This document shows positions 1 to 64,000 of a stretch of DNA of 64,000 nt, one piece after another. This DNA comes from Simmondsia chinensis. Its lineage: Eukaryota; Streptophyta; Magnoliopsida; Caryophyllales; Simmondsiaceae. Numbering within the stretch: position 1 is the stretch's first letter; every line of letters starts with the position of its first letter. The stretch covers positions 34,797,938 through 34,861,937 of the forward strand of contig JAGTTD010000001.1 in assembly GCA_018398585.1 (NCBI GenBank). Reading direction: 5' to 3'. The notes beneath the pieces are model-generated. The model saw nothing but the letters and a program-made list of their open reading frames with translations. It made no database searches and was not told the DNA's origin. Position numbers and translations under genes: made by a program.

Positions 1-849
1 ACCCCTGGAATCAAGAGAGGTAGCCATCATATTAGTAGCGGAACCAAAAGCCAATGCCAAACATGCAGAGAAAGAGAAGTCCCCTTCCCCCACCAATAGC
101 ATTCGCTGAGAACTTGTGTATGGGCCCATCTTTCTTTCTTCTATTATTATTATCTCTTTGCTTATCATTACTTCAGCTATTTCATCACCATTATCACCAA
201 CTTTACTATCACTTGCTGCTTCTTTTGGTTCTGAACACCCTCCTATACTTACAACTACATCCTTTATCTCCTCTACTGGATCTAAATTTGCTTCTGCTGT
301 AACCAAAGGAACCGAGTTACTGTCAATACTAAAGCCATTGCTTATCATTGCTTCAGCTATTTCATCACCATTATCACCAACTTTACTATCATTTGCCGCT
401 TCTTTTGGTTTTGAACACCCTCCTATACTTACAACTACATCTTTTATCTCCTCTGCTGGATCTAAATTTGCTTCTGCATTGACCAAAGGAATTGAGTTAC
501 TGTCAATACTAATGTCATTGCTTATCATTACTTCAGCTATTTCATCACCATTATCACCAAATTTACTATCATTTGCTTCTTCTTTTGGTTCTAAACACTC
601 TCCTATACTTACAACTACATCCTTTATGTCCTCTGCCGGATCTAAATTTGCTTTTGCTGTGACCAGAGGAACCGAGTTACTGTCAATACTAATGCCATTA
701 TCCTCGATAAGCGGTGACGTTGCATCATTGCTTGAGCAGATGTCAACGTAGTAGCTTGATCCTGGTGAAAAATCAGTAAGTAGGCTACCTGGATGAGATT
801 TATTTGCTCTTCCACTAAAGTATCTTAAGATGGAGATGACTAGCCCCAT
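1..849 (-). CDS. BMT5-like (DUF2431) methyltransferase with N-terminal 60-residue repeats; partial
   Basis: The minus-strand frame is open from ATG 849-847 to the window edge: 283 codons with no stop. The nearest upstream in-frame stop is at 858-856, so 849 is the first available Met if there is no upstream exon. Residues 1-50 are unremarkable, residues ~51-230 are three near-identical 60-residue acidic repeats, and from ~244 the sequence reads like the start of the DUF2431 / 25S rRNA uridine-N3-methyltransferase (BMT5-like) domain: a tyrosine-Ser-Ser-Gln lead-in, then LLVGEGDFSFS at ~251-261 (the glycine-rich SAM-binding loop), then an AFGSATNM.ATSLDSR segment. In yeast Bmt5 methylates U2634 of 25S rRNA; plant members are mostly uncharacterised. 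The rest of the catalytic domain lies outside the window. No frame damage is seen, so this may be an intact gene. The family assignment is from recognised motifs; activity is inferred. Confidence 0.8.
   Translation of the reverse strand, partial: MGLVISILRYFSGRANKSHPGSLLTDFSPGSSYYVDICSSNDATSPLIEDNGISIDSNSVPLVTAKANLDPAEDIKDVVVSIGECLEPKEEANDSKFGDNGDEIAEVMISNDISIDSNSIPLVNAEANLDPAEEIKDVVVSIGGCSKPKEAANDSKVGDNGDEIAEAMISNGFSIDSNSVPLVTAEANLDPVEEIKDVVVSIGGCSEPKEAASDSKVGDNGDEIAEVMISKEIIIIEERKMGPYTSSQRMLLVGEGDFSFSACLALAFGSATNMMATSLDSRG
161..700 (-). repeat. Three tandem 180-bp repeats within the BMT5-like coding region
   Basis: Units at 161-340, 341-520 and 521-700 align with an exact 180-bp period, equal to 60 codons, with no indels. 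On the minus strand each unit carries a NLDP.EEIKDVVVSIG segment, an EPKEA..DSK.GDNGDEIAE segment and an SIDSNS.PLV segment. Differences between units are scattered substitutions that keep the frame open, which fits recent in-frame duplication of a coding segment. Confidence 0.9.
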
Positions 850-1070
850 TGTACTTTACCCTTCAGCGCTTGCTTCTTTTTTTTCCTATATGTTATGGTA
901 CCTGTTGCAATTTAAATCAAGTCATCAGATCCCAATTGGAATGGCGTGGATTAACCACATACAAGTTGGAATGGACATTTTACTGCATGAATGTTTTGTC
1001 TAAAGTATTAAAGATTCCCATATGCAAAAATTTCTTTAAAAAAATGACAAAGATCCCTGTATACTATCAA
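850..1070 (-). promoter_or_regulatory. Presumed 5' flank of the BMT5-like gene
   Basis: This 221-bp stretch lies between the gene's first Met and the first LTR of the neighbouring retroelement. I see no convincing TATA box. Any promoter or 5' UTR therefore either lies here or was displaced by the LTR element. An upstream exon beyond the element cannot be excluded. Confidence 0.3.
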
Positions 1071-1491
1071 TGTAATACGAGGATGACATACATTATGGGA
1101 TTCATGGGAACATTTGGACAAGATAGAATTTAAAAATATTTGAAATTTTCTCTAGATATTAGCTTATCTTTTAAGATACGAATATTTTAGAAAGTTTCTA
1201 TATTTTTGAGGTTTTGAATATTTTAGAAAATTTTCATATTTTAGAAGTTTCTATCTTTTGAGATTTTGAAGATTTTAGCAAGATTCCATATTATAGGTTA
1301 TTGAGTTTCCTAATTTTTACACTAGGGATGCCCATATAAACACATGTATGTACTTATTATTGACAAATTGTAATTGAGTTAAATAATATTTTCCTAAGGT
1401 CCCCTCTCTCCCCTTCTCATGGTTCTCCCTCTCCTCTCTCTTCTTTCTAACTCTCTCCTCTTATCTCTTCCCTTTCCCTTGTCCTACATCA
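1071..1491 (+). repeat. 5' LTR of the degenerate element
   Basis: It aligns with 7954-8474 over the first ~60 bp and the last ~180 bp, sharing gagttaaataatattttc and a CT-rich run before cctacatca. The middle holds short AT-rich sub-repeats (tttgaatattttagaaa). It is about 100 bp shorter than its partner. Confidence 0.65.
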
Positions 1492-1508
1492 ATTTGGTAT
1501 TAAAGCTC

Positions 1509-2452
1509 AAACCACAATCATCATAGACTGCCAACAAGCTTCATTCATGAAACCCTAGCCTTGAAAAAAAAAATAAAATAAATAATAAAAAATAATAATA
1601 AAATAAAATTTGGATTACTGATAGCAAAATCCTATATAAGCTCGAGAAAATCTCAAGGTACCTAGAAATTGACTTCGTACCGAATCCGATCAATAGACTT
1701 CTCTTTTGCTTAACTCGATTTTGGTATGTGTGATTAGGGTGGAGCAAAAATAAAGGCAATAGTGAGATGAACATTTAAGACATTAGAATTCTAAAATAAA
1801 GGTTGCAGTTGCTTTATGTCTGAGCAAGGTTATGAGAATCACAACTCCAAATGCACCTTATAACGATGATCAAATGGAGGTTTTTCAGTTAATTGTGTCA
1901 TTATTTCAAAACTTGCATGACAAATCCAATTGATAGTACTCTCAGAGGTGTTCAATTTTTAAAATTATGGCTAGCAAATTTTGTATATTAATGCTAGACC
2001 TCGATTGTCACTCATCAATTTTTGAAATGTTCCACTATGTATCATAGATAGGGGATGATCATCTTGACATTGTTTTATCATCCATAGAGACAATTATGAC
2101 GACAATCTTGGACGCAGGTGACGATTTATCAACACAGTTCATGTTATGAATCTAGAAAGCCTGAAAAAATATTTAAGTTTTGCCCTTATTCAGAGACTTG
2201 AAAAGAAAATCACTAAAAGGGCCGCTCAAAAGATTCAAACCAACTGAAGAATCTTTGATTTGTGAGGAACTAGCCATGGTAGATAATGCGTCCACATCCA
2301 TTAACAAAACTCAAGTTGTTGAAAAGGGCCTTGACATCCAACAAGAAGTCGCCTTGGACAACATCAAGCAAATTCGATCCCTCGAAGATTGACATTTTTT
2401 TTAACAATCATTACAAAATGCATCTAATACCATCTTTGGGTCATATGATAAG
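1509..2452 (+). other. Remaining 5' interior of the degenerate LTR element
   Basis: This 940-bp AT-rich stretch follows the primer site. The longest ORF (2180-2392, 70 codons) resembles nothing I recognise. It could be leader or decayed gag. Confidence 0.4.
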
Positions 2453-2610
2453 TGATGCAACGCGTGTATGGGAAAATAGGGAAACGGGAAGGTTCAACGG
2501 CCTTCCCTTAACTTTTATTACTGATGATAAGAATTAAAAGGAGAAAGATAGCTTGATTTCCCACAATCCGAGAAACGAGGTACAAATACGAGTTTAAAAT
2601 TATCAAAAAC
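2453..2610 (-). repeat. Truncated extra LTR copy beside the 3' LTR of the Gypsy element
   Basis: TGATGCAACGCGTGTATGGG and the following ~150 bp match the outer part of the adjacent LTR at 2611. It stops at 'atcaaaaac', where the complete LTR begins. The apparent target duplication flanks this partial copy rather than the full LTR, so the element carries one and a third LTRs at this end. Confidence 0.75.
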
Positions 2611-3062
2611 TAATGCAGCGAGTGTATGGGAAAATAGGAAAACGGGAAGGATCAATGGCCTTCCCTTAACTTTCATTGCTGATGATAAAAATTAAAGGGG
2701 ACAGATAGCTCGATTTCTCATAATCCAAGAAACGAGATACAAATACGAATTTTAAAACTATCAAAGTAATAGCTAATCTTCATACTAATTTTCCTCCTTT
2801 ATATAAAGGAAGCAAGGTCCTAAAAATAAGGAAAGGAATAGCTGGAAAAAGAAAAATAACTGAGAAAAAAAGGAAAGTACAATCAATATTTGAAATTCGA
2901 ATTCAAATTGGGATCAAATTGCGTGTGTCATGCCTTAAATCTCGCTGCTTACCATGATTCTCGCCCCACGTCTTGCCCAATGCCTTGCAACACCAAGCCT
3001 CTTGGCCCTCCGCTAACGCCAATTCCTTCGAAGCTGCCGCCAAGCCTTGGCGGGCTGCATCA
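2611..3062 (-). repeat. 3' LTR of the Gypsy element
   Basis: 452 bp matching 7382-7855. The first TG has become TA. It contains the palindromic TATA region CCTTTATATAAAGG at 2796-2809. Interior to it (3063 onward), read on the minus strand, is a gaggacgaattctctcc leader and the purine-rich tract aggaagga that would prime plus-strand synthesis. Confidence 0.85.
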
Positions 3063-4344
3063 TCCTTCCTGGGTTGGAGAGAATTCGTCCTCCAATTTGC
3101 TTCGGGATCTGCACTGTCGTTGTCACCAAAATACGGAGTAAGGTGCTTAATGTTGAAGATGTCTGAAGTTCTCATACCAGGTGGAAACTGAAGACGATAG
3201 GCGTTGTCATTGATCTTCTCCAGAACCGCCAACGGGCCAATCTTGTGGGCCGTGAGCTTATGGTACGCCCAAGCGGGGAATCGTTCTCGTATGAAGATTG
3301 CCCAAACTTTCTCGCCAACCTGGAACTGAAATTCTCTCCGTTTCCTGTCACTAGCCGACTTGTATTTGGCAGTAGCCTCCAATAACTGAGCTCTGGTTTG
3401 TTCATGGACGTCCTTGAGTGACGAGATAAAGTCCTCCGCCTTCCCATGTGGGCATGTCAAATCCGGTACTGGCGTTAAACCAATCGGAGAACGAGGAACA
3501 AAGCCATAAACAACTTGGAATGGGCGCGAACCCTATACTCCTATTTATGGAGTTGTTATAGGCAAATTCAGCTTGATGGGGCTTCATTGCCCATCCTTGG
3601 CGTTTTCTGCAGTAAGGCATCGGAGAAGATTACCCAACGACCAGTTAGTGAATTTGGTTTGTCCATCCGTCTGAGGGTGATGGACGGTGCTAAAGGCTTG
3701 AGACGTATTCGCCATTTTCCATAAGGTTCTCCAGAAGTGATTCACAAACTGAACATCCCGATCAGACATGATGCTAGTCGGTAACCCATGCAGCTTTTAC
3801 ACTTCTCGGAAGTAGAGTCCTGCCACTTGTATGACGTCAGCAGCCTTCTTGAGCCCGATAAAAGTGCGCCATCTTGGAGAAACAGTCTACGACAACGAAG
3901 ATGGAGTCAATCCACCAATGGTCCTCGGCAAACCCAACACAAACTCCATACTCACATCTGTCCACGGCTGACTTAGAACCGGTAATGGCATGCAAAGGTT
4001 TGCATTGGTCATCCCACCCTTTGAAATTTGACAAACACGGCAACGCTTGACACACCTCTCAACTGCCTTGCAAATGGTAGGCCAATAATAGTTGGCAGTA
4101 ATGAGTTTGAGCGTTTTGTCTCGGCCCACATGCCCCACATTATGCTTCTCCTCTATGATCTTAAGCCGCCAACTTGAATTCGAGATGCAAAGCTAATTAC
4201 CCTTGAACAAGTACCCGCCATGAATAGAGTAATTAGGAACAGACCTTGAATGTGCTTCCCGCCATATCTCGCCAAAAGTGGATCATCACGGTACAGCCCC
4301 GCCAACTGATCAAAGCCGGTAACCTCCACTCTGCTCTGCGCCAA
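3063..4344 (-). pseudogene. Gypsy integrase remnant
   Basis: Open pieces in several frames. The zinc-binding N-terminus is at 4138-3887 (GHVGRDKT, then CVKRCRVCQ). The core follows, with a WTDVSMEFV.GLP-like segment, DRDVQFV at ~3760, and an HPQTDGQTKFTN segment in which the glutamate normally after DGQT is lysine. The C-terminal part at 3460-3063 includes a VGEKVW segment and a KINDNAYRL..P segment. Loss of the catalytic Glu and multiple frame breaks make it non-functional. Confidence 0.8.
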
Positions 4345-4422
4345 GACAAGGTTTCACAGGCTTAGTGCATCTGCCACTTTGTTCATCATGCCTGACTTGT
4401 GCTTGATGACGAAGTGGAAGAG

Positions 4423-5500
4423 TTATAAATGGCTAGCCCACTTGGGGTGTCTATCCAAGAGCTTGTCTTGGCTATTGATGTATTTGAGAGCAACATTATC
4501 AGAATACAAAATGAACTCTCGGTTGGCTAGGTATGATTTCCAGTGCCTCAATGCCCTCACCAATGCATAGAACTCTAGATCGTAAGTTGAGTAATTTAAC
4601 TTACTCCCATTAAGCTTTTGGCTGAAATACGCGATCGGCTTCCCGTCTTGGCTGAGCACAGCGCCAATGCCAATCTTGGAGGCATCCTTGTGCAACTCAA
4701 ATGTCTTCTGAAAAATCACGAAGGGCTAGAACCAGTGCCGTGATCAGCTTTTCCTTAATTGCACTGAAGTCGGTTTCTGCTTGAGGCGTCCAAAGGAAGG
4801 AGCTCTTCTTCAAATCGTCAGTGATAGGCGCTATGATTGAACAAAAGCTTGGGACAAAGCGTCTGTAGAATGACACCAACCCATTGAAGCTACGAACCTC
4901 ACCAATCATTCTCATTTAAGGCCAGTCACGAATTGCAACGTTCTTACTCTCATCAGTTGATATGCCATCCTTGGATACAACGAACCCAAGGAAGGTTACC
5001 TTGTCCCTCATGAACTCGCACTTCTGAAAGGCAGCAAACAGACATTGGGTTCTTAAGGTACGAAGCACCTCCTCCAGATGACAAATATGTTCAACACGGT
5101 CCCGCCTACAGGTCAAGATATCATTAAAATAAACGACGACAAACTTTCCAATGAAAGGGCATAGAACCTGATTCATAAACCTCATGAACATGCTTGGTGC
5201 ATTAGACAACCCCAAGGGCATGACCATCCACTCGTAGAGCCCTTCTCTTGTCTTAAAAGCCGTCTTCCACTCATCTCCTGGCGAGAAGCAAATCTAGTGG
5301 TACCCACTCTTGAGATCTAACTTCGTGAATACCATTGCACTTTGCAGCTGATCTAACAAGTCATCCAACCTCAGAATAGGGAAACGGTAATGGACCATGA
5401 TTTTGTTGATTGCCCTACTATCAACACACATTCGCCAACTCCCATCTTTCTTTGGCGTCAACAAAGCTGGAACAGCACATGGACTCAAGCTCTCCCTGAC
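4423..5500 (-). pseudogene. Gypsy reverse transcriptase and RNase H remnant
   Basis: RT blocks are present in order: [19 protein letters not shown] and [11 protein letters not shown] at 5488-5294; then MPLGLSNAPSMFMRFMN and VVYFNDIL at 5227-4916. The catalytic box normally reads Y-x-D-D; here the first Asp is Asn. The thumb region (SFNGLVSFYRRFVP) and RNase H (HKDASKIGIGAVLSQDGKP, YSTYDLEFYALVRALRHWK) lie at 4915-4423. At least three frame changes or stops separate the pieces. Confidence 0.88.
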
Positions 5501-5527
5501 AAAGCCCCTGGCGAGTAGCTCCTACAC

Positions 5528-6212
5528 CTAACATCTCAGTTCCTCGTGTTCAACTGGGATCATTCGGTAATGGGGTCTGTTTGGTAAGGAAGCACCCAGA
5601 ACCAAGTCAATGCAGTGTTGGATATCCCTCAAAGGCGGCAGTGTAGCAGGAAATTCTTCTGAAAATACATCAGTGTATCTCTCCAACAATGCGGTCACTT
5701 CACTCGGTATCTCGCTTGAACTGACATTGCTTTCTTTCCCAATCAATACAAACACGACCCTGGTGTTGCCAACTTCCTTGGCAAACATGGCGCATCCTTG
5801 TATATGCTGGTGTTGAGCCACTAAGGCTCTTGGCGTCTCCTCCTTCTTGGGCAACAAGATGATCTTGGTCCCCTTAAAGATAAAACTATACGTGTTTTCT
5901 TCTCCCGTCATGGATGGCACTCCTACCATATTGCCACGGGCGTCCTAACAGCAAATGGCAGGCGTCCATAGTAATAACGTCACACCAAATCCCGTCTTTG
6001 TACTTAATTCCAATTGAAAAATGAACCAAGCAACGTTCCGAAATGGCCACTTGATTTCCCTTCTTGAGCCATGATAACTTGTAGGGATTGGGATGCGCTT
6101 CTGTCTTCAAACCCAACCTGGCGACTGCCTCTTCAGATATCACGTTCTCGCAGCTACCTGAGTCAATTACCATGCGGCACACACCTAACAACCAACAGAT
6201 GCCCCTTATCAC
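5528..6212 (-). pseudogene. Gypsy aspartic protease and RT N-terminal remnant
   Basis: VIDSGSCENVISEEAV at ~6170 is the retropepsin active-site motif (D-S-G). It continues through an IGIKYKDGIWCDVITMDAC segment and an LLGRPWQYGR segment to 5886. An overlapping frame (5929-5528) carries the linker to RT, ending in an FPATLPPLRDIQHCIDLV-like segment and a YRM.P.E..EL segment. The frame change near 5900 is a break. Confidence 0.82.
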
Positions 6213-7350
6213 CAGTCACGGCTTCTTCCTGTTCCGCCAATTCGTTTTGGCCGTCTTCCTCAATGGCTTCACCTTCTTCTCCCCGTGGTTCATCAATGAA
6301 AAGGGCCTTACCAGGCCTGTCACCCTTTCTGCAATCAGCAATAAGGTGACCAACCTCCCCACACTTGAAGCAACACGTCCTTAATGAACCCGTCAAGTCT
6401 TGAGTAAACTGCCTTCCAGTGTTGATGGGTGGCATTCTGTTTGGTGCACTCTGAGTTGGGGATGCTCATGCTTGGTCTCTCCCGCCAACCCGTGTGCTCT
6501 AGGTTTCGCCAACTTGGTGGCACTTTTGTTATCGTTCCACGTCCACGGCTCTCTAACTTGCCTCGGATACGGTGAAGATATCGAACATGCTCAGCACTTC
6601 TTGTATAGACTCTCTCAAACTGTCAATGTAGCGATCCGCCAATTGCTCCCCTAACTCCGCCAAGTCATTCCTGAAGACTAAAGAGTAGCACTCCGCCGTG
6701 TACTCCTCCACGGATCTCAATCCCTGGCGCAACCCCTGCAGGCGTTGATACATCATTCTCACGTGGTTGTGAGGCAAGAAAACACCTCTCATGTGCTTCT
6801 TCATTTTCTTCCACGATTCTATCTTCATCTTTCCTTGGCGAAACTGGATCTGCTTCAATTGATGCCACCAGGCGGCTGCCCTACCTCGTAGCCTAGTAGC
6901 AACGAGCGGCGCCTGTTTCCTCCCCAAGACTTCTCTAAATTCAAGAACCTCCTGAACGGCAATGAGCCAATCTAGGAACTCCTCTGGACGTCCTCCTTTA
7001 TTAAATTTCGGGATCTCAATCCGAAGGCCGGATTTCCACCTCCGATCGTCACAGTCGTAGAAGTCACCGACATTGTGTTGATGGCACCTCAACCTAGGTT
7101 CCGGTAACTCTTCTTCCTGAAACGGTTTCGGAAAGCGATCGTCCACCTCCTCTACCGTTGCGCCCGGTGTTAATGGGGGTTGGTGCCGAGCTCCCGGTGT
7201 AAGATTAGGATTTGCCCCGAGTTGAATCAAGCAACGCTCGATTCGCCGAAATTTATCCTCCAATTCCTCTACCCACCCCTCGGTCTGCTGTTGACGATCA
7301 CGATCAACAACGTCTTCAATGGTGGCGTTCCTTTGACGTCCACACACCAT
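6163..7350 (-). pseudogene. Gypsy gag remnant with CCHC zinc knuckle
   Basis: The likely start is ATG at 7350 (MVCGRQRN); the frame is open to 6553. It carries a coiled, charged start (VEELEDKFRRIERCLIQLGANP) and the retrotransposon gag core (FDDWL/EVLEFREV, AAAWWHQLK, ..YQRLQGLRQGLRSVEEYT). The nucleocapsid knuckle CFKCGEVGHLIADC is in a different frame at 6435-6163, so at least one frameshift has occurred. The same start is conserved in the deleted relative at 58430. Confidence 0.85.
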
Positions 7351-7365
7351 CTCAGAAAACGTTTT

Positions 7366-7380
7366 GAGCTCTGATACCAA
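7366..7380 (-). other. Primer-binding site of the Gypsy element (initiator-Met tRNA)
   Basis: Read on the minus strand, TTGGTATCAGAGCTC lies one base inside the 5' LTR. It is the usual tRNA-iMet primer site of plant LTR elements and fixes the element's orientation. Confidence 0.9.
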
Positions 7381-7381
7381 C

Positions 7382-7855
7382 TGATGCAGCGCGTGTATGG
7401 GAAAATAGGGAAACGGGAAGGTTCAACAGCCTTCCCTTAACTTTTATTACTGATAATAAAAATTAAAGGGGAAAGATAGCTCGATTTCTCACAATCCGAG
7501 AAATGAGGTACAAATACGAGTTTTAAAATTATCAAAGTAATAGCTAATCTTCATACTAATCTTCCTCCTTTATATAAAGGAAGCAAGGTCCTAAAATAAT
7601 GAAAGGAATAACTGGAAAAAGGAAAATCACTGAAAAAAAGGAAAGTACAATCAATATTTGATATTCGGATCCAAATCAGGATCGGATCAAGTGTTTCATG
7701 CCTTGAATCTCGCTGCTTGCCATGATTCCCACCCCGTGTCTTGCCCCGTGCCTTGCAACTCCAAGCCTCTCGGCCCTCCACTAAAGCCAAGCCTCTTGGG
7801 CCCCGCTAATGCCAATTCCTTCGTAGCTACTGCCAAGCCTTAGCGGGCTGCATCA
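7382..7855 (-). repeat. 5' LTR of the Gypsy element
   Basis: 474 bp with TGATGCAGC and GCTGCATCA ends. It holds the palindrome CCTTTATATAAAGG at 7567-7580, which includes the likely TATA box. It is highly similar to 2611-3062, with about 20 bp more near the 3' end. Confidence 0.88.
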
Positions 7856-7953
7856 ATGAGAAGTTTTTTTTTACCTTGGTATATGGCATGTGATTTTGTT
7901 TTTCGTCCTTTAACAAACTTGAGGACGAGTTTTTTGTAATTAAGGGAGAATTA

Positions 7954-8474
7954 TGTAGTACAAGGATGACATAAAATATGGGATTCATGTGAATATTTGG
8001 ACAAGAATAGAAGTTTAATATATTTATAGCTTATAATCTCTACATATTAGGATTTTCAATGTTTTTTCAGTTTTCAAATTTTTTAAATTTTGGATATTTT
8101 AGAGACTTTACATGTTCTAGGAGCTTCCTTATTTTGAATATTTTAACAAGTTTCTATATTTTTGAGATTTTGGATATTTTAGAGACTTTACATATTCTAG
8201 GAGCTTCCTTATTTTAATATTTTGAATATTTTAGCAAGTTTTCATATTTTTGAAATTTTGAATATTTTAGAAAGTTTCCCTACGTGAGCAATATAGTTTC
8301 CTAACTTTTGCCTATATGATTACATCTATATATTCATTACCGAAAAGATATAATTGAGTTAAATAATATTTTCTTTAGGCCTCCCTCTCTCCCCTTGTCA
8401 CCGTTCTCTCTACTCCTGTCTCTTCCCTCTAATTATCTCCTCTCTCTATTCCTTTTTTTCCTTGTCCTACATCA
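7954..8474 (+). repeat. 3' LTR of the degenerate element
   Basis: Begins TGTAGTACAAGGATGAC and ends CCTACATCA. It includes an internal near-duplicate of ~84 bp (two copies of a gagactttacat.ttctagg motif at ~8100 and ~8180) not seen twice in the 5' copy. Confidence 0.65.
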
Positions 8475-8776
8475 ACTATGCAAGAAAAGCAGTCTTACTA
8501 CCATCCATTGCAATTGGGGGAAAGTCGTTACTTTGGAGGTAACTATTCCAGAAGCTTAAACTGATTGGTAAAGATTCAAGAATGATTTTATAATTCAACA
8601 GTTTCTATTACACCAAACCCCTACAGCTAGTCTATACTTCCCAAAAAAGAAAGATCCAACGCCATAAGAAAAAAGGGTTGCACATATACAAATTTCTGCA
8701 AAAGTGTGGGTCTCAAATGGTTAATGTGCATTATTTTACTTGCGATTTCTATTGAGATGTTGTTTCCTTGAGATTT
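8475..8776. other. Unassigned spacer
   Basis: About 300 bp between the LTR element and the MITE. I see no ORF, repeat end or RNA gene in it. Confidence 0.5.
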
Positions 8777-9117
8777 TTAGGCTCCGTTTGTTTAGAGAGA
8801 AACCCACATTCTAGGAAGCAGCGGCGGATCTAGGATTTTGGTGTAGGGGGCTTGAATAAAAAATAATAAATTACATAATAAAAATTATCAAAAAATTCAC
8901 AATCAATATTTTTTTAATAGTTTCACAACTCAAAAAAAATAGAGAAACGCATCTAATCAAACTAGGAAAGTACTATAAAAATTAAAAAAAAAAAAAACAA
9001 AAAATAATATCTCTATATCTTAAATTACTATAAAATAAACATATTATGAACAAAAATTATTATTACGAATATAAACTAAAACACCATTAAGCATTTACAA
9101 ACAAGCTCTTCGAGTTT

Positions 9118-9486
9118 TCATGTTTTTTGGAATAGTTCCATAATTGTTTCAACACTAATGTCTTCAAAAATACTTTTTTCAACAAAGAGAATCAAACTAT
9201 CACTAAGCCATTCATCACCCATTTGGTTGCGCCATTTGGTCTTAATGGCATTCATAGCTGAAAATACTCTCTCAATTGTAGCAGTTGCAACTGGTAAAGT
9301 CAATGTCAAAGTCAAGAGCAAATAAACTTGTGGATACAACTTATTTTTACCACATTCCACCATTTTCCGTGCAAGCTCACCAATGCTAGTCAACTTTGAG
9401 AAACCCACAATAGAACGCATATCAGCAATATAGGTGGCGAGTTGATCTTCAGGCTTACATTCAAGATGGCTTAAAAGTATTGCATA
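9118..9486 (-). pseudogene. hAT transposase C-terminal (dimerisation) fragment
   Basis: The minus-strand frame from 9486 down to 9118 is open. Its first ~22 codons precede the first Met at 9420 and read as a continuation (LLSHLECKPEDQLATYIAD). It contains LPVATATIERVFSAMNAIK, the conserved hAT dimerisation (hATC) motif, then RNQMGDEWLSDSLILFVEK. The style fits the plant DUF4371/TTF-type hAT group. The rest of the transposase is absent, lost before or after the Copia insertion. Confidence 0.88.
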
Positions 9487-9527
9487 TTAAATAGGACAAA
9501 AAAATTAACAAAACTTACATTCAAGAT

Positions 9528-10188
9528 TGTTAGGAATATGCCTCCAATTTATGCATTTAGGATTTATGGGTTGCCATCGATCAGGAGGATGTCCGATCGA
9601 TCGGGTGAATTAAGAAGAAATTCAGTGTTTGGCCGAGAAAGGGCCGGTCGATCGGGCCCTCCCGATCAATCAGGAGTTTGCTTCACGTAACCCTAGCCGT
9701 TTAGTATAAATATAGGGTTAGGGGGTACGTTTTAGGTATCCAATCAAAGAGAGCCGGCATCCAATCAGAATTCAATTAAAGTAAGGTCAGCCGTCGTCAT
9801 CAATTTGAGAGCATTACGAGAGTTAAGAGAAAGTGATTCATAATTCTTTCATAGATCTCGTTCAGAGGAAGTGCTATTGTAATTCTTCCATTCAAGTATC
9901 AATAAAGAATCTCCATCTCCGCCCGTGGTTTTCTCCCCTCTCAATTGAAGAGGGGTTTCCACGTAAATCATTATGTGTTGTTTCGTTTGTTCTCCTGTTT
10001 ACCTATTTTGTTTACTTCTCTTTTGTGTGAGTTCTAGTATTTGAATCGAATCAAGAGATTAGAGTTTACGCTTCCGCATCAAGTATCCATATTACAAATT
10101 AATATCGTGAATACCAGATTTGTCAAGGTTAGATTTTCCTAACAATTGGTATCAGAGCATATCAAGTTTGCTCCAGATTTTTCTAACA
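9528..10188 (+). repeat. 5' LTR of the gag-only Copia, with an internal primer-site copy
   Basis: 661 bp. TATA box TATAAATA at 9705-9712. The last 44 bp (10145-10188) begin attggtatcagagc, i.e. a second primer-binding-like site inside the LTR, and end ttctaaca just like the preceding gattttcctaaca. The same extension is in the 3' LTR, up to the target duplication. Confidence 0.88.
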
Positions 10189-10203
10189 ATTGGTATCAAA
10201 GCC
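10189..10203 (+). other. Functional primer-binding site of the gag-only Copia
   Basis: ATTGGTATCAAAGCC directly follows the LTR end defined by the target duplication. It is a near match to the tRNA-iMet site; a better match (attggtatcagagc) lies 44 bp upstream, inside the LTR. Confidence 0.75.
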
Positions 10204-10299
10204 CTGTTTATTTCGATTTGATATTATGACGTCCGCAATTAAGACTAAAGTTGAGAAGTTCGGAGGTCAAGGAACTTTTATCTCCTGACGCAGAGTGAC

Positions 10300-12138
10300 T
10301 TGAAGAAAGCTCTAGAAGGAAAAGAAAAGAAATCAGAGAGTCGATCTGAAGCACAGTGGGAGGAGTTAGACGAAAGGGCTCTTACAGCTATTCAAATGTG
10401 TCTTACCGATGACGTTTTGACAAAAGTTCTGGAAGTGAAGACCGCTAAGGAGTTGTGGGAGAAAATGCAGGATATGTTCTATTTCAAGTCAGTCTCCAAC
10501 AAACTCGCAGTTAAGCGTCGGTTGTTCACGTTTCGTATGTCAGAAGGTACGTCACTTAAGAATCATGTTAATGAATTTAATTCAATTATTCAAGAATTGA
10601 AAGAATTGGATGATGCTCCTAAGGATGAAGATCATGCTATGCTTTTGTTATGTTCACTCTCTACTTCATATAAAGGCTTTGTATAAAGCATGATTTCCGG
10701 TGGTAGGCAATCTATTACAGTTGATGAAGTTAAGAGAAATCTATTGAGTAAAGAAAGAGTAGATAAGGAGTTGTCTGACTCCGTTCAGAATTCAGGTTGT
10801 GGTTTATTTGTGAGAGAAAGAACTAAGTCTAAAGAATATGATCATAGTGGAAGCAAGTTTGAGTCTAGACATCAAGACCCAACCTGTAATTACTGTCATA
10901 AGAACGGGCACATTAAGAGAGACTGTTACAAGCTTAAGAGAAAACTAGAAGCAGATAACAGGTCTGACCAGAGATCCGCAGACGCTAGTGTTGTTGAATA
11001 TGAGGATGGAGATATTCTGTCAGTGTCTCAACCTAAGTCCAGTTTTAGAGAAAGTTGGATTTTGGATTCGGGTTGCTGCTATCATGTTTGTCCCTATAGA
11101 AGCTGGTTCACCACATACGTGTCAATTCAGGGTGGAACTGTTCAGATGGGTAACGATGGGGTATGCACAGTTTTAGGGGTAGGAACCATTCGTGTCAAGA
11201 TGTTCGATGGCACTATTAGGACATTGAGCAACGTTCGTCATGTTCCTAATTTGAAGAAAAGTCTCATCTCTTTACGTACTCTTGAGTCTAAAGGGTACAG
11301 GTACATAACTGAAGGTGGAGTTTTGAAGGTCGTTAAGGGTGCTTTAACAGTTATGAAAGGCAGAAGGGTAGGTACATTGTATGAGCTTGTCGGTTCCACA
11401 GTTATCAGATCAGTTAAGATATCTTCATCATCGTCGTTGTTGACAAAACCAGAGATCACAAAGTCAAGGAGCTTGAGATTGGATCATTCAGGTGATACAG
11501 GTCTGTCTGAGCACAGTAAAAGGGCCTCGTTGTGTGGTCAGTCTACAGGACTGATATCTTGTGAACAAGGCATTTATGGGAAGCAAAAGAGTCTTCGCTT
11601 CAAGCAATTCCTGACGAGTAGGGATGTCATATTTGATGAGTCTTCATTGCTATCTCCACAGAAGATGTCATTAGTTAGTTGTGATTCGGGTCAGGTGAAT
11701 AAGCCAGAGGAAGTTCAGTTTCAGTTAAGTAACACAGTTCAGCAGCAGGTGCCTGTTTCAGAAGATGTGTCAATAGCCAATCCAGAGAAGAAGAAGATTG
11801 GCATTGTCGATAACCTCTCAGATATGTTCACTTCAGGTTACCTAGCAGAAAGTTCAAGCATCGCTCGGACTCGGTTAGATTTTTTGTTTTGTCTAGATAA
11901 CCCCGTGTGTGGGGTGTTTTGTGGAGAAGGTGGAGAATTATCTTTATTTTTGAAATTTGAGTCAAGGTGGAGATTTGTTAGGAATATGCCTCAAATTTAT
12001 GTATTTAGGATTTATGGGTTGCCGAAGGGTCACCGATCGATCGGGGGGATGTCCGATCGATCGGGTGAATTAAGAAGAAATTCAGTGTTTGGCCGAGAGA
12101 GGGCCGATCGATCGGGAGTCTGTTTCACGCAACCCTAG
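10300..12138 (+). pseudogene. Copia gag-protease ORF with one in-frame stop and an internal deletion
   Basis: A single frame of 613 codons is interrupted only by TAA at 10684-10686. The first part is UBN2-type gag (ALTAIQMCLTDDVL.KV, ELWEKMQDMF, KRRLFTFRMSEG). After the stop come the zinc knuckle CNYCHKNGHIKRDC (~10885-10930) and protease WILDSGCCYHVCP (~11057). A GAG-pre-integrase stub follows (CGQSTGL..CEQGIYGKQKSLRFK). The text then jumps to SRDVIFDESSLL, which in relatives follows the integrase, so integrase core is deleted with the frame kept. The true gag start (ATG 10226) is in another frame, so the N-terminus is damaged. Confidence 0.85.
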
Positions 12139-12630
12139 CCGTTTAGTATAAATATAGGATTAGGGGGTACATTTTAGGTATACAATCAAAGAGAGCCACC
12201 ATCCAATCAGAATCCAATTAAAGTGAGGTCAGCCGTCGTCATCAATTTGAGAGCATTACGAGAGTTAAGAGAAAGTGATTCATAATTCTTTCATAGATCT
12301 CGTTCAGAGGAAGTGCCATTGTAATTCCTCCATTCAAGTATCAATAAAGAATCTCCATCTCCGCCCATGGTTTTCTCCCCTCTCGATTAAAGAGGGGTTT
12401 CCACGTAAATCATTGTGTGTTGTTTCGTTTGTTCTCTCGTTTACCTATTTTGTTTACTTCTCTTTTGTGTGAGTTATAGTATTTGAATCGAAACAAGAGA
12501 TTAGGGTTTACGCTTCCACATCAATTATCTATATTACAAATTGGTATCGTGAATACCAAATTTGTCAAGGTTAGATTTTCCTAACAATTGGTATCAGAGT
12601 ATATCAAGTTTATTCCAGATTTTTCAAACA
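11976..12630 (+). repeat. 3' LTR of the gag-only Copia
   Basis: 655 bp matching the 5' LTR. TATA box TATAAATA at 12147-12154. The upstream part contains three copies of the palindrome CCGATCGATCGG at 12033, 12053 and 12104. It ends caaaca at 12630, followed by target duplication aagat. Confidence 0.9.
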
Positions 12631-12895
12631 AAGATGGTTGATGGCTAATACCTGGTGGCGGGTGGTGCGAGAGGAGGATCTGGCAGCAGAGGCGCCGGCA
12701 ATCCGATAGCCAGGCGGGGGGGGGCAGCGTCCGTGGGGCGGGGTGGGGTGGGATTAGGGGAGGGGGAGTGATTTCGGAGAAGGGGGGACCTGTGTCGATT
12801 AAAGGTTATTTTTTATTAAATTTAAATTTAATCTTATTTTAAAAAAAAAAAAAGGGGGACAAAATTACAAAAAAAAAAAAGATGGATAAAATCCC

Positions 12896-12970
12896 AGCCT
12901 AGGATAGGATTCGAACTCACGCTCTCTACTTCACATGTAAGGGTAGAAACCACCAAACCAAAGCTTCACA
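12896..12970 (-). other. tRNA-like segment in the hAT right end
   Basis: On the minus strand a TGGTTTGGTGGTT A-box-like stretch is followed ~45 bases later by GAGTTCGAATCC, a good B box. The spacing is tRNA-like, but there is no complete cloverleaf I can assert. It may be a tRNA-derived insertion or an old part of the transposon. Confidence 0.45.
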
Positions 12971-13014
12971 TCTGATTCTTATTTATTCTTAGTAAATTTT
13001 ATTTTAAATTTCGC

Positions 13015-13022
13015 GGGGGGGA

Positions 13023-13056
<34 letters not shown>
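13015..13056 (+). repeat. Long poly-G tract near the hAT terminus
   Basis: Forty-two bases that are G except for 'a' at two positions near the start, with ~32 uninterrupted G. The opposite hAT end has only five G at the corresponding place (gtaggggg), so the run has probably expanded. Confidence 0.9.
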
Positions 13057-13070
13057 CTCTCCCTAACGTG

Positions 13071-13462
13071 GATCCGCCGCTGCTAGGAAGTAATTTTTCC
13101 CTTCTCTATTGTTTGGCGTAAGTTATGTGACAGAAAAGGTTTTCCCAAATGGGGGAAAATGACTTCCCTTTTAAAAGAGGGGAGGTCATCATTCCTAGCG
13201 ATCCAAAAATATGATTCCGACAATATATAAGTATTCTCATTAGTGCTAAAAAATGCTAACAAAGCAGATCCGCCGCTGCTAGGAAGTGATTTTTCCCTTC
13301 TCTATTGCTTGGCGCAAGTTATGTGACAGAAAAGGTTTTCCCAAATGGGGGAAAATGGCTTCCCTTTTAAAAGAGGGGAGTTCATCATTCCTAGCGATCC
13401 AAAAATATGATTCCGACAATATATAAGTATTCTCATTAGTGCTAAAAAATGCTAACAAAGCA
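13071..13462 (+). repeat. 196-bp tandem duplication that includes the hAT terminus
   Basis: Copy 1 at 13071-13266 and copy 2 at 13267-13462, constant offset 196 bp, nearly identical. Each starts GATCCGCCGCTG, the last 12 bp of the hAT, followed by the ctaggaag target duplication and ~175 bp of MITE sequence. Copy 2 therefore carries a detached hAT end with its target repeat. Confidence 0.95.
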
Positions 13463-13982
13463 GATGATTTCAGCCATATTTAGGTAGTTTACTTCAATAT
13501 ATGATGAACTTTTATCGTAATTTGCTAAAAATATTGACATGACTTGTAAATATTATTATAATTATGTATTATATTAGCACTTTATATTTGGTCAGATTCT
13601 TACAAAAACTCATCAAATTTTGATATATGGTACCTGAATGATAAAATATTCAACTTCAAGGTCCGTCATTGTATATATTCAAATATCATGATAGGTAATA
13701 AGTGCTCAAATCTTAGGGTATCTTAGCAATAATTCCACAACCACACAAAGTCTAGGTAATTTCAAGTACGTTGTATTGCTAATTATATTGTCCTATAATT
13801 GGGTATAAGCTGATTGTTAGGAAATTATTCCTTTAAAACAAATAAAGAATATCAAAACGTGTAAACATGTTTTTTCATTAAAACAAACAACGGAAAACCA
13901 CAATAAGAATAGCATTTTCCATGGAAAACCATTTCCAAAGAAAAACCTTTTCCAAGAATCCCTTGAAACAAACAGGGCCTTA

Positions 13983-14200
13983 ATCTGTATATATTTTACA
14001 ATATAGCAGTTTCTTATTTCCAAGGCATACATTGTTTCCTAAGCATTCAAACAAAAGAAAATTATGGGATCTCACTTGTAAGGGCATTGGGTCGCTAATA
14101 TGAAATGAGCATTATAATTAACAACAATAAAATGGTCCCTAATATTTTATTTTATGATAAAATTGCTCCCTCTTTTTTTTAAAATGGTCCAAGTGAGGGA
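13983..14200. repeat. Spacer with left arm of an interrupted inverted repeat
   Basis: Bases 14134-14164 are the inverse of 15022-15052 at 28 of 31 positions (core aatattttattttat). Without the TRIM between them, the arms would be only ~41 bp apart, forming a foldback. The rest of the spacer holds nothing I recognise. Confidence 0.6.
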
Positions 14201-14610
14201 CTAATTGATACGATTCCACATTGGTGGGAGATGAGAAAGCATACCAATTTATATACCAAGGGAGCTACCCCACTCATAGCGAATTGGTTTTGGGATGGAA
14301 CCTCTTTTGTTGTGTATCATTGATATAGAGCCATCGATCTTGTGCTCTACATTACCACTCTTATGGGGCTAGTGCCATTCACCGATCATATGGGGGCCCG
14401 ACGTCACTCGACCATCTTATAGGGGATTGGTGTGTGATGTGTTGCAAAATCGATTTCCATTAAAAAAATACTCAAGACCCTCGCCCAGGGTCTCAATGGT
14501 GATGTCAGTATTGTAGTAATGTTCACTCGTTACTAGATATCTAGTGTAAAGTCAGTGCATAAAGTGCAGATGGTGAAGCCGAAATTGCAGTGTTCGCTTA
14601 AGACTAGTAT

Positions 14611-14831
14611 CTAACCTAAGAGGGTACCAACACGCAAGCACCGGATTCCATTAGAACTCCGAAGTTAAGCGTGCTTGGGCGAGAGTAGTACCAAAATGGG
14701 TGACCTCCTCGGAAGTCTTCGTGTTGCACCCCTCGAGTTAGGGGTTCTCAGAAACAGCCACCCTGAAAGGCTAAGGCTGCATACATCCAACCCCCTCCCG
14801 GACCCTACTTAGGCGGGAACCCTTGGGGCAC
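14611..14831 (+). mobile_element. SINE with 5S rRNA head and RTE-LINE tail (most complete copy)
   Basis: The element is bounded by a 15-bp duplication, gcttaagactagtat, at 14596-14610 and 14832-14846, so it is a genuine retroposed insertion. The 5' half (14622-14733) is 5S rRNA sequence. The 3' half (~14744-14831: gaaacagcc, aaggctgcatacatcc, aggcgggaaccc, ggcactggg) matches the last ~110 bp of the RTE LINEs at 26319-26976 and 42461-46082. The ends fit a Pol III transcript copied by RTE machinery. I am not certain whether plant 5S-derived SINEs have been described. Confidence 0.88.
14622..14733 (+). pseudogene. 5S rRNA-derived head of the SINE
   Basis: 112 bp. It reads gggtacc, caccggattcc, agaactccgaagttaagcg, cttgggcgagagtagtac, gggtgacctcctcggaagtc, gtgttgcacccct, in the order of plant 5S rRNA, with a short deletion near the start. 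The internal Pol III control elements (A box around aagttaagcgtgc, intermediate element gggcgag, C box gggtgacctcc) are largely kept. It is not a functional 5S gene because it is embedded in a retroposon. Confidence 0.9.
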
Positions 14832-15052
14832 TGGGAATGTTGCTTAAGACTAGTATGTAGTTCAAAGCCAACTCACATGGATGCGAGATGTGGAGCATGG
14901 TGGATTAATATGATCCCACATCAGTAGGAGATGAGAAAGCATAGCAATTTATATAATAAGGGAGCTACTCAACTTATTACCAATTAGTTTTGGAATGAGA
15001 ACTCTTTAGGTGTGTATCACTAATTTTATTATAAAATAAAATATTAAGGACA

Positions 15053-16378
15053 TTTGAATAAAAGAAAAGATGAGACAGCAACTTAAACAAATTTCAAAAT
15101 ATTAGGGACCGTTTTTTAAAAACAATAATGGTCATTTACATTTTAGTATTACGGACGTTTTTGAAAATAATAAAAGGCATCTGACCTTTATTTATTCTTT
15201 TAGTACCTCACATTTTTTTATATTAATAAATAAGACTCTCTGTAGCATGACGACATCATAATCTAAGGAGAAATGACGTGGCAAGTCATCTATACTACAT
15301 TATATTTACGAAACTATCACTCTTGACCTTTATTTTATAAAAATAAAAAGAAAAACTACATTCTCAGCCATTAATGCACTTCACTTAGTAGGTATTTAAG
15401 TGATGTGTTACGTTAAAAGAGATATTTTTGCTAATATACTGTAGCAAGTGTTTAAAATGACCTGTCACATCAACTTTATCCCAGAAAAATAACATCAACA
15501 TGCAGAAGAGGATCATATTTATTTATACATAGAAAATCCAAGGTCTTAAAAAACCAAATAAAAAAAGTGAGGGCTTTTTTATTATTTCTAAAGTTAGTAA
15601 AATATAAATAACCTAAAAAATAACAGAATAATTGAAATAAAATTAAAAGCATCGGCACCAACCGCGTAAATAACTTAGCCTTTCTGACGAGCCTGAATAA
15701 TACAAGATTGAAAGAAGCCAAAAGAAAAAGTTCAGTAATTAAGTAATTATCTCTATACCATTCAACTATTTCCAACTCACTCCAAACAGGAACTACCATA
15801 TCCTTTACAGTGATCAGAGTCTCGTTTCCTTTTTTTTTTTCCCCTTCATGGGCAAAGAAATTCAAAAATAAACCCAACAAAGAGCAGATTAATCAGAATA
15901 ATTGCGCAATTAGAGGAAAATTAAGTAATACAGATAGAGAAATAAATGTAAGGCGTACCTTTTCTGAATTTGATCAAAATGAGGCTGCATAGCATTTCCT
16001 GATCAGTTTGAAGAGTGGAGTTGAGAGTGTAAACGAAGAAGGCATGATCGACGAAACAAAAAATGTAAAAACCTTAAAGGAGATATTTTGATATTACTTA
16101 ACAAAAAAGTAAACGAGCGAGATGAATACTTAGTGTAGTAGAGCGTGTGCATTGGGAAAGATTGATTACAAACGGAAAAAAAGTCGACAGCTCCAGAGAA
16201 GACTTATGGTAGACCAAGGGCAGACCAAGATTTGACTATTCTTGGGCATTTTTTCTTGATTATTTATATTTTAATATTTTTGAAAATAATAAAAAAAAGA
16301 TATTTATTTTTTTAAATTATTAAAAAAAATTTAAATTTTTGTCATAGTAATAAAAAAGTCCCTCTTCAGTATGATGAC
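15053..16378. other. AT-rich stretch with an unexplained minus-strand ORF
   Basis: No transposon ends are recognised here. The only sizeable open frame is minus-strand 15880-15476 (134 codons), rich in Phe and Leu with two or more hydrophobic stretches. Upstream of it on the same strand, ~16020-15960 could encode a short N-terminal peptide ending at a gtacgcc that resembles a splice donor. A captured gene fragment is possible but I recognise no family. Confidence 0.35.
15476..15880 (-). CDS. Hypothetical hydrophobic ORF, unknown
   Basis: 134 codons from ATG 15880. A lysine-rich start (EGEKKKGNE) arises from an A-tract, so the start may be intronic. The middle contains VPVWSELEIVEWYRDNY, which looks protein-like, followed by hydrophobic segments that could span a membrane. 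No neighbour or motif indicates a role. It may be chance or part of an exon. Confidence 0.2.
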   Translation of the reverse strand: MLGLFLNFFAHEGEKKKGNETLITVKDMVVPVWSELEIVEWYRDNYLITELFLLASFNLVLFRLVRKAKLFTRLVPMLLILFQLFCYFLGYLYFTNFRNNKKALTFFIWFFKTLDFLCINKYDPLLHVDVIFLG

Positions 16379-17210
16379 TATTGAAATTGGTGTTTTAGAA
16401 AAACCTAACTAGTTAGTTTTAAATATTAAATAAATAAAATTATTTTATTTATTTATTATTTGATCATATTTTGCAAGTCAAAATATATGTGTGATTATTT
16501 TTCTAAAACGTTCAATGCGATGGATATAGTCCAAGATAACATGCTAGATTTGGTTTAAGTGGTTAATGAGAATGAACCACATATAGACTTAGCTCAAACT
16601 AGTGATATGTTGTCAAAGTATGTTCTTAGTCGGAGATAAGTTTAGAAACTTGTCTGATAGGACTATAACATGATATTTAGATAACTTGCCTTGTTCATAT
16701 GAATAGGGATTTAAAAGTACTATAATGGTGTTGTCTATATGATTGGAACATTGAACATGACCACTTAAATTATTTGTTTCTTTACTGTTATTAGAAATTA
16801 TTAATTCTATAAGACAGTAACTCTAAATCCAAGAAATAGTCTAAACTCGTGTATGGATTGTCCGTTGCTTTGATGTGCCGAAAGGATTAGTCAAAAGGCA
16901 TTGACTTGAATCTTACGTGCATTGGGTAACGGTATGTAACGAGATAAAGATGTCTTCTTAATTTATTTGCAAATATATAAACAGATTATAGAATCTTTGA
17001 CCAAAATATTCCATATGTTTGACATTTGGGATTAATACGGAAATTATTTCTGTATTATTAAATTATTCGAGAAGGGCGAGTCGGGAATTATAGCAAGAGA
17101 TGTGAGAATAATAACGATAGTAATTAAAGTTACTTTTGCTCACAGATATCTAACATAAGGGTTAATTATAGTAATAAAAGTTATTTTAAAAAATTCTTGA
17201 GCGAATATAT
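16379..17210 (+). repeat. Partial 5' LTR of Copia A
   Basis: 832 bp collinear with 22291 to ~23165. The initial TG has become TA. It ends at the junction with the minus-strand Copia LTR. Confidence 0.8.
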
Positions 17211-19180
17211 TGTTGGGAAGAATTTCAAACATTTTTCCTAATTTAATAAATTTAACGTAGCGGAAGGATTTAAAATTCTTAATTTTAAACCTAAGGTTGA
17301 TTTAAAATTCCTAATTTTAAATCTACAAGTCTCTACTTTAATACATTCATAACAATAACATAAACTTAAAACAAGCATAATGAGAAAAACTGTAAATAAA
17401 TAGAAAAGCGAAAACTTAAAAGAGAAGAAAGAAAGAGAAACCCGGAATTACTCGAAATAAAGAAAACCAGAAGAATAAAAAATTCAGAGAAAACCAAGAA
17501 AATCGAGACCTAGCTGCCTTCTACGCAATGACCACCAAACTGCCCAAAAACTGGGCTCTAAAAAATATTAAACTGTGGAAAGAATAATTTCAACGAAATT
17601 TTTTTTCTGCAATTAGGTCCCCGAAAATTAACACTTTCTAAGACCCTTAATTTAGAATTAGATGTCAAAACTTGAAATAGATATCTCTATTTATAGGAGG
17701 ATACCGAAGAGAAAACCAGCTGAAAATTCGATGTGGGACGCGAAACTAAAGAACAAAGCGCAGCGTTTTATACATCAGACAAATCAAAACGATGCGTTTT
17801 AGACATAGGTTGAACCGCGTGATTTTTTAATTAATTCTGCATGCGATGTGGCGAGCATTGATTGGCTCGTGCGTGTGCACGCGGATAACCGATTAGGTAG
17901 CTATCGCGCGCTAGTTTGTCCATCCACATGTACGTGGATGGCAATCTGGGCTCCTTTTTTTTTTTTTTTTACTATGTTTCCCACATGTAAAAAAAATCAT
18001 CTTATAAATTTTGATTTTTAAATTTATTTATTATTTTTAATTTTTATTTATCTCATGAATAATGCTTGGCAATTTAAATTCAATCATCTCATGAATAAAT
18101 AATTTATCTTATAAATTCTTTAATATTTTTTGATGGCAATAAATACAGAGGCTTGCGTAAGGACCTCAGAGACAATTTAAATCTAATCTAAACGAGTTAA
18201 ATTGTTTACCATCTCATGATAAAATTTAATTATCATTTAATGAGACTTAATTTCACTAAATAAATCACATTGCACTTCGAACTTAAATCATTTATTCAAT
18301 AATTCTCAAATAGACTATATTGAAGACAACAACCCCTCCTAGATGTCCATGACAAAAAATAAATATAACTACTATCATTATCCTTCTCACAACTTCTCCA
18401 TTAGTTATTGACTCGCCCTTCACAGAATAATTTATTTATACTTGAACATATTTATAGTATAAATTCTAAATGTCAAACACTTGGAATACTTTGGCCAAAA
18501 ATTTCAAACTATTCAAATACTTGCGAATCAACTAAGGGAACATCTATACCTCATAAGAAATTGTAGATTCCAAATTGAATACCTGATCCTTGTTACACTT
18601 CACGCCGCTACCCAGTATACATGGGAACTCAGTCATTTCTTTAGACCTTACTTATAGTACACCAAAGCAACTAACGCTCCATGCACAAGTCCAGACTGCT
18701 TTCAGGATTTAGATTCATCATTCAAATAGGACAACATGAATCACTCATCTCCTATAGTACTCTGGTAACAAGCAACTCACATGGTCCAACTCAGTGTATC
18801 AATCTTATTAAACATACAAACCCAATACTTTTGGATCACCATCCACATAACCAAGACAAGTCATCTAAAATGTTAAGTCATAGTCTTAACAGACAAGTCA
18901 CCCAAGCTCATCATTGACCACAAGTTATTCAAATAACGTTCCATATAATTTGTTCCAAGTCTATCTATGGCTTAATCTCATTATCCACTTAGAGCAAACA
19001 TGTAAAATATAATCTGAGGACTATGTCCATCTCATGGGCAATAATTAAAAGAAAATCACATACAGTATATATTTCTCGCTTACACAAATTTAACAAGGAA
19101 ATGACTGAAATTTTAATTTTATTCCTTAATAAAATATTATTAACAGAATAAATTTGAATTTCATGACACTATTCCTAACA
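17211..19180 (-). repeat. 3' LTR of Copia M
   Basis: 1970 bp with ends TGTTAGGAATAG and CTTCCCAACA (minus-strand reading). Just inside it on the minus strand is aagtgaaaaat, a purine tract. It shows family resemblance to the LTRs of Copia A and B near its outer end (gtgtcatgaaa). Confidence 0.8.
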
Positions 19181-21500
19181 ATTTTTCACTTATCATAAAT
19201 CCAATTTATTACAAATTTTATGCCCATCCCTTCTATGTATGATCCAAAAGTCTACTTAGTCAATGTCTTAGTGAAGTCAATTACTCTATCTGAACCTACA
19301 TGCCCTCTTTGCGGCTTCTGAAGCTGCAATGTATTCGGCCTCCATGGTGGAGTAAGCAATACAATACTACTTGACATTCCTCCCACTAATGGCTTCTCCG
19401 CCAAAGGTAAAGACATGCGCATACATCGAACATCTAGCATATCTACCTAACTGGAAGTCTGAATTAGTATAGCTAACTAGAACCAACTTGTCATTATAAG
19501 AGATCAGCATATAATCTCTAGTTCTTCATATCGAACTGACTTGACAACCAAATCTTTACAGCTGATGACACCCTTACATCATTCCCAATGAGTAGTATAT
19601 TTTCAACATAAAATACTAAGAAAGTCGCTACTTTCTCTTGATGTCGTTTGTACACGCATGGTTCGTCAACCAATTGCTCAAAACCATAAGACTTAATTAC
19701 TTCAGTGAATCTAATATTCGATGAGCGTGATGTTTGCTTTAGTCCATAAATGGACTTCTTCAATTTTCATACCATATGCTCCTAGTTTTTGCTAATGAAA
19801 CTGTCTCGTTGTACCATATAGATGCGTTCTTCAAGACGACCATTCAAAAAGGGGCCGTTTTGACTTCCATTTGTCAAATCTCATAATGAGCTGTAATAAA
19901 TAGGAGTATCCTTATGGACTTTATCATGGTTACTAGTAAGAAGGTCTCATCATAATTGATTCCTTCCTTTTGGGTAAAACCCTTAGCAACCAATCTTGCC
20001 TTGAAGGTCTCTCTCTATCTTCCCGTCCACTTCTCTTTTCTTCTTGTAGACCCATTTACAACCAATGGGCTTAATGCTAGCAAGCGCCTCTACAAGACAC
20101 CAGACCTGATTAGAATACATAAATTATATCTTAGATTTCATTGCTAAGACCCATTAGTCAGCATCCTTGCCTTTAATTGCTCCATTATAGCTGAGAGAAT
20201 CAGGTTCAACACCACGGTTAACCACTAAGGCTCCCGCCATGAACTTGTCAGGTGCCCTGACAATCCTCCCACCACACCTAGGCTCTCGTGTACTTGGAAC
20301 ATTCTTGACGCTGTCAATAGGTGCATCTAAGGCATCCACTATGTCCCGAGTTGTGTCTAGCTGTTCAGAATTAGCATCACTTTCTTTTAATCTCTCTAAC
20401 ACTACTTTGCTTTTACTTTTGTAGTCTACTACAAAATTCTCTTCTAAATATTTTACATTTGCACTTACAAAAACTTTTTGATTAGAATGACTATAGAAAA
20501 GACCACTCCTTGTTCCCTTGGAATAATCCCAAAAAGAGATTGATAAAGTAGCATGACTCATCATGGATCTTATCATCTCTAACAATATCATATTCCTTCT
20601 TTCTTCAACACTATTCTACTACGGTGTACCCAGAGCAGAAAGCTGAGATCTTATCCTATTTGCAGTTAGGAAATCCAGAAACTCACCCTAAAGATATTCA
20701 CCACCTCGATCTAATCAAAGTGACTTGACTTGCTTACCCAATTGCTTTTTCAACATCAGCTTTGTACTCGTTGAACTTTTCAAAAGAGTCCAACTTATGT
20801 CTTATTAGGTAACTATATCCATAATTAAGTAATCATCAGTAAATGTGATGAAGTACTCATACCCATCTCTTGCTTGAACGTTCAGTGATCCACATACATC
20901 TATGTGAACTAGCTCAAGCAAGTCACCAACCCTATTGCTTTTACTCTTAAAGACAAGCTTGGTCCTTTTACCTTCTATGCAGGATTCGCAGACTGGCAAT
21001 GACTTTAAGTCCAGAGCCTCTATCAGTCCATCTTTCACCAGCCTTTGGGTCATATTCAAATTATTGTGACCTAAACGTTGGTGCCATGTGTAGGCATTAT
21101 CCCTTGGTGTTTTCTTTTGGGAGATTAAACAAGTGAGCTTGTGTTAAATTTATTTAAACAAATATGTCAAATTTTTGGTCTGGAAATAAACATTTTATTT
21201 CTTGTAATAAAAGGTTCATAACCAAAATCAACCGAATAACAATTATCCATTAAACGAATTACATAAATCAAATTCCTGCATAGTGCAGTTATAAATAAAC
21301 AATCCTTTAAATTCAAAATTCTAACACTAAATACTAAGCTAACATCTCCTACTTCTAAGACCACTTCTCTTGTACCATCCCTGACCATCAGGTACAACTC
21401 CTCATCATGCATCCTTCTGGTTAGCCTAAGCCTTTGTAACATATTATAGATATGATCAGTTGAACCTATTATGTAAGAGATATTAGAAAGTGTTCTAAAA
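17211..21500 (-). mobile_element. Ty1/Copia element M (minus strand), 5' end missing
   Basis: Its 3' LTR (17211-19180) reads on the minus strand from TGTTAGGAATAGTG to TTCCCAACA. RNase H, RT, integrase and protease remnants follow in the order expected for minus-strand Copia. It stops inside the protease near 21500, where plus-strand RT of Copia A resumes. Gag and 5' LTR are missing. The right boundary is approximate. Confidence 0.82.
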
Positions 21501-21535
21501 GTATAATAGATAGATTGTGTTAGATAGATTGACAA
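19181..21535 (-). pseudogene. Copia M pol remnants: RNase H, RT, integrase, protease
   Basis: From high to low coordinate: protease-like region at 21535-21167 (IIGSTDHI.NMLQRLRLTRRM, the active Asp of the usual D-T/S-G missing); GAG-pre-integrase and integrase start at 21059-20805 (LPVCESCIEGKRTKLVF, ELVHIDVCGSLNVQARDGY); end of integrase and linker at 20591-20154; RT at ~19900-19518 (KKSIYGLKQTSRS, and YVENILLIGNDV where YVDDIL is expected); RNase H at ~19440-19260 (STMEAEYIAASEAAKRAC). Both RT catalytic Asp are changed and frames are broken. Confidence 0.85.
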
Positions 21536-22290
21536 TATGAGATACTGTGTCTCAACAACATGTTACAACTTATAGTATAGATGATGTATTAGATATGTCT
21601 TCAATCATGTTATTATCACATTAAATACACGAGAGCTTTAGTGTAGTGGGAGGATGGTCAGGGTCACTTGACGGATTCATGTCTCCAATCTTAATGGCTA
21701 AGCATGATGGTGAATCTGATCCTTTAGACCACAATGAAACTCTTAAGTATAAAGATGTAGACAAAATGGTCGTGGTAATAAAAGTTAAGTTAAAGTAATT
21801 GTATCTTGACTAAGTCTAGATATTTGTAGAGGCACCGAAAGATATTAAGTCCATAAGATTGGATCTGAATTGATGTACAAGTACAAAGAGTTCAATGGAT
21901 GAGAAAGTTGAGACTTTCATGGCTAGATTGATGGCTGTGGGCTATACCTTAAAGGAAGGAATCGTCTTTGATGAAACCTTCTAGGTAGATGTCATATTTA
22001 AGTCCATAATGATACTCTCATCCATTGTATTTCATATGATGAGATACGGGAAATGGAAGTCAGGATGACATTTTCTGAATGGTCATCTTGGAAAGGTTAT
22101 GTAAATGATACAACTAGACAGTTGAGTCGACTACTTAACTCAGTAGATTTTTAAAACATGAAAGCATATGAGGAAAAGAATGAAACAATAAAAGATCAGT
22201 ATTGGTTAAAATTTATAGTCAAAAGTTTACAAATCCCTAGCGGATAGTTATGCAATGCAGGGCTAATTGGGTTTAGGACAAGTGGGAAAC
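21530..22290 (+). pseudogene. Copia A RT-side interior remnant
   Basis: Parallel to 30620-31250 of Copia B: both contain a GYTLKEGIV segment and a segment equivalent to the RT N-terminal block. It ends in a purine-rich acaagtgggaaac before the 3' LTR. Stops are frequent and no long ORF remains. Confidence 0.65.
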
Positions 22291-24298
22291 TGTTGGAATT
22301 AGTGTCATAGAAAAACCCAATTAGTTAGTTTTAAATACTAAATATATGAAATTATTTTATTTATTTATTGTTTAATCATGTTTTACAAGTCAAAATATAT
22401 GTGTGATTGTTTTTCTAAAGCGTTCCATGAGATGGACGTAGACTAAGGTGACACGTTAGGTTTGGTTTAATTGGTTAATGAGATCAAACCACAAATAGAC
22501 TTAGATCAATCTAGTTATATGTTGTGAAAGTATGTTCGTAGTCAGTATAAGTTTGGACAACTTATTTAATAAGATTATAATATGATATTTTAGATGATTT
22601 GCCATGGTCATGTGGATAGAGATCCAAAAGTACTATATTAGTGTTGTTTATATGATTGGAACACTGAGCATGATCACTTGAATTATTTCTTTCTTAACTG
22701 GTATTAGAAATAATTAATTCTGTAAAACGATAACACTAAATCCAAGAACTAGTCTGAACTTGTGCATTGAATATTCATTGATTTGATGTGCCAAAAGGAT
22801 TAGTTAAAGTGCGTTGACTTGAATCTTCTGTGCATTAGGTAATGGCATGAAGTGTAGTGAGAATAGTTATTTTATGTGGAATCTATAGTCTCTAATGAAA
22901 TAGAGATGTCCCCTTAGTTGATTCACAAAATATATGAACATATTATAGAATCTTTGCTCAAAGCATTCCATATGTTTGACATTTGGCATAATACGAAAAT
23001 TGTTTTTGTATTATTGAATTGTTCGAGAAGGGCGAGTCGAGAACTACGATGAGAGATGTAAGAAAAGTAACAACAGTAGTTAAAGTTACTTTTGGTCACG
23101 AATATCTAATAGAGGAGTTAATTGTCGTAATAAAAGTTATTTGAGAAATTTGTGAGTGAATATATTTAATTCTAGAGTGCAATAAAACATATTTAGTGGA
23201 ATTAAGTTTTACTTAATGGTAATCAATTGTTATCACGAGATGATAATCAGATTTGAACATTTTGGAGTTAGAGTTAGATTGTTCTTGAGGTCCTTTCGCA
23301 AGTCACAATTGAAAATATTTATAAAAAAATTCATGAGATGAATTATTTATTTATGAGATACATAAATTTTTATGCTAAACAAATATTCATGAGATGAATA
23401 TATAATACGATAAATATCGTATTTAAAATAATTCAAAAATTTCTTACCCAAAGTTAAGTCATGTGGGCCCCACATCTATTAAAGAAAAAAGGGGAGATAT
23501 ACGCGTGAGTTACACATTTTAAGCGAGGCTCTTGTTTTGCATATGAATACGATATTTTATAGTGAGAGATTATAAGTTTAGGGTTTTGAAACATAGTTTT
23601 CTTCCATGATAAAAACTCTGAAATTGTTTTAGAGATTTTCTAAATTATTGTTTAGCATAAATTTTTTGAAAAATTATTTTTTGGAGAGATTAAAGGAATA
23701 ATTTTGTTCTGAAACTTTTCTTGAGTTAAATATTTTTGGGAGCCCACACTCCCGATGCTAGAAGAGGTCATTGCAAAGAAACTCTTGTGGTGTCAAGAAA
23801 CCCTTCTCCAATTTCATATCTTCGAGATTCACTTCAAGTATGTTCAATTAAATATGTGTTATTTAGTTTGTTTTTCCTTTATTTCATTTATTTTACATAT
23901 TAGAACTCCGAAGTTAATCGTGCTTGGGCGAGAGTAGTACTAGGATGAGTGACCTCCTGTGAAGTTCTCACCCTCAGGTTAGGGGCACTAGGAAACAGCC
24001 TCTCTTCAGGTTAACACCCTGAAGGGGGAAGGCTACGTACATCCGCCCCCCGAGACCCTACGTAGGCGGGAGCCCTTGAGGCACTGGGTATGTTCTTCTT
24101 TTTTACCATGTTTGCATTTATTTTATTCGGTTTTTTTTTCTATTGTTATATTATGAATCTATTAGAGTAAGATTTTCATTTAATTAAATAGTTTAATTGG
24201 ATCGGGGCTTTCGATTTAAAATTAAGAATTTTAAATTGGTTTTCAACTGCACCCGGTCTAGTCAATTCAGGAAACTTTTTGGAAATACGTTCCCACCA
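22291..24298 (+). repeat. 3' LTR of Copia A
   Basis: Starts TGTTGGAATTAGTGTC and ends near ggaaatacgttcccacca. About 200 bp of it (23900-24098) is an inserted 5S-headed SINE not present in related LTRs. The 3' end is inferred from the parallel LTR of Copia B. Confidence 0.75.
23900..24098 (+). mobile_element. 5S-headed SINE, second copy, 5'-truncated
   Basis: Starts inside the 5S part (agaactccgaagttaatcgtg), continues through cttgggcgagagtagtacta and gagtgacctcctgtgaag, then the RTE tail (gaaacagcctctcttcagg, gaagggggaaggctacg, taggcgggagccc, gaggcactggg). The junction of head and tail differs from the 14611 copy: here the final ~20 bp of 5S are gone. A possible target repeat is catttatttta (23885, 24115), but it is T-rich and uncertain. 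Confidence 0.85.
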
Positions 24299-24393
24299 AT
24301 TACGTCATTTTTCATCAATAGAGTTGAAGTAGCAACTATTTTTTGATTAATGTTGTAGTGAAATGATAAGAGTACCCTTCAATACTTGCATTC

Positions 24394-27018
24394 TGTTGGA
24401 ACCAATGTCTTGAAAACCCAATTATTTATATTTAAATATTAATAAATAAAATTATTTTATCTATTTTATGTCTAATTTATGGTTTAGGAGTCAAATATAC
24501 ATGTGAATATTTCTAAAACGCTCCATGAGATTGACGTAGTCCAATACGACATGTTATAGTTTTGTTTAAGTGGCTAATGAGATTGAGCTACTGATAGACT
24601 TAAATCAAAATTATGACGTGTTGTCATAGTAGGTGATAAGTTCTGAATAACTTGTCTGATAAGACTATAACATGATACCTTAGATGTCCTGTCTAGGTCA
24701 TCTAGATCGGGATCTTGAGGGATTATGTTAATGTTCGTCAATAAGATTGGAACATTGAGTTGGACCACCGGAATTCTTTATTTCTTAATTGCTATCAAAA
24801 ATAAATAGTTCTTTATGATTAGGCAATAACTCTAAATCCTGAGATTGTCTTGAACTTGTGCACATAGTATTCATCACTTTAATGTACTCAAAGTGAGGTC
24901 CTGTAAAGCGACCAGTAGTCTAGTACATTGAGTAATTACATGAAATATAGCGGGAAAAAAAAATGTCAATATGGAGTCTATAGTCTCTTATGAGATATAG
25001 ATATCCCCCATAAGTAGATTTGCAAGTGCTTGGAAAATTCAGAATCGTTGGCCTAAGTATTTCTAGTGTTCATCACTAGAATTAATATGAATAATATGTT
25101 ATCATGTCACAGAATTATTCAAAAAAGGGCGAGTCAGAAACTTAAGGGGAAGTTGTGAGAAGCATAATGATGTGAGTTTTAATTATTACTTCTCATGGAT
25201 ATCTAATACAGGGGTTGAACGCTCATTTATTACAGATTGGGAATTATCGAATAAATAAGTTCCATTCTAAAGTGCAGTAAGACTTATTTAGAGGAATTAA
25301 GTCTTGCTAAATGGTGGTTAAATTTTATCATGAGAGGATAATTAATTTGACCCATTTGAAGCTAGATTTAAATTGTCTCTGAAGTCCCTGCGCAAGCCTC
25401 TATTTTACACCATCAGAAAATTATTAAAGAAATTCATGAGATGAATTATTTATTCATGTGATAAGTAAATTTAAATTTGCTAAATAGTATTCATTAGATG
25501 AATAAAATTAAAATTTAAAAATAAAATAATTCTGTTAAAATAAAAATTCATAACATGGGGGAACAAAATAAAACAAAAAAGGAGAAAATCTATGAGTTTT
25601 ATAGGCTCGGCTAATCACGGCACGAAACGTGTCGTGCCATGAGAGGAGGAGAGGCGTGATCCATGCCTCTCGATTTGGACGAATCATGTGTCGCGCACTG
25701 GGACGTCCCACACAATCATTTGTGCCAACAGGCTCAGACGAATCACGAGCCGACGCATGGCATGAGTGACGTGTTCAAAACGCGGGAGGTCCCTTGCACT
25801 AAATGACGTCATTTTTGGTTTACAATTTTAATCCCACATCGAAATGTCGTACTCTTTTCGGTCCAATAGCCTATTATAAATAGTGGTCCTGGAATTAAGG
25901 TTTAGGATTAAAAATCAATTAATTTTATAATTTTTCGAGAGTGTTGACTTTCAGAGAATTCAAAGAGGAGAAATTTCTATTCAAAATTTTCCTCTAGTTT
26001 AATATTTTTCGGAGTTTACACTTCAAGTAATTTGAGGAGATTGCATGGAAGGTCTCCAAGTCACGGTTATTTCTTGAAGAGACACTATGGTCTACATTCA
26101 TATATTCTTCTTTCCATTTCCTTTAATTTTCGCTTGTTTATTTATTTACAGTATTTATTATGCTAGTTATTATTTATGTCATTATTATGAATGTATAAGA
26201 GTAAAAGGCTTGTCGATTTAAAATTAGAAATTTTAAATCCATAGATTTAGAATTAGGAATTTTCAATCTATTGTAGGTTTAGAATTACATATTTTAAATA
26301 GTTCCGCTGCCATTAATTGGGCGTGGCCTCAATTGAGGATAAATTGAGGGAACAACGTTTGAGGTGGTTCAGTCACGTTAGGAGGAGACCACCCACTGCC
26401 CCAGTCAGAAGATGCAAATAGCTACATGCTACGCTAGGGAGGAAAGGGAGAGGCAGGCCGAATAAGAGATGGCTGGAGACGATCTGACAGGACCTAACCA
26501 AACTAAACCTACAGGAGGAGATGACCATAGATAGAGCTTGTTGGAGGGTGAGCATAGGGGTAGCCGATGTAGCGGTTTAGAGTAGTGCATCTTATGATTG
26601 TTTTCTCTAGTGCCTTGAGGTGTATTAACTTCTTCTTTGGCACACGTCCTAGCGCACCTATTTGTCTATATGTGTTTGTAACCACTTGTTAAACTTGTAA
26701 CTCATGTAACTTGTGTACATGTTGATTATTTCATTGCAGCTATGCTTTGCAGTGTTGGCTTGTACTATTTACTGCTCCAACTATGTTCACCTCATGCTTT
26801 CAGGATTCTATGCTTCCATAATGACACACTCTTCAGGTCGAGGGTCCTCGGAAGCAGCCTCCCTTCAGGATAGCACCCCGAAGGGGCAAGGCTGCGTATA
26901 TCCACCCCCCAAGACCCCGTGTATGTGGGAGCTCTTGTGGCACTGGGTTTGTTGTTGTTGTTGTTGTCCGTTTTCGTTAATTAGACTAACTTATGGAATA
27001 TTTTTGAAATACATCCCA
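24394..27018 (+). repeat. 5' LTR of Copia B with RTE insertion
   Basis: ~1.97 kb of LTR plus the 658-bp RTE fragment. TATA box TATAAATA at 25875-25882. A near-palindrome ggcacgaaacgtgtcgtgcc lies upstream of it, near 25620, in the LTR part specific to this element. Confidence 0.8.
26319..26976 (+). mobile_element. 5'-truncated RTE LINE with complete 3' end
   Basis: Flanked by ttaatt (26313-26318, 26977-26982). It begins within the [38 protein letters not shown] matches the C-terminus of the RTE at 44430-44550 and ends at the tag at ~26578. A 3' UTR follows, then the shared tail (ggtcctcggaagcagcctcc, ggggcaaggctgcg, ggcactggg) and (TTG)n. This copy proves that the tail is the native end of the LINE. 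Confidence 0.88.
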
Positions 27019-27522
27019 ATGATTAGTATTAGAGCCAGCCTCAATTACATTCATAATATACATGATAGGCATATGAAATCGAAATAAATAGATTTGCAAA
27101 TGAATAAAATAGAGATTTTATTAACAGAAAGAAGAAAGCTGGAAGAGTTATTAAAAGTTATTTAATAACTATTATACTTGAAGCTTTGTTTTTTAAATTG
27201 TTTAAAACTTCAATTGAATTAAAGATTAATTTAGATATGAAAATTTTGATTTTCAAATATTGCGTTTAAGATCTTATATGATTAGATCTACATGAATTTA
27301 GGAAATATTCAATGGTTGACTATTTTAGTAAGATACCACCATGAATATCTAATATGATTATAGTTTCTAAATTATTTTATTCTAATAAGATTAGATACAA
27401 TATTTTGAATATCTATTATGATTAGATGTTCGGTTTTATTTTGTTCTAATGAGATTAGAATCAATATATTCTTTTTAATTAAAAAAATTTACTTGAATTT
27501 TTCTGACACTGTCGTCAACGAT

Positions 27523-27542
27523 TGACGTCAGCGCTGACGTCA
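27523..27542 (+). promoter_or_regulatory. Double TGACGTCA palindrome in the Copia B leader
   Basis: TGACGTCAGCGCTGACGTCA is a perfect 20-bp palindrome made of two TGACGTCA sites around AGCGCT. TGACGTCA is the consensus target of plant TGA/bZIP factors; paired TGACG motifs form as-1-type elements. It lies ~500 bp downstream of the 5' LTR. Function is inferred. Confidence 0.55.
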
Positions 27543-27944
27543 CTGACTAACTTGAAAAGAAATTTTTATTTTGCAACGCAACAAACGTCAGTACTGATTT
27601 TATATAATAATAATAAATTAATTTAATTTATTAGGATGCGATTCTAATAAGGATTATATGATAATCACCACAATTGTCTTTATAATGACCACTCTTGTGT
27701 TTTGAAAGCCTATCTATATCAACCATATGAAATGTTTAATTTTCTCAAGTTAGGATTAGACATTCAATTGTTGAAATATTTGGAAAGAAAATATTTTGTG
27801 CAACGTTTAATAAGAATATAGTTAAATAGGTAGGATAATTAAGGCAACGTAATGTGATTAGGAATTATTTAATGGTTAAATAAAATTTAGAATCTGATTC
27901 TAATAACGGTTATGGGATAATTATGATTAAAAGAAATATCCACC

Positions 27945-28905
27945 ATTCAAAACATCAAATGGAAGCGAGGTGTAGAAGTTAAGTTCTCACGGCCTCCATT
28001 GCCAGTCTAACAGTATACTAGATAAGTGTTACTTCCTGAGGCGGGCATTTTACCTGTAGTGTATAGGGCTAGACTTCTTCGGGATTGATTGAGGTACAAG
28101 AAAACAGGTGCGGCCACACCGCCATGGAGTATCTTGTGGACTTGTACCAAAGTCTAGGCGATGGTAGACACTTGACTAGGATAGCATATTGGACTCCTAG
28201 GGAGTACTGGGGTATTATCTTAGAGGCCAAGGTAGACTGGTGAGTTAATTATGTTTGGAAAACATATTAATTGAGAATAGTTCTCACCTATCTGATAACT
28301 CGATACGGCTCCATTGCCGTAGAGTAGCGGGTAGATTAGTTAGGTAACCATTGCATACATCAGGGAATGGTTAGGTAGATTTCATGGTTTGTTTTGTTTG
28401 CTAAAGCAATTAGAAAGTTCACTAACTCAAAATATCAATTGAGAGCGAATTTTTATGATTTTCATGGCCTCCGTTACCGGTCTAATAGCATAATAGATGG
28501 ACGCTACTCCTTGAGGATGGCATTCATTTGCAGTACAAGGTTAGACCTCTTAGAGATAGACTGAAGCGCTGGAAAACAGGTGCGTTCACGGCACCATGGA
28601 GTACTTTGTTGACTTTTATGGATATCTAGGTAGCGGTATACACTTGACTAGGATACCACATTAGCCTCCCCAAGAAGCTCTGTCGCATGACCTTTGAGGC
28701 TAAGAGAAAAGTGGTGTGGTAATTTTGTTTAGTAAGAGTTTACAAGAAAACCAAATTAATTGAGAAAAGTTCTCACCTTATTGATATCTTGATGCTGCCC
28801 CGCTGCCGGGGAGTATTTGGTAGTTTGGTTGGGACACCACGGCTTACATCTTAGTATGGGATTGTGAACTCCATACCATGATTGTTTGCTAAAATAAAGA
28901 AATAT
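27945..28905 (+). repeat. Tandem duplication (~472 bp) in the Copia B leader
   Basis: Two diverged copies. Shared landmarks are cacggcctcc (about 28000), ggaaaacaggtgcg, cttgactaggata at 28171 and 28643, and agttctcacct near the end. The offset is ~472 bp. There is no coding potential; it sits where gag leader sequence is expected. Confidence 0.8.
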
Positions 28906-30619
28906 GTCTATGTATGTTATATGACTTGCTTATAGTTTTTTTTTTTTCAGGCTGCTTGTTTTTTAAATTTCATAATGCATCGTGATCAATACTGTTGCCC
29001 TCTTAAGCTCACTAAAAAGTATATTTATATGTTCTGTACATAAGAAAAATTAAAGATGCTCGTTTGTTCTCTAGTTTACTGCTAAAAGATCTACTAGTTT
29101 GAAAAGCAATTTTCAATAGTGGCCTAGGCTAATGAGTTAGTAGGGTGCAAGATTAGAACATTAATATCGAATGTATTCTAGTATGAGATACTTGAAAAAT
29201 CAACTGTAGTAGAGATGCCCAATTTTGAGAAAAATGTTTCATGGGCTATTAGGTAGTATGAGGACACCTTATAAGAAAGATTATTGACACTAGAGTGTGT
29301 TAAGGATTATCAGTTCAAGAGCGTGTCATAGAGACGATAGCTCCTTCAATTGAACTAAAATTCTTGATGCAGATATTAATATCCAATCTCAATTGGATAT
29401 GATCCTGATTTGCTTGTCGGGGTCCTTAAATTAGTTCATTATGCAACAATTAATGGCGATTACTCGTTATTTGGACTGATGAAGGTACAAAGAGTGAGAA
29501 AAAGGGAGTCGTGGGTACTAAGAGAAAAGTATACTTAATGGTAGCAAACATCTCAGGGAAATCGGAACCTCTAAATTAAAACAAAAAAAGGACTAGTCAT
29601 TAAAAATTTTTAGAAGGAGTTGCCTAGAAACTCATCTATTCTTGTTGCTAAGGTTTGAAAACCGTTAGAACAAAGTATTTCATATCTTATTGGCACTAAT
29701 GGAGATTAGTTGGTAGTCCACTAGTGTCCTGGTAGATTGCAGATCAACCAACCGAATTTGCAAGGGCTTGTGGAGTTTTAAGTAAGCTAGGAAGCTTATA
29801 GATGGCAAGTTGTATCCTTCGCCTAAAGGTGGTACAAGCGTTTTAGTTTAGGCACCAAGAATTAATGGTTTAAGTTTTTTGAATATAGTTTTGATTTCGA
29901 ACTATCTTCATATACCAGTCTCGTAGAAATTTGATTTCCATTTCTGATTTTGTTTATAAAATCATTTTTAGTGGTTTTTGAAAATACTGAATTGTATATA
30001 AATAAAATGTTTATTTAAAAGCTAGAATGGTTGATAGTTTTCTAAATGAAAAACTTTTTTAGTGGAAATCCTATCTCTAATGCAAGCTAGTCTGCATTAC
30101 CAAGAAAAAGAAGATTTTCCTGAAGTAGATGTAGCTCTTAGTGGCACTCGAGCTTAGGTCACATTAGTCTAATATGATTCGAGGACTAGATTGAGGTGGT
30201 CTTTAGGATAGCTAGATTCAAAATGATAACCAGTCTGCAATCATGTTTGAATAAGTGGTGACTTAAAGAATCTTTAAGAGTAAGGGCAATAAAGCCGCTA
30301 AGATGCTTGAACTTGCTCACAAAATGTTTGTGAACTAATGATTGTTCGAGCGGATGGAGCCTATAAGTATTTCATCATTTTTTTTTTTGTTGATGACTCA
30401 AATCACTTCGATTAGATCAAGGAGGTGAATTTTAGGAGAGCTCTTAGTTTTTTCTTACTACAAAGTGTTGTAGAAAGGATCAATAACATGTTATTGAATA
30501 TAGTAAGATTCATATGATGAATCAATCTTGCATACCGAAAGATTTGTTATGCAGGAAGTTTAATAAATGGGTAATGGTGAGTTTGCGTTAAAGAATTTGA
30601 TAAATTGAGATATTGTGTC
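28906..30619 (+). other. Decayed Copia B interior (gag to integrase region)
   Basis: No open frame of useful length. By position it corresponds to gag, protease and integrase, but I cannot read a motif with confidence. Confidence 0.4.
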
Positions 30620-31250
30620 TTAACACCATGATGCAACTTCGTTTTTGGTTGATGCATTTGATGTGTGCTAAAATTAATCTTAAATTGCACTATAAAAACA
30701 CGCGAGCCTCAGTGTTGTGGGAGGCTGATCAGAGCACCTGATAGATTCATTTGATTAGCCTTAATGGTTAAGCAAGATAATGAATCTGATCCTCTAGACT
30801 TCAATGGAGCTCTTAAGGATAGAGATGCAGACCAATGCGTCATGGCAATTAAAGCTAAATTGGAGTAAATGTATTCTTACAAAATCTGGGAACTTGTAGA
30901 GGTGCTAGAAGGCATTAAATCCATTAGATTGGATGTAAATGGATTTACAAGAGATGGAGAGGAGAGGATGGGAAGGTAAAGACCTTAAAGGCAAATATAG
31001 ATGGCAATGGGTTATACCCTTAAGGAAGGAATCGTCTATGACTAGACCTTTTGGTCAATTTCTGTGCTGAAGTCCATAAGGATATTATGATGAGATATGT
31101 CAAATGTAAGTTAACACAACAGTTTCTGAATCGTCATCTTGAGGGACATATGTATATGATACAGCTAGACAAGTTTATTGCTAGATATCAGGAGCATATA
31201 GTATGCAATTTGAGAAAGTCCATTTATGCACTTAAATTAGAATCTTAATC
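30620..31250 (+). pseudogene. Copia B reverse transcriptase remnant
   Basis: The frame at 31051-31248 contains an AEVHKDIMMRY segment, then FLNRHLEGHMYMIQ (cf. FLNG.LEE.IYM.Q in Copia RT) and LRKSIYALKLES (cf. L.KS.YGLKQ.S). The catalytic Y-x-D-D block downstream is not recognisable. Collinear with the remnant in Copia A. Confidence 0.75.
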
Positions 31251-31837
31251 ATTGAATAGCATAATCGATGATGATCATCAAATCCTATGGGTTTGAACAA
31301 ATAGTAAATAAGCCATAGGTGTGCAAGTGACATAATGAGAAATTAGTGACTTTTTAAGTGATGTATTTGGTTTGCATTTTACTCATTAATAATGGTGTAG
31401 AATTGCAATAAGCTGTTAAGATTTGACGGTCCAATTATTTCAAAGTAAAAGACATAGGATAAATCAACTGTGCTCCTAGGTTGAGCTTTTGCAAGATTGT
31501 GAGAAAGGATGTTGGTTTATTAAAGGTTGCACATGATTTTTAACTTTGCTTGATGTTTGACTCTAGAATTTATATTTACCCTAGGAGTAGGAGTCATTAG
31601 ATGGTGAAGTATGTAAAATATTGCTTAGTTCATTATGTAAGTTGGATAGTTAATAACTTAAGAAGTTGTAAATTAAGCTTGTTGACTTTGAAGGTTCCAT
31701 ATAGTTCTATAACTTGTGAGCGAAAGGATGAGACAGTGAGGCATTAGTATTGAAATTGTTATAGTAAATGAGTTGACAGGTCCCTAAGGGACAGTTGTGC
31801 AATGCAGGGTTAATTAGGCTTAGGACAAGCGGGAGAT

Positions 31838-33043
31838 TGTTGGAACCAGTGTCCTAAAAACCCAATTATTTGTGTTTAAAGATTAATAAATAAAATTATT
31901 TTATCTATTTTATGTATGATTATGGTTACGAGTCAAATATGCATGTGATTATTTCTAACATGTTCTATGAGATGGACATAGTCCAATACAACATGTCATA
32001 GTTTGGGTTAGGTGGTTAATGAGATTGAGCTACGGATAGCCTAAAATCAAAATTGTGATGTGTTGTCGAAGTAAGTTCATAGTCAATGATAAGTTATAGA
32101 CAACTTGTTTAATAACACTATAACATGATACCTTAGATGGCTTGTCTATGTCATGTGGGTAGGGGTCCAGAAATATCATGTTAGTGTTCGTCAATAAGAT
32201 TGGAACATTGAGCTGGTGCACAATAATTGTTTATTTCTTAACTACTATCAGAAATAAATAGTTTTGTGTGATTAAGTGATAACTCTAAATCATGAGATTG
32301 TCTTGAACTCATGCATATGGTGTTTTTCACTTTAATGTACCCAAAGTGAGGTCCTTTAAAGTGACCAATAGTCTACGTACGATGAGTACAACAACAACAA
32401 TCCCAGTGCCTCAAGGGCTCCCACAAAAGCGAGGTCGGGGGGGGGGGGGGGGGGGGTTGATGTACGCAGCCTTCCCCCTTCAGGGTGTCAACCTGAAAAG
32501 AGGCTGTTTCCGAGGACCCCCAACCTGAGAGATATGTAGTTTACATATGATGAGTGACTGCATGAAATGTTGTGGGAACAAAATAGTCAACATGGAGTCT
32601 ACAGTGTCTTATAAGATAGAGATGTTCCCATAAGTAGATTCGCAAGTGTTTGAAAAAATTCGGAATCTTTGGCCAAAGTATACCTAGTGTTCCTCATTGA
32701 ATTCATATGAGGAATATGTTATCGTGTCACAACTATTCGAAAAAGGGCGAATCAGGAAGTTAAGGAGAAGCGGTGAGAAGTACAATGATGGTAGTTTTAA
32801 TTAGTACTTCTCATGGACATCTAATAGAGGGATTGATCATTCATTTATTACAAATTGTGAATTATTGAATAAATAAGTTTAATTCTGGAGTGCAGTAGAA
32901 CTTATTTAGTAGAATTAAGTCCTGCTAAATGGTAGGTAATTTTTTTCATGAGATGATTAATTTGACCCATTTGAAGCTAGATTTAAATTGTCCCTGAGGT
33001 CCCTAAGCAAGCCTCTATTTACACCATCAGAAAAATATTAAAT
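31838..33043 (+). repeat. 3' LTR of Copia B, truncated
   Basis: Collinear with the 5' LTR from 24394 to about 25430, then stops at 'aaaatattaa' and array sequence starts. It contains a minus-strand RTE-tail insertion at 32388-32541. Confidence 0.8.
32388..32541 (-). mobile_element. Short RTE-tail element (LINE or SINE 3' fragment)
   Basis: On the minus strand it ends with (TTG)n and carries the shared tail (gtcctcggaaacagcctc, gaagggggaaggctgcg, gagcccttgaggcactggg). The flanks tacgtacgatgagt and tacatatgatgagt are an imperfect target duplication. No 5S head remains, so LINE and SINE origin cannot be distinguished. A run of 20 G on the plus strand (32437-32456) replaces the usual short C run. 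Confidence 0.8.
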
Positions 33044-33608
33044 GACTCTCGAAACTACTAATTTTAATACTATTTAAAAAATTGAAATTTGGGATTGGAG
33101 TTTGAAATTAAAGCACTAAAGTGACAAAAATAGTGATTAAAAAGGGGATAGTTCAGTTTCAGGACCTGGGCATCCAATTTTACCTAATTGCTCTGATATG
33201 ACTTCTTATTCTCGTTATTCTAGTTGATTATCCATGTTGATGGTCGAAATCCCAATTTTTCTATATATTCTCTATCGAGCAATATTTGGCCTACTCTTTT
33301 ACTTATATCCCATTAATCTCTTGCATGAATTTAAATAAGAAAAGAGTCATGAAAAATAATGGTTTTCACATCTAAGACCACACAAATCGTGTTAACCTGT
33401 CTCTTGCGTTAGGTCAATTTATGATATATAGTATTTTAGCAATAATTATAAATCTGCTCTCGGACTCATTCTAAAGCATTAGAAATTTTGAATTGTTATA
33501 AAGAACTCAAAAAGCATGAAGAACAATAATAAACACTTCAATAATAGAGTTACAAAACATCAAATACCTTAAACAAGGAAGAACATATTTTATAAAATAG
33601 CAATATCC

Positions 33609-34000
33609 TGTTAGCTTCCAAAATTTAATTTGGAAGTCTAACCTTGTAGAAGAGAGTTTGAGATGAGAAAATTAGAGAAAAGGGATGAGAATTAGAGAAT
33701 TTTCCTTAGCAATCAGATTTCATTTAATTGGATGATCCAAATGCATCTTTAAGCTCCAAATATATACACAATGGAAAGCAAAGCAAATTGATCTAACAAC
33801 CAGCAAGAACTCCCGCCAAAAATCCTCACTTGTAACCAATTTTCCCGCCAAGTGCAGATCAGGTGCTGCACATGAATACTGTGGGAAAATCTGCATTTTT
33901 GGGGCACTCTTAAGTTGTTCTTACATCATATAAGACTCTAATTAAAAGTAATACTAAAAGATTAAAATGCATTACAAGTAAAATTTATTAATTCGTAACA
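33609..34000 (+). mobile_element. Solo LTR inside array monomer 1
   Basis: 392 bp from TGTTAGCTTCC to TTCGTAACA, which splits the conserved ctatatcgtagcc of the monomer. Flanks tatcc (33604-33608) and tatcg (34001-34005) form a 5-bp duplication with one mismatch. No interior or partner LTR is present. Orientation is uncertain. Confidence 0.7.
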
Positions 34001-35319
34001 TATCGTAGCCTTAGTAAAAAAAAAAAAAAAACAATCACCTCATCACTAACTTAATAACAATCAAGACTGAAATCAAGGACATAAATTAGAGAGAGAAGGA
34101 GTAAAGAAGGCTAGGACAAGAAGAAACCACAAACCGAGCTTCTACTTCTTGTGCCGTGGCTCCTTTGCGGAGATTCCTTATTGAATGATTATCGGAGCTA
34201 CTAATTTCAATACTATTTGAAAAATCAAAATTTGGGTTTTGAGTATGAAATTAAAAAACTAAAGTAACGAAAATAGTGATTTAAAAGGGGATAGTTCAGA
34301 TTGAGGACCAATGCATCCGATTTCAATTAATTGATCCAATATGACTTCTTATTCTAGGTTTTCAAGTTGATTATCCATGTTGATTGTCAAAAACCCAATT
34401 TTTTTATGTATTCTCTCTCGAGCAATATTTGGCCTACTTTTTTACTTATAAATCCATTAATCTCTTGCATGAATTTAAATTAGAAAAGTGTCATGAAGAA
34501 CAATGGTTTTCACATCTAAGACCACACAAATGGTTTTAACCTATCTCCAGCGTTCGATCAACTTATGATATATATTATTTTAACAATCATCCTAAATCTC
34601 CTCTCAGAATCATTGTGAATCTTTAAAGAATTTGAATGTTGATCAAGCAGTCAAAAAGCATGAAAAATAATACTAAACACTTTAACAATAGAGTAACAAA
34701 ACATAGAATCCCTCGAATAAGGAAAAACTTATTTTACAATTTAGGCTATATCGTAGCCTCAATGAAACAAATTAGTTCATGGCTATCTTAATAACAAGCA
34801 AAACTAAAATCAAAGACATAAATTAAAGAGAAAACGAGTAAAGAATGCTTCATCACGAACAATCGAGCTAATGCTTCGTGTGCCCTAGTTCCATTGCCGA
34901 GATTGTTAATTGAATGAGTACCGAAACAAGTAATTTTAATACTATTTGAAAAGCCAAAATTCATGTTTTGAGTATGAAATTAAAAGACTAAAGTAACAAA
35001 AATTGTGATTTAAAGGGGATAGTCCAGATTGAGGACCAAGGCATCCAATTTCACCTAATTAATCTGATATGACTTCTTATCCTCAGTATTTAAGTTGATT
35101 GTCCATGTTGGTGGTCGAAAACCTTATTTTACCATATATTATTTCTCAAGCACTATTTAGCCTTATCTTTTACTTATTAACCCATCAATCTCTCGCATGA
35201 AATTAAATAAGAAAAGAGTCATGAAAAATATGGTTTTCACATCTAGGACTACACAAATCACGTTACCAATATCTTTAGCGTTCGCTCAATTTATGGTATT
35301 TTTATTATTGCAATCATAA

Positions 35320-35450
35320 TCAGGTTGGGGGTCCTTGGAAACAGCCTCTCTTCAGCTCGCCCTGGAGGGGGAAGGCTACGTACATCAACTCCCCCAGACC
35401 CCGCTTATGCGGGAGCCCTTGAGGCACTGGATTTATTGTTGTTGTTGTTG
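35320..35450 (+). mobile_element. Short RTE-tail element in array monomer 3
   Basis: Bounded by an exact 12-bp duplication ttgcaatcataa (35308-35319, 35451-35462). It begins tcaggttgggggtccttgg, exactly where the LINE-shared tail starts, and ends (TTG)n. It is therefore tail-only: either a very short RTE copy or a SINE that lost its head. Confidence 0.88.
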
Positions 35451-38400
35451 TTGCAATCATAAGTCTCCTTTTGGACTCATTATGAATCATCAGAAATTTT
35501 AAAACTTGATCTAGCACTTAAAAATCATAAAGAACAATAATAAACACTTCAACATTAGAGTAAAAAAAATAGAATACCTTAAATGAGGAAGAACATATTG
35601 AATAATTTAGGCTATATAGTAGCCTTGTAGAAATTAGTTCATGGCTAACTTAATTACAAGCAAAACTAAAACAACAGCAAAAATTAGAGAGAAATAGAAG
35701 TAAAGTAAGCTTCGACGTGAAAGAAGAAACCCCATTGTGGGCCATGTATCCATTTTCGGGATTGTTTATTGAATGAGTAGCGAAACTACTAGTTTTAATA
35801 CTATTTGAAAAAACAAAATTTGGGTTTTGAGTATGAAATTAAAAGACTAAAGTAACAAAATAGTCATTTAAAAGGGGATAGTTCAAATTGAGGACCAAGG
35901 ATTTGGAGTCCACCTAATTGATCCGATATGACTTGTTATCGGTGTTCAAGTTGATTATCTATTCGGATGGTTGAAAATCCTACATTACTCTACATTCTCT
36001 CATGAGCAGTATTTAGCCTACTCTTTTACTTATGAACCTATCAATCTTTTGCATGAATTTAAATAAGAAAAGGGTCATGAAGACCTATGGTGTTCATGTC
36101 TAAGAACTAACAAATCGCTTTAACCTATCTCTAGTATTCGTTTAATTTAAGGTATTTATTATTTTAGCAATCATTATACATCTTCGCTCGAACTCATTAT
36201 GAATCATTATAAATTTTGAATGGTGATCATGCACTCAAAAATATGAAGAACAATAATATACACTTCAACAATAGAGTGACAAAACATAGAATACCTTAAC
36301 TAAGGAAGAACACATTTCACAATTTAGACTATATCGTAGCCTTAGGACAAAACAATTTAGTTCATGGCTAACTTAATAACAAGCAAAACTCAAATCAAAG
36401 TCATAAATTATAGAGAAAAAGGAGTAAAGAAATCTAGGACATAAAAGAAGAAACCCCAAACCAAGCTTCTTCTTCGTGTGCCCAGGCTCCATTGTCGGGA
36501 TTGTTTATATAAACAGTACCGAAACTACTAATTACAATACTATTTGAAAAATGGAAATTTGGGTATTGAGTATGGAATTAAAAGACTAAAGTAATGAAAA
36601 TAGTGATCTAAAAGGGGATGGTTCAGATTGAAGACCAAGGCATCCGATTTTACCTGATTGATCCGACATGACTTCTTATTCTTGGTATTCAAGATGATTA
36701 TTCATGTCGATGGTCGAAAATCCTATTTATTGTATATTCTCTCTCGAGCAATATTTTGTCTATTTTTTTCACTTATTTATGCATCAATTTCTCTGATGGA
36801 TTTAAGTAAGACAAGAGTCATGAAGAACTAAGGTTTTCTCATCTAAGACAACACAAATCGCATTAACCTATTTCTAGCCTCAGCTCAATTTATGGTATAT
36901 ATTGTTTTAGCAATCATCATAAATCTCCTCTCGGACTCATTTTGAATCATTAGAAATTTTTAATGGTAATCAAGCATTTAAAAAGCATGAAGAACAATAA
37001 TAAACACTTCATCAATAGAGTAACAAAACATAAACTGCCTTAAATAAGGAAGAATTATCATACAATTTAGGTTGTATTGTAACCTTAGTAAAAAAATAAG
37101 TAGTTCATGGCTAACTTAATAACAAGCAAAACTAAAATCAAAGACATAAATTATAGAGAAAAAGGAATAAAGAAAGCTTGGACATAAAAGAAAAAACTCC
37201 AAACCAAGCCTCTAATTCATGTGCCCTGGCTCCATTGCCGGGATTGTTTATATAATGAATATTGAAACCGGTAATTTTAATACTATTTGAAAAATTGAAA
37301 TTTGGGTTTTGAGTATGAAACTAAAAGACTAAAGTAATAAAAACAATAATTTAAAAGGGGATAGTTCAAATTGAAGTACAAGGCATAAGATTTGACCTAA
37401 TTGATCCGATATGACTTCTTATTCTTAGTATTCACGTTGTTTATCCATCTCATTGGTTGGAAATTTTATTTTAATATATATTCTTTCTCGAGCAATTTTT
37501 AGACTACTCTTTTACTTATTAACCCATCAATCTCTTGCACAAATTTAAATAGGAAAAGAGTAATGAAGAACTATGGTTTTCACATCTAGACCACACAAAT
37601 AGCTTTAATCTATCTCTAGCATTGGCTCAATTTATGGCATATATTGCTTTTGCAATCATCGTAAATCTTCTCTCGGACTCATTGTGAATCATTAGATATT
37701 TTGAATAGTAATCAAGCACTTAAAAAGCATGAAGAACAATAATAAACACTTCATCAATAGAGTAACAAAACATAAAATACCTTCAAGAAGGAAGAACTTA
37801 TTTTACAGTTTAGACTATATTGTGGCCTTAGTAAAAACTAATTAGTTCATGGCTAACTTAATAACAAGCAAAACTAAAATTGAAGACATAAATTATAGAA
37901 AACAAGGAATAAAGAAAGCTAGGACAAACCCCAAACCAAGGTTCTGCTTCGTGTGCCCTGGCTCCATTGCCGGAATTGTTTGTATAATGAGTAACAACAC
38001 TAGTAATTTCAATACTATTTGAAAAATCAAAATTTGGGTTTTGAGTATGAAAATAAAGGACTAAAGTAAAAAAAATAGTGATTTAAACTGGGATAGTTCA
38101 GATTGAAGAACAAGGCATAAGATTTGACCTAATTTATCCAATATGACTTCTTATTCTCAGTATTTAGGTTGACTATTCATGTCAATGGTTGAAAATTTTA
38201 TTTTACTATATATTCTTTCCCGAGCAATATTTAGCTTACTCGTTTACATATTAACTTGTCAATCTCTTTCTCAAATTTAAATAAGAAAAGCGTAATGAAG
38301 AACTATGGTTTTCACATCTAGACCACACAAATTGCGTTAACCTATCTCTAGCATTGGCTCAATTTATGGTATATATTTTTTAGCAATCATCATGAATCTC

Positions 38401-39496
38401 CTCTTGGACTCATTGCGAATGATTAGTAATTTGAATGGTTATCAAGCACTTAAAAAGTACGAAGAACAATAATAAATACTTCAACAATGGAGTAACAAAA
38501 TATAGAACACCTTAAATAAGGAAGAACATATTTTACAATCTAGGTTATATCGTAGCCTTAGTAAAAAAAAAAAAAAAAGGCACAAGGCTAACTTAATAAC
38601 TAGCAAAACTAAAATCAAAGACATAAATTATAAATAAAAACGAGTAAAGGAAGCTAGGACATTAAAGAAGAAATTTCAAACCAAGCTTCTTCTTCATGTG
38701 CCTTGGCTCCATTGCTGGGATTGTTTATATAATGAGTACTGAAACTACTAATTTCAATATTATTTGAAAAATGGAAATTTAGGTTTTGAGTATGAAACTA
38801 AAAGACTAAAGTAGTGAAAGCAGATATTTAAAAGGGGATAGTTCGGATTGAAGACCAAGGCATAAGATTTCACTTAATTGATGCAATATGACTGATTATT
38901 CTCAGGTATTCAAGTTGATTATCCATGTCGATGGTCGAAAATTCTATTTTTCTATATATTTTCTCTTGAGAAATATTTAGCCTACTCTTTTCCTTATTAA
39001 CCGATCAATCTATTGCATGAATTTACATAAGAAAACAGTCATGAAGAACAATAGTTTTCACATCTAAGATCACACAAATCGCGTTAACCTATCTCTAGTA
39101 TTAGCTCATTTGTGGTGTATATTATTTTAGTAATCATGAGAAATCTCCTCTCGAATTCATTGTGAATCATTTGAAATTTTGAATGGTGATCAAGCAATCA
39201 AACAGCTTGAAGAACACTAATATACACTTCAACAATAGAGTAATAAGACATGGAATGCCTTAAATAAGGAAGAACATATTTTACAATTTATGCTATATCG
39301 TAGCCTTAGATAGAAAAATTAGTTCATGGCTACATAATAACAAGCAAAACTAAATTGAAAGGCATAAATTAGAGAGAAAAAGGAGTAAAGAAAGCTAGGA
39401 CATGAAAGAAGAAACCCCAAAATCGATATCCTGCTGTGTGTGCCCTTATTTCATTACCAGGATTGTTCATTGAATGAGTACCTAAACTACTAATTT

Positions 39497-39861
39497 TTTT
39501 GATGTATTTTCAAAATAAAGTACTTAATAAAGTATGTTAGGTTTTTGTAAATTGTATTTGATTTGATTATAGTGTGTGTCGACACACAATCTTGCAGAGG
39601 CACACTCAGAAAGATGAGTGTCGACACACAGATTCTATGTGTTGACACCAAATCTTATAGAACCCAGGAACTGGGTTTGAGTGTCAACACATAGAACTTG
39701 TGCATCGACACACGAACCCTGTGTGTGTCGACATTCAATTCGACATGCAGGGGGTTATGGTTGGTACCTTGCGTGGTTTTTTGTGGATTTTTAAGAAATT
39801 AATTTGATAATTTTAAAGGGACATGTCCCTTGTTTGAATATAAGTATGGACGATGTGTCTC
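39497..39861 (+). repeat. 5' LTR of Copia C, left part
   Basis: Collinear with 52421-52773. Contains several copies of the palindrome GTGTCGACAC and close variants (~39578, ~39622). The LTR is cut by the L1 at gtgtctc and resumes at 47776. Confidence 0.88.
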
Positions 39862-39931
39862 ATATCTTTCAATCAATTATCTGTCATCGGTTTGGTTGAG
39901 ACCAAAACCAAACCATCTGATGCAGAGGCTA

Positions 39932-40599
39932 TGATTGCTCGTTGTGCCGATGGGTGGGAGTTTCTCTACAGTGGGGTATGTCCTTCTTAGTGTCGCATTA
40001 TCGTTGCTTGGGACCCGGGCGTCTATAGCGTTGACCTGGTTCAGGGAGGTGCTCAGTTCCTTACCTAATGTTTTTCTAATCTACCTGGGGCTGTGGGTTT
40101 TCTCCCCACGTTTATTTATGGCTTTAACGAGCCTAGGTCTTGTCTAGTGTTATGGGACTATATTCAAGATGATAGTGCTAGTCTTTCGGGTGAGCCTTGG
40201 ATGCTTCTCAGGGATTTAAATGACATCCTTGGTCCTTTTGATAGATGCGACGGCTAGGAGGGTTGGCCTGGTCACATGGATGATTTTTAGGAGTGTGTCA
40301 CTGGGGCCAAGCTTACGACTATTTCCTCTTTTGCGCTTGATTTTACATGGTCCAACAATGCTGAGGGTGATAGATTGGTGCCTGGTCAGTGAGGGTTGGC
40401 TTCGTGGCTTACCTGTTGCCTCTACTGAGATCCTTGCTCATCGTATTGTTTCAGATCATAGCACTATTGTTGCGAGAGGGCTTGGGGAACGTCGCGCCTA
40501 TCAAATTCCTTTCAAGTTTTTTAACTTCTGGGCTGATCATGATGACTTCCTCCCCATTGTTCGGTGAGTCCAGGACTCTTGTATTGAGGGCACTCCTAT
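39932..40599 (+). pseudogene. L1 ORF2 endonuclease-end remnant
   Basis: Reading through stops, GEPWMLLRDLNDIL at ~40190 matches the L1 endonuclease block G(D)FN(D/E)IL. ALDFTWSNN follows at ~40340, the usual FTW-S/N block, then the H-R/I-V-SDH-like catalytic end (AHRIVSDHSTIV, another frame, ~40440). No intact frame. Confidence 0.75.
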
Positions 40600-41180
40600 G
40601 TAAACGAGCCGAACTGAGCCGAGCACCCCCTTGTTCAAACTCGAGTTCTATAAGGCTTATCTAGCTCGAGTTCGAGCCAAGCTCTTATCGAGCATTTTAA
40701 ACCCGTGTTCGAACTTGGTTCGATGAGATTATAGTGCATTCGATACTTGGTTCGGCTTAGCTCTTTAGGCTTATCGAGCCGAGTCATGCTCTCTATCGAG
40801 CTGAGTTGAGCTCGTTATTAAGCCTAATTGAGTTCAAAACCTAGTCAAGCTAGTCATCGAGTGGAGCTTGCTGCCGAGTCAAGCTTTTCAAGTTATTATG
40901 GAACCATTTTCGAACTAATACCAACTGCTAACGAGCTCTTAACGATCCCTTAACGAGCTTTTAACAAGTTCTTATCGAGCCCCTTAACGAGCTCTTATCA
41001 AATTGTTTACGAACATTAACGAGCCGGGCACCCCTCTATTCAAACTCGACTCGTTAAGCTTATCGACCCTGCTCAAACTTGGCTTGATAAGCTAACGAGC
41101 CCTCATTATGAACACGAGCGAGCCCTTATCGATTTTAAACGCAAGTAGTTCATTAAACGTTCAGTTCATTTACACCCCTA
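40600..41180. mobile_element. hAT-like MITE in the L1
   Basis: 581 bp built of cgagc/gctcg words. The right end reads TTTACACCCCTA; the left end GTAAACGAGCC is the inverse lacking the outermost ~7 bp. The flanks actcctat (40592-40599) and actccaat (41181-41188) are an 8-bp duplication with one mismatch, and both sides rejoin the same L1 reading frame. Non-coding. Confidence 0.7.
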
Positions 41181-42460
41181 ACTCCAATATATTAGCTCAT
41201 TCAGAAGCTGAAGTTGCTGAATAAAGAGTTGAAGGCCCTCAATACCCCTCACTTTAGCCATATTTCAACAAGAGTTGAGGTGGCTCGAGATGCCATGGTT
41301 CAAAGAGCCTTGGATGAGGACCCTAAGTGTCCTGCCCTCCGATTAGAGAAGCGCTGCCTATTCCGGGAGTACTCTCACTTATGTTAGGACGAGGAGGCAT
41401 TCTACCGTCAGAAGTGACGTATTCAATGGCTTTCACTCAGAGACTAGAACACTCGGTTCTTCCATTGGTTTGTTCTCCATCGGCAAGCCAGGAACCAGAT
41501 TTCGTCGATTGTTGGTCCAGTTGGAGTTAGGGCCTATGATGCATTGTTGATATCTCACACTAGGGTTGCTGTTTTCCAGGAGCTGCTGAATGAGCCTAGC
41601 AGTCCGTTGATTGTAATGTTTCAGACCTCTTTGAGGCTCACATTTCCGAGGAGCAGGCTCACCCTCTGATTTCCCCAATCTCCACTGCTCAAGTTCGTGA
41701 TGCTTTCTTTTCTATTGGTGAGGTTAGAGCCCTGGGGCTCGATGGTTACACTTCCCTCTCTTTTAAGAGGGCTTAGGAGATGGCGGGTGGAGCAGTTATC
41801 AGGGCTGTGCAATCATTTTTCACTTCAGGGCGCATGCTAGGTGCTCTGAATACCACCAGGATCTGTCTCGTGCATAAAGTGGAGACCCCTTCCACTTTTG
41901 GTGACTTTGGCCCTATCTCTTGTTGCAATGTGATTGATTAGTGTATCACTAAGATCCTTGCAAATAGGCTGAAGGGTGTGCTCCCCGGACTGATTGATGA
42001 TGGTTAGACCACCTTTGTCCCAGGTCATTGGATTTTAGACAACATCTCATTGACTCCGGAGCTTATGCGTGGTTATCACCTTCAGGTCTCGCCTCACTGT
42101 GTGCTGAAGGTTGATATCCGCAAACCTTTTGATGCAGTTCGTTAGGATTTTATTCTAGTCGGTATGAGGAGTATGAGGATTCCCGAGATCATGGTTGGTT
42201 GCGTTAGAGAGTGGCTTTCTACAGCCTAACTTTTCTGTTGCCATCAATGGCGAACTTTAGGGTTTCTTCCATTTTAGTCAAGGTGTTCGTCTGGGTGACC
42301 CACTCTCTCCTTATCTATTTGTTATCACTATAGAGGGTCTCCGAGGTTAACTTCGACATGCTATTGATGAAAAGTAATTCCATTATCATCCACACTGCCA
42401 TCGCACTTGGTTGATGCACTTATGCTTCGTAGATGACCGGATGATCTTTTGTTAGGGTGA
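41181..42460 (+). pseudogene. L1 reverse transcriptase remnant, first part
   Basis: Readable blocks: QKLKLLNKELKALN after the MITE; an LGLDGYTSLSFKRA block (~41740); an SFGDFGPISCCNVID block (~41900; cf. RPISLCN); an HFSQGVRLGDPLSPYLFVI segment (~42270), the L1 block HG.RQGDPLSP; and CFVDDRMIFC (~42430) with the catalytic F-x-D-D. Several stops (tag, tga). It is cut right after the FVDD block by the RTE. Confidence 0.8.
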
Positions 42461-44700
42461 TTAGGGTTGATGCACTAAGGAAGTGGTTTCAAAAAGATTG
42501 CAAGAATTGTAAGGTCATCCCTGGGAAGGACCTCTCAACACAACACAGGATAGTGTGTGTGGAGGTCAAGGTCAAGAGAAGGGGCAAGAAAGTCATCAGA
42601 CCAGCACAACCACGCACGCGCTGGAGGGATCTGAATGGGGAAAAGTCCCATGTTTTTATGGAAAGGGTTGAGGCGGAGTTTGGAAGGGATTGTGAGGGAG
42701 ATCTAAACCACGTGTGGAACCAGGTAGCCTAAAAGATAAGAGACGTGGCCCGCGAAGTTCTAGGCATATCAAAGGGTGGGACACCACACAACAGAGAGAC
42801 CTGGTGATGGTGCAGGGAGGTAAAAGAAAAAATTAAGGCAAAACGTCATAGCTTTAAGGAGTGGGATCGAAGTGGAGATGATGATAAGAGACAACAATAT
42901 AAACAGGCTAAGAAGGAAGCAAAGATGGCAGTAAGAGACACACAATCTAAAGCCTATGAAGAGTTCTCTAAAAGACTGGACACAGTTGAGGGGGCCGAGG
43001 ACCTATATAGAATTGCAAAGGCAAGAGAAAGGAGGACTAGGGACCTGGACCAAGTAAGGTGCATAAAGGGAGCCGATGGACAAGTGCTCATAGATGAGCA
43101 ACATATTAAAGCAAGGTGGAAATCCTACTTCCATGACCTGTTCAATGAAAAGGAAGAGACTATTGCATCCTCAGGAGAACTACAAGCAACGGCGGAACAC
43201 GAGAACTACTCCTACTACACCAGAATTAGACCCAAGGAAGTTAGGGAAGCATTGAGGAAAATGGGCAGGAGTAAAGAAGTTGGCCCAGATGGAATACCCA
43301 TTTAGGCATGGAGATGTGTTGGAGAAGTGGGCATCAGATGGCTGATCAAACTATTCAACCAAATTCTCGAAGGGAAAAAGATGCCTTACGAATTGCGGGA
43401 GAGTACACTAGTTCCCGTCTATAAGAACAAAGGCGACATTCAGAGTTGCACAAACTATAAAGGAATCAGACTAATGACCCATACTCTGAAGCTATGGGAA
43501 AGGGTTGTAGAAAGAAGGCTGCGACAACAAGCAGGGGTCTCGAAAAACCAATTTGGATTTATGCCAGGCAGATCAACAATAGAAGCCATCCATCTCCTGA
43601 GGAGGTCCATAGAGTACTATAGAGATAGACAAAAGGACCTTCACATGGTTTTCATCGATCTGGAGAAGGCATATGATAGAGTACCAATAGAAGTTATATG
43701 GAGGGTCTTAGAGAAGAAAGGAATCCAAGAGCCTTATATTCGAGTCATTAAGGACATGTATGCGGACGCCCAAACCAAGGTGCGCACAACGGAAGGGGAG
43801 ACAGACGCTTTTTCCATTACAGTGGGGGTACACCAAGGATCAGCCTTGAGCCCCTTTCTGTTTATTTTGGTTATGGACAAGCTCACTAGGCACATCCAAG
43901 GGGATGTGCTTTGGTGTATGCTTTTTGCAGACAACATAGTTCAGGTGGGAGAATTGAGGGAGGAGGTGAATGAGAGACTAGACCTCTGGAGGATGGCCTT
44001 AGAATCGAAAGGTTTAAGACTGAGTAGATCTAAAACAGAGTACATGGAACTCAAGTTTTACGCCTCTACCATGCCAAGCACAGAAGCCGTCCAGATTGGA
44101 TCAGAGCAAATACCACATAAAACATTCTTTAAATACTTAGGTTCCATGGTGCATCAAGATGGCGAAGTGGACGCAGATGTTAACAACAGGATTAAAGTGG
44201 GTTGGCATAAATGGAAAATGGCCTTTGCGGTACTGTGCAATAGAAAGTTCCCGTTAAATCTAAAGGGTAAATATTACAAGACGGTAGTGAGGCCGGCTAT
44301 GTCATACGGGGCAGAATGCTGGCCAGTTGAGTGCCACCACACGCAAAAGCTGATGGTGGCAGAGATGAGGATGCTGAGGTGGATGAGTGGGCATACAAGG
44401 AAGGATGGGATTAGAAATGACGTTATAAGAGAGCAATTGGGCGTTGCCCCAATAGAGGACAAGTTGAGGGAGCAACGACTGATGTGGTTTGGGCATGTTA
44501 AAAGGAGACCCACCACTGCCCCTGTCAGGAGATGCGAACAACTCCAGATAAGAGACGGAAAGAGAAGGAGAGGACGGCCAAAGAAGAGTTGGATGGAGAC
44601 GATTCTAAAGGACCTCGCTCATCTCAACCTAAATGAAGAGATGGCCCTGGATAGACCCCAGTGGAGGATTAGGATAGGGGCACCTGATATTGGAGGGTAG
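42461..44700 (+). pseudogene. RTE ORF with three in-frame stops
   Basis: One frame, no frameshift. The stops are at 42730-42732 (taa), 42805-42807 (tga in a run of Trp codons) and 43303-43305 (tag after VGPDGIPI). The N-terminal piece is the endonuclease end (CKVIPGKDLSTQHRIV). RT blocks: [20 protein letters not shown], an [19 protein letters not shown] segment, [31 protein letters not shown], and [10 protein letters not shown], where the usual FADD has its second Asp changed to Asn. The C-terminus ends RIGAPDIGG. Little decay otherwise, so this copy is comparatively young. Confidence 0.92.
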
Positions 44701-45179
44701 GAGCACCTACCTTGTCGAAGTATCGAGCGCTTGTAAGATACCATGGCGATGCTTTCATACGCATCTCTGGCAATGGTTGGGCAATTAGTGCTACAACAAT
44801 TAGATTGAGACAATTCCACAGACGAGAAGAAAGTAAGAGGCCGGCTAAAGAAGAATTGGATGGAAACCCACCAACGCCCCTGTAAGCAAATGCAAACAAC
44901 CCTATATTACAGATGGGAAGAGGGGACAAGGCCGGCCATAAATGAAGAGAAAATAAAATAAAAGAAGAGAAAGATGAAGACAATTCGACACGACCACGCC
45001 TACCTTAGCCTAATTGTAGAGATGGCCTTAGAGAGAGCTCAGGGAAGGGATAGTCTTGGGGTAAAAGATTTAGCAGTATAGGAACTTTGGGCACTCGTAA
45101 GCTAGGCTAGTACCACGGTGATGCTTAGATGCTCATTTGTAGATGCATAGTACAGGCATAAGTAGGTCGCTAAGTGTTC
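44701..45179 (+). other. RTE 3' region with a second, decayed copy of its C-terminal coding part
   Basis: 44820-45070 repeats in degraded form the segment at 44500-44700: ggccggctaaagaagaattgg matches ggccaaagaagagttgg, and gagatggccttagagagagc matches gagatggccctggatagacc. It suggests a partial duplication after the ORF. Confidence 0.6.
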
Positions 45180-45590
45180 CTAGAGAAGCGATGAGATGGC
45201 ATTCTCTGGGATCGCCTTTAGACATGTGTTATGAATCCCGCGAAGAGTGTACTCCTGACTCGTCAAGTAGAATTTCATAGCCAAAGCGTCGAAGTTCCAA
45301 CGAACCTCCCCTAGAGTATGGAGCCATTGGATCCCTAAGATCATGTCACAACCTGCTAGAAGGATTAATAGCACATCCGAAGAGAAATAGGCATTCTGAA
45401 GGGCCAGTGGAATCCGTGGCACATACACACACGTGAAATCTATTTACCATCAACTATGGTGACGGGTGGCTGGTGGTCAATGTCAATCAAGCAGCCAAAG
45501 CTCCAACCTAGATGAACGTCAATAAAATTGTGGGTACTCCCACTATCAACAAGAATACTGAAGGGCCTCTTACCTTGGGGGTAGTGCCAT
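45180..45590 (-). pseudogene. Gypsy aspartic protease fragment within the RTE 3' region
   Basis: On the minus strand, VDSGSTHNFIDVHLG (~45555-45510; D-S-G active site) is followed by a linker and, at 45428-45180, by YVPRIPLALQNAYFSSDVLL and CDMILGIQWLHTLGEVRW, the conserved end of the Gypsy protease region. No LTRs are near. It belongs to a different Gypsy lineage from the one at 2453. How it came to lie here is unknown. Confidence 0.75.
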
Positions 45591-45949
45591 TCGCTACCAT
45601 TACTTACTTTCTCCTGTCCCTATCTCACTCCCTCTCTCGCTTGCTCTCTCTCTCTCGCCCCTCTCCCCTCCCAGATGCACTACTACTTCTATATGTTTGC
45701 ATTGTCGCACATGTTAGGTCTTCCCATTACTTGCTTGTTTGCTTTTTACCTCTAGCTATAGCTACTAATGCACCATGTGTACTCGCTTACATGCTTACAT
45801 GATTGTCTGCTCATATGCTACATGTTCACATACTTACATGACTTACATGCCTTGCATGATCTCTATGCCATTCATCCGTGCTATACAGGCCCTTGCATGC
45901 TCATACTCTTTAGAGAGGCTCTATACAACCTAGTAACTTATCAACTATC

Positions 45950-46082
45950 AGGTTGGGGGTCCTTGAAAATAGTCTCTCATCAAGGTCTCACTCTAATGGG
46001 GCAAGGCTACGTACATCCTACCCCTCCCAGACCCTGCTAAAACGAGAGCCTTTGAGGCACTGGACTTCTTGTTATTGTTGTT
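45950..46082 (+). repeat. 3' tail of the RTE LINE, shared with the SINEs
   Basis: ggttgggggtccttgaaaat, ggggcaaggctacgtacatc, cccagaccctgc, gcctttgaggcactgg, then a TTG-rich end. Collinear with the ends at 26842-26965, 35320-35450 and the SINEs. Confidence 0.88.
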
Positions 46083-47775
46083 GGGTAGTGTCACAATTGT
46101 TCATGAGGCTTTAGATCTCTTTGCTATTCTTTTAGGGCTTTCCTCGAACATAGCAAAGAGTACAGTTTTTCTAATAGGAGTTGATTCTGCAGATCAGAGG
46201 GATATTGTTGGCACTTTGGGATTCAGTCTTAGACAATGCCCAGTACGACATTTGGGTGTGCCACTCATTACTTCTCAGCTGTAGTATGTAGACTGCAAGC
46301 TGCTTCTGGTTCGCATCCTCTCCCATATTCGGTTATGGACCTCTCATTCTCTATCTCACGCTGGCTGCCTGTAGCTCATCCAGTTAGTCCTATTTGTTAT
46401 TCAGGTCTACTGGTCATCGGTCTTCATATTCTCGAAGACGATGATCAGAAAGATCGAGTCAATTTTAGCAACTTTTCTCCAGTGTGGCTCTTCGCTGACC
46501 CTGGGGGGGAGGGAAGGTAGCTTGGAGGCATCTGTGTTATCTTAGACGGGAGGGTGGTCTAGGACTTCATCATCTCATTGAGTGGAACCAACCTTCGATT
46601 ATAAAGCAAATCTAGTTTCTTTTTTTTGACCCTTATTTGCTCTGGCCACTTTGGGTTTATCTGAACTACCTTCGAGGAAGGAGCTTATGGACAATTCGGG
46701 GGAGGAGTTTTGTATCATAGTGCTAGCGTCAGATTCTATCAGTCCGTTGCCTCTGGTCTAGTGCGATCTATCACCTCATTGGCGTTGGCCTTGATACTAC
46801 CCTATGGACTGATTATTGGCTTCCGTATAGCTGTTTTTCGGAGTGCTTCCCTGCTCGACTGCTCACCTCTTCTGGGCTTCTGTGGGATTCTCGGGTCTCA
46901 GCCATTATTGAGGGTGATCGGTGGAGATTTTCCTCAGGGTTTCTTGGAGGTTTGACCCATATAGGATATAATTGACTTTAGCCCTCAGACTGGTGTGGCG
47001 GACTCCATCAGGTGGCTGGGCAACCCTTCGGCGAAATTCACCATTAAAGCTGCTTGGGAGATTTGTAGAGTAGGTGGGAGGTGGACCTTATTCATCACCT
47101 TCTATGGTTTTAGATGCACATTCCGAGGAACTCATTTCTTCTATGGCCCTCTTCTCGGATGCGGCTTTGGACTTGAGACTGGCTTCTGCGATTTAGAGCG
47201 TAGGGAGTTAAGAGTGTTTGTGTTCTCTGTCGCCTTGTTGATGCGTCTCATGAGCATATTTTCTTCGCTTGTGCCTTTTCTGCATCAGTCCGGGCTTCCA
47301 TCATTCCGAGTACATGTATGGCTTGGCCTGCCCTTCCTTGGGATGATCTCGTTACTTGGGCTGCTCAGCACCTCAAGGGGTGAGAGGTTGGCAGTATTAT
47401 AGCTCGACTCTACCTCTTGGTGACCGTGTATACTCTCTAGTACGAGCGCAACCTTCGGGTGCAGCTTTCTCAATCTAGATTAGTTGCTGCTGTGAGAGAG
47501 GAGATTACGGGGTCTGGTCAGGAGCCGCTTACTTGCAGCTCCTTCATTCAAAGGAGCTCACCACCATGTGTCCTTGCTTCGAAAATAGGGACTTGGGTCT
47601 TAGTTCTTCTTTGTTTCCCTTAGTTTCTGCTTTGCTTGCTTCTTGTATGGACTATGTATGAACTATGTTTTGACGTTGTTTCATCATTGTAGGCTTCGGT
47701 CGTGTCCTATGGTACGCCCCTTGTAGCTATATTTCTTTAAGCTATATATTTCACTGACTTACCACGTAAAAAATT
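46083..47775 (+). pseudogene. L1 ORF2 second part (RT end, C-terminal domain) and 3' end
   Basis: SVTIVHEALDLFAILLGLSS at 46089 resumes the RT after the F-V-D-D block. CPVRHLGVPLITSQL (~46240) is the L1 block YLG.PL. IRWLGNPSAKFTIKAAWEIC (~47010) is the zf-RVT-type block near the C-terminus. A decayed 3' UTR follows. Confidence 0.78.
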
Positions 47776-48069
47776 GTGTCTCTACTCAAGACACACATCA
47801 AACTTTATAAATAGCCACCATTGTTATTTTGCAAAGCACTTGAAAAATACATTCTCCTCTTTGCTTAAACTCTTGGCCATCTTTCCTCTTTACGCTCCTA
47901 TTCTCACTTTGTATTTGGGTTTTATTATATCTCTGAGACTATTTCGGTATTAATGAAGTAAGTCTTAAGGCAAGTGGATCACTACACGCCTTGGAACCGG
48001 TGATTGAAATTGATACCTATTTCGTATTTTCCTAACTGTTTTTGTGTGATTTACCCTTATGTTCTAACA
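47776..48069 (+). repeat. 5' LTR of Copia C, right part
   Basis: TATA box TATAAATA at 47806-47813 with transcript leader sequence after it. Collinear with 52768-53054. Ends gttctaaca. Confidence 0.88.
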
Positions 48070-48097
48070 ATCTTAAGACTTATTTTCTATTTTGAAA

Positions 48098-48880
48098 ATG
48101 GCTTCTTCTTTGCGAGAGATGACTGTGAATTTTGTAAAACTCGACCGATTTGATAGTAGAAATTTCCGTCGTTGGCAAAAAAAGATGCATTTTTAATTAC
48201 TTCTTTGAATGTGGTGTATGTCCTGAATACACCAATCCCTGATCCTCCATCTGATGATGAAACTCTGTCCGAGCAACGTGCAAGACTCAAGTGGGAGAAT
48301 GATGACTACATTTGTAGGGGCCATATCCTTAATGGTGTGACAGATACTCTGTTCGATATCTATTCTAACACAACTATCGCCAAAGAATTGTGGGACGCTC
48401 TGGAAACGAGGTACATGGCGGAAGATGCTACAAGTAAGAAATTTCTTGTTAGTCAATTCAATAATTATAAAATGGTTGATAATCGTTTTATTATGGAGCA
48501 AATCCATGAGATCAAAAAATTTTAAACCACTTTAAGCAACATAACATGAACATGGATGATACCATTATTGTTTCTTCCTTGATAGACAAACTTCCTCCTT
48601 CTTGGAAAGATATTAAAAAGGGACTTAAACATAAAAAGGAAGATTTGTCTGTCGGGGAATTGGCTATCCATCTCTGTATTGAGGAGGTTTACAGGTTGCA
48701 GGATGAGAATAAGGATCGTCCCGGAGACATGGGAAAAATTAATGTTTTGGAAGAAGGCCAATTGGGTAAAGGACCAAAACGAACCAAATACTTCTCAAAG
48801 AAACGTGATAGCAAGAGGCACAAGCCTGTTTGTTAGGACTGTCACAATCCCGGTCACATGAAAAAGGACTGTTTCCACCT
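48098..48880 (+). pseudogene. Copia C gag remnant
   Basis: ATG at 48098 starts ASSLREMTVNFVKLDRF and RNFRRWQKK. A run of seven A near 48178-48184 marks a frameshift, then the frame at 48186 continues HFLITSLNVVYVLNTPIP, ELWDALETRYMAEDA, KFLVSQFNNYKMVD. A stop follows IKKF at 48522, then NMNMDDTIIVSSLIDKLPPSW and the knuckle DCHNPGHMKKDC (~48838-48873, after a TAG). The first Cys of the knuckle adjoins the stop. Confidence 0.85.
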
Positions 48881-49290
48881 CAGAATAAAAGGGGCAAGGG
48901 GTTGGGTAATCGCAATGATAATTTGAAAAATAATTTTGTGGTGATGATTTATGAGATCAATCTCATTCAAGACGATGAGTTTTGCTGGGTTGACTCGGGG
49001 GCTACAAAGTATGTTTGTAAAGATAGGGGATTCTTTAAAACATTTGAGCCCATCGATGATGGGCCAGTTTTATTTATAGGAAATGGTGCAACCATATCCG
49101 TTAAGGGTAAGGGAAAAATTGATTTGACTTTTACATCGGGAAAAACAATTACCTTACCGATGTATGTTTTGCACCGGACGTTAAAGGGAATCTTGTATTT
49201 GGTAGCATTCTGAATAGGTTCGGAATTAAGTTGGTCTCTGATGCTGACAAGTTCATCCTATCAAAGGGTGGTGCCTTTGTGGGAAATGTA
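48880..49290 (+). pseudogene. Copia C protease remnant
   Basis: FCWVDSGATKYVCKDRGFF at ~48980 contains D-S-G. VLFIGNGATISVKGKGKIDL follows. The end (SGKTITLPMYVLH) shifts frame before the GNLVFGSILN-like block at ~49190. Confidence 0.85.
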
Positions 49291-49291
49291 G

Positions 49292-50200
49292 TTGTATGAA
49301 GGAATGTTTAAATTAAATGCGAATAAAATGGTTAATTCAGTGTATATGCTTGACTTTTCTTGTTTTTGGCGTCAAAGACTTGGACATGTTAATTTTCGTA
49401 GAATGCAAGATATGGCTAACTCGGACTTAATTCCACATTTTAACAAGGTTAATGATAAATGTAAAATTTGTATGGTCACGAAAATATCAAGATTACCATT
49501 TCCTTCAATGCAAAGGAATACGAGTCTGCTTGATTTAATACATAGTAATTTATGTGACTTTAAAAGTACCCCCTACACTAGGAGGAAAGAGATACTTTAT
49601 CACTTCTATTGATGATTGTTCAAGATATTGCTGTGTATTTCTTTTGAACTTTAAAGATGAATCAATGGATAAGTTTAAAGCATATAAGGCTGAATCCGAA
49701 TTACATTGTGAAACATTCCCGAAACACTTGAGAACTGATCATGGTGATGAGTATTATGATCCTAAATACTTTGAAACCACGGGTATAATACATGAAGTCA
49801 TGGCACCTTCTATGCCACAAAAAAATGGCGTGGTTGAGGAGAAAAATTGGACTTTAACTGAGATGGTAAATGCCATGTTATCATATTCCGGGCTTAGTGA
49901 TGGTTTTTGGGGTGAGGCTCTGCTTACAGCTTGTCATATTTTAAACCGACTTCCTAATAAGAATAGTAAAATAACCCCATATGAACAATGGAACAAACGA
50001 GCACCTAACTTGAGTTACTTCAAGATTTGGGGGTGTAGGACAATTGTCGACAAGCCTCGGAAAATAAAAGGAAAAAAAATTAGGTGAAAGAGGAATTGAA
50101 TATATTTTTGTTGAATTGAATATATTTTTGTTGGCTATGCAGAGCATAGTAAGGCTTATGGTATTTATATTAATCAACCAAATGACTACATAAATGTTAA
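49292..50200 (+). pseudogene. Copia C integrase remnant
   Basis: FWRQRLGHVNFRRMQDMA and CKICMVTKISRLPFP form the GAG-pre-integrase/zinc part. The core has IHSNLCDFK, where the first catalytic Asp is Asn; LRTDHGDEYYD, second Asp present; and NGVVEEKNWTLTEMVNAML, Glu present. DGFWGEALLTACHILNRLPN and PYEQWNKRAPNLSYFKIWGC follow. A frameshift occurs at ~49590 and a short duplication (gaattgaatatatttttgtt) lies at ~50094-50133. Confidence 0.87.
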
Positions 50201-50208
50201 CACGATAA

Positions 50209-51490
50209 TTGAATCAAGAGATGCCATTTTTGATGGAAAAACATTTTAGTTCAACTCCTAGACTGAAAGAAAATATTTCGGTAGACAATGGCATGCCTTT
50301 GATGAATGATGAAAATCATGAGGTGAGGGAGGAAATTCCTAAAAACGCTCTAGAACTTAAAAGAAGTAAAACAATGAGGAAAAAGAAATCTTTCGGACCC
50401 AATTTTTATACATATCTAGTGGAAGCAACTAGAGATGATGTGGAGTGTCAAACTCCATATTGTTGTGTCATAGAGTCGGATGCCTTTTAGAAATAGCCGA
50501 TAGATGATAAAATGGATTCCATAATGGGGAACAAAACTCGGATTCTCGTGGATCTTCCACGAGGGAATAATCCCATTAGGTATAAGTGGATTTTCAAGAA
50601 GAAAATGAAGGTCGATAGAACTATTGACAAATTCAAAGTCCGGTTAGTGGTTAAAGGGTTTACCCAAAGACAAGGGATATACTTCTTTGATACTTATGCC
50701 CCGATGGCAAGAATATCCGCCATTTAGAATATTGATTGCTCTAGCCTCTATCTATAAATTAAAGCCTCACCAAATGGATGTTAAAACAGCTTTCTTAAAT
50801 GGTGACTTGGAAGAAGAGTTGTATATGGAACAACAGGAAGGATTTATTGTTCCGGGCCAAGATAAAAAAGTATATAAACTCATACTTTCTCTGTACGGAC
50901 TAAAACATGCCCCTAAACAGTTGCACAAAAAAGTCGATCAAGTTATTTTAAATAATGGATTCAAGATTAACAAATCGGATAAATGTGTCTATAGCAAGTT
51001 CAATAATGATAAATGAGTGATAATTTGCTTGTATGCCGATGATATGTTAATATTTGGTATTGATATGAAGCAAATATATAATACTTAACAATTTCTCTCT
51101 AATGATTTTGCTATGGAAAACATGGTTGAGGCTGAGGTTATCCTTGGTATTAGAATAGTAAGGAATGGTGATACAATTTCCTTAACTCAATCTCATTACA
51201 TTGAAAAGATGTGGAAAAAGTTTGAAACGTATGATTGTGCTCCTAGCTCCACACTAATGGATCGAAATTTAAAGTTTATACCAAATGATGGTACCCCAAT
51301 GGAACAACTATGGTATGCTAGAGTCATAAGTTGTCGTATGCACGCTATGACTTGTACAAGGCCTGATATAGCCTTCGCAATATCCTCTTACTTTAGAAGG
51401 ATACTCGAATGCCAGTTGCATCTCCAATTTAGAGGATTACGCTTTATAAGCAAATGGGTATTCTTAATTGGTAGTGGTGCTATTTCTTAG
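50209..51490 (+). pseudogene. Copia C reverse transcriptase remnant
   Basis: Linker at 50209-50490, then RT: RYKWIFKKKMKVDRTIDKFK, LVVKGFTQRQGIYFFDTYAP, PHQMDVKTAFLNGDLEEELY, LYGLKHAPKQLHKK, and CLYADDMLIFGID at ~51030 with the catalytic Y-A-D-D intact but after a tga at 51015. GTPMEQLWYARVISC and TRPDIAFAISSYFR follow. Frame changes near 50700 and stops at 51016 and 51087 inactivate it. Confidence 0.9.
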
Positions 51491-51805
51491 GGTTCCAAGA
51501 AACAGACCTGTATAACTGATTCCACCATGGCAATGGAGTTCATCGCTCTAGCTTCCGCGGAAAAAGTAGCGGAATGGTTAAAGGATCTCTTGTAGGAGAT
51601 TCCTTTGTGGCTTAAGCCAATCTCACCGATTTTTATCCATTGTAATAATCAAGCTATGCTTGCAAAAGCGTATAGTGAGGTGTATAATGGGAAGTCCAAA
51701 CATGTTGGTGCAAGGCACAGTTATGTGAGACAACTCATCAAGAATAGGGTAATCACCCTAAACTTTGTGAGAACATGTCAAAATGTAGTAGATTTGTGTA
51801 TGTAA
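51490..51805 (+). pseudogene. Copia C RNase H remnant
   Basis: SKKQTCITDSTMAMEFIALA and then, after a stop at 51594, a PIFIHCNNQAMLAKAYSEVYN segment and KHVGARHSYVRQLIKNRVI. These are the usual C-terminal blocks (S-T-x-A-E-F/Y, D/N-NQ-A, KSKH-I-x-RH). Confidence 0.85.
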
Positions 51806-52420
51806 AGTCTTGATAGAGGCTTGATCTTGAGCACAACGAAAGGGATGGGGCTTAAACCTGTCAATTTTAGTCACGTATAATGGACCCTCAACTGAACGTT
51901 TGGTACAGTGCTAGGTCCTGCATTCAATGATAGAATTCCATCATCCGTGTGATTGCAAGCCCTAAGGGTAAATTCCATCTCGGGTGTAGTGCTTGGTAAC
52001 CTGTGACAAAAAGGAAAAAGAGGATGAGCACAAGCTCTTAATGGACCCGAGCTAATAATTGAATGTCGTCTTGTAGGGACATGATCAATGGAGTTCACCA
52101 CTTTAAGAAGTGTTTTAATGACAAGGGATTGACTCTGTTATGTTCATAAAAGGTATGGGACACAAGGCCTTAAACGTGTCAATCAAAGTTGAGGTGTGTT
52201 GTAGGGAGTAAGTCTTGTGTGTGGAGACATGCCTGATTAGTCAAATGGACTCGAATGGTTTAAAACTTAGTCTACCATTTTGCTCCTATTAATTGTGACG
52301 TGTCTTCACTAAATGAGGGTTTAATCGGAAGACACTCTCATTTATGCATAAAGACTTCCTTTATACCGAGATATTGTAATTATGTATGACAACGTATGAA
52401 TTTTGAAAATGGTGGGAGAC
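51806..52420 (+). other. Copia C 3' untranslated region
   Basis: 615 bp without coding potential between RNase H and the 3' LTR. It ends in the purine tract ggtgggaga at 52411. Confidence 0.6.
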
Positions 52421-53054
52421 TGTTGATGTATTTTCAAAATAAAGTACTTAATAAAGTGTTTCAGTTTTGTATATAATGTATTTGATTTGATTATAGTGTG
52501 CGTCGATACATATTATGTGTGTGTCGACGCACAATCTTGCAAAAAACATACTTGAGAAGATGAGGGTCGACACAGATTTCGTGTTCAACACCAAATCTTA
52601 CAAAACCTAGGAACTGGGTCTGTGTGTCGACACACAGCCGTCACTCAGTTTGACACACAGGCAATTATGGCCTTTACCTTACGTGGTTTTTTGTGGATTT
52701 TTTAGAAATTAATTTGATAATTTTAAAGGGATGTGTCCCTTATTTGAAGATAAGTATGGATGATGTGTCTCTTCCCAAGAGACACATCAAACTCTATAAA
52801 TAGCCACCATTGTTATTTTGCAAAGTACTTGAAAAAATACATTCTCTCCTTTGTTTAAACCCTCATTCATCTTTCCTCTCTACACTCCTCCCCTCAGTTT
52901 GTATTGGGGTTTCATTGTATCTCTTAGACTATTTCGGTATTAATGAAGTAACTCTTAAGGAAAATGGTTCGTTACATGCCTACCAGTGATTGAAATTGAT
53001 ACATGTTTCATATTCCCCTAACTGTTTTGTGTGATTTACCTTTGTGTTCTAACA
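52421..53054 (+). repeat. 3' LTR of Copia C
   Basis: 634 bp. Contains several tgtgtcgac/gtcgacaca words at 52498-52640 and TATA box TATAAATA at 52796-52803. An imperfect inverted gtgtctctt..aagagacac lies just upstream of the TATA box (52766-52784). Confidence 0.9.
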
Positions 53055-53535
53055 AATTTCAATACTATTTGAAAAATCAAAATTTGGGTTTTGAGTATGA
53101 AACTAAAAGACTAAAGTAATGAAAACAGTGAATTAAAAGGGGATAGTATAAAGGCATAAAATTTCACCTAATTGATCCAATATGACTTCTTATTCTTGGT
53201 ATTCAAGATGACTATTCATGTCAATGTTTGAGAACCCTATTATACTTTGAGAAATATTTAGCCTACTCTTCTACTTATTAACCCATCAATCTTTAGCATG
53301 AATTTAAATAAGACAATAGTCATGAAGACCTATGGTTTTCACATCTAAGTTCACATAAATCTCTTTAACCTATCTCTAGTGTTCGCTTAATTTATGGTGT
53401 TTTTTAATTTAGCAATCACCATGAATCTTATCTTGGACTCATTATGAATCATTAAAAATTTTGAATGGTGATCAAGCACTTAAAAAGCAAGAAGAACAAT
53501 AATAAACACTTCAAAAATAGAGTAACAAAAACATA

Positions 53536-53697
53536 AAAAAGGAACATATCCAGTGCCTCAAGGGCGCCCGCCTACGCAGGGTCTGGGGGGGCTGATGTAC
53601 GCAGCTTTCCCCCTTCAGGGTGTTAACCTGAAAAGAGACTGTTTCCCAGTGCTCCCAACCTGAGGGTGAGGACTTCCTAAGAGGTCACCCAACCTGA
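53536..53697 (-). mobile_element. 5S-headed SINE, third copy, minus strand
   Basis: Bounded by an exact 16-bp duplication gagtaacaaaaacata (53520-53535, 53698-53713). On the minus strand it starts in the 5S C-box region (gggtgacctcttaggaagtc), then the tail (gaaacagtctcttttcaggt, gaagggggaaagctgcg, taggcgggcgccc, gaggcactgg). The TTG end is replaced by a short A/T-rich stretch. The head-tail junction is the same type as in the 23900 copy. Confidence 0.9.
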
Positions 53698-56409
53698 GAG
53701 TAACAAAAACATAGAATACCTTAAATAGAGAAGAAAATATTATACAATTCAGGCTACATTATAGACTTAGTAAAAAAAGGTTAGTTCATGGCTAACTTAA
53801 TCACAAGCAAGACTAAAAACACAACCATTGAGAAAAAGGAGTAAAGAAAGCTACGACATAGAAGAAGAAACCACAATTCGAGCTTCAGCTTCGTGTGCCT
53901 TGGCTCGGTTGCTGGGATTGTTTATTAAATGAGTATCGAAACTACTAATTTCAACACCATTTGATAAATCAAAATTTGGGTTTTGCGTATGAAATTATAA
54001 GATTAAAGTAACGAAAATAGTGATTTAAAAAGGGATAGTTCAGATGAAAGACCAAGGCATCCAATTTCACCTTATTGATCCGATATGACTTGTTCTTGGT
54101 ATTCAATTTTATTTTCCATATCGATGGTCAAAAATCCTGTTGTACTACATCCTACTCTTTTATTTATTAACCCATCAATCGCTTGCATGAATTTAAATAA
54201 GAAAAGAGTCATGAGGAACTATGGTTTTTGCCTCTAAGATCACACAAATCACGTTAACCTATCTCTTACGTTGGCTCAATTTATGGTGTATATTAATTTA
54301 ACAATCATCATAAATGTCTTCTTGGACTTATTGTGAATTATTAGAAATTTTTAAGGGTGGCCAAGCACTTAAAAAGCATGAAGAACAATAATAGGCACTT
54401 CAACAATAAAGTAACAAAGCAGAGAATACCTTAAATAAAGAAGAACATATTTTACAATTTAGGCCATATTGAAGCCTTAGGTGAAAAAAAAAATAAAAAA
54501 TTCATGGCTAACTTAATTACGAGCAAAACTAATATCAAAGACATGAATTAGTGGGAAAAATGAGTAAAGAAGGCTAGGACATAAAAGACGAAACCCCAAA
54601 CCGAGCTTTTGCTTCATGTGCCCTGGCTCCATTGCCGGGATTGTTTATATAATGAATACTGAAACTACTAATTTCAATACTATTTTAAAAATTGAAATTT
54701 GGATATTGAGTAAGAAATAGAAAGACTAAAGTAATGAAAATAGTGATTTAAAAAGGGATAGTTCAGATTGAAAACCAAAGCACATGATTTCCCCTAATTA
54801 ATCTGATATGACTTCTTATTCACGGTATTCAAGTTGATTATCCATGCCAATCGTCGAAAATCCTATTTTAATATATATTCTCTCGAGAGCAATATTTAGC
54901 ATTCTTTTTTTTACTTATTAGCCCATCAATCTCTTGCACAAATTCAAATAAGATAAGAGTCATGAAGAACTATGGTTTTCACATCTAAGACCATACAAAT
55001 CGCGTTATCCTATCTCTAGTGTTAGCTAAATTTATGGTGTATATTATTTTAGTAATAACCACAAATCTCCTCTTGGACTCATTGGGAATCATTAGAAATT
55101 TTTAATGGTGATTAAGCATTCAAAAAGCATGAAGAACAATAATAAACACTTCAGCTTTAGAGTAACAAGATATAAAGTACCTTAAATAAGGAAGAAGCCA
55201 TTATACAATCTAGGCCATATCGTAGCTTTAGTTAAAAAAAAAAAAAAAGAATTAGTTCATTACTAACGTAATAACAAGCAAAACTAAAACCAAAGACATA
55301 AATTAGAGAGAAAAAGGAGTAAATAAAGCTAGTACATGAAAGAAGAAATCCAAAACTGAGATTCTGCTTTGTGTGCCTTGGTTCCATTGTCGGGATTTGA
55401 TGTGTTTTCTTTATTTTATCAAAATTTAATATTAAACCCTATCCACTAAACACATCTAAATTGAAGTGTAGAGCGAGAGGCCGTCAAACCATACGAACTA
55501 AGAGTACGTAAATTTATTCTATGACCTAAATTGATTTGAGGAAAATTATGGGATTTTGTGTTAATTAATCTAAAGAAATGACAATTAAACTAAGTATTCT
55601 ACTTCTAAAAGGGAAAAGTGTTTGAAATTGGAACCTAGGATTTTGAATCCATCATTAGCCAATTATTATTGCATTAACTCTTAAATTGGGATTATTGATT
55701 GTCACACGGTAGTTGTCTAGGCTACAAGCTTCAACCTACTAAGGTCATATTGTTAATATCGCATATTAACCCTATCTAACTAAAACATAAGGAAAATAGG
55801 CTCCACTTAACGTATTATTGATTATCCGTATTAATTCTATCTAACTAAAGCATAGGGAAGATAGGCTTTAATTAACAATTCGGTGAATACTATTACTTGA
55901 TTAATTAATCCTAATGCTACAAGCACAAAGAATTAATTTATAAATACCAACATCAACGATCAAAGGTTACAAACTCAAACATAATACTTCAAAGTATTTA
56001 TCTCAATCAAAAAATTCATGTAAAAAATTAAATTAACTCAAATAAAAGTAATACAAAAGTAAAAAGGCTAAGATTTCATCTAGCCCTAGAGAGCAAGTTA
56101 GCTCTTCATTAAAGATGAATCGGTGAAGGAGGAGATGAACGAATTCATGTCGGTCTCACACTAGTTTCACTCTCATTCCAATTTAACAAAAAAAAGAAAA
56201 ATAAAATAGAGTGAGAGAATTGGTGAGGCGGTGGCCTATTCTTCCAAACCCCAAAACCTAAAAAACGAAAAACAGGGCTGCGGTGCCGATTCCCCTCTCA
56301 ATTTAAATGATGCCCTGCTGTTAAACCCTACGGGATGACTGGTGTTGCTAGTTTGGGCTGACAATGGGAAGGACTGTTGCGCTGGGTCGGAACAGGACGC
56401 AAGAGGCGG

Positions 56410-57263
56410 TGATACAGTGCTTGATAGGGCAATAGAGGGTACGAGAATGCTCAACGGCCTTTCCTTTGTATTTTATTTAACATTGGTTACAAAATAACAA
56501 AGAGGAGCAGATAGCTTGCATTCTCACAACCCGAGAAGTCAAAAATCTCCAAAATAATATTTTCCAAAAATCCCAAGTCTACCTAAAAACCCTAGAACCG
56601 TCCCTATTTATAGAGGATGGTTTACAATTTAAATTTCAAATCTAAATATAAATAATGAATGAGATAATTCAAAGATAAAAGATAAATTTAAAATAAAGGA
56701 AAGGATAATTATTAAAATAGAAAGAAATTAAAATCGTCCTTGAATCACGTACGAAAATCATGCACAACCTTCAACTGTGTCTGACCCTTGGTGGTGCCAA
56801 GTCCTGGTAATGCCAACTACTGGTGGGGCTAATAATTGGCCTTCTCTGCTTCTCGTGTTCTCCTTCCTCCCCAAGCTGCCATTGAACCGGTGCCGCCAAT
56901 CCGAAGCCTTGAAGCCAAGAAATGCGCCATTTGCAGACACACGGTAGCTTTGTCTTGTCTAGCCAGCCTAGCTCAGCTTCCAACTTTGGCTACACCACAA
57001 AGGTGACACCAATCACCCCTAAACCTAGGTGAACCCAAGCTGCCTTGTCGCTAGTCCATGGTGGCGCCAAGCTTCTATGTTCCTCTATCGGCTTCGTAAC
57101 TCCCTTCTTCCAATGGTCCCACTGAGCATAAGGTAGGGTACTCCCTTTAAGCCTACGTCAACACGGCTTCCATCTCCTCTTGAACTTGCCCCCCTAGGAC
57201 CCGACCATGGAGACGTTGACCCGATAGTGTTGACTCGCCATTGACGGATTACCCGCTGCATCA
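56410..57263 (-). repeat. 3' LTR of the deleted Gypsy
   Basis: 854 bp matching 58542-59405. On the minus strand TATAAATA at 56613-56606. Confidence 0.88.
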
Positions 57264-57653
57264 TTCTCTTCGGCTTGGAGAGAATTCTTCCTAGAATTAT
57301 GAGCGATGTTTGCTTGACTAGCCTTGTGAGGTGGTGCTTACTTGTATCATCCGTTAGCCTCTTTGATCCCTTCCTTGGCTTCGTCTTCTTTGGCCTGTAC
57401 CGCCCTAGTGTAGGCGTCATCGTCCTCCCCCAATGAGGGAGAACTCGTCCTCGAAGCGACAGCCCAACAACTTGAACCGTCCTTAGCTGAGCTCTTGAGG
57501 TCACAACTTTCATGATGTTGGCATTGCCACCAACTTGCTTCCCGTATGATTCACCTTTTTGTGGTGATGGTACTGTGCACATTATTCTCTCTTCAGGGTT
57601 TGGGTTCTCGGATTTAGAGGTTTCAGATGTCTTGGGCTCACCTTGAATTATTT

Positions 57654-58437
57654 TCAGTATGTCTTAGCTCGTCTTCGGATCCTCTTCTTCTCTACATCTT
57701 GACATGTCCCTACTTGTTGGTCTTCCTCCTTGGTGACGCCAACTAGTGGTGACACTAAGTTGGATTCATCAACTGCACACACAGTTGTCTTTTCAAGCTG
57801 GGGTTCCTCTGGGGGGGCACCAACTTTTGCTTCTGCCAAGTCTTATTCACCACTTGCGCTTGTGGCTTGTTCGTTCGGTGCAAGATTCTCGGTCCTTGTC
57901 TCACTTGGAGCCGCGACTTTCTTTTGTAGTAACATGATCTTTACTCCCTCATAGACCAAGGCAAACATGTTTTCTTCTTCATCGTGGATGGTGCCTCTAT
58001 GGTTCATCCATGGCTTCCCGAACAACATGTGGTAAGCGTCCATGGCCACCACATTACACCAATCCGACTCCTGATACTTCTTCCCAATTGAAAAATTGAT
58101 CAAACAACACTTTCATGGAAGTACCTGTTCACCTCTTCTGGCCATAGTGTAAGGGTTTGGATAATCCACCGTCTTCAATCCTAACTTCTGGACTGCTTGT
58201 AAAGAGATGGCGTTGCTACGCCTTCCGGGATCGATGGCTAGGCGGGCAATTCTCTCGCCCATCGTGCACGTTGTTTGGAAGGTGGGATGCTGACACCTTT
58301 CTTCCCTAGATTTTGGGATAGTGCCTAGTTTTAAGGGGCGTTGGGGTAGGGATCCCGGTCCAAGATCAAGATTTGCCCCAGGTTGAATCAAGCAGCGCTC
58401 GATTCGCCAGCATGCCTCTTCCATATCCACTAACTTC
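57654..58437 (-). pseudogene. Gag-protease fusion remnant of the deleted Gypsy
   Basis: From 58430: ..RIERCLIQPGANLDLGPG matches the gag start of the Gypsy at 2453 (RIERCLIQLGANPNLTPG). Within ~60 codons it passes in frame into protease (ERIARLAIDPGRRSNAISLQ, with D-P-G in place of D-S-G), skipping the capsid and CCHC knuckle. The next frame (58103-57843) holds IGKKYQESDWCNVVAMDAYH and LFGKPWMNHRG, again matching the larger Gypsy. A charged tail runs to 57654. Confidence 0.82.
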
Positions 58438-58525
58438 CTCCTGATCTATGGTTGATCTCTACGGTCACGAACATCTCTGATGCGGCGTAACTCGGTCACC
58501 CACGGGCCATCTCAGAAAACATTAT

Positions 58526-58540
58526 GAGCTCTGATACCAA
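58526..58540 (-). other. Primer-binding site of the deleted Gypsy
   Basis: Minus-strand TTGGTATCAGAGCTC, identical to the site at 7366-7380. Confidence 0.9.
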
Positions 58541-58541
58541 C

Positions 58542-59405
58542 TAATGCAGCGCGTGATAGGGCAATATGGGGTATGGGAAGGTTCAACGACCTTCCCTTTT
58601 ATATTTTAATTAACACTGGTAACAAAATAACAAAGAGGGGTAGATAGCTTGCATTCTCACAACCCAAGAAATCAAGAATCTCCAAAATAACAATGGTTTT
58701 TTTCCTCAAAATTCCAAGTCTACCTAAAAACCCTAGAACTATCCCTATTTATAGAGGATGGTTTACAATTTAAATTTCAAATCTGAATCTAAATAATGAA
58801 AGAGATAATTCAAAGATAAAGGATAAATCTAAAATAAAGGAAAGGATAATTATTAAAATGGAAAGAAATCAAAACCGTCCTTAAATCATGCACAGAAATC
58901 ACGCCCAACCTTCAATTGTGTCTGACCCTTGGTGGCGCCAAGTCCTGGTAATGCCAACTACTGGTGGCCCCAATAATTGGCCTTCTCCGCTTCTCGTGTT
59001 CTCCTTCCCACCCAAACTGCCATCGGACAGGTGCCTCCAACCCAAAGCCTTGAAGCAAAGCAATATGCCATTTGCTGACACACGGTAGCTTTGTCTTGTC
59101 TAGCCAACCCAGCTCAGCTTTCAACCTTCGCTCCACCACACAGGTGACACCAATCACCCCTAAACCTAGGTGAACCCAAGCTGCCTTGTCGCCAGTCCAT
59201 GGTGGTGCCAAGTTGCTATGTTCCTCTATCGGCTTCGTAACTCCCTTCCTCCAATGGTCCCACCGAGCATAAGGTAGGGTACTCTCTTTAATCCTACGTC
59301 AACACGGCTCCCATCTCCTCTTGAACTTGCCCCGCTTAGGACCCGACCATGGAGACGTTGACCCGATAGTGTTGACCCGCCATAGATGGATTACCCGTTG
59401 CATCA
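58542..59405 (-). repeat. 5' LTR of the deleted Gypsy
   Basis: 864 bp. TATAAATA on the minus strand at 58753-58746. It shares the first ~70 bp style (gcagcgcgtg, gggaaggttcaacg, ccttccctt) with the LTR of the larger Gypsy but differs beyond that. Confidence 0.88.
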
Positions 59406-60420
59406 GGCGGGCTGTGCATGTCAGGTGCAGCTGGGATTGATGTTGACGAGGTGGGGTTCAGGTTCACTGTGAGCTTGAGGAGCGGGTTGGCGGGTGGGCC
59501 GGGCTTATGCGTTCTTGTCCCAAATCTCGATTGACTTGATTTAATTGTTTACGCATCAAATTTATCTTATTTGTACCAGATTTGACAATTTTTGGGATTT
59601 TAATCTTCAAACCTATAAACATTAAAATTCGCAAAGTGAGTATAAAATTATAATTAATCAGGTGCAAAATAATTAAATGATGCGGAAATATGAGACACAT
59701 CAGGATTACTTATTGATTGAGTATTAAAACTACTAATTTTAATACTATTTAAAAAATCGAGATTTGGGTTTTGCGTATGAAATTAAAAGACTAAAGTAAC
59801 AAAAATAGTGATTTAAAGGGGGATAGCTTAGATTTAGGATCGAGGCATCCAGTTTCAGCAAATTGATCCGACATGACTTCTTATTCTCAATATTCAAGCT
59901 GATTATCCATGTTGATGGTCGAAAACCCAATTTTTGTATGTATTCTCCCTCGAGAAATATTTAGCCTACTCTTTTACTTATTAACCCATTAATGTCTTGC
60001 ATTAATTTAAATAAGAAAAGTGAAATGAAGGACAATGGTTTTCACATATAAGACCATATAAATCGTGTTAACCTATCTCTAGCCTTAGGTCAATTATTTA
60101 TCTCTAGCCTTAGGTCAATTATTTTATCAATCACCGTAAATCTCCTCTCAGACTCATTGTGAAACAATAAAAATTTTGAATGGTGATCAAACACTCAAAA
60201 TGCATGAAGAACAACAATAAACACTTCCACAATAGAGTAATAAAACATAGAATAGCTTAATTAAGGAAGAACATATTTTAAAATTTAGGCTACATCATAG
60301 CCTTAGTAAAAAAAAAAAAATTAGATCATTGCTAACTTAATTAACAAGCAAGACTGAAATCAAATACATAAATTAGAGAGAAAAACAAGTAAAGAAAGCT
60401 TGGACATAAAAGAAGAAACC

Positions 60421-60540
60421 GGGCTTGAGGCTCATAGCCTAGTGGTTGGATTTCCGGTTGCCAAGTAGGAGTGCCGGGGTTCGAATCCCCACTAGTGTAC
60501 CCCCCTCCCTTGGCTTTACACGGTTAAAAAAAAAATAAAA
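60421..60540 (+). mobile_element. tRNA-derived SINE
   Basis: A box tagcctagtggttgg and B box gggttcgaatcc lie ~30 bases apart, giving a Pol III tRNA-type promoter. A pyrimidine-rich body and an A-rich tail follow. The flanks aaagaagaaacc (60409-60420, 60544-60555) are a 12-bp target duplication of array sequence. About 120 bp. It has no LINE-like tail such as the 5S-headed SINEs carry. Confidence 0.88.
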
Positions 60541-63500
60541 AATAAAGAAGAAACCACAAACTGAGCTTTTGCTTCGTGTGCCCTGGCTCCATTGCCGAGA
60601 TTATTTATTGAGTGATTACTGAAACTACTAATTTCAATACTATTTGAAAAATCAAAATTTTTGTTTTGAGTATGAATTTAAGAGATTAAAGCAACGAAAG
60701 TAGTGATTTAAAATGGGATATTTCAGATTGAGGATCAAGGCCTCCGATTTCACTTAATTAATCTGATATGACTTCTTATTCCCGGTATTCAAGTTGATTA
60801 TCCATGTTGCCAGTCAAAACCCAACTTTTCCATATATTCTCTCTCAAGCAATATTTAGTCGACTCTGTTACTTATTAACCCATTAATCTCTGGCATGAAT
60901 TTAAATAAGAAAAGAGTCATCAAGAACAAGGGTTTTCATATCTAAGACCACACAAATCATGTTAACCTATCTCTGGCTTTTGTATAATTTATAGTATATT
61001 TTATTTTAGTAATCATCATAAATCTCCTCTCGAACTCATTGTGAATCTTTATAAATTTTGAATGGTGATCAAGTACTCAAAAAGCATGAAAAATAATAAT
61101 AAACACTTTTACAATAAAGTAACAAAACATAGAATGCCATAACTAAGGAAGAACATATTTTTCAATTTAGGCTATCTCGTAGCCTTAGTGAAAAAAACTA
61201 AAATTAAAAACATAAATTAAAAAGAAAAATGAGTAAAGAAATCTTCGACATGAAGGAATAAACCCCAAAGCGAGCTTCCGCTTCGTGAGCCCTAGTTCCA
61301 TTACAGGGACAGTTTTTTGAATGAGTACTGATACTACTATTTTTAATACTATTTGAAGAATTGAAATTTGGATTTTGAGTATTTTAAGAGACTAAAGTAA
61401 CAAAAATAGTGATTTAAAAGGGTATAGTTCAGATTGAGGATCAAGGCATTCGATTCACCTAATTGATCTGATATGTCATTGTATTCTCGATATTCAAGTT
61501 GATTATCTATGTTGGTGGTGGAAAACCCTAGTTTACTATATATTATTTCTTGAGCAATAGTTAGCTTACTATTTTACATATTAACCCATCAACCTTTTGC
61601 ATGAAATTAAATAAGAAAACAGTCATGAAAACTATGGTTTTCACATCTGAGACCAGACAAATCCCGTTATCATATCTTTAGCGTTCGCTCAATTTATGGT
61701 GTTTATTAATCATCATAAATCTACTTTTGGACTCATTATGAATCATTGGAAATATTGAATGGTGATCTAGGACTCAAAAAGTATGAAGAACAATATTAAA
61801 CGCTTCAACATTAGAGTAACAAAACATAGAATACCTTAAAAATGGAAGAACATATTTAACAATTTAGGCTATATCGTAGCCCTAGTGTAAAAAAAATACT
61901 TATGTAGTTCATGGCTAACTTAATAACAAGAAAAAATAAAAACAGCGACATGAATTAGAGAGAAAAAGGAGTAAAGAAAGCTTCGATAGGAAAGAAGAAA
62001 CACCAAACCGAGCTTCTGCTTCATGTGCCATGTTCCATCCCCAGGATTGTTTATTGAATGAGTAGCAAAACTACAAATTATAATAACAATTGAAAAACGT
62101 AATTTGGGTTTTGCGTATGAAATTAAATGACTAAAGTAATGAAAATAGTGATTTAAAAGATGATAGTTTAAATTGAGGACAAAGGCTTCTGATTTCTTCT
62201 AATTGATTCTATATGACTTCTTATTATCGGTATTCAAGTTGAGTATCTATATGGATGGTCAAAAACCCTATTTTATGATATTTTCTCTCTTGACCAATAT
62301 TTAGCCTATTGTTTTACTTATTAACACATCATCTTTTCCATAAATTTAAAGAAGAAAAGGTTCATGAAGACCTATAGTTTTCACATCTAAGACCACACAA
62401 ATCGCTTTAACATATCTCTATTGTTCGCTCAATTTAAGATGTTTATTATTTCAGCAATTATCCTAAATCTCCTCTCGAACTCATTATGAATCATTAGAAA
62501 TTTTGAATGGTGACCGAGCACTCAAAAAGCTTAAAGAACAATAATACAAATTTCAACAATAGAGTAACAAAACATAGAATAACCTAAATAAGGAAGAACA
62601 TATTTTACAATATAGGTTATATGGCAGCCTTAGTATAAAAAAAAGAAAAGGGTTCAAGGCTAACTTAATAACAAGAAAGAATAAAATCAAAGACATAAAT
62701 TAAAGAGAAAACGGAGTCAAGGTAGCCAGGGCATAAAAAAAGAAAACACAAACAGAGCTTCTACTTCGTGTGCCCTGGCTCCATTGTCGAGATTGTTAAT
62801 TGAATAGGTATTGAAACTACTAATTTCAATAATATTTGAAAAACCAAAATTTGGGTTTTCAGTATGAAATTAAAGACAAAGTAATTAAAATAGTGATTTA
62901 AAAGGGGATACTTCAAATTGCAGACCATGGCATCCGATTTCACCCAATCGATCCGATATGACCTCGTATTCTTGGTATTCAAGATGATTATACATGTCGA
63001 TCGTCGAAGATACTATTTTACTATATATTCTCTCTCAGGCAATATTTTGCCTACTCTTTTACTTATTAATCCATCAATATCTTTGATGAATTTAATTAAG
63101 ACAAGAGTCGTGAAGAACCATGGCTTTCACATCTAAGGCCACATAAACCGCGTCAACCTATCTCAAGTGTTAGCTCAATTTATGGAATATATCATTTTAG
63201 CAATCATCTTAAATCTCCTCTCGGACTCATTATGAATCATTAGAAATTTTGAATGGTGATCAAGCACTTAAAAAGCAAGAAGAACAATAATAAACACTTC
63301 ATCAATAGAGTAACAAAACATGAAATACCTTAAATAAGGAATAGCATATTTTACATTTTAGGCTATATTGTAGCATTAGAAAAAAATAATTAGTTCGTTG
63401 TTAACTTAATAAATAGTAAAACTAAAATTAAAGACATAAGTTACGGAGAAAAAGGAGTAAAGAAAGCTAGGACAAAAAAGAAGAAACCCTAAACCAAGCT

Positions 63501-64000
63501 TCAGATTCGTTCGCCGGGATTGTTTATATAACGAGTACCAAAACTAATTCAATACTATTTGAAAAATCGAAATCTGGGTTTTGAGTATGAAATTAAAAGA
63601 CTAAAGTAACGAAAACAGTAATTTAAAAGGGGATAGTTCAGATTGAAGAACAAGGCATAAGATTTCACCTAATTAATCGAATATGACTTCATATTCTATG
63701 TATTCAAGTTGATTATCCAAGTTCATGGTTGAAATTCCTATTTTACTATATGTTCTTTCTCAAGCAATATTGAGCCTACTCTTTTAGTTATTAACCCATC
63801 AATTGCATTCATGAATTTAAGTAAGAAAATAGTCATGAAGAACTATGGTTTTCACATCTAAGACCACACAAATTGCGTTAACCTATATCTAGCATTAGCT
63901 CACTTTGTTCTATATATTATTTTAGCAATCATCATAAATCTCCACTCAAACTCATTGTGAATCATTAGAAATTTTGAATGGTAATCAAGCACAATTTAGG

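Follow-up and report, generated by a model that had tools for sequence, protein, structure and literature searches.

The window, that is the whole 64-kb stretch of DNA that was analysed, contains on its forward strand a 231-bp element, A (14611-14841), whose borders were fixed by a target-site duplication and which is the fullest of three 5S-headed copies. The left copy of the duplication, GCTTAAGACTAGTAT at 14596-14610 (+), is identical in 15 of 15 positions to the 15-bp right copy, GCTTAAGACTAGTAT at 14842-14856 (+), and this is the sole exact repeat of at least 8 bp between 14561-14660 and 14781-14900. An exact 15-bp duplication around the element had already been reported in the first-pass annotation and is indeed there. 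The same annotation had placed the element at 14611-14831; the start stands, whereas the end has to be moved 10 bp further, to 14841, according to the duplication. After a 5' stretch to which no origin was assigned (14611-14619, +), lying between the duplication and the Rfam 5S match, A consists of a 5S rRNA-derived head (14620-14732, +; RF00001), which includes the region of the A, intermediate (IE) and C boxes, and an RTE-type 3' tail (14733-14841, +), which terminates in ATGTT and was delimited by alignment and by a profile match with an E value of 1.8e-27. When compared with RF00001 by cmscan, the head scored 71.6 bits (E 3.7e-13) over model positions 1-120, with a few model positions absent near the 5' end of the match, which bears out the earlier statement that A holds almost all of 5S rRNA. 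The A, IE and C boxes, previously described as recognisable, could be read in the sequence of the box region. Two Rfam matches with E <= 1 were obtained in all by cmscan in the 64 kb, and the 5S match of A is one of them. A HYMAI match at 12580-12853, with 33.3 bits against a gathering score of 80, was taken as chance. In the tail alignment, A lacks 15 bases found in most other tails. Six other places in the window match A, all of them through the tail.

A is surrounded by a 51-nt inverted repeat (14129-14179 and 15065-15115, 75% complementary), and a direct repeat with 83 of 103 positions identical links 14204-14306 to 14904-15006, in the right flank of A. The sequence into which A inserted may itself be an older mobile element.

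Two of the six other tail places, B and C, also have 5S-like sequence directly 5' of the tail, which the first-pass annotation had not noted. Element B (23900-24104, +), recognised by the similarity of its head and by the tail profile, is 5'-truncated and comprises a 5S head and a tail, with T-rich sequence after it. Its head (23900-23973, +) matches that of A at 60 of 67 positions (E 1.5e-17), and B scored 24.5 bits against the Rfam 5S model, under the gathering score of 38, with an E value of 0.0044 for the 261-base stretch searched. Element C (53536-53696, -), also 5'-truncated, has a tail matching the profile with an E value of 3.9e-41 and a remnant of the head, namely its last 33 bases (53664-53696, -), with 21 of 24 positions matching the head of A (window E 0.017). 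The Rfam search of C gave no 5S match; the head score of C was reached by none of 5000 random 31-mers from the window, draws starting in or beside the three copies being skipped. In A, B and C, head and tail adjoin directly and the register of the join is the same, and an exact pattern for the head-tail join matches A and B. The 5' truncation points of B and C differ. Both are without the same 8 bases that A has at the junction, just 5' of the tail, and a GCACT motif in the tail is common to the two. Across the junction, B and C are identical at 141 of 159 aligned positions (18 mismatched, plus 2 gaps; C taken as 53537-53696), and the comparison of A with B gave 156 identical, 23 mismatched and 28 gap positions. 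The first-pass annotation had envisaged that all copies might prove to be one locus, or that head and tail might be apart in every other copy. Inside the window, A, B and C lie in three separate places with their own flanks, and B and C keep the join.

A and B both contain the internal control region of 5S. The C-box core reads AAAATGGGTG in A, AGGATGAGTG in B and AGGTTGGGTG in C; compared with AGGATGGGTG, given as the canonical plant C-box in the cited part of PMC10853983, A has two changes and B and C have one each, at different positions. Since the changes fall at different positions, the majority sequence of the three copies is the canonical one. There is no internal run of four or more T in A; C has T4, and B has T6 directly after it.

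The four remaining copies, D to G, consist of the tail alone. A profile built from the seven tails of A to G themselves, and searched against the window, returned those seven tails with E values from 1.8e-27 to 3.6e-42, the next match having an E value of 0.035. D lies at 32389-32528 (-), E at 35320-35450 (+), inside satellite sequence, F at 26833-26967 (+), and G at 45948-46084 (+), about 1.25 kb downstream of a LINE frame. The tail-only copies terminate in (TTG)n or a close variant; A, B and C terminate in ATGTT, and T-rich sequence then follows in B and C. In the tail tree (200 bootstrap replicates requested), A, B and C were separated from D-G with 64%, and B was grouped with C with 81%. 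Columns that set a trio of tails apart from all the others numbered two for A, B and C, two for D, E and F, and one for each of five other trios. Support for the grouping of A, B and C in the tail tree is modest. Hairpins could be fitted to the seven tails, but the covariation term was unfavourable, with 102 of 500 shuffles reaching the covariation score, and A folded no better than its shuffles (z -0.44). As neither covariation nor folding exceeded the shuffles, structure was not used as support.

According to the tail profile, D, E, F and G have a common start, TCAGG (at 32528, 35320, 26833 and 45948, respectively), and its first base is the base of the 5S-tail junction. The exact 12-bp duplication of E (35308-35319 and 35451-35462) abuts this start base; that of D, imperfect with 16 of 19 positions, begins 8 bases further out. 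The 400 bp upstream of each tail-only copy showed no mutual similarity at E <= 0.01. With a head-plus-tail profile of A, B and C, the match of G begins about 15 model positions before those of E and F, and G might conceivably retain a degraded remnant of the head. A common TCAGG start of tail-only copies is not expected from random LINE truncation, and it suggests that the enzyme stops or switches at a fixed point, TCAGG.

Further evidence on how these copies arrived comes from their flanks. C is bordered by an exact 17-bp target duplication, with the downstream copy at 53519-53535 (-) and the upstream copy at 53697-53713 (-), and other satellite monomers show the site unoccupied. C sits in an array of satellite monomers of about 740 bp, and, when its flanks were joined, 15 other places in the window aligned across the join. 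In the six of these 15 counterparts that were aligned, the target runs on without interruption, differing by one base in length and by some substitutions. E is located in the same kind of satellite array, with 16 other places aligning across its joined flanks, and D has a related insert-free site at 24782-25058, which shows a gap at the join since both repeats were kept. No empty site for A or B was found in the 64-kb window. For B there is no convincing duplication: the candidate repeats have a high AT content and do not abut the element ends, and the 3' border is not fixed by a duplication. No target repeat was found for F and G. In a test with 1000 random left flanks, drawn from the window with satellite monomers and the sites themselves included in the draws, the number scoring at least as high as the real flank was 1 for A, 2 for B, 5 for C, 0 for D, 3 for E, 899 for F and 929 for G. 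Plant SINEs mobilised by RTE elements typically have target duplications of no more than 20 bp, as stated in the cited section of PMC13295347; those of A and C measure 15 and 17 bp, respectively, and the candidates of B are not flush. As insertion signature of plant RTE SINEs, the same section gives a duplication that starts with TA and is preceded, at a distance of about 10 nt, by a T stretch. By eye, the duplication of C starts with TA and has TTT about 10 nt upstream, and that of A starts with GC and has no T run.

The arrays of ~740-bp monomers, at 33000-39500, 53000-55500 and 59700-64000, act as a trap that records insertions, with unoccupied monomers alongside. Another monomer carries a 435-bp insertion at 33593-34027. 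At 60421-60543, a tRNA-like SINE was recognised by eye from sequences resembling boxes A and B, an A-rich tail and flanking repeats AAAGAAGAAACC; it is inserted in a satellite monomer and forms an ordinary contrast to the 5S-headed copies. ARAGORN, run with the bacterial code, reported no tRNA gene, also at 60421-60543, and blastn found no second copy of this SINE in the window.

A LINE-type reverse-transcriptase frame is located at 43306-44697 (+; RVT_1 E 2.6e-32). We read it as RTE type; an element of this kind would provide the enzyme. The first-pass annotation had attributed the tail to RTE LINEs in the same window, which is borne out in part: one LINE-type reverse-transcriptase frame was examined, and no tail lies directly behind it, the nearest downstream tail being that of G. 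Among the best 120 of 4313 relatives of the frame, 28 name an organism, and these are 26 angiosperms, one catfish and one Methylobacterium. The angiosperms among the matches listed include Malus, Dendrobium, Lycium, Capsicum, Lonicera, Orobanche, Glycine, Zea and others, and the top relative among the matches listed is the catfish one, with 50% identity over 88%. A plant host is therefore supported, because 26 of the 28 organism-named LINE relatives listed are flowering plants.

A LINE outside the window was found in NZ_CP104070.1, in one (L001) of the 16 candidate stretches of a search for LINE relatives in prokaryote genome contigs. Its protein is 58% identical to the window frame over 461 residues, and its 3' end, GACCCCACATAG...GGCTGGATATGTTGTTGTTG, matches the last part of the tail profile. 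This match, at 6380-6425 of the stretch L001, stands at the end of the LINE coding match, with (TTG)n following; it covers only about 50 nt and is weak by itself (E 0.036 in L001 and 0.12 in L002, a wider stretch of the same record). In L002, the tail profile gave that end only, plus two matches with E values of 0.6-0.7, and the head of A had no match there with E <= 1. No LINE in the analysis showed the first half of the tail. LINE relatives were found neither in viral contigs nor in phages, and in plasmids they were restricted to two records, NZ_CP104070.1 and a 33%-identical Azospirillum match under a gene annotated cas1. NZ_CP104070.1 is named as a 39.8-kb Alicyclobacillus plasmid, yet it carries a plant-like LINE besides catA1 and an IncFIA replicon, and it is probably a mislabelled BAC or fosmid clone whose insert is from a plant. 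Patterns for the 5S-tail junction or the tail gave no match in three scans of viral contigs and none in prokaryote genome contigs, and element A gave none in plasmids, all of these being non-plant collections in which records near the window may be missing and from which nothing follows for plants.

The LINE of the window and that of L001 are provisionally taken by us to belong to the RTE clade. The RTE label is indirect: it rests on the (TTG)n ends and on the weak similarity of the tail to the 3' terminus of a single LINE outside the window. RTE LINEs of plants have (TTG)n or (TTGATG)n at their ends, as described in the cited part of PMC3747384, and the review PMC9033089, in the passage cited, names the (TTG)n end as a mark of plant RTE elements versus (A)n for L1. 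For legumes, the cited part of PMC13295347 reports Tn as the end of RTE-type SINEs and (GTT)n as that of their LINEs.

Taken together, A, B and C are most probably copies of a plant SINE that joins a 5S-derived, putative Pol III head to the 3' tail of an RTE-clade LINE. The first-pass annotation had argued that head and tail inserted as a unit and not by chance adjacency, and it was right in this, since the duplications enclose both parts in A and in C. As judged from the sequences, the evidence favours the amplification of a small family from a single chimeric source; at least three of its copies lie in the 64-kb window, to which this count applies. This view is based on the junction change shared by B and C, on the identity between B and C, and on the duplication of C together with its counterpart sites. 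In such a family, the internal 5S control region with its boxes A, IE and C would recruit the Pol III machinery, and the transcript would end in the RTE tail, by which the LINE reverse transcriptase would recognise it. The enzyme would copy the RNA at a chromosomal nick; staggered cleavage would give rise to the duplications of 15-17 bp, and incomplete copying to the 5'-truncated B and C. As to the origin of the chimera, an enzyme copying RTE RNA may have stopped at the 5' border of the tail module and jumped onto the 3' end of 5S rRNA, the product then being amplified. A pause at this border, after which the product is integrated or the enzyme moves to another RNA, could account both for the starts of the tail-only copies and for the junction.

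The explanation that comes closest to competing, although we consider it unlikely, is that each copy is a template-switch chimera of its own, formed as the LINE enzyme jumped repeatedly to 5S rRNA. Such repeated jumps would be helped by the position of the junction, at the very tail base where the tail-only copies begin, as a fixed pause could yield the same junction again, and A keeps the 5S end, of which B and C are without 8 bases. The 8-base difference common to B and C, their GCACT motif and their 141 of 159 identical positions over head and tail could hardly result from separate jumps. The heads of A and B are also alike at 60 of 67 positions, although 5S itself could account for that. 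A could nevertheless be a second, separate event.

An origin of the copies as solo LTRs or fragments of a Cassandra-like TRIM, in which 5S sequence lies in the LTR, is very improbable. 5S sequence does occur in a known retrotransposon of plants, Cassandra, as described in the cited parts of PMC10853983 and PMC10886601; in PMC10853983 it is placed near the middle of the LTR, whereas here it stands at the 5' end of the element, and PMC10886601 gives duplications of 5 bp for Ajax and plant Helenus, which are comparable TRIMs, in contrast to the 15 and 17 bp found here. The 3' part of A, B and C is moreover a LINE-type tail, unlike a Cassandra-like TRIM, and the 5S-headed copies thus show neither 5S sequence inside LTRs nor short duplications. 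We give equally little credit to a 5S pseudogene brought beside a LINE tail by chance or nested insertion, or to one chimeric locus copied by DNA duplication: tails are common in the window (7 in 64 kb), but in three copies the head immediately precedes the tail, always in one register, with the exact pattern in A and B, the duplications around head and tail together contradict chance adjacency for both A and C, and the copies differ in their flanks and truncation point.

Several known elements are close in design; Ped-1, HaSE3 and TS were likened to A, B and C by description and not by sequence, and no descent from the animal families is claimed. Ped-1 of the springhare, listed in Table 1 of PMC3747384, also combines a 5S head with the tail of an RTE-clade LINE; it differs in its rodent host and in its BovB tail. 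HaSE3 of the moth Helicoverpa armigera likewise has a 5S head and an RTE-type tail, and its body and tail are common to HaSE1, whose tail resembles HaRTE1.1 (PMC3272025 and PMC7245038, in the parts cited). As in our window, a head is joined there to a tail that is also used with another head; the host is an insect, and a body region is present. In the tobacco TS SINE, a 3' end of about 100 bases is nearly identical to that of a potato RTE LINE, both ending in TTG repeats, as reported in the cited part of PMC3747384; the head of TS, again compared by description rather than by sequence, is tRNA-derived. Zebrafish SINE3 shares the 5S head but has a CR1-type tail and is listed among the DeuSINEs in Table 1 of PMC3747384. 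The Cassandra TRIM, a plant retrotransposon with a 5S-derived promoter region as here, differs by being an LTR element with 5S inside the LTR (PMC10853983 and PMC10886601, in the parts cited).

In other lineages, 5S-related SINEs are reported from the fungus Aspergillus fumigatus in the cited text of PMC5063351. Plant SINEs are described as tRNA-derived in the cited passage of PMC9033089. A passage of PMC3095306 mentions 5S-homologous sequences "among the SINE3 retrotransposons", plants included, with the Cassandra paper as source. No 5S-headed SINE of plants was found in the accessible text of open papers, and the nearest plant relatives in that accessible open literature are the Cassandra elements. 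Animals have already yielded the design of a 5S head with an RTE tail; in plants it is apparently new.

It has been speculated in print that the 5S sequence of Cassandra came from the insertion of a SINE3 into an LTR (PMC10886601, in the part cited). Our copies might represent the plants' own SINE3, which would have originated independently when an RTE enzyme paused and switched to 5S rRNA, with the same pause giving rise to the tail-only copies, and which would be the kind of donor proposed for the 5S of the Cassandra LTR; we put this forward tentatively, as a possibility that is rather less probable than not. The coincidence of the junction base with the start of the tail-only copies offers a concrete handle on how SINE heads are acquired. 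If the plant family is real, non-LTR elements captured the 5S promoter in plants too, and a SINE3 origin of the 5S sequence of Cassandra would become testable.
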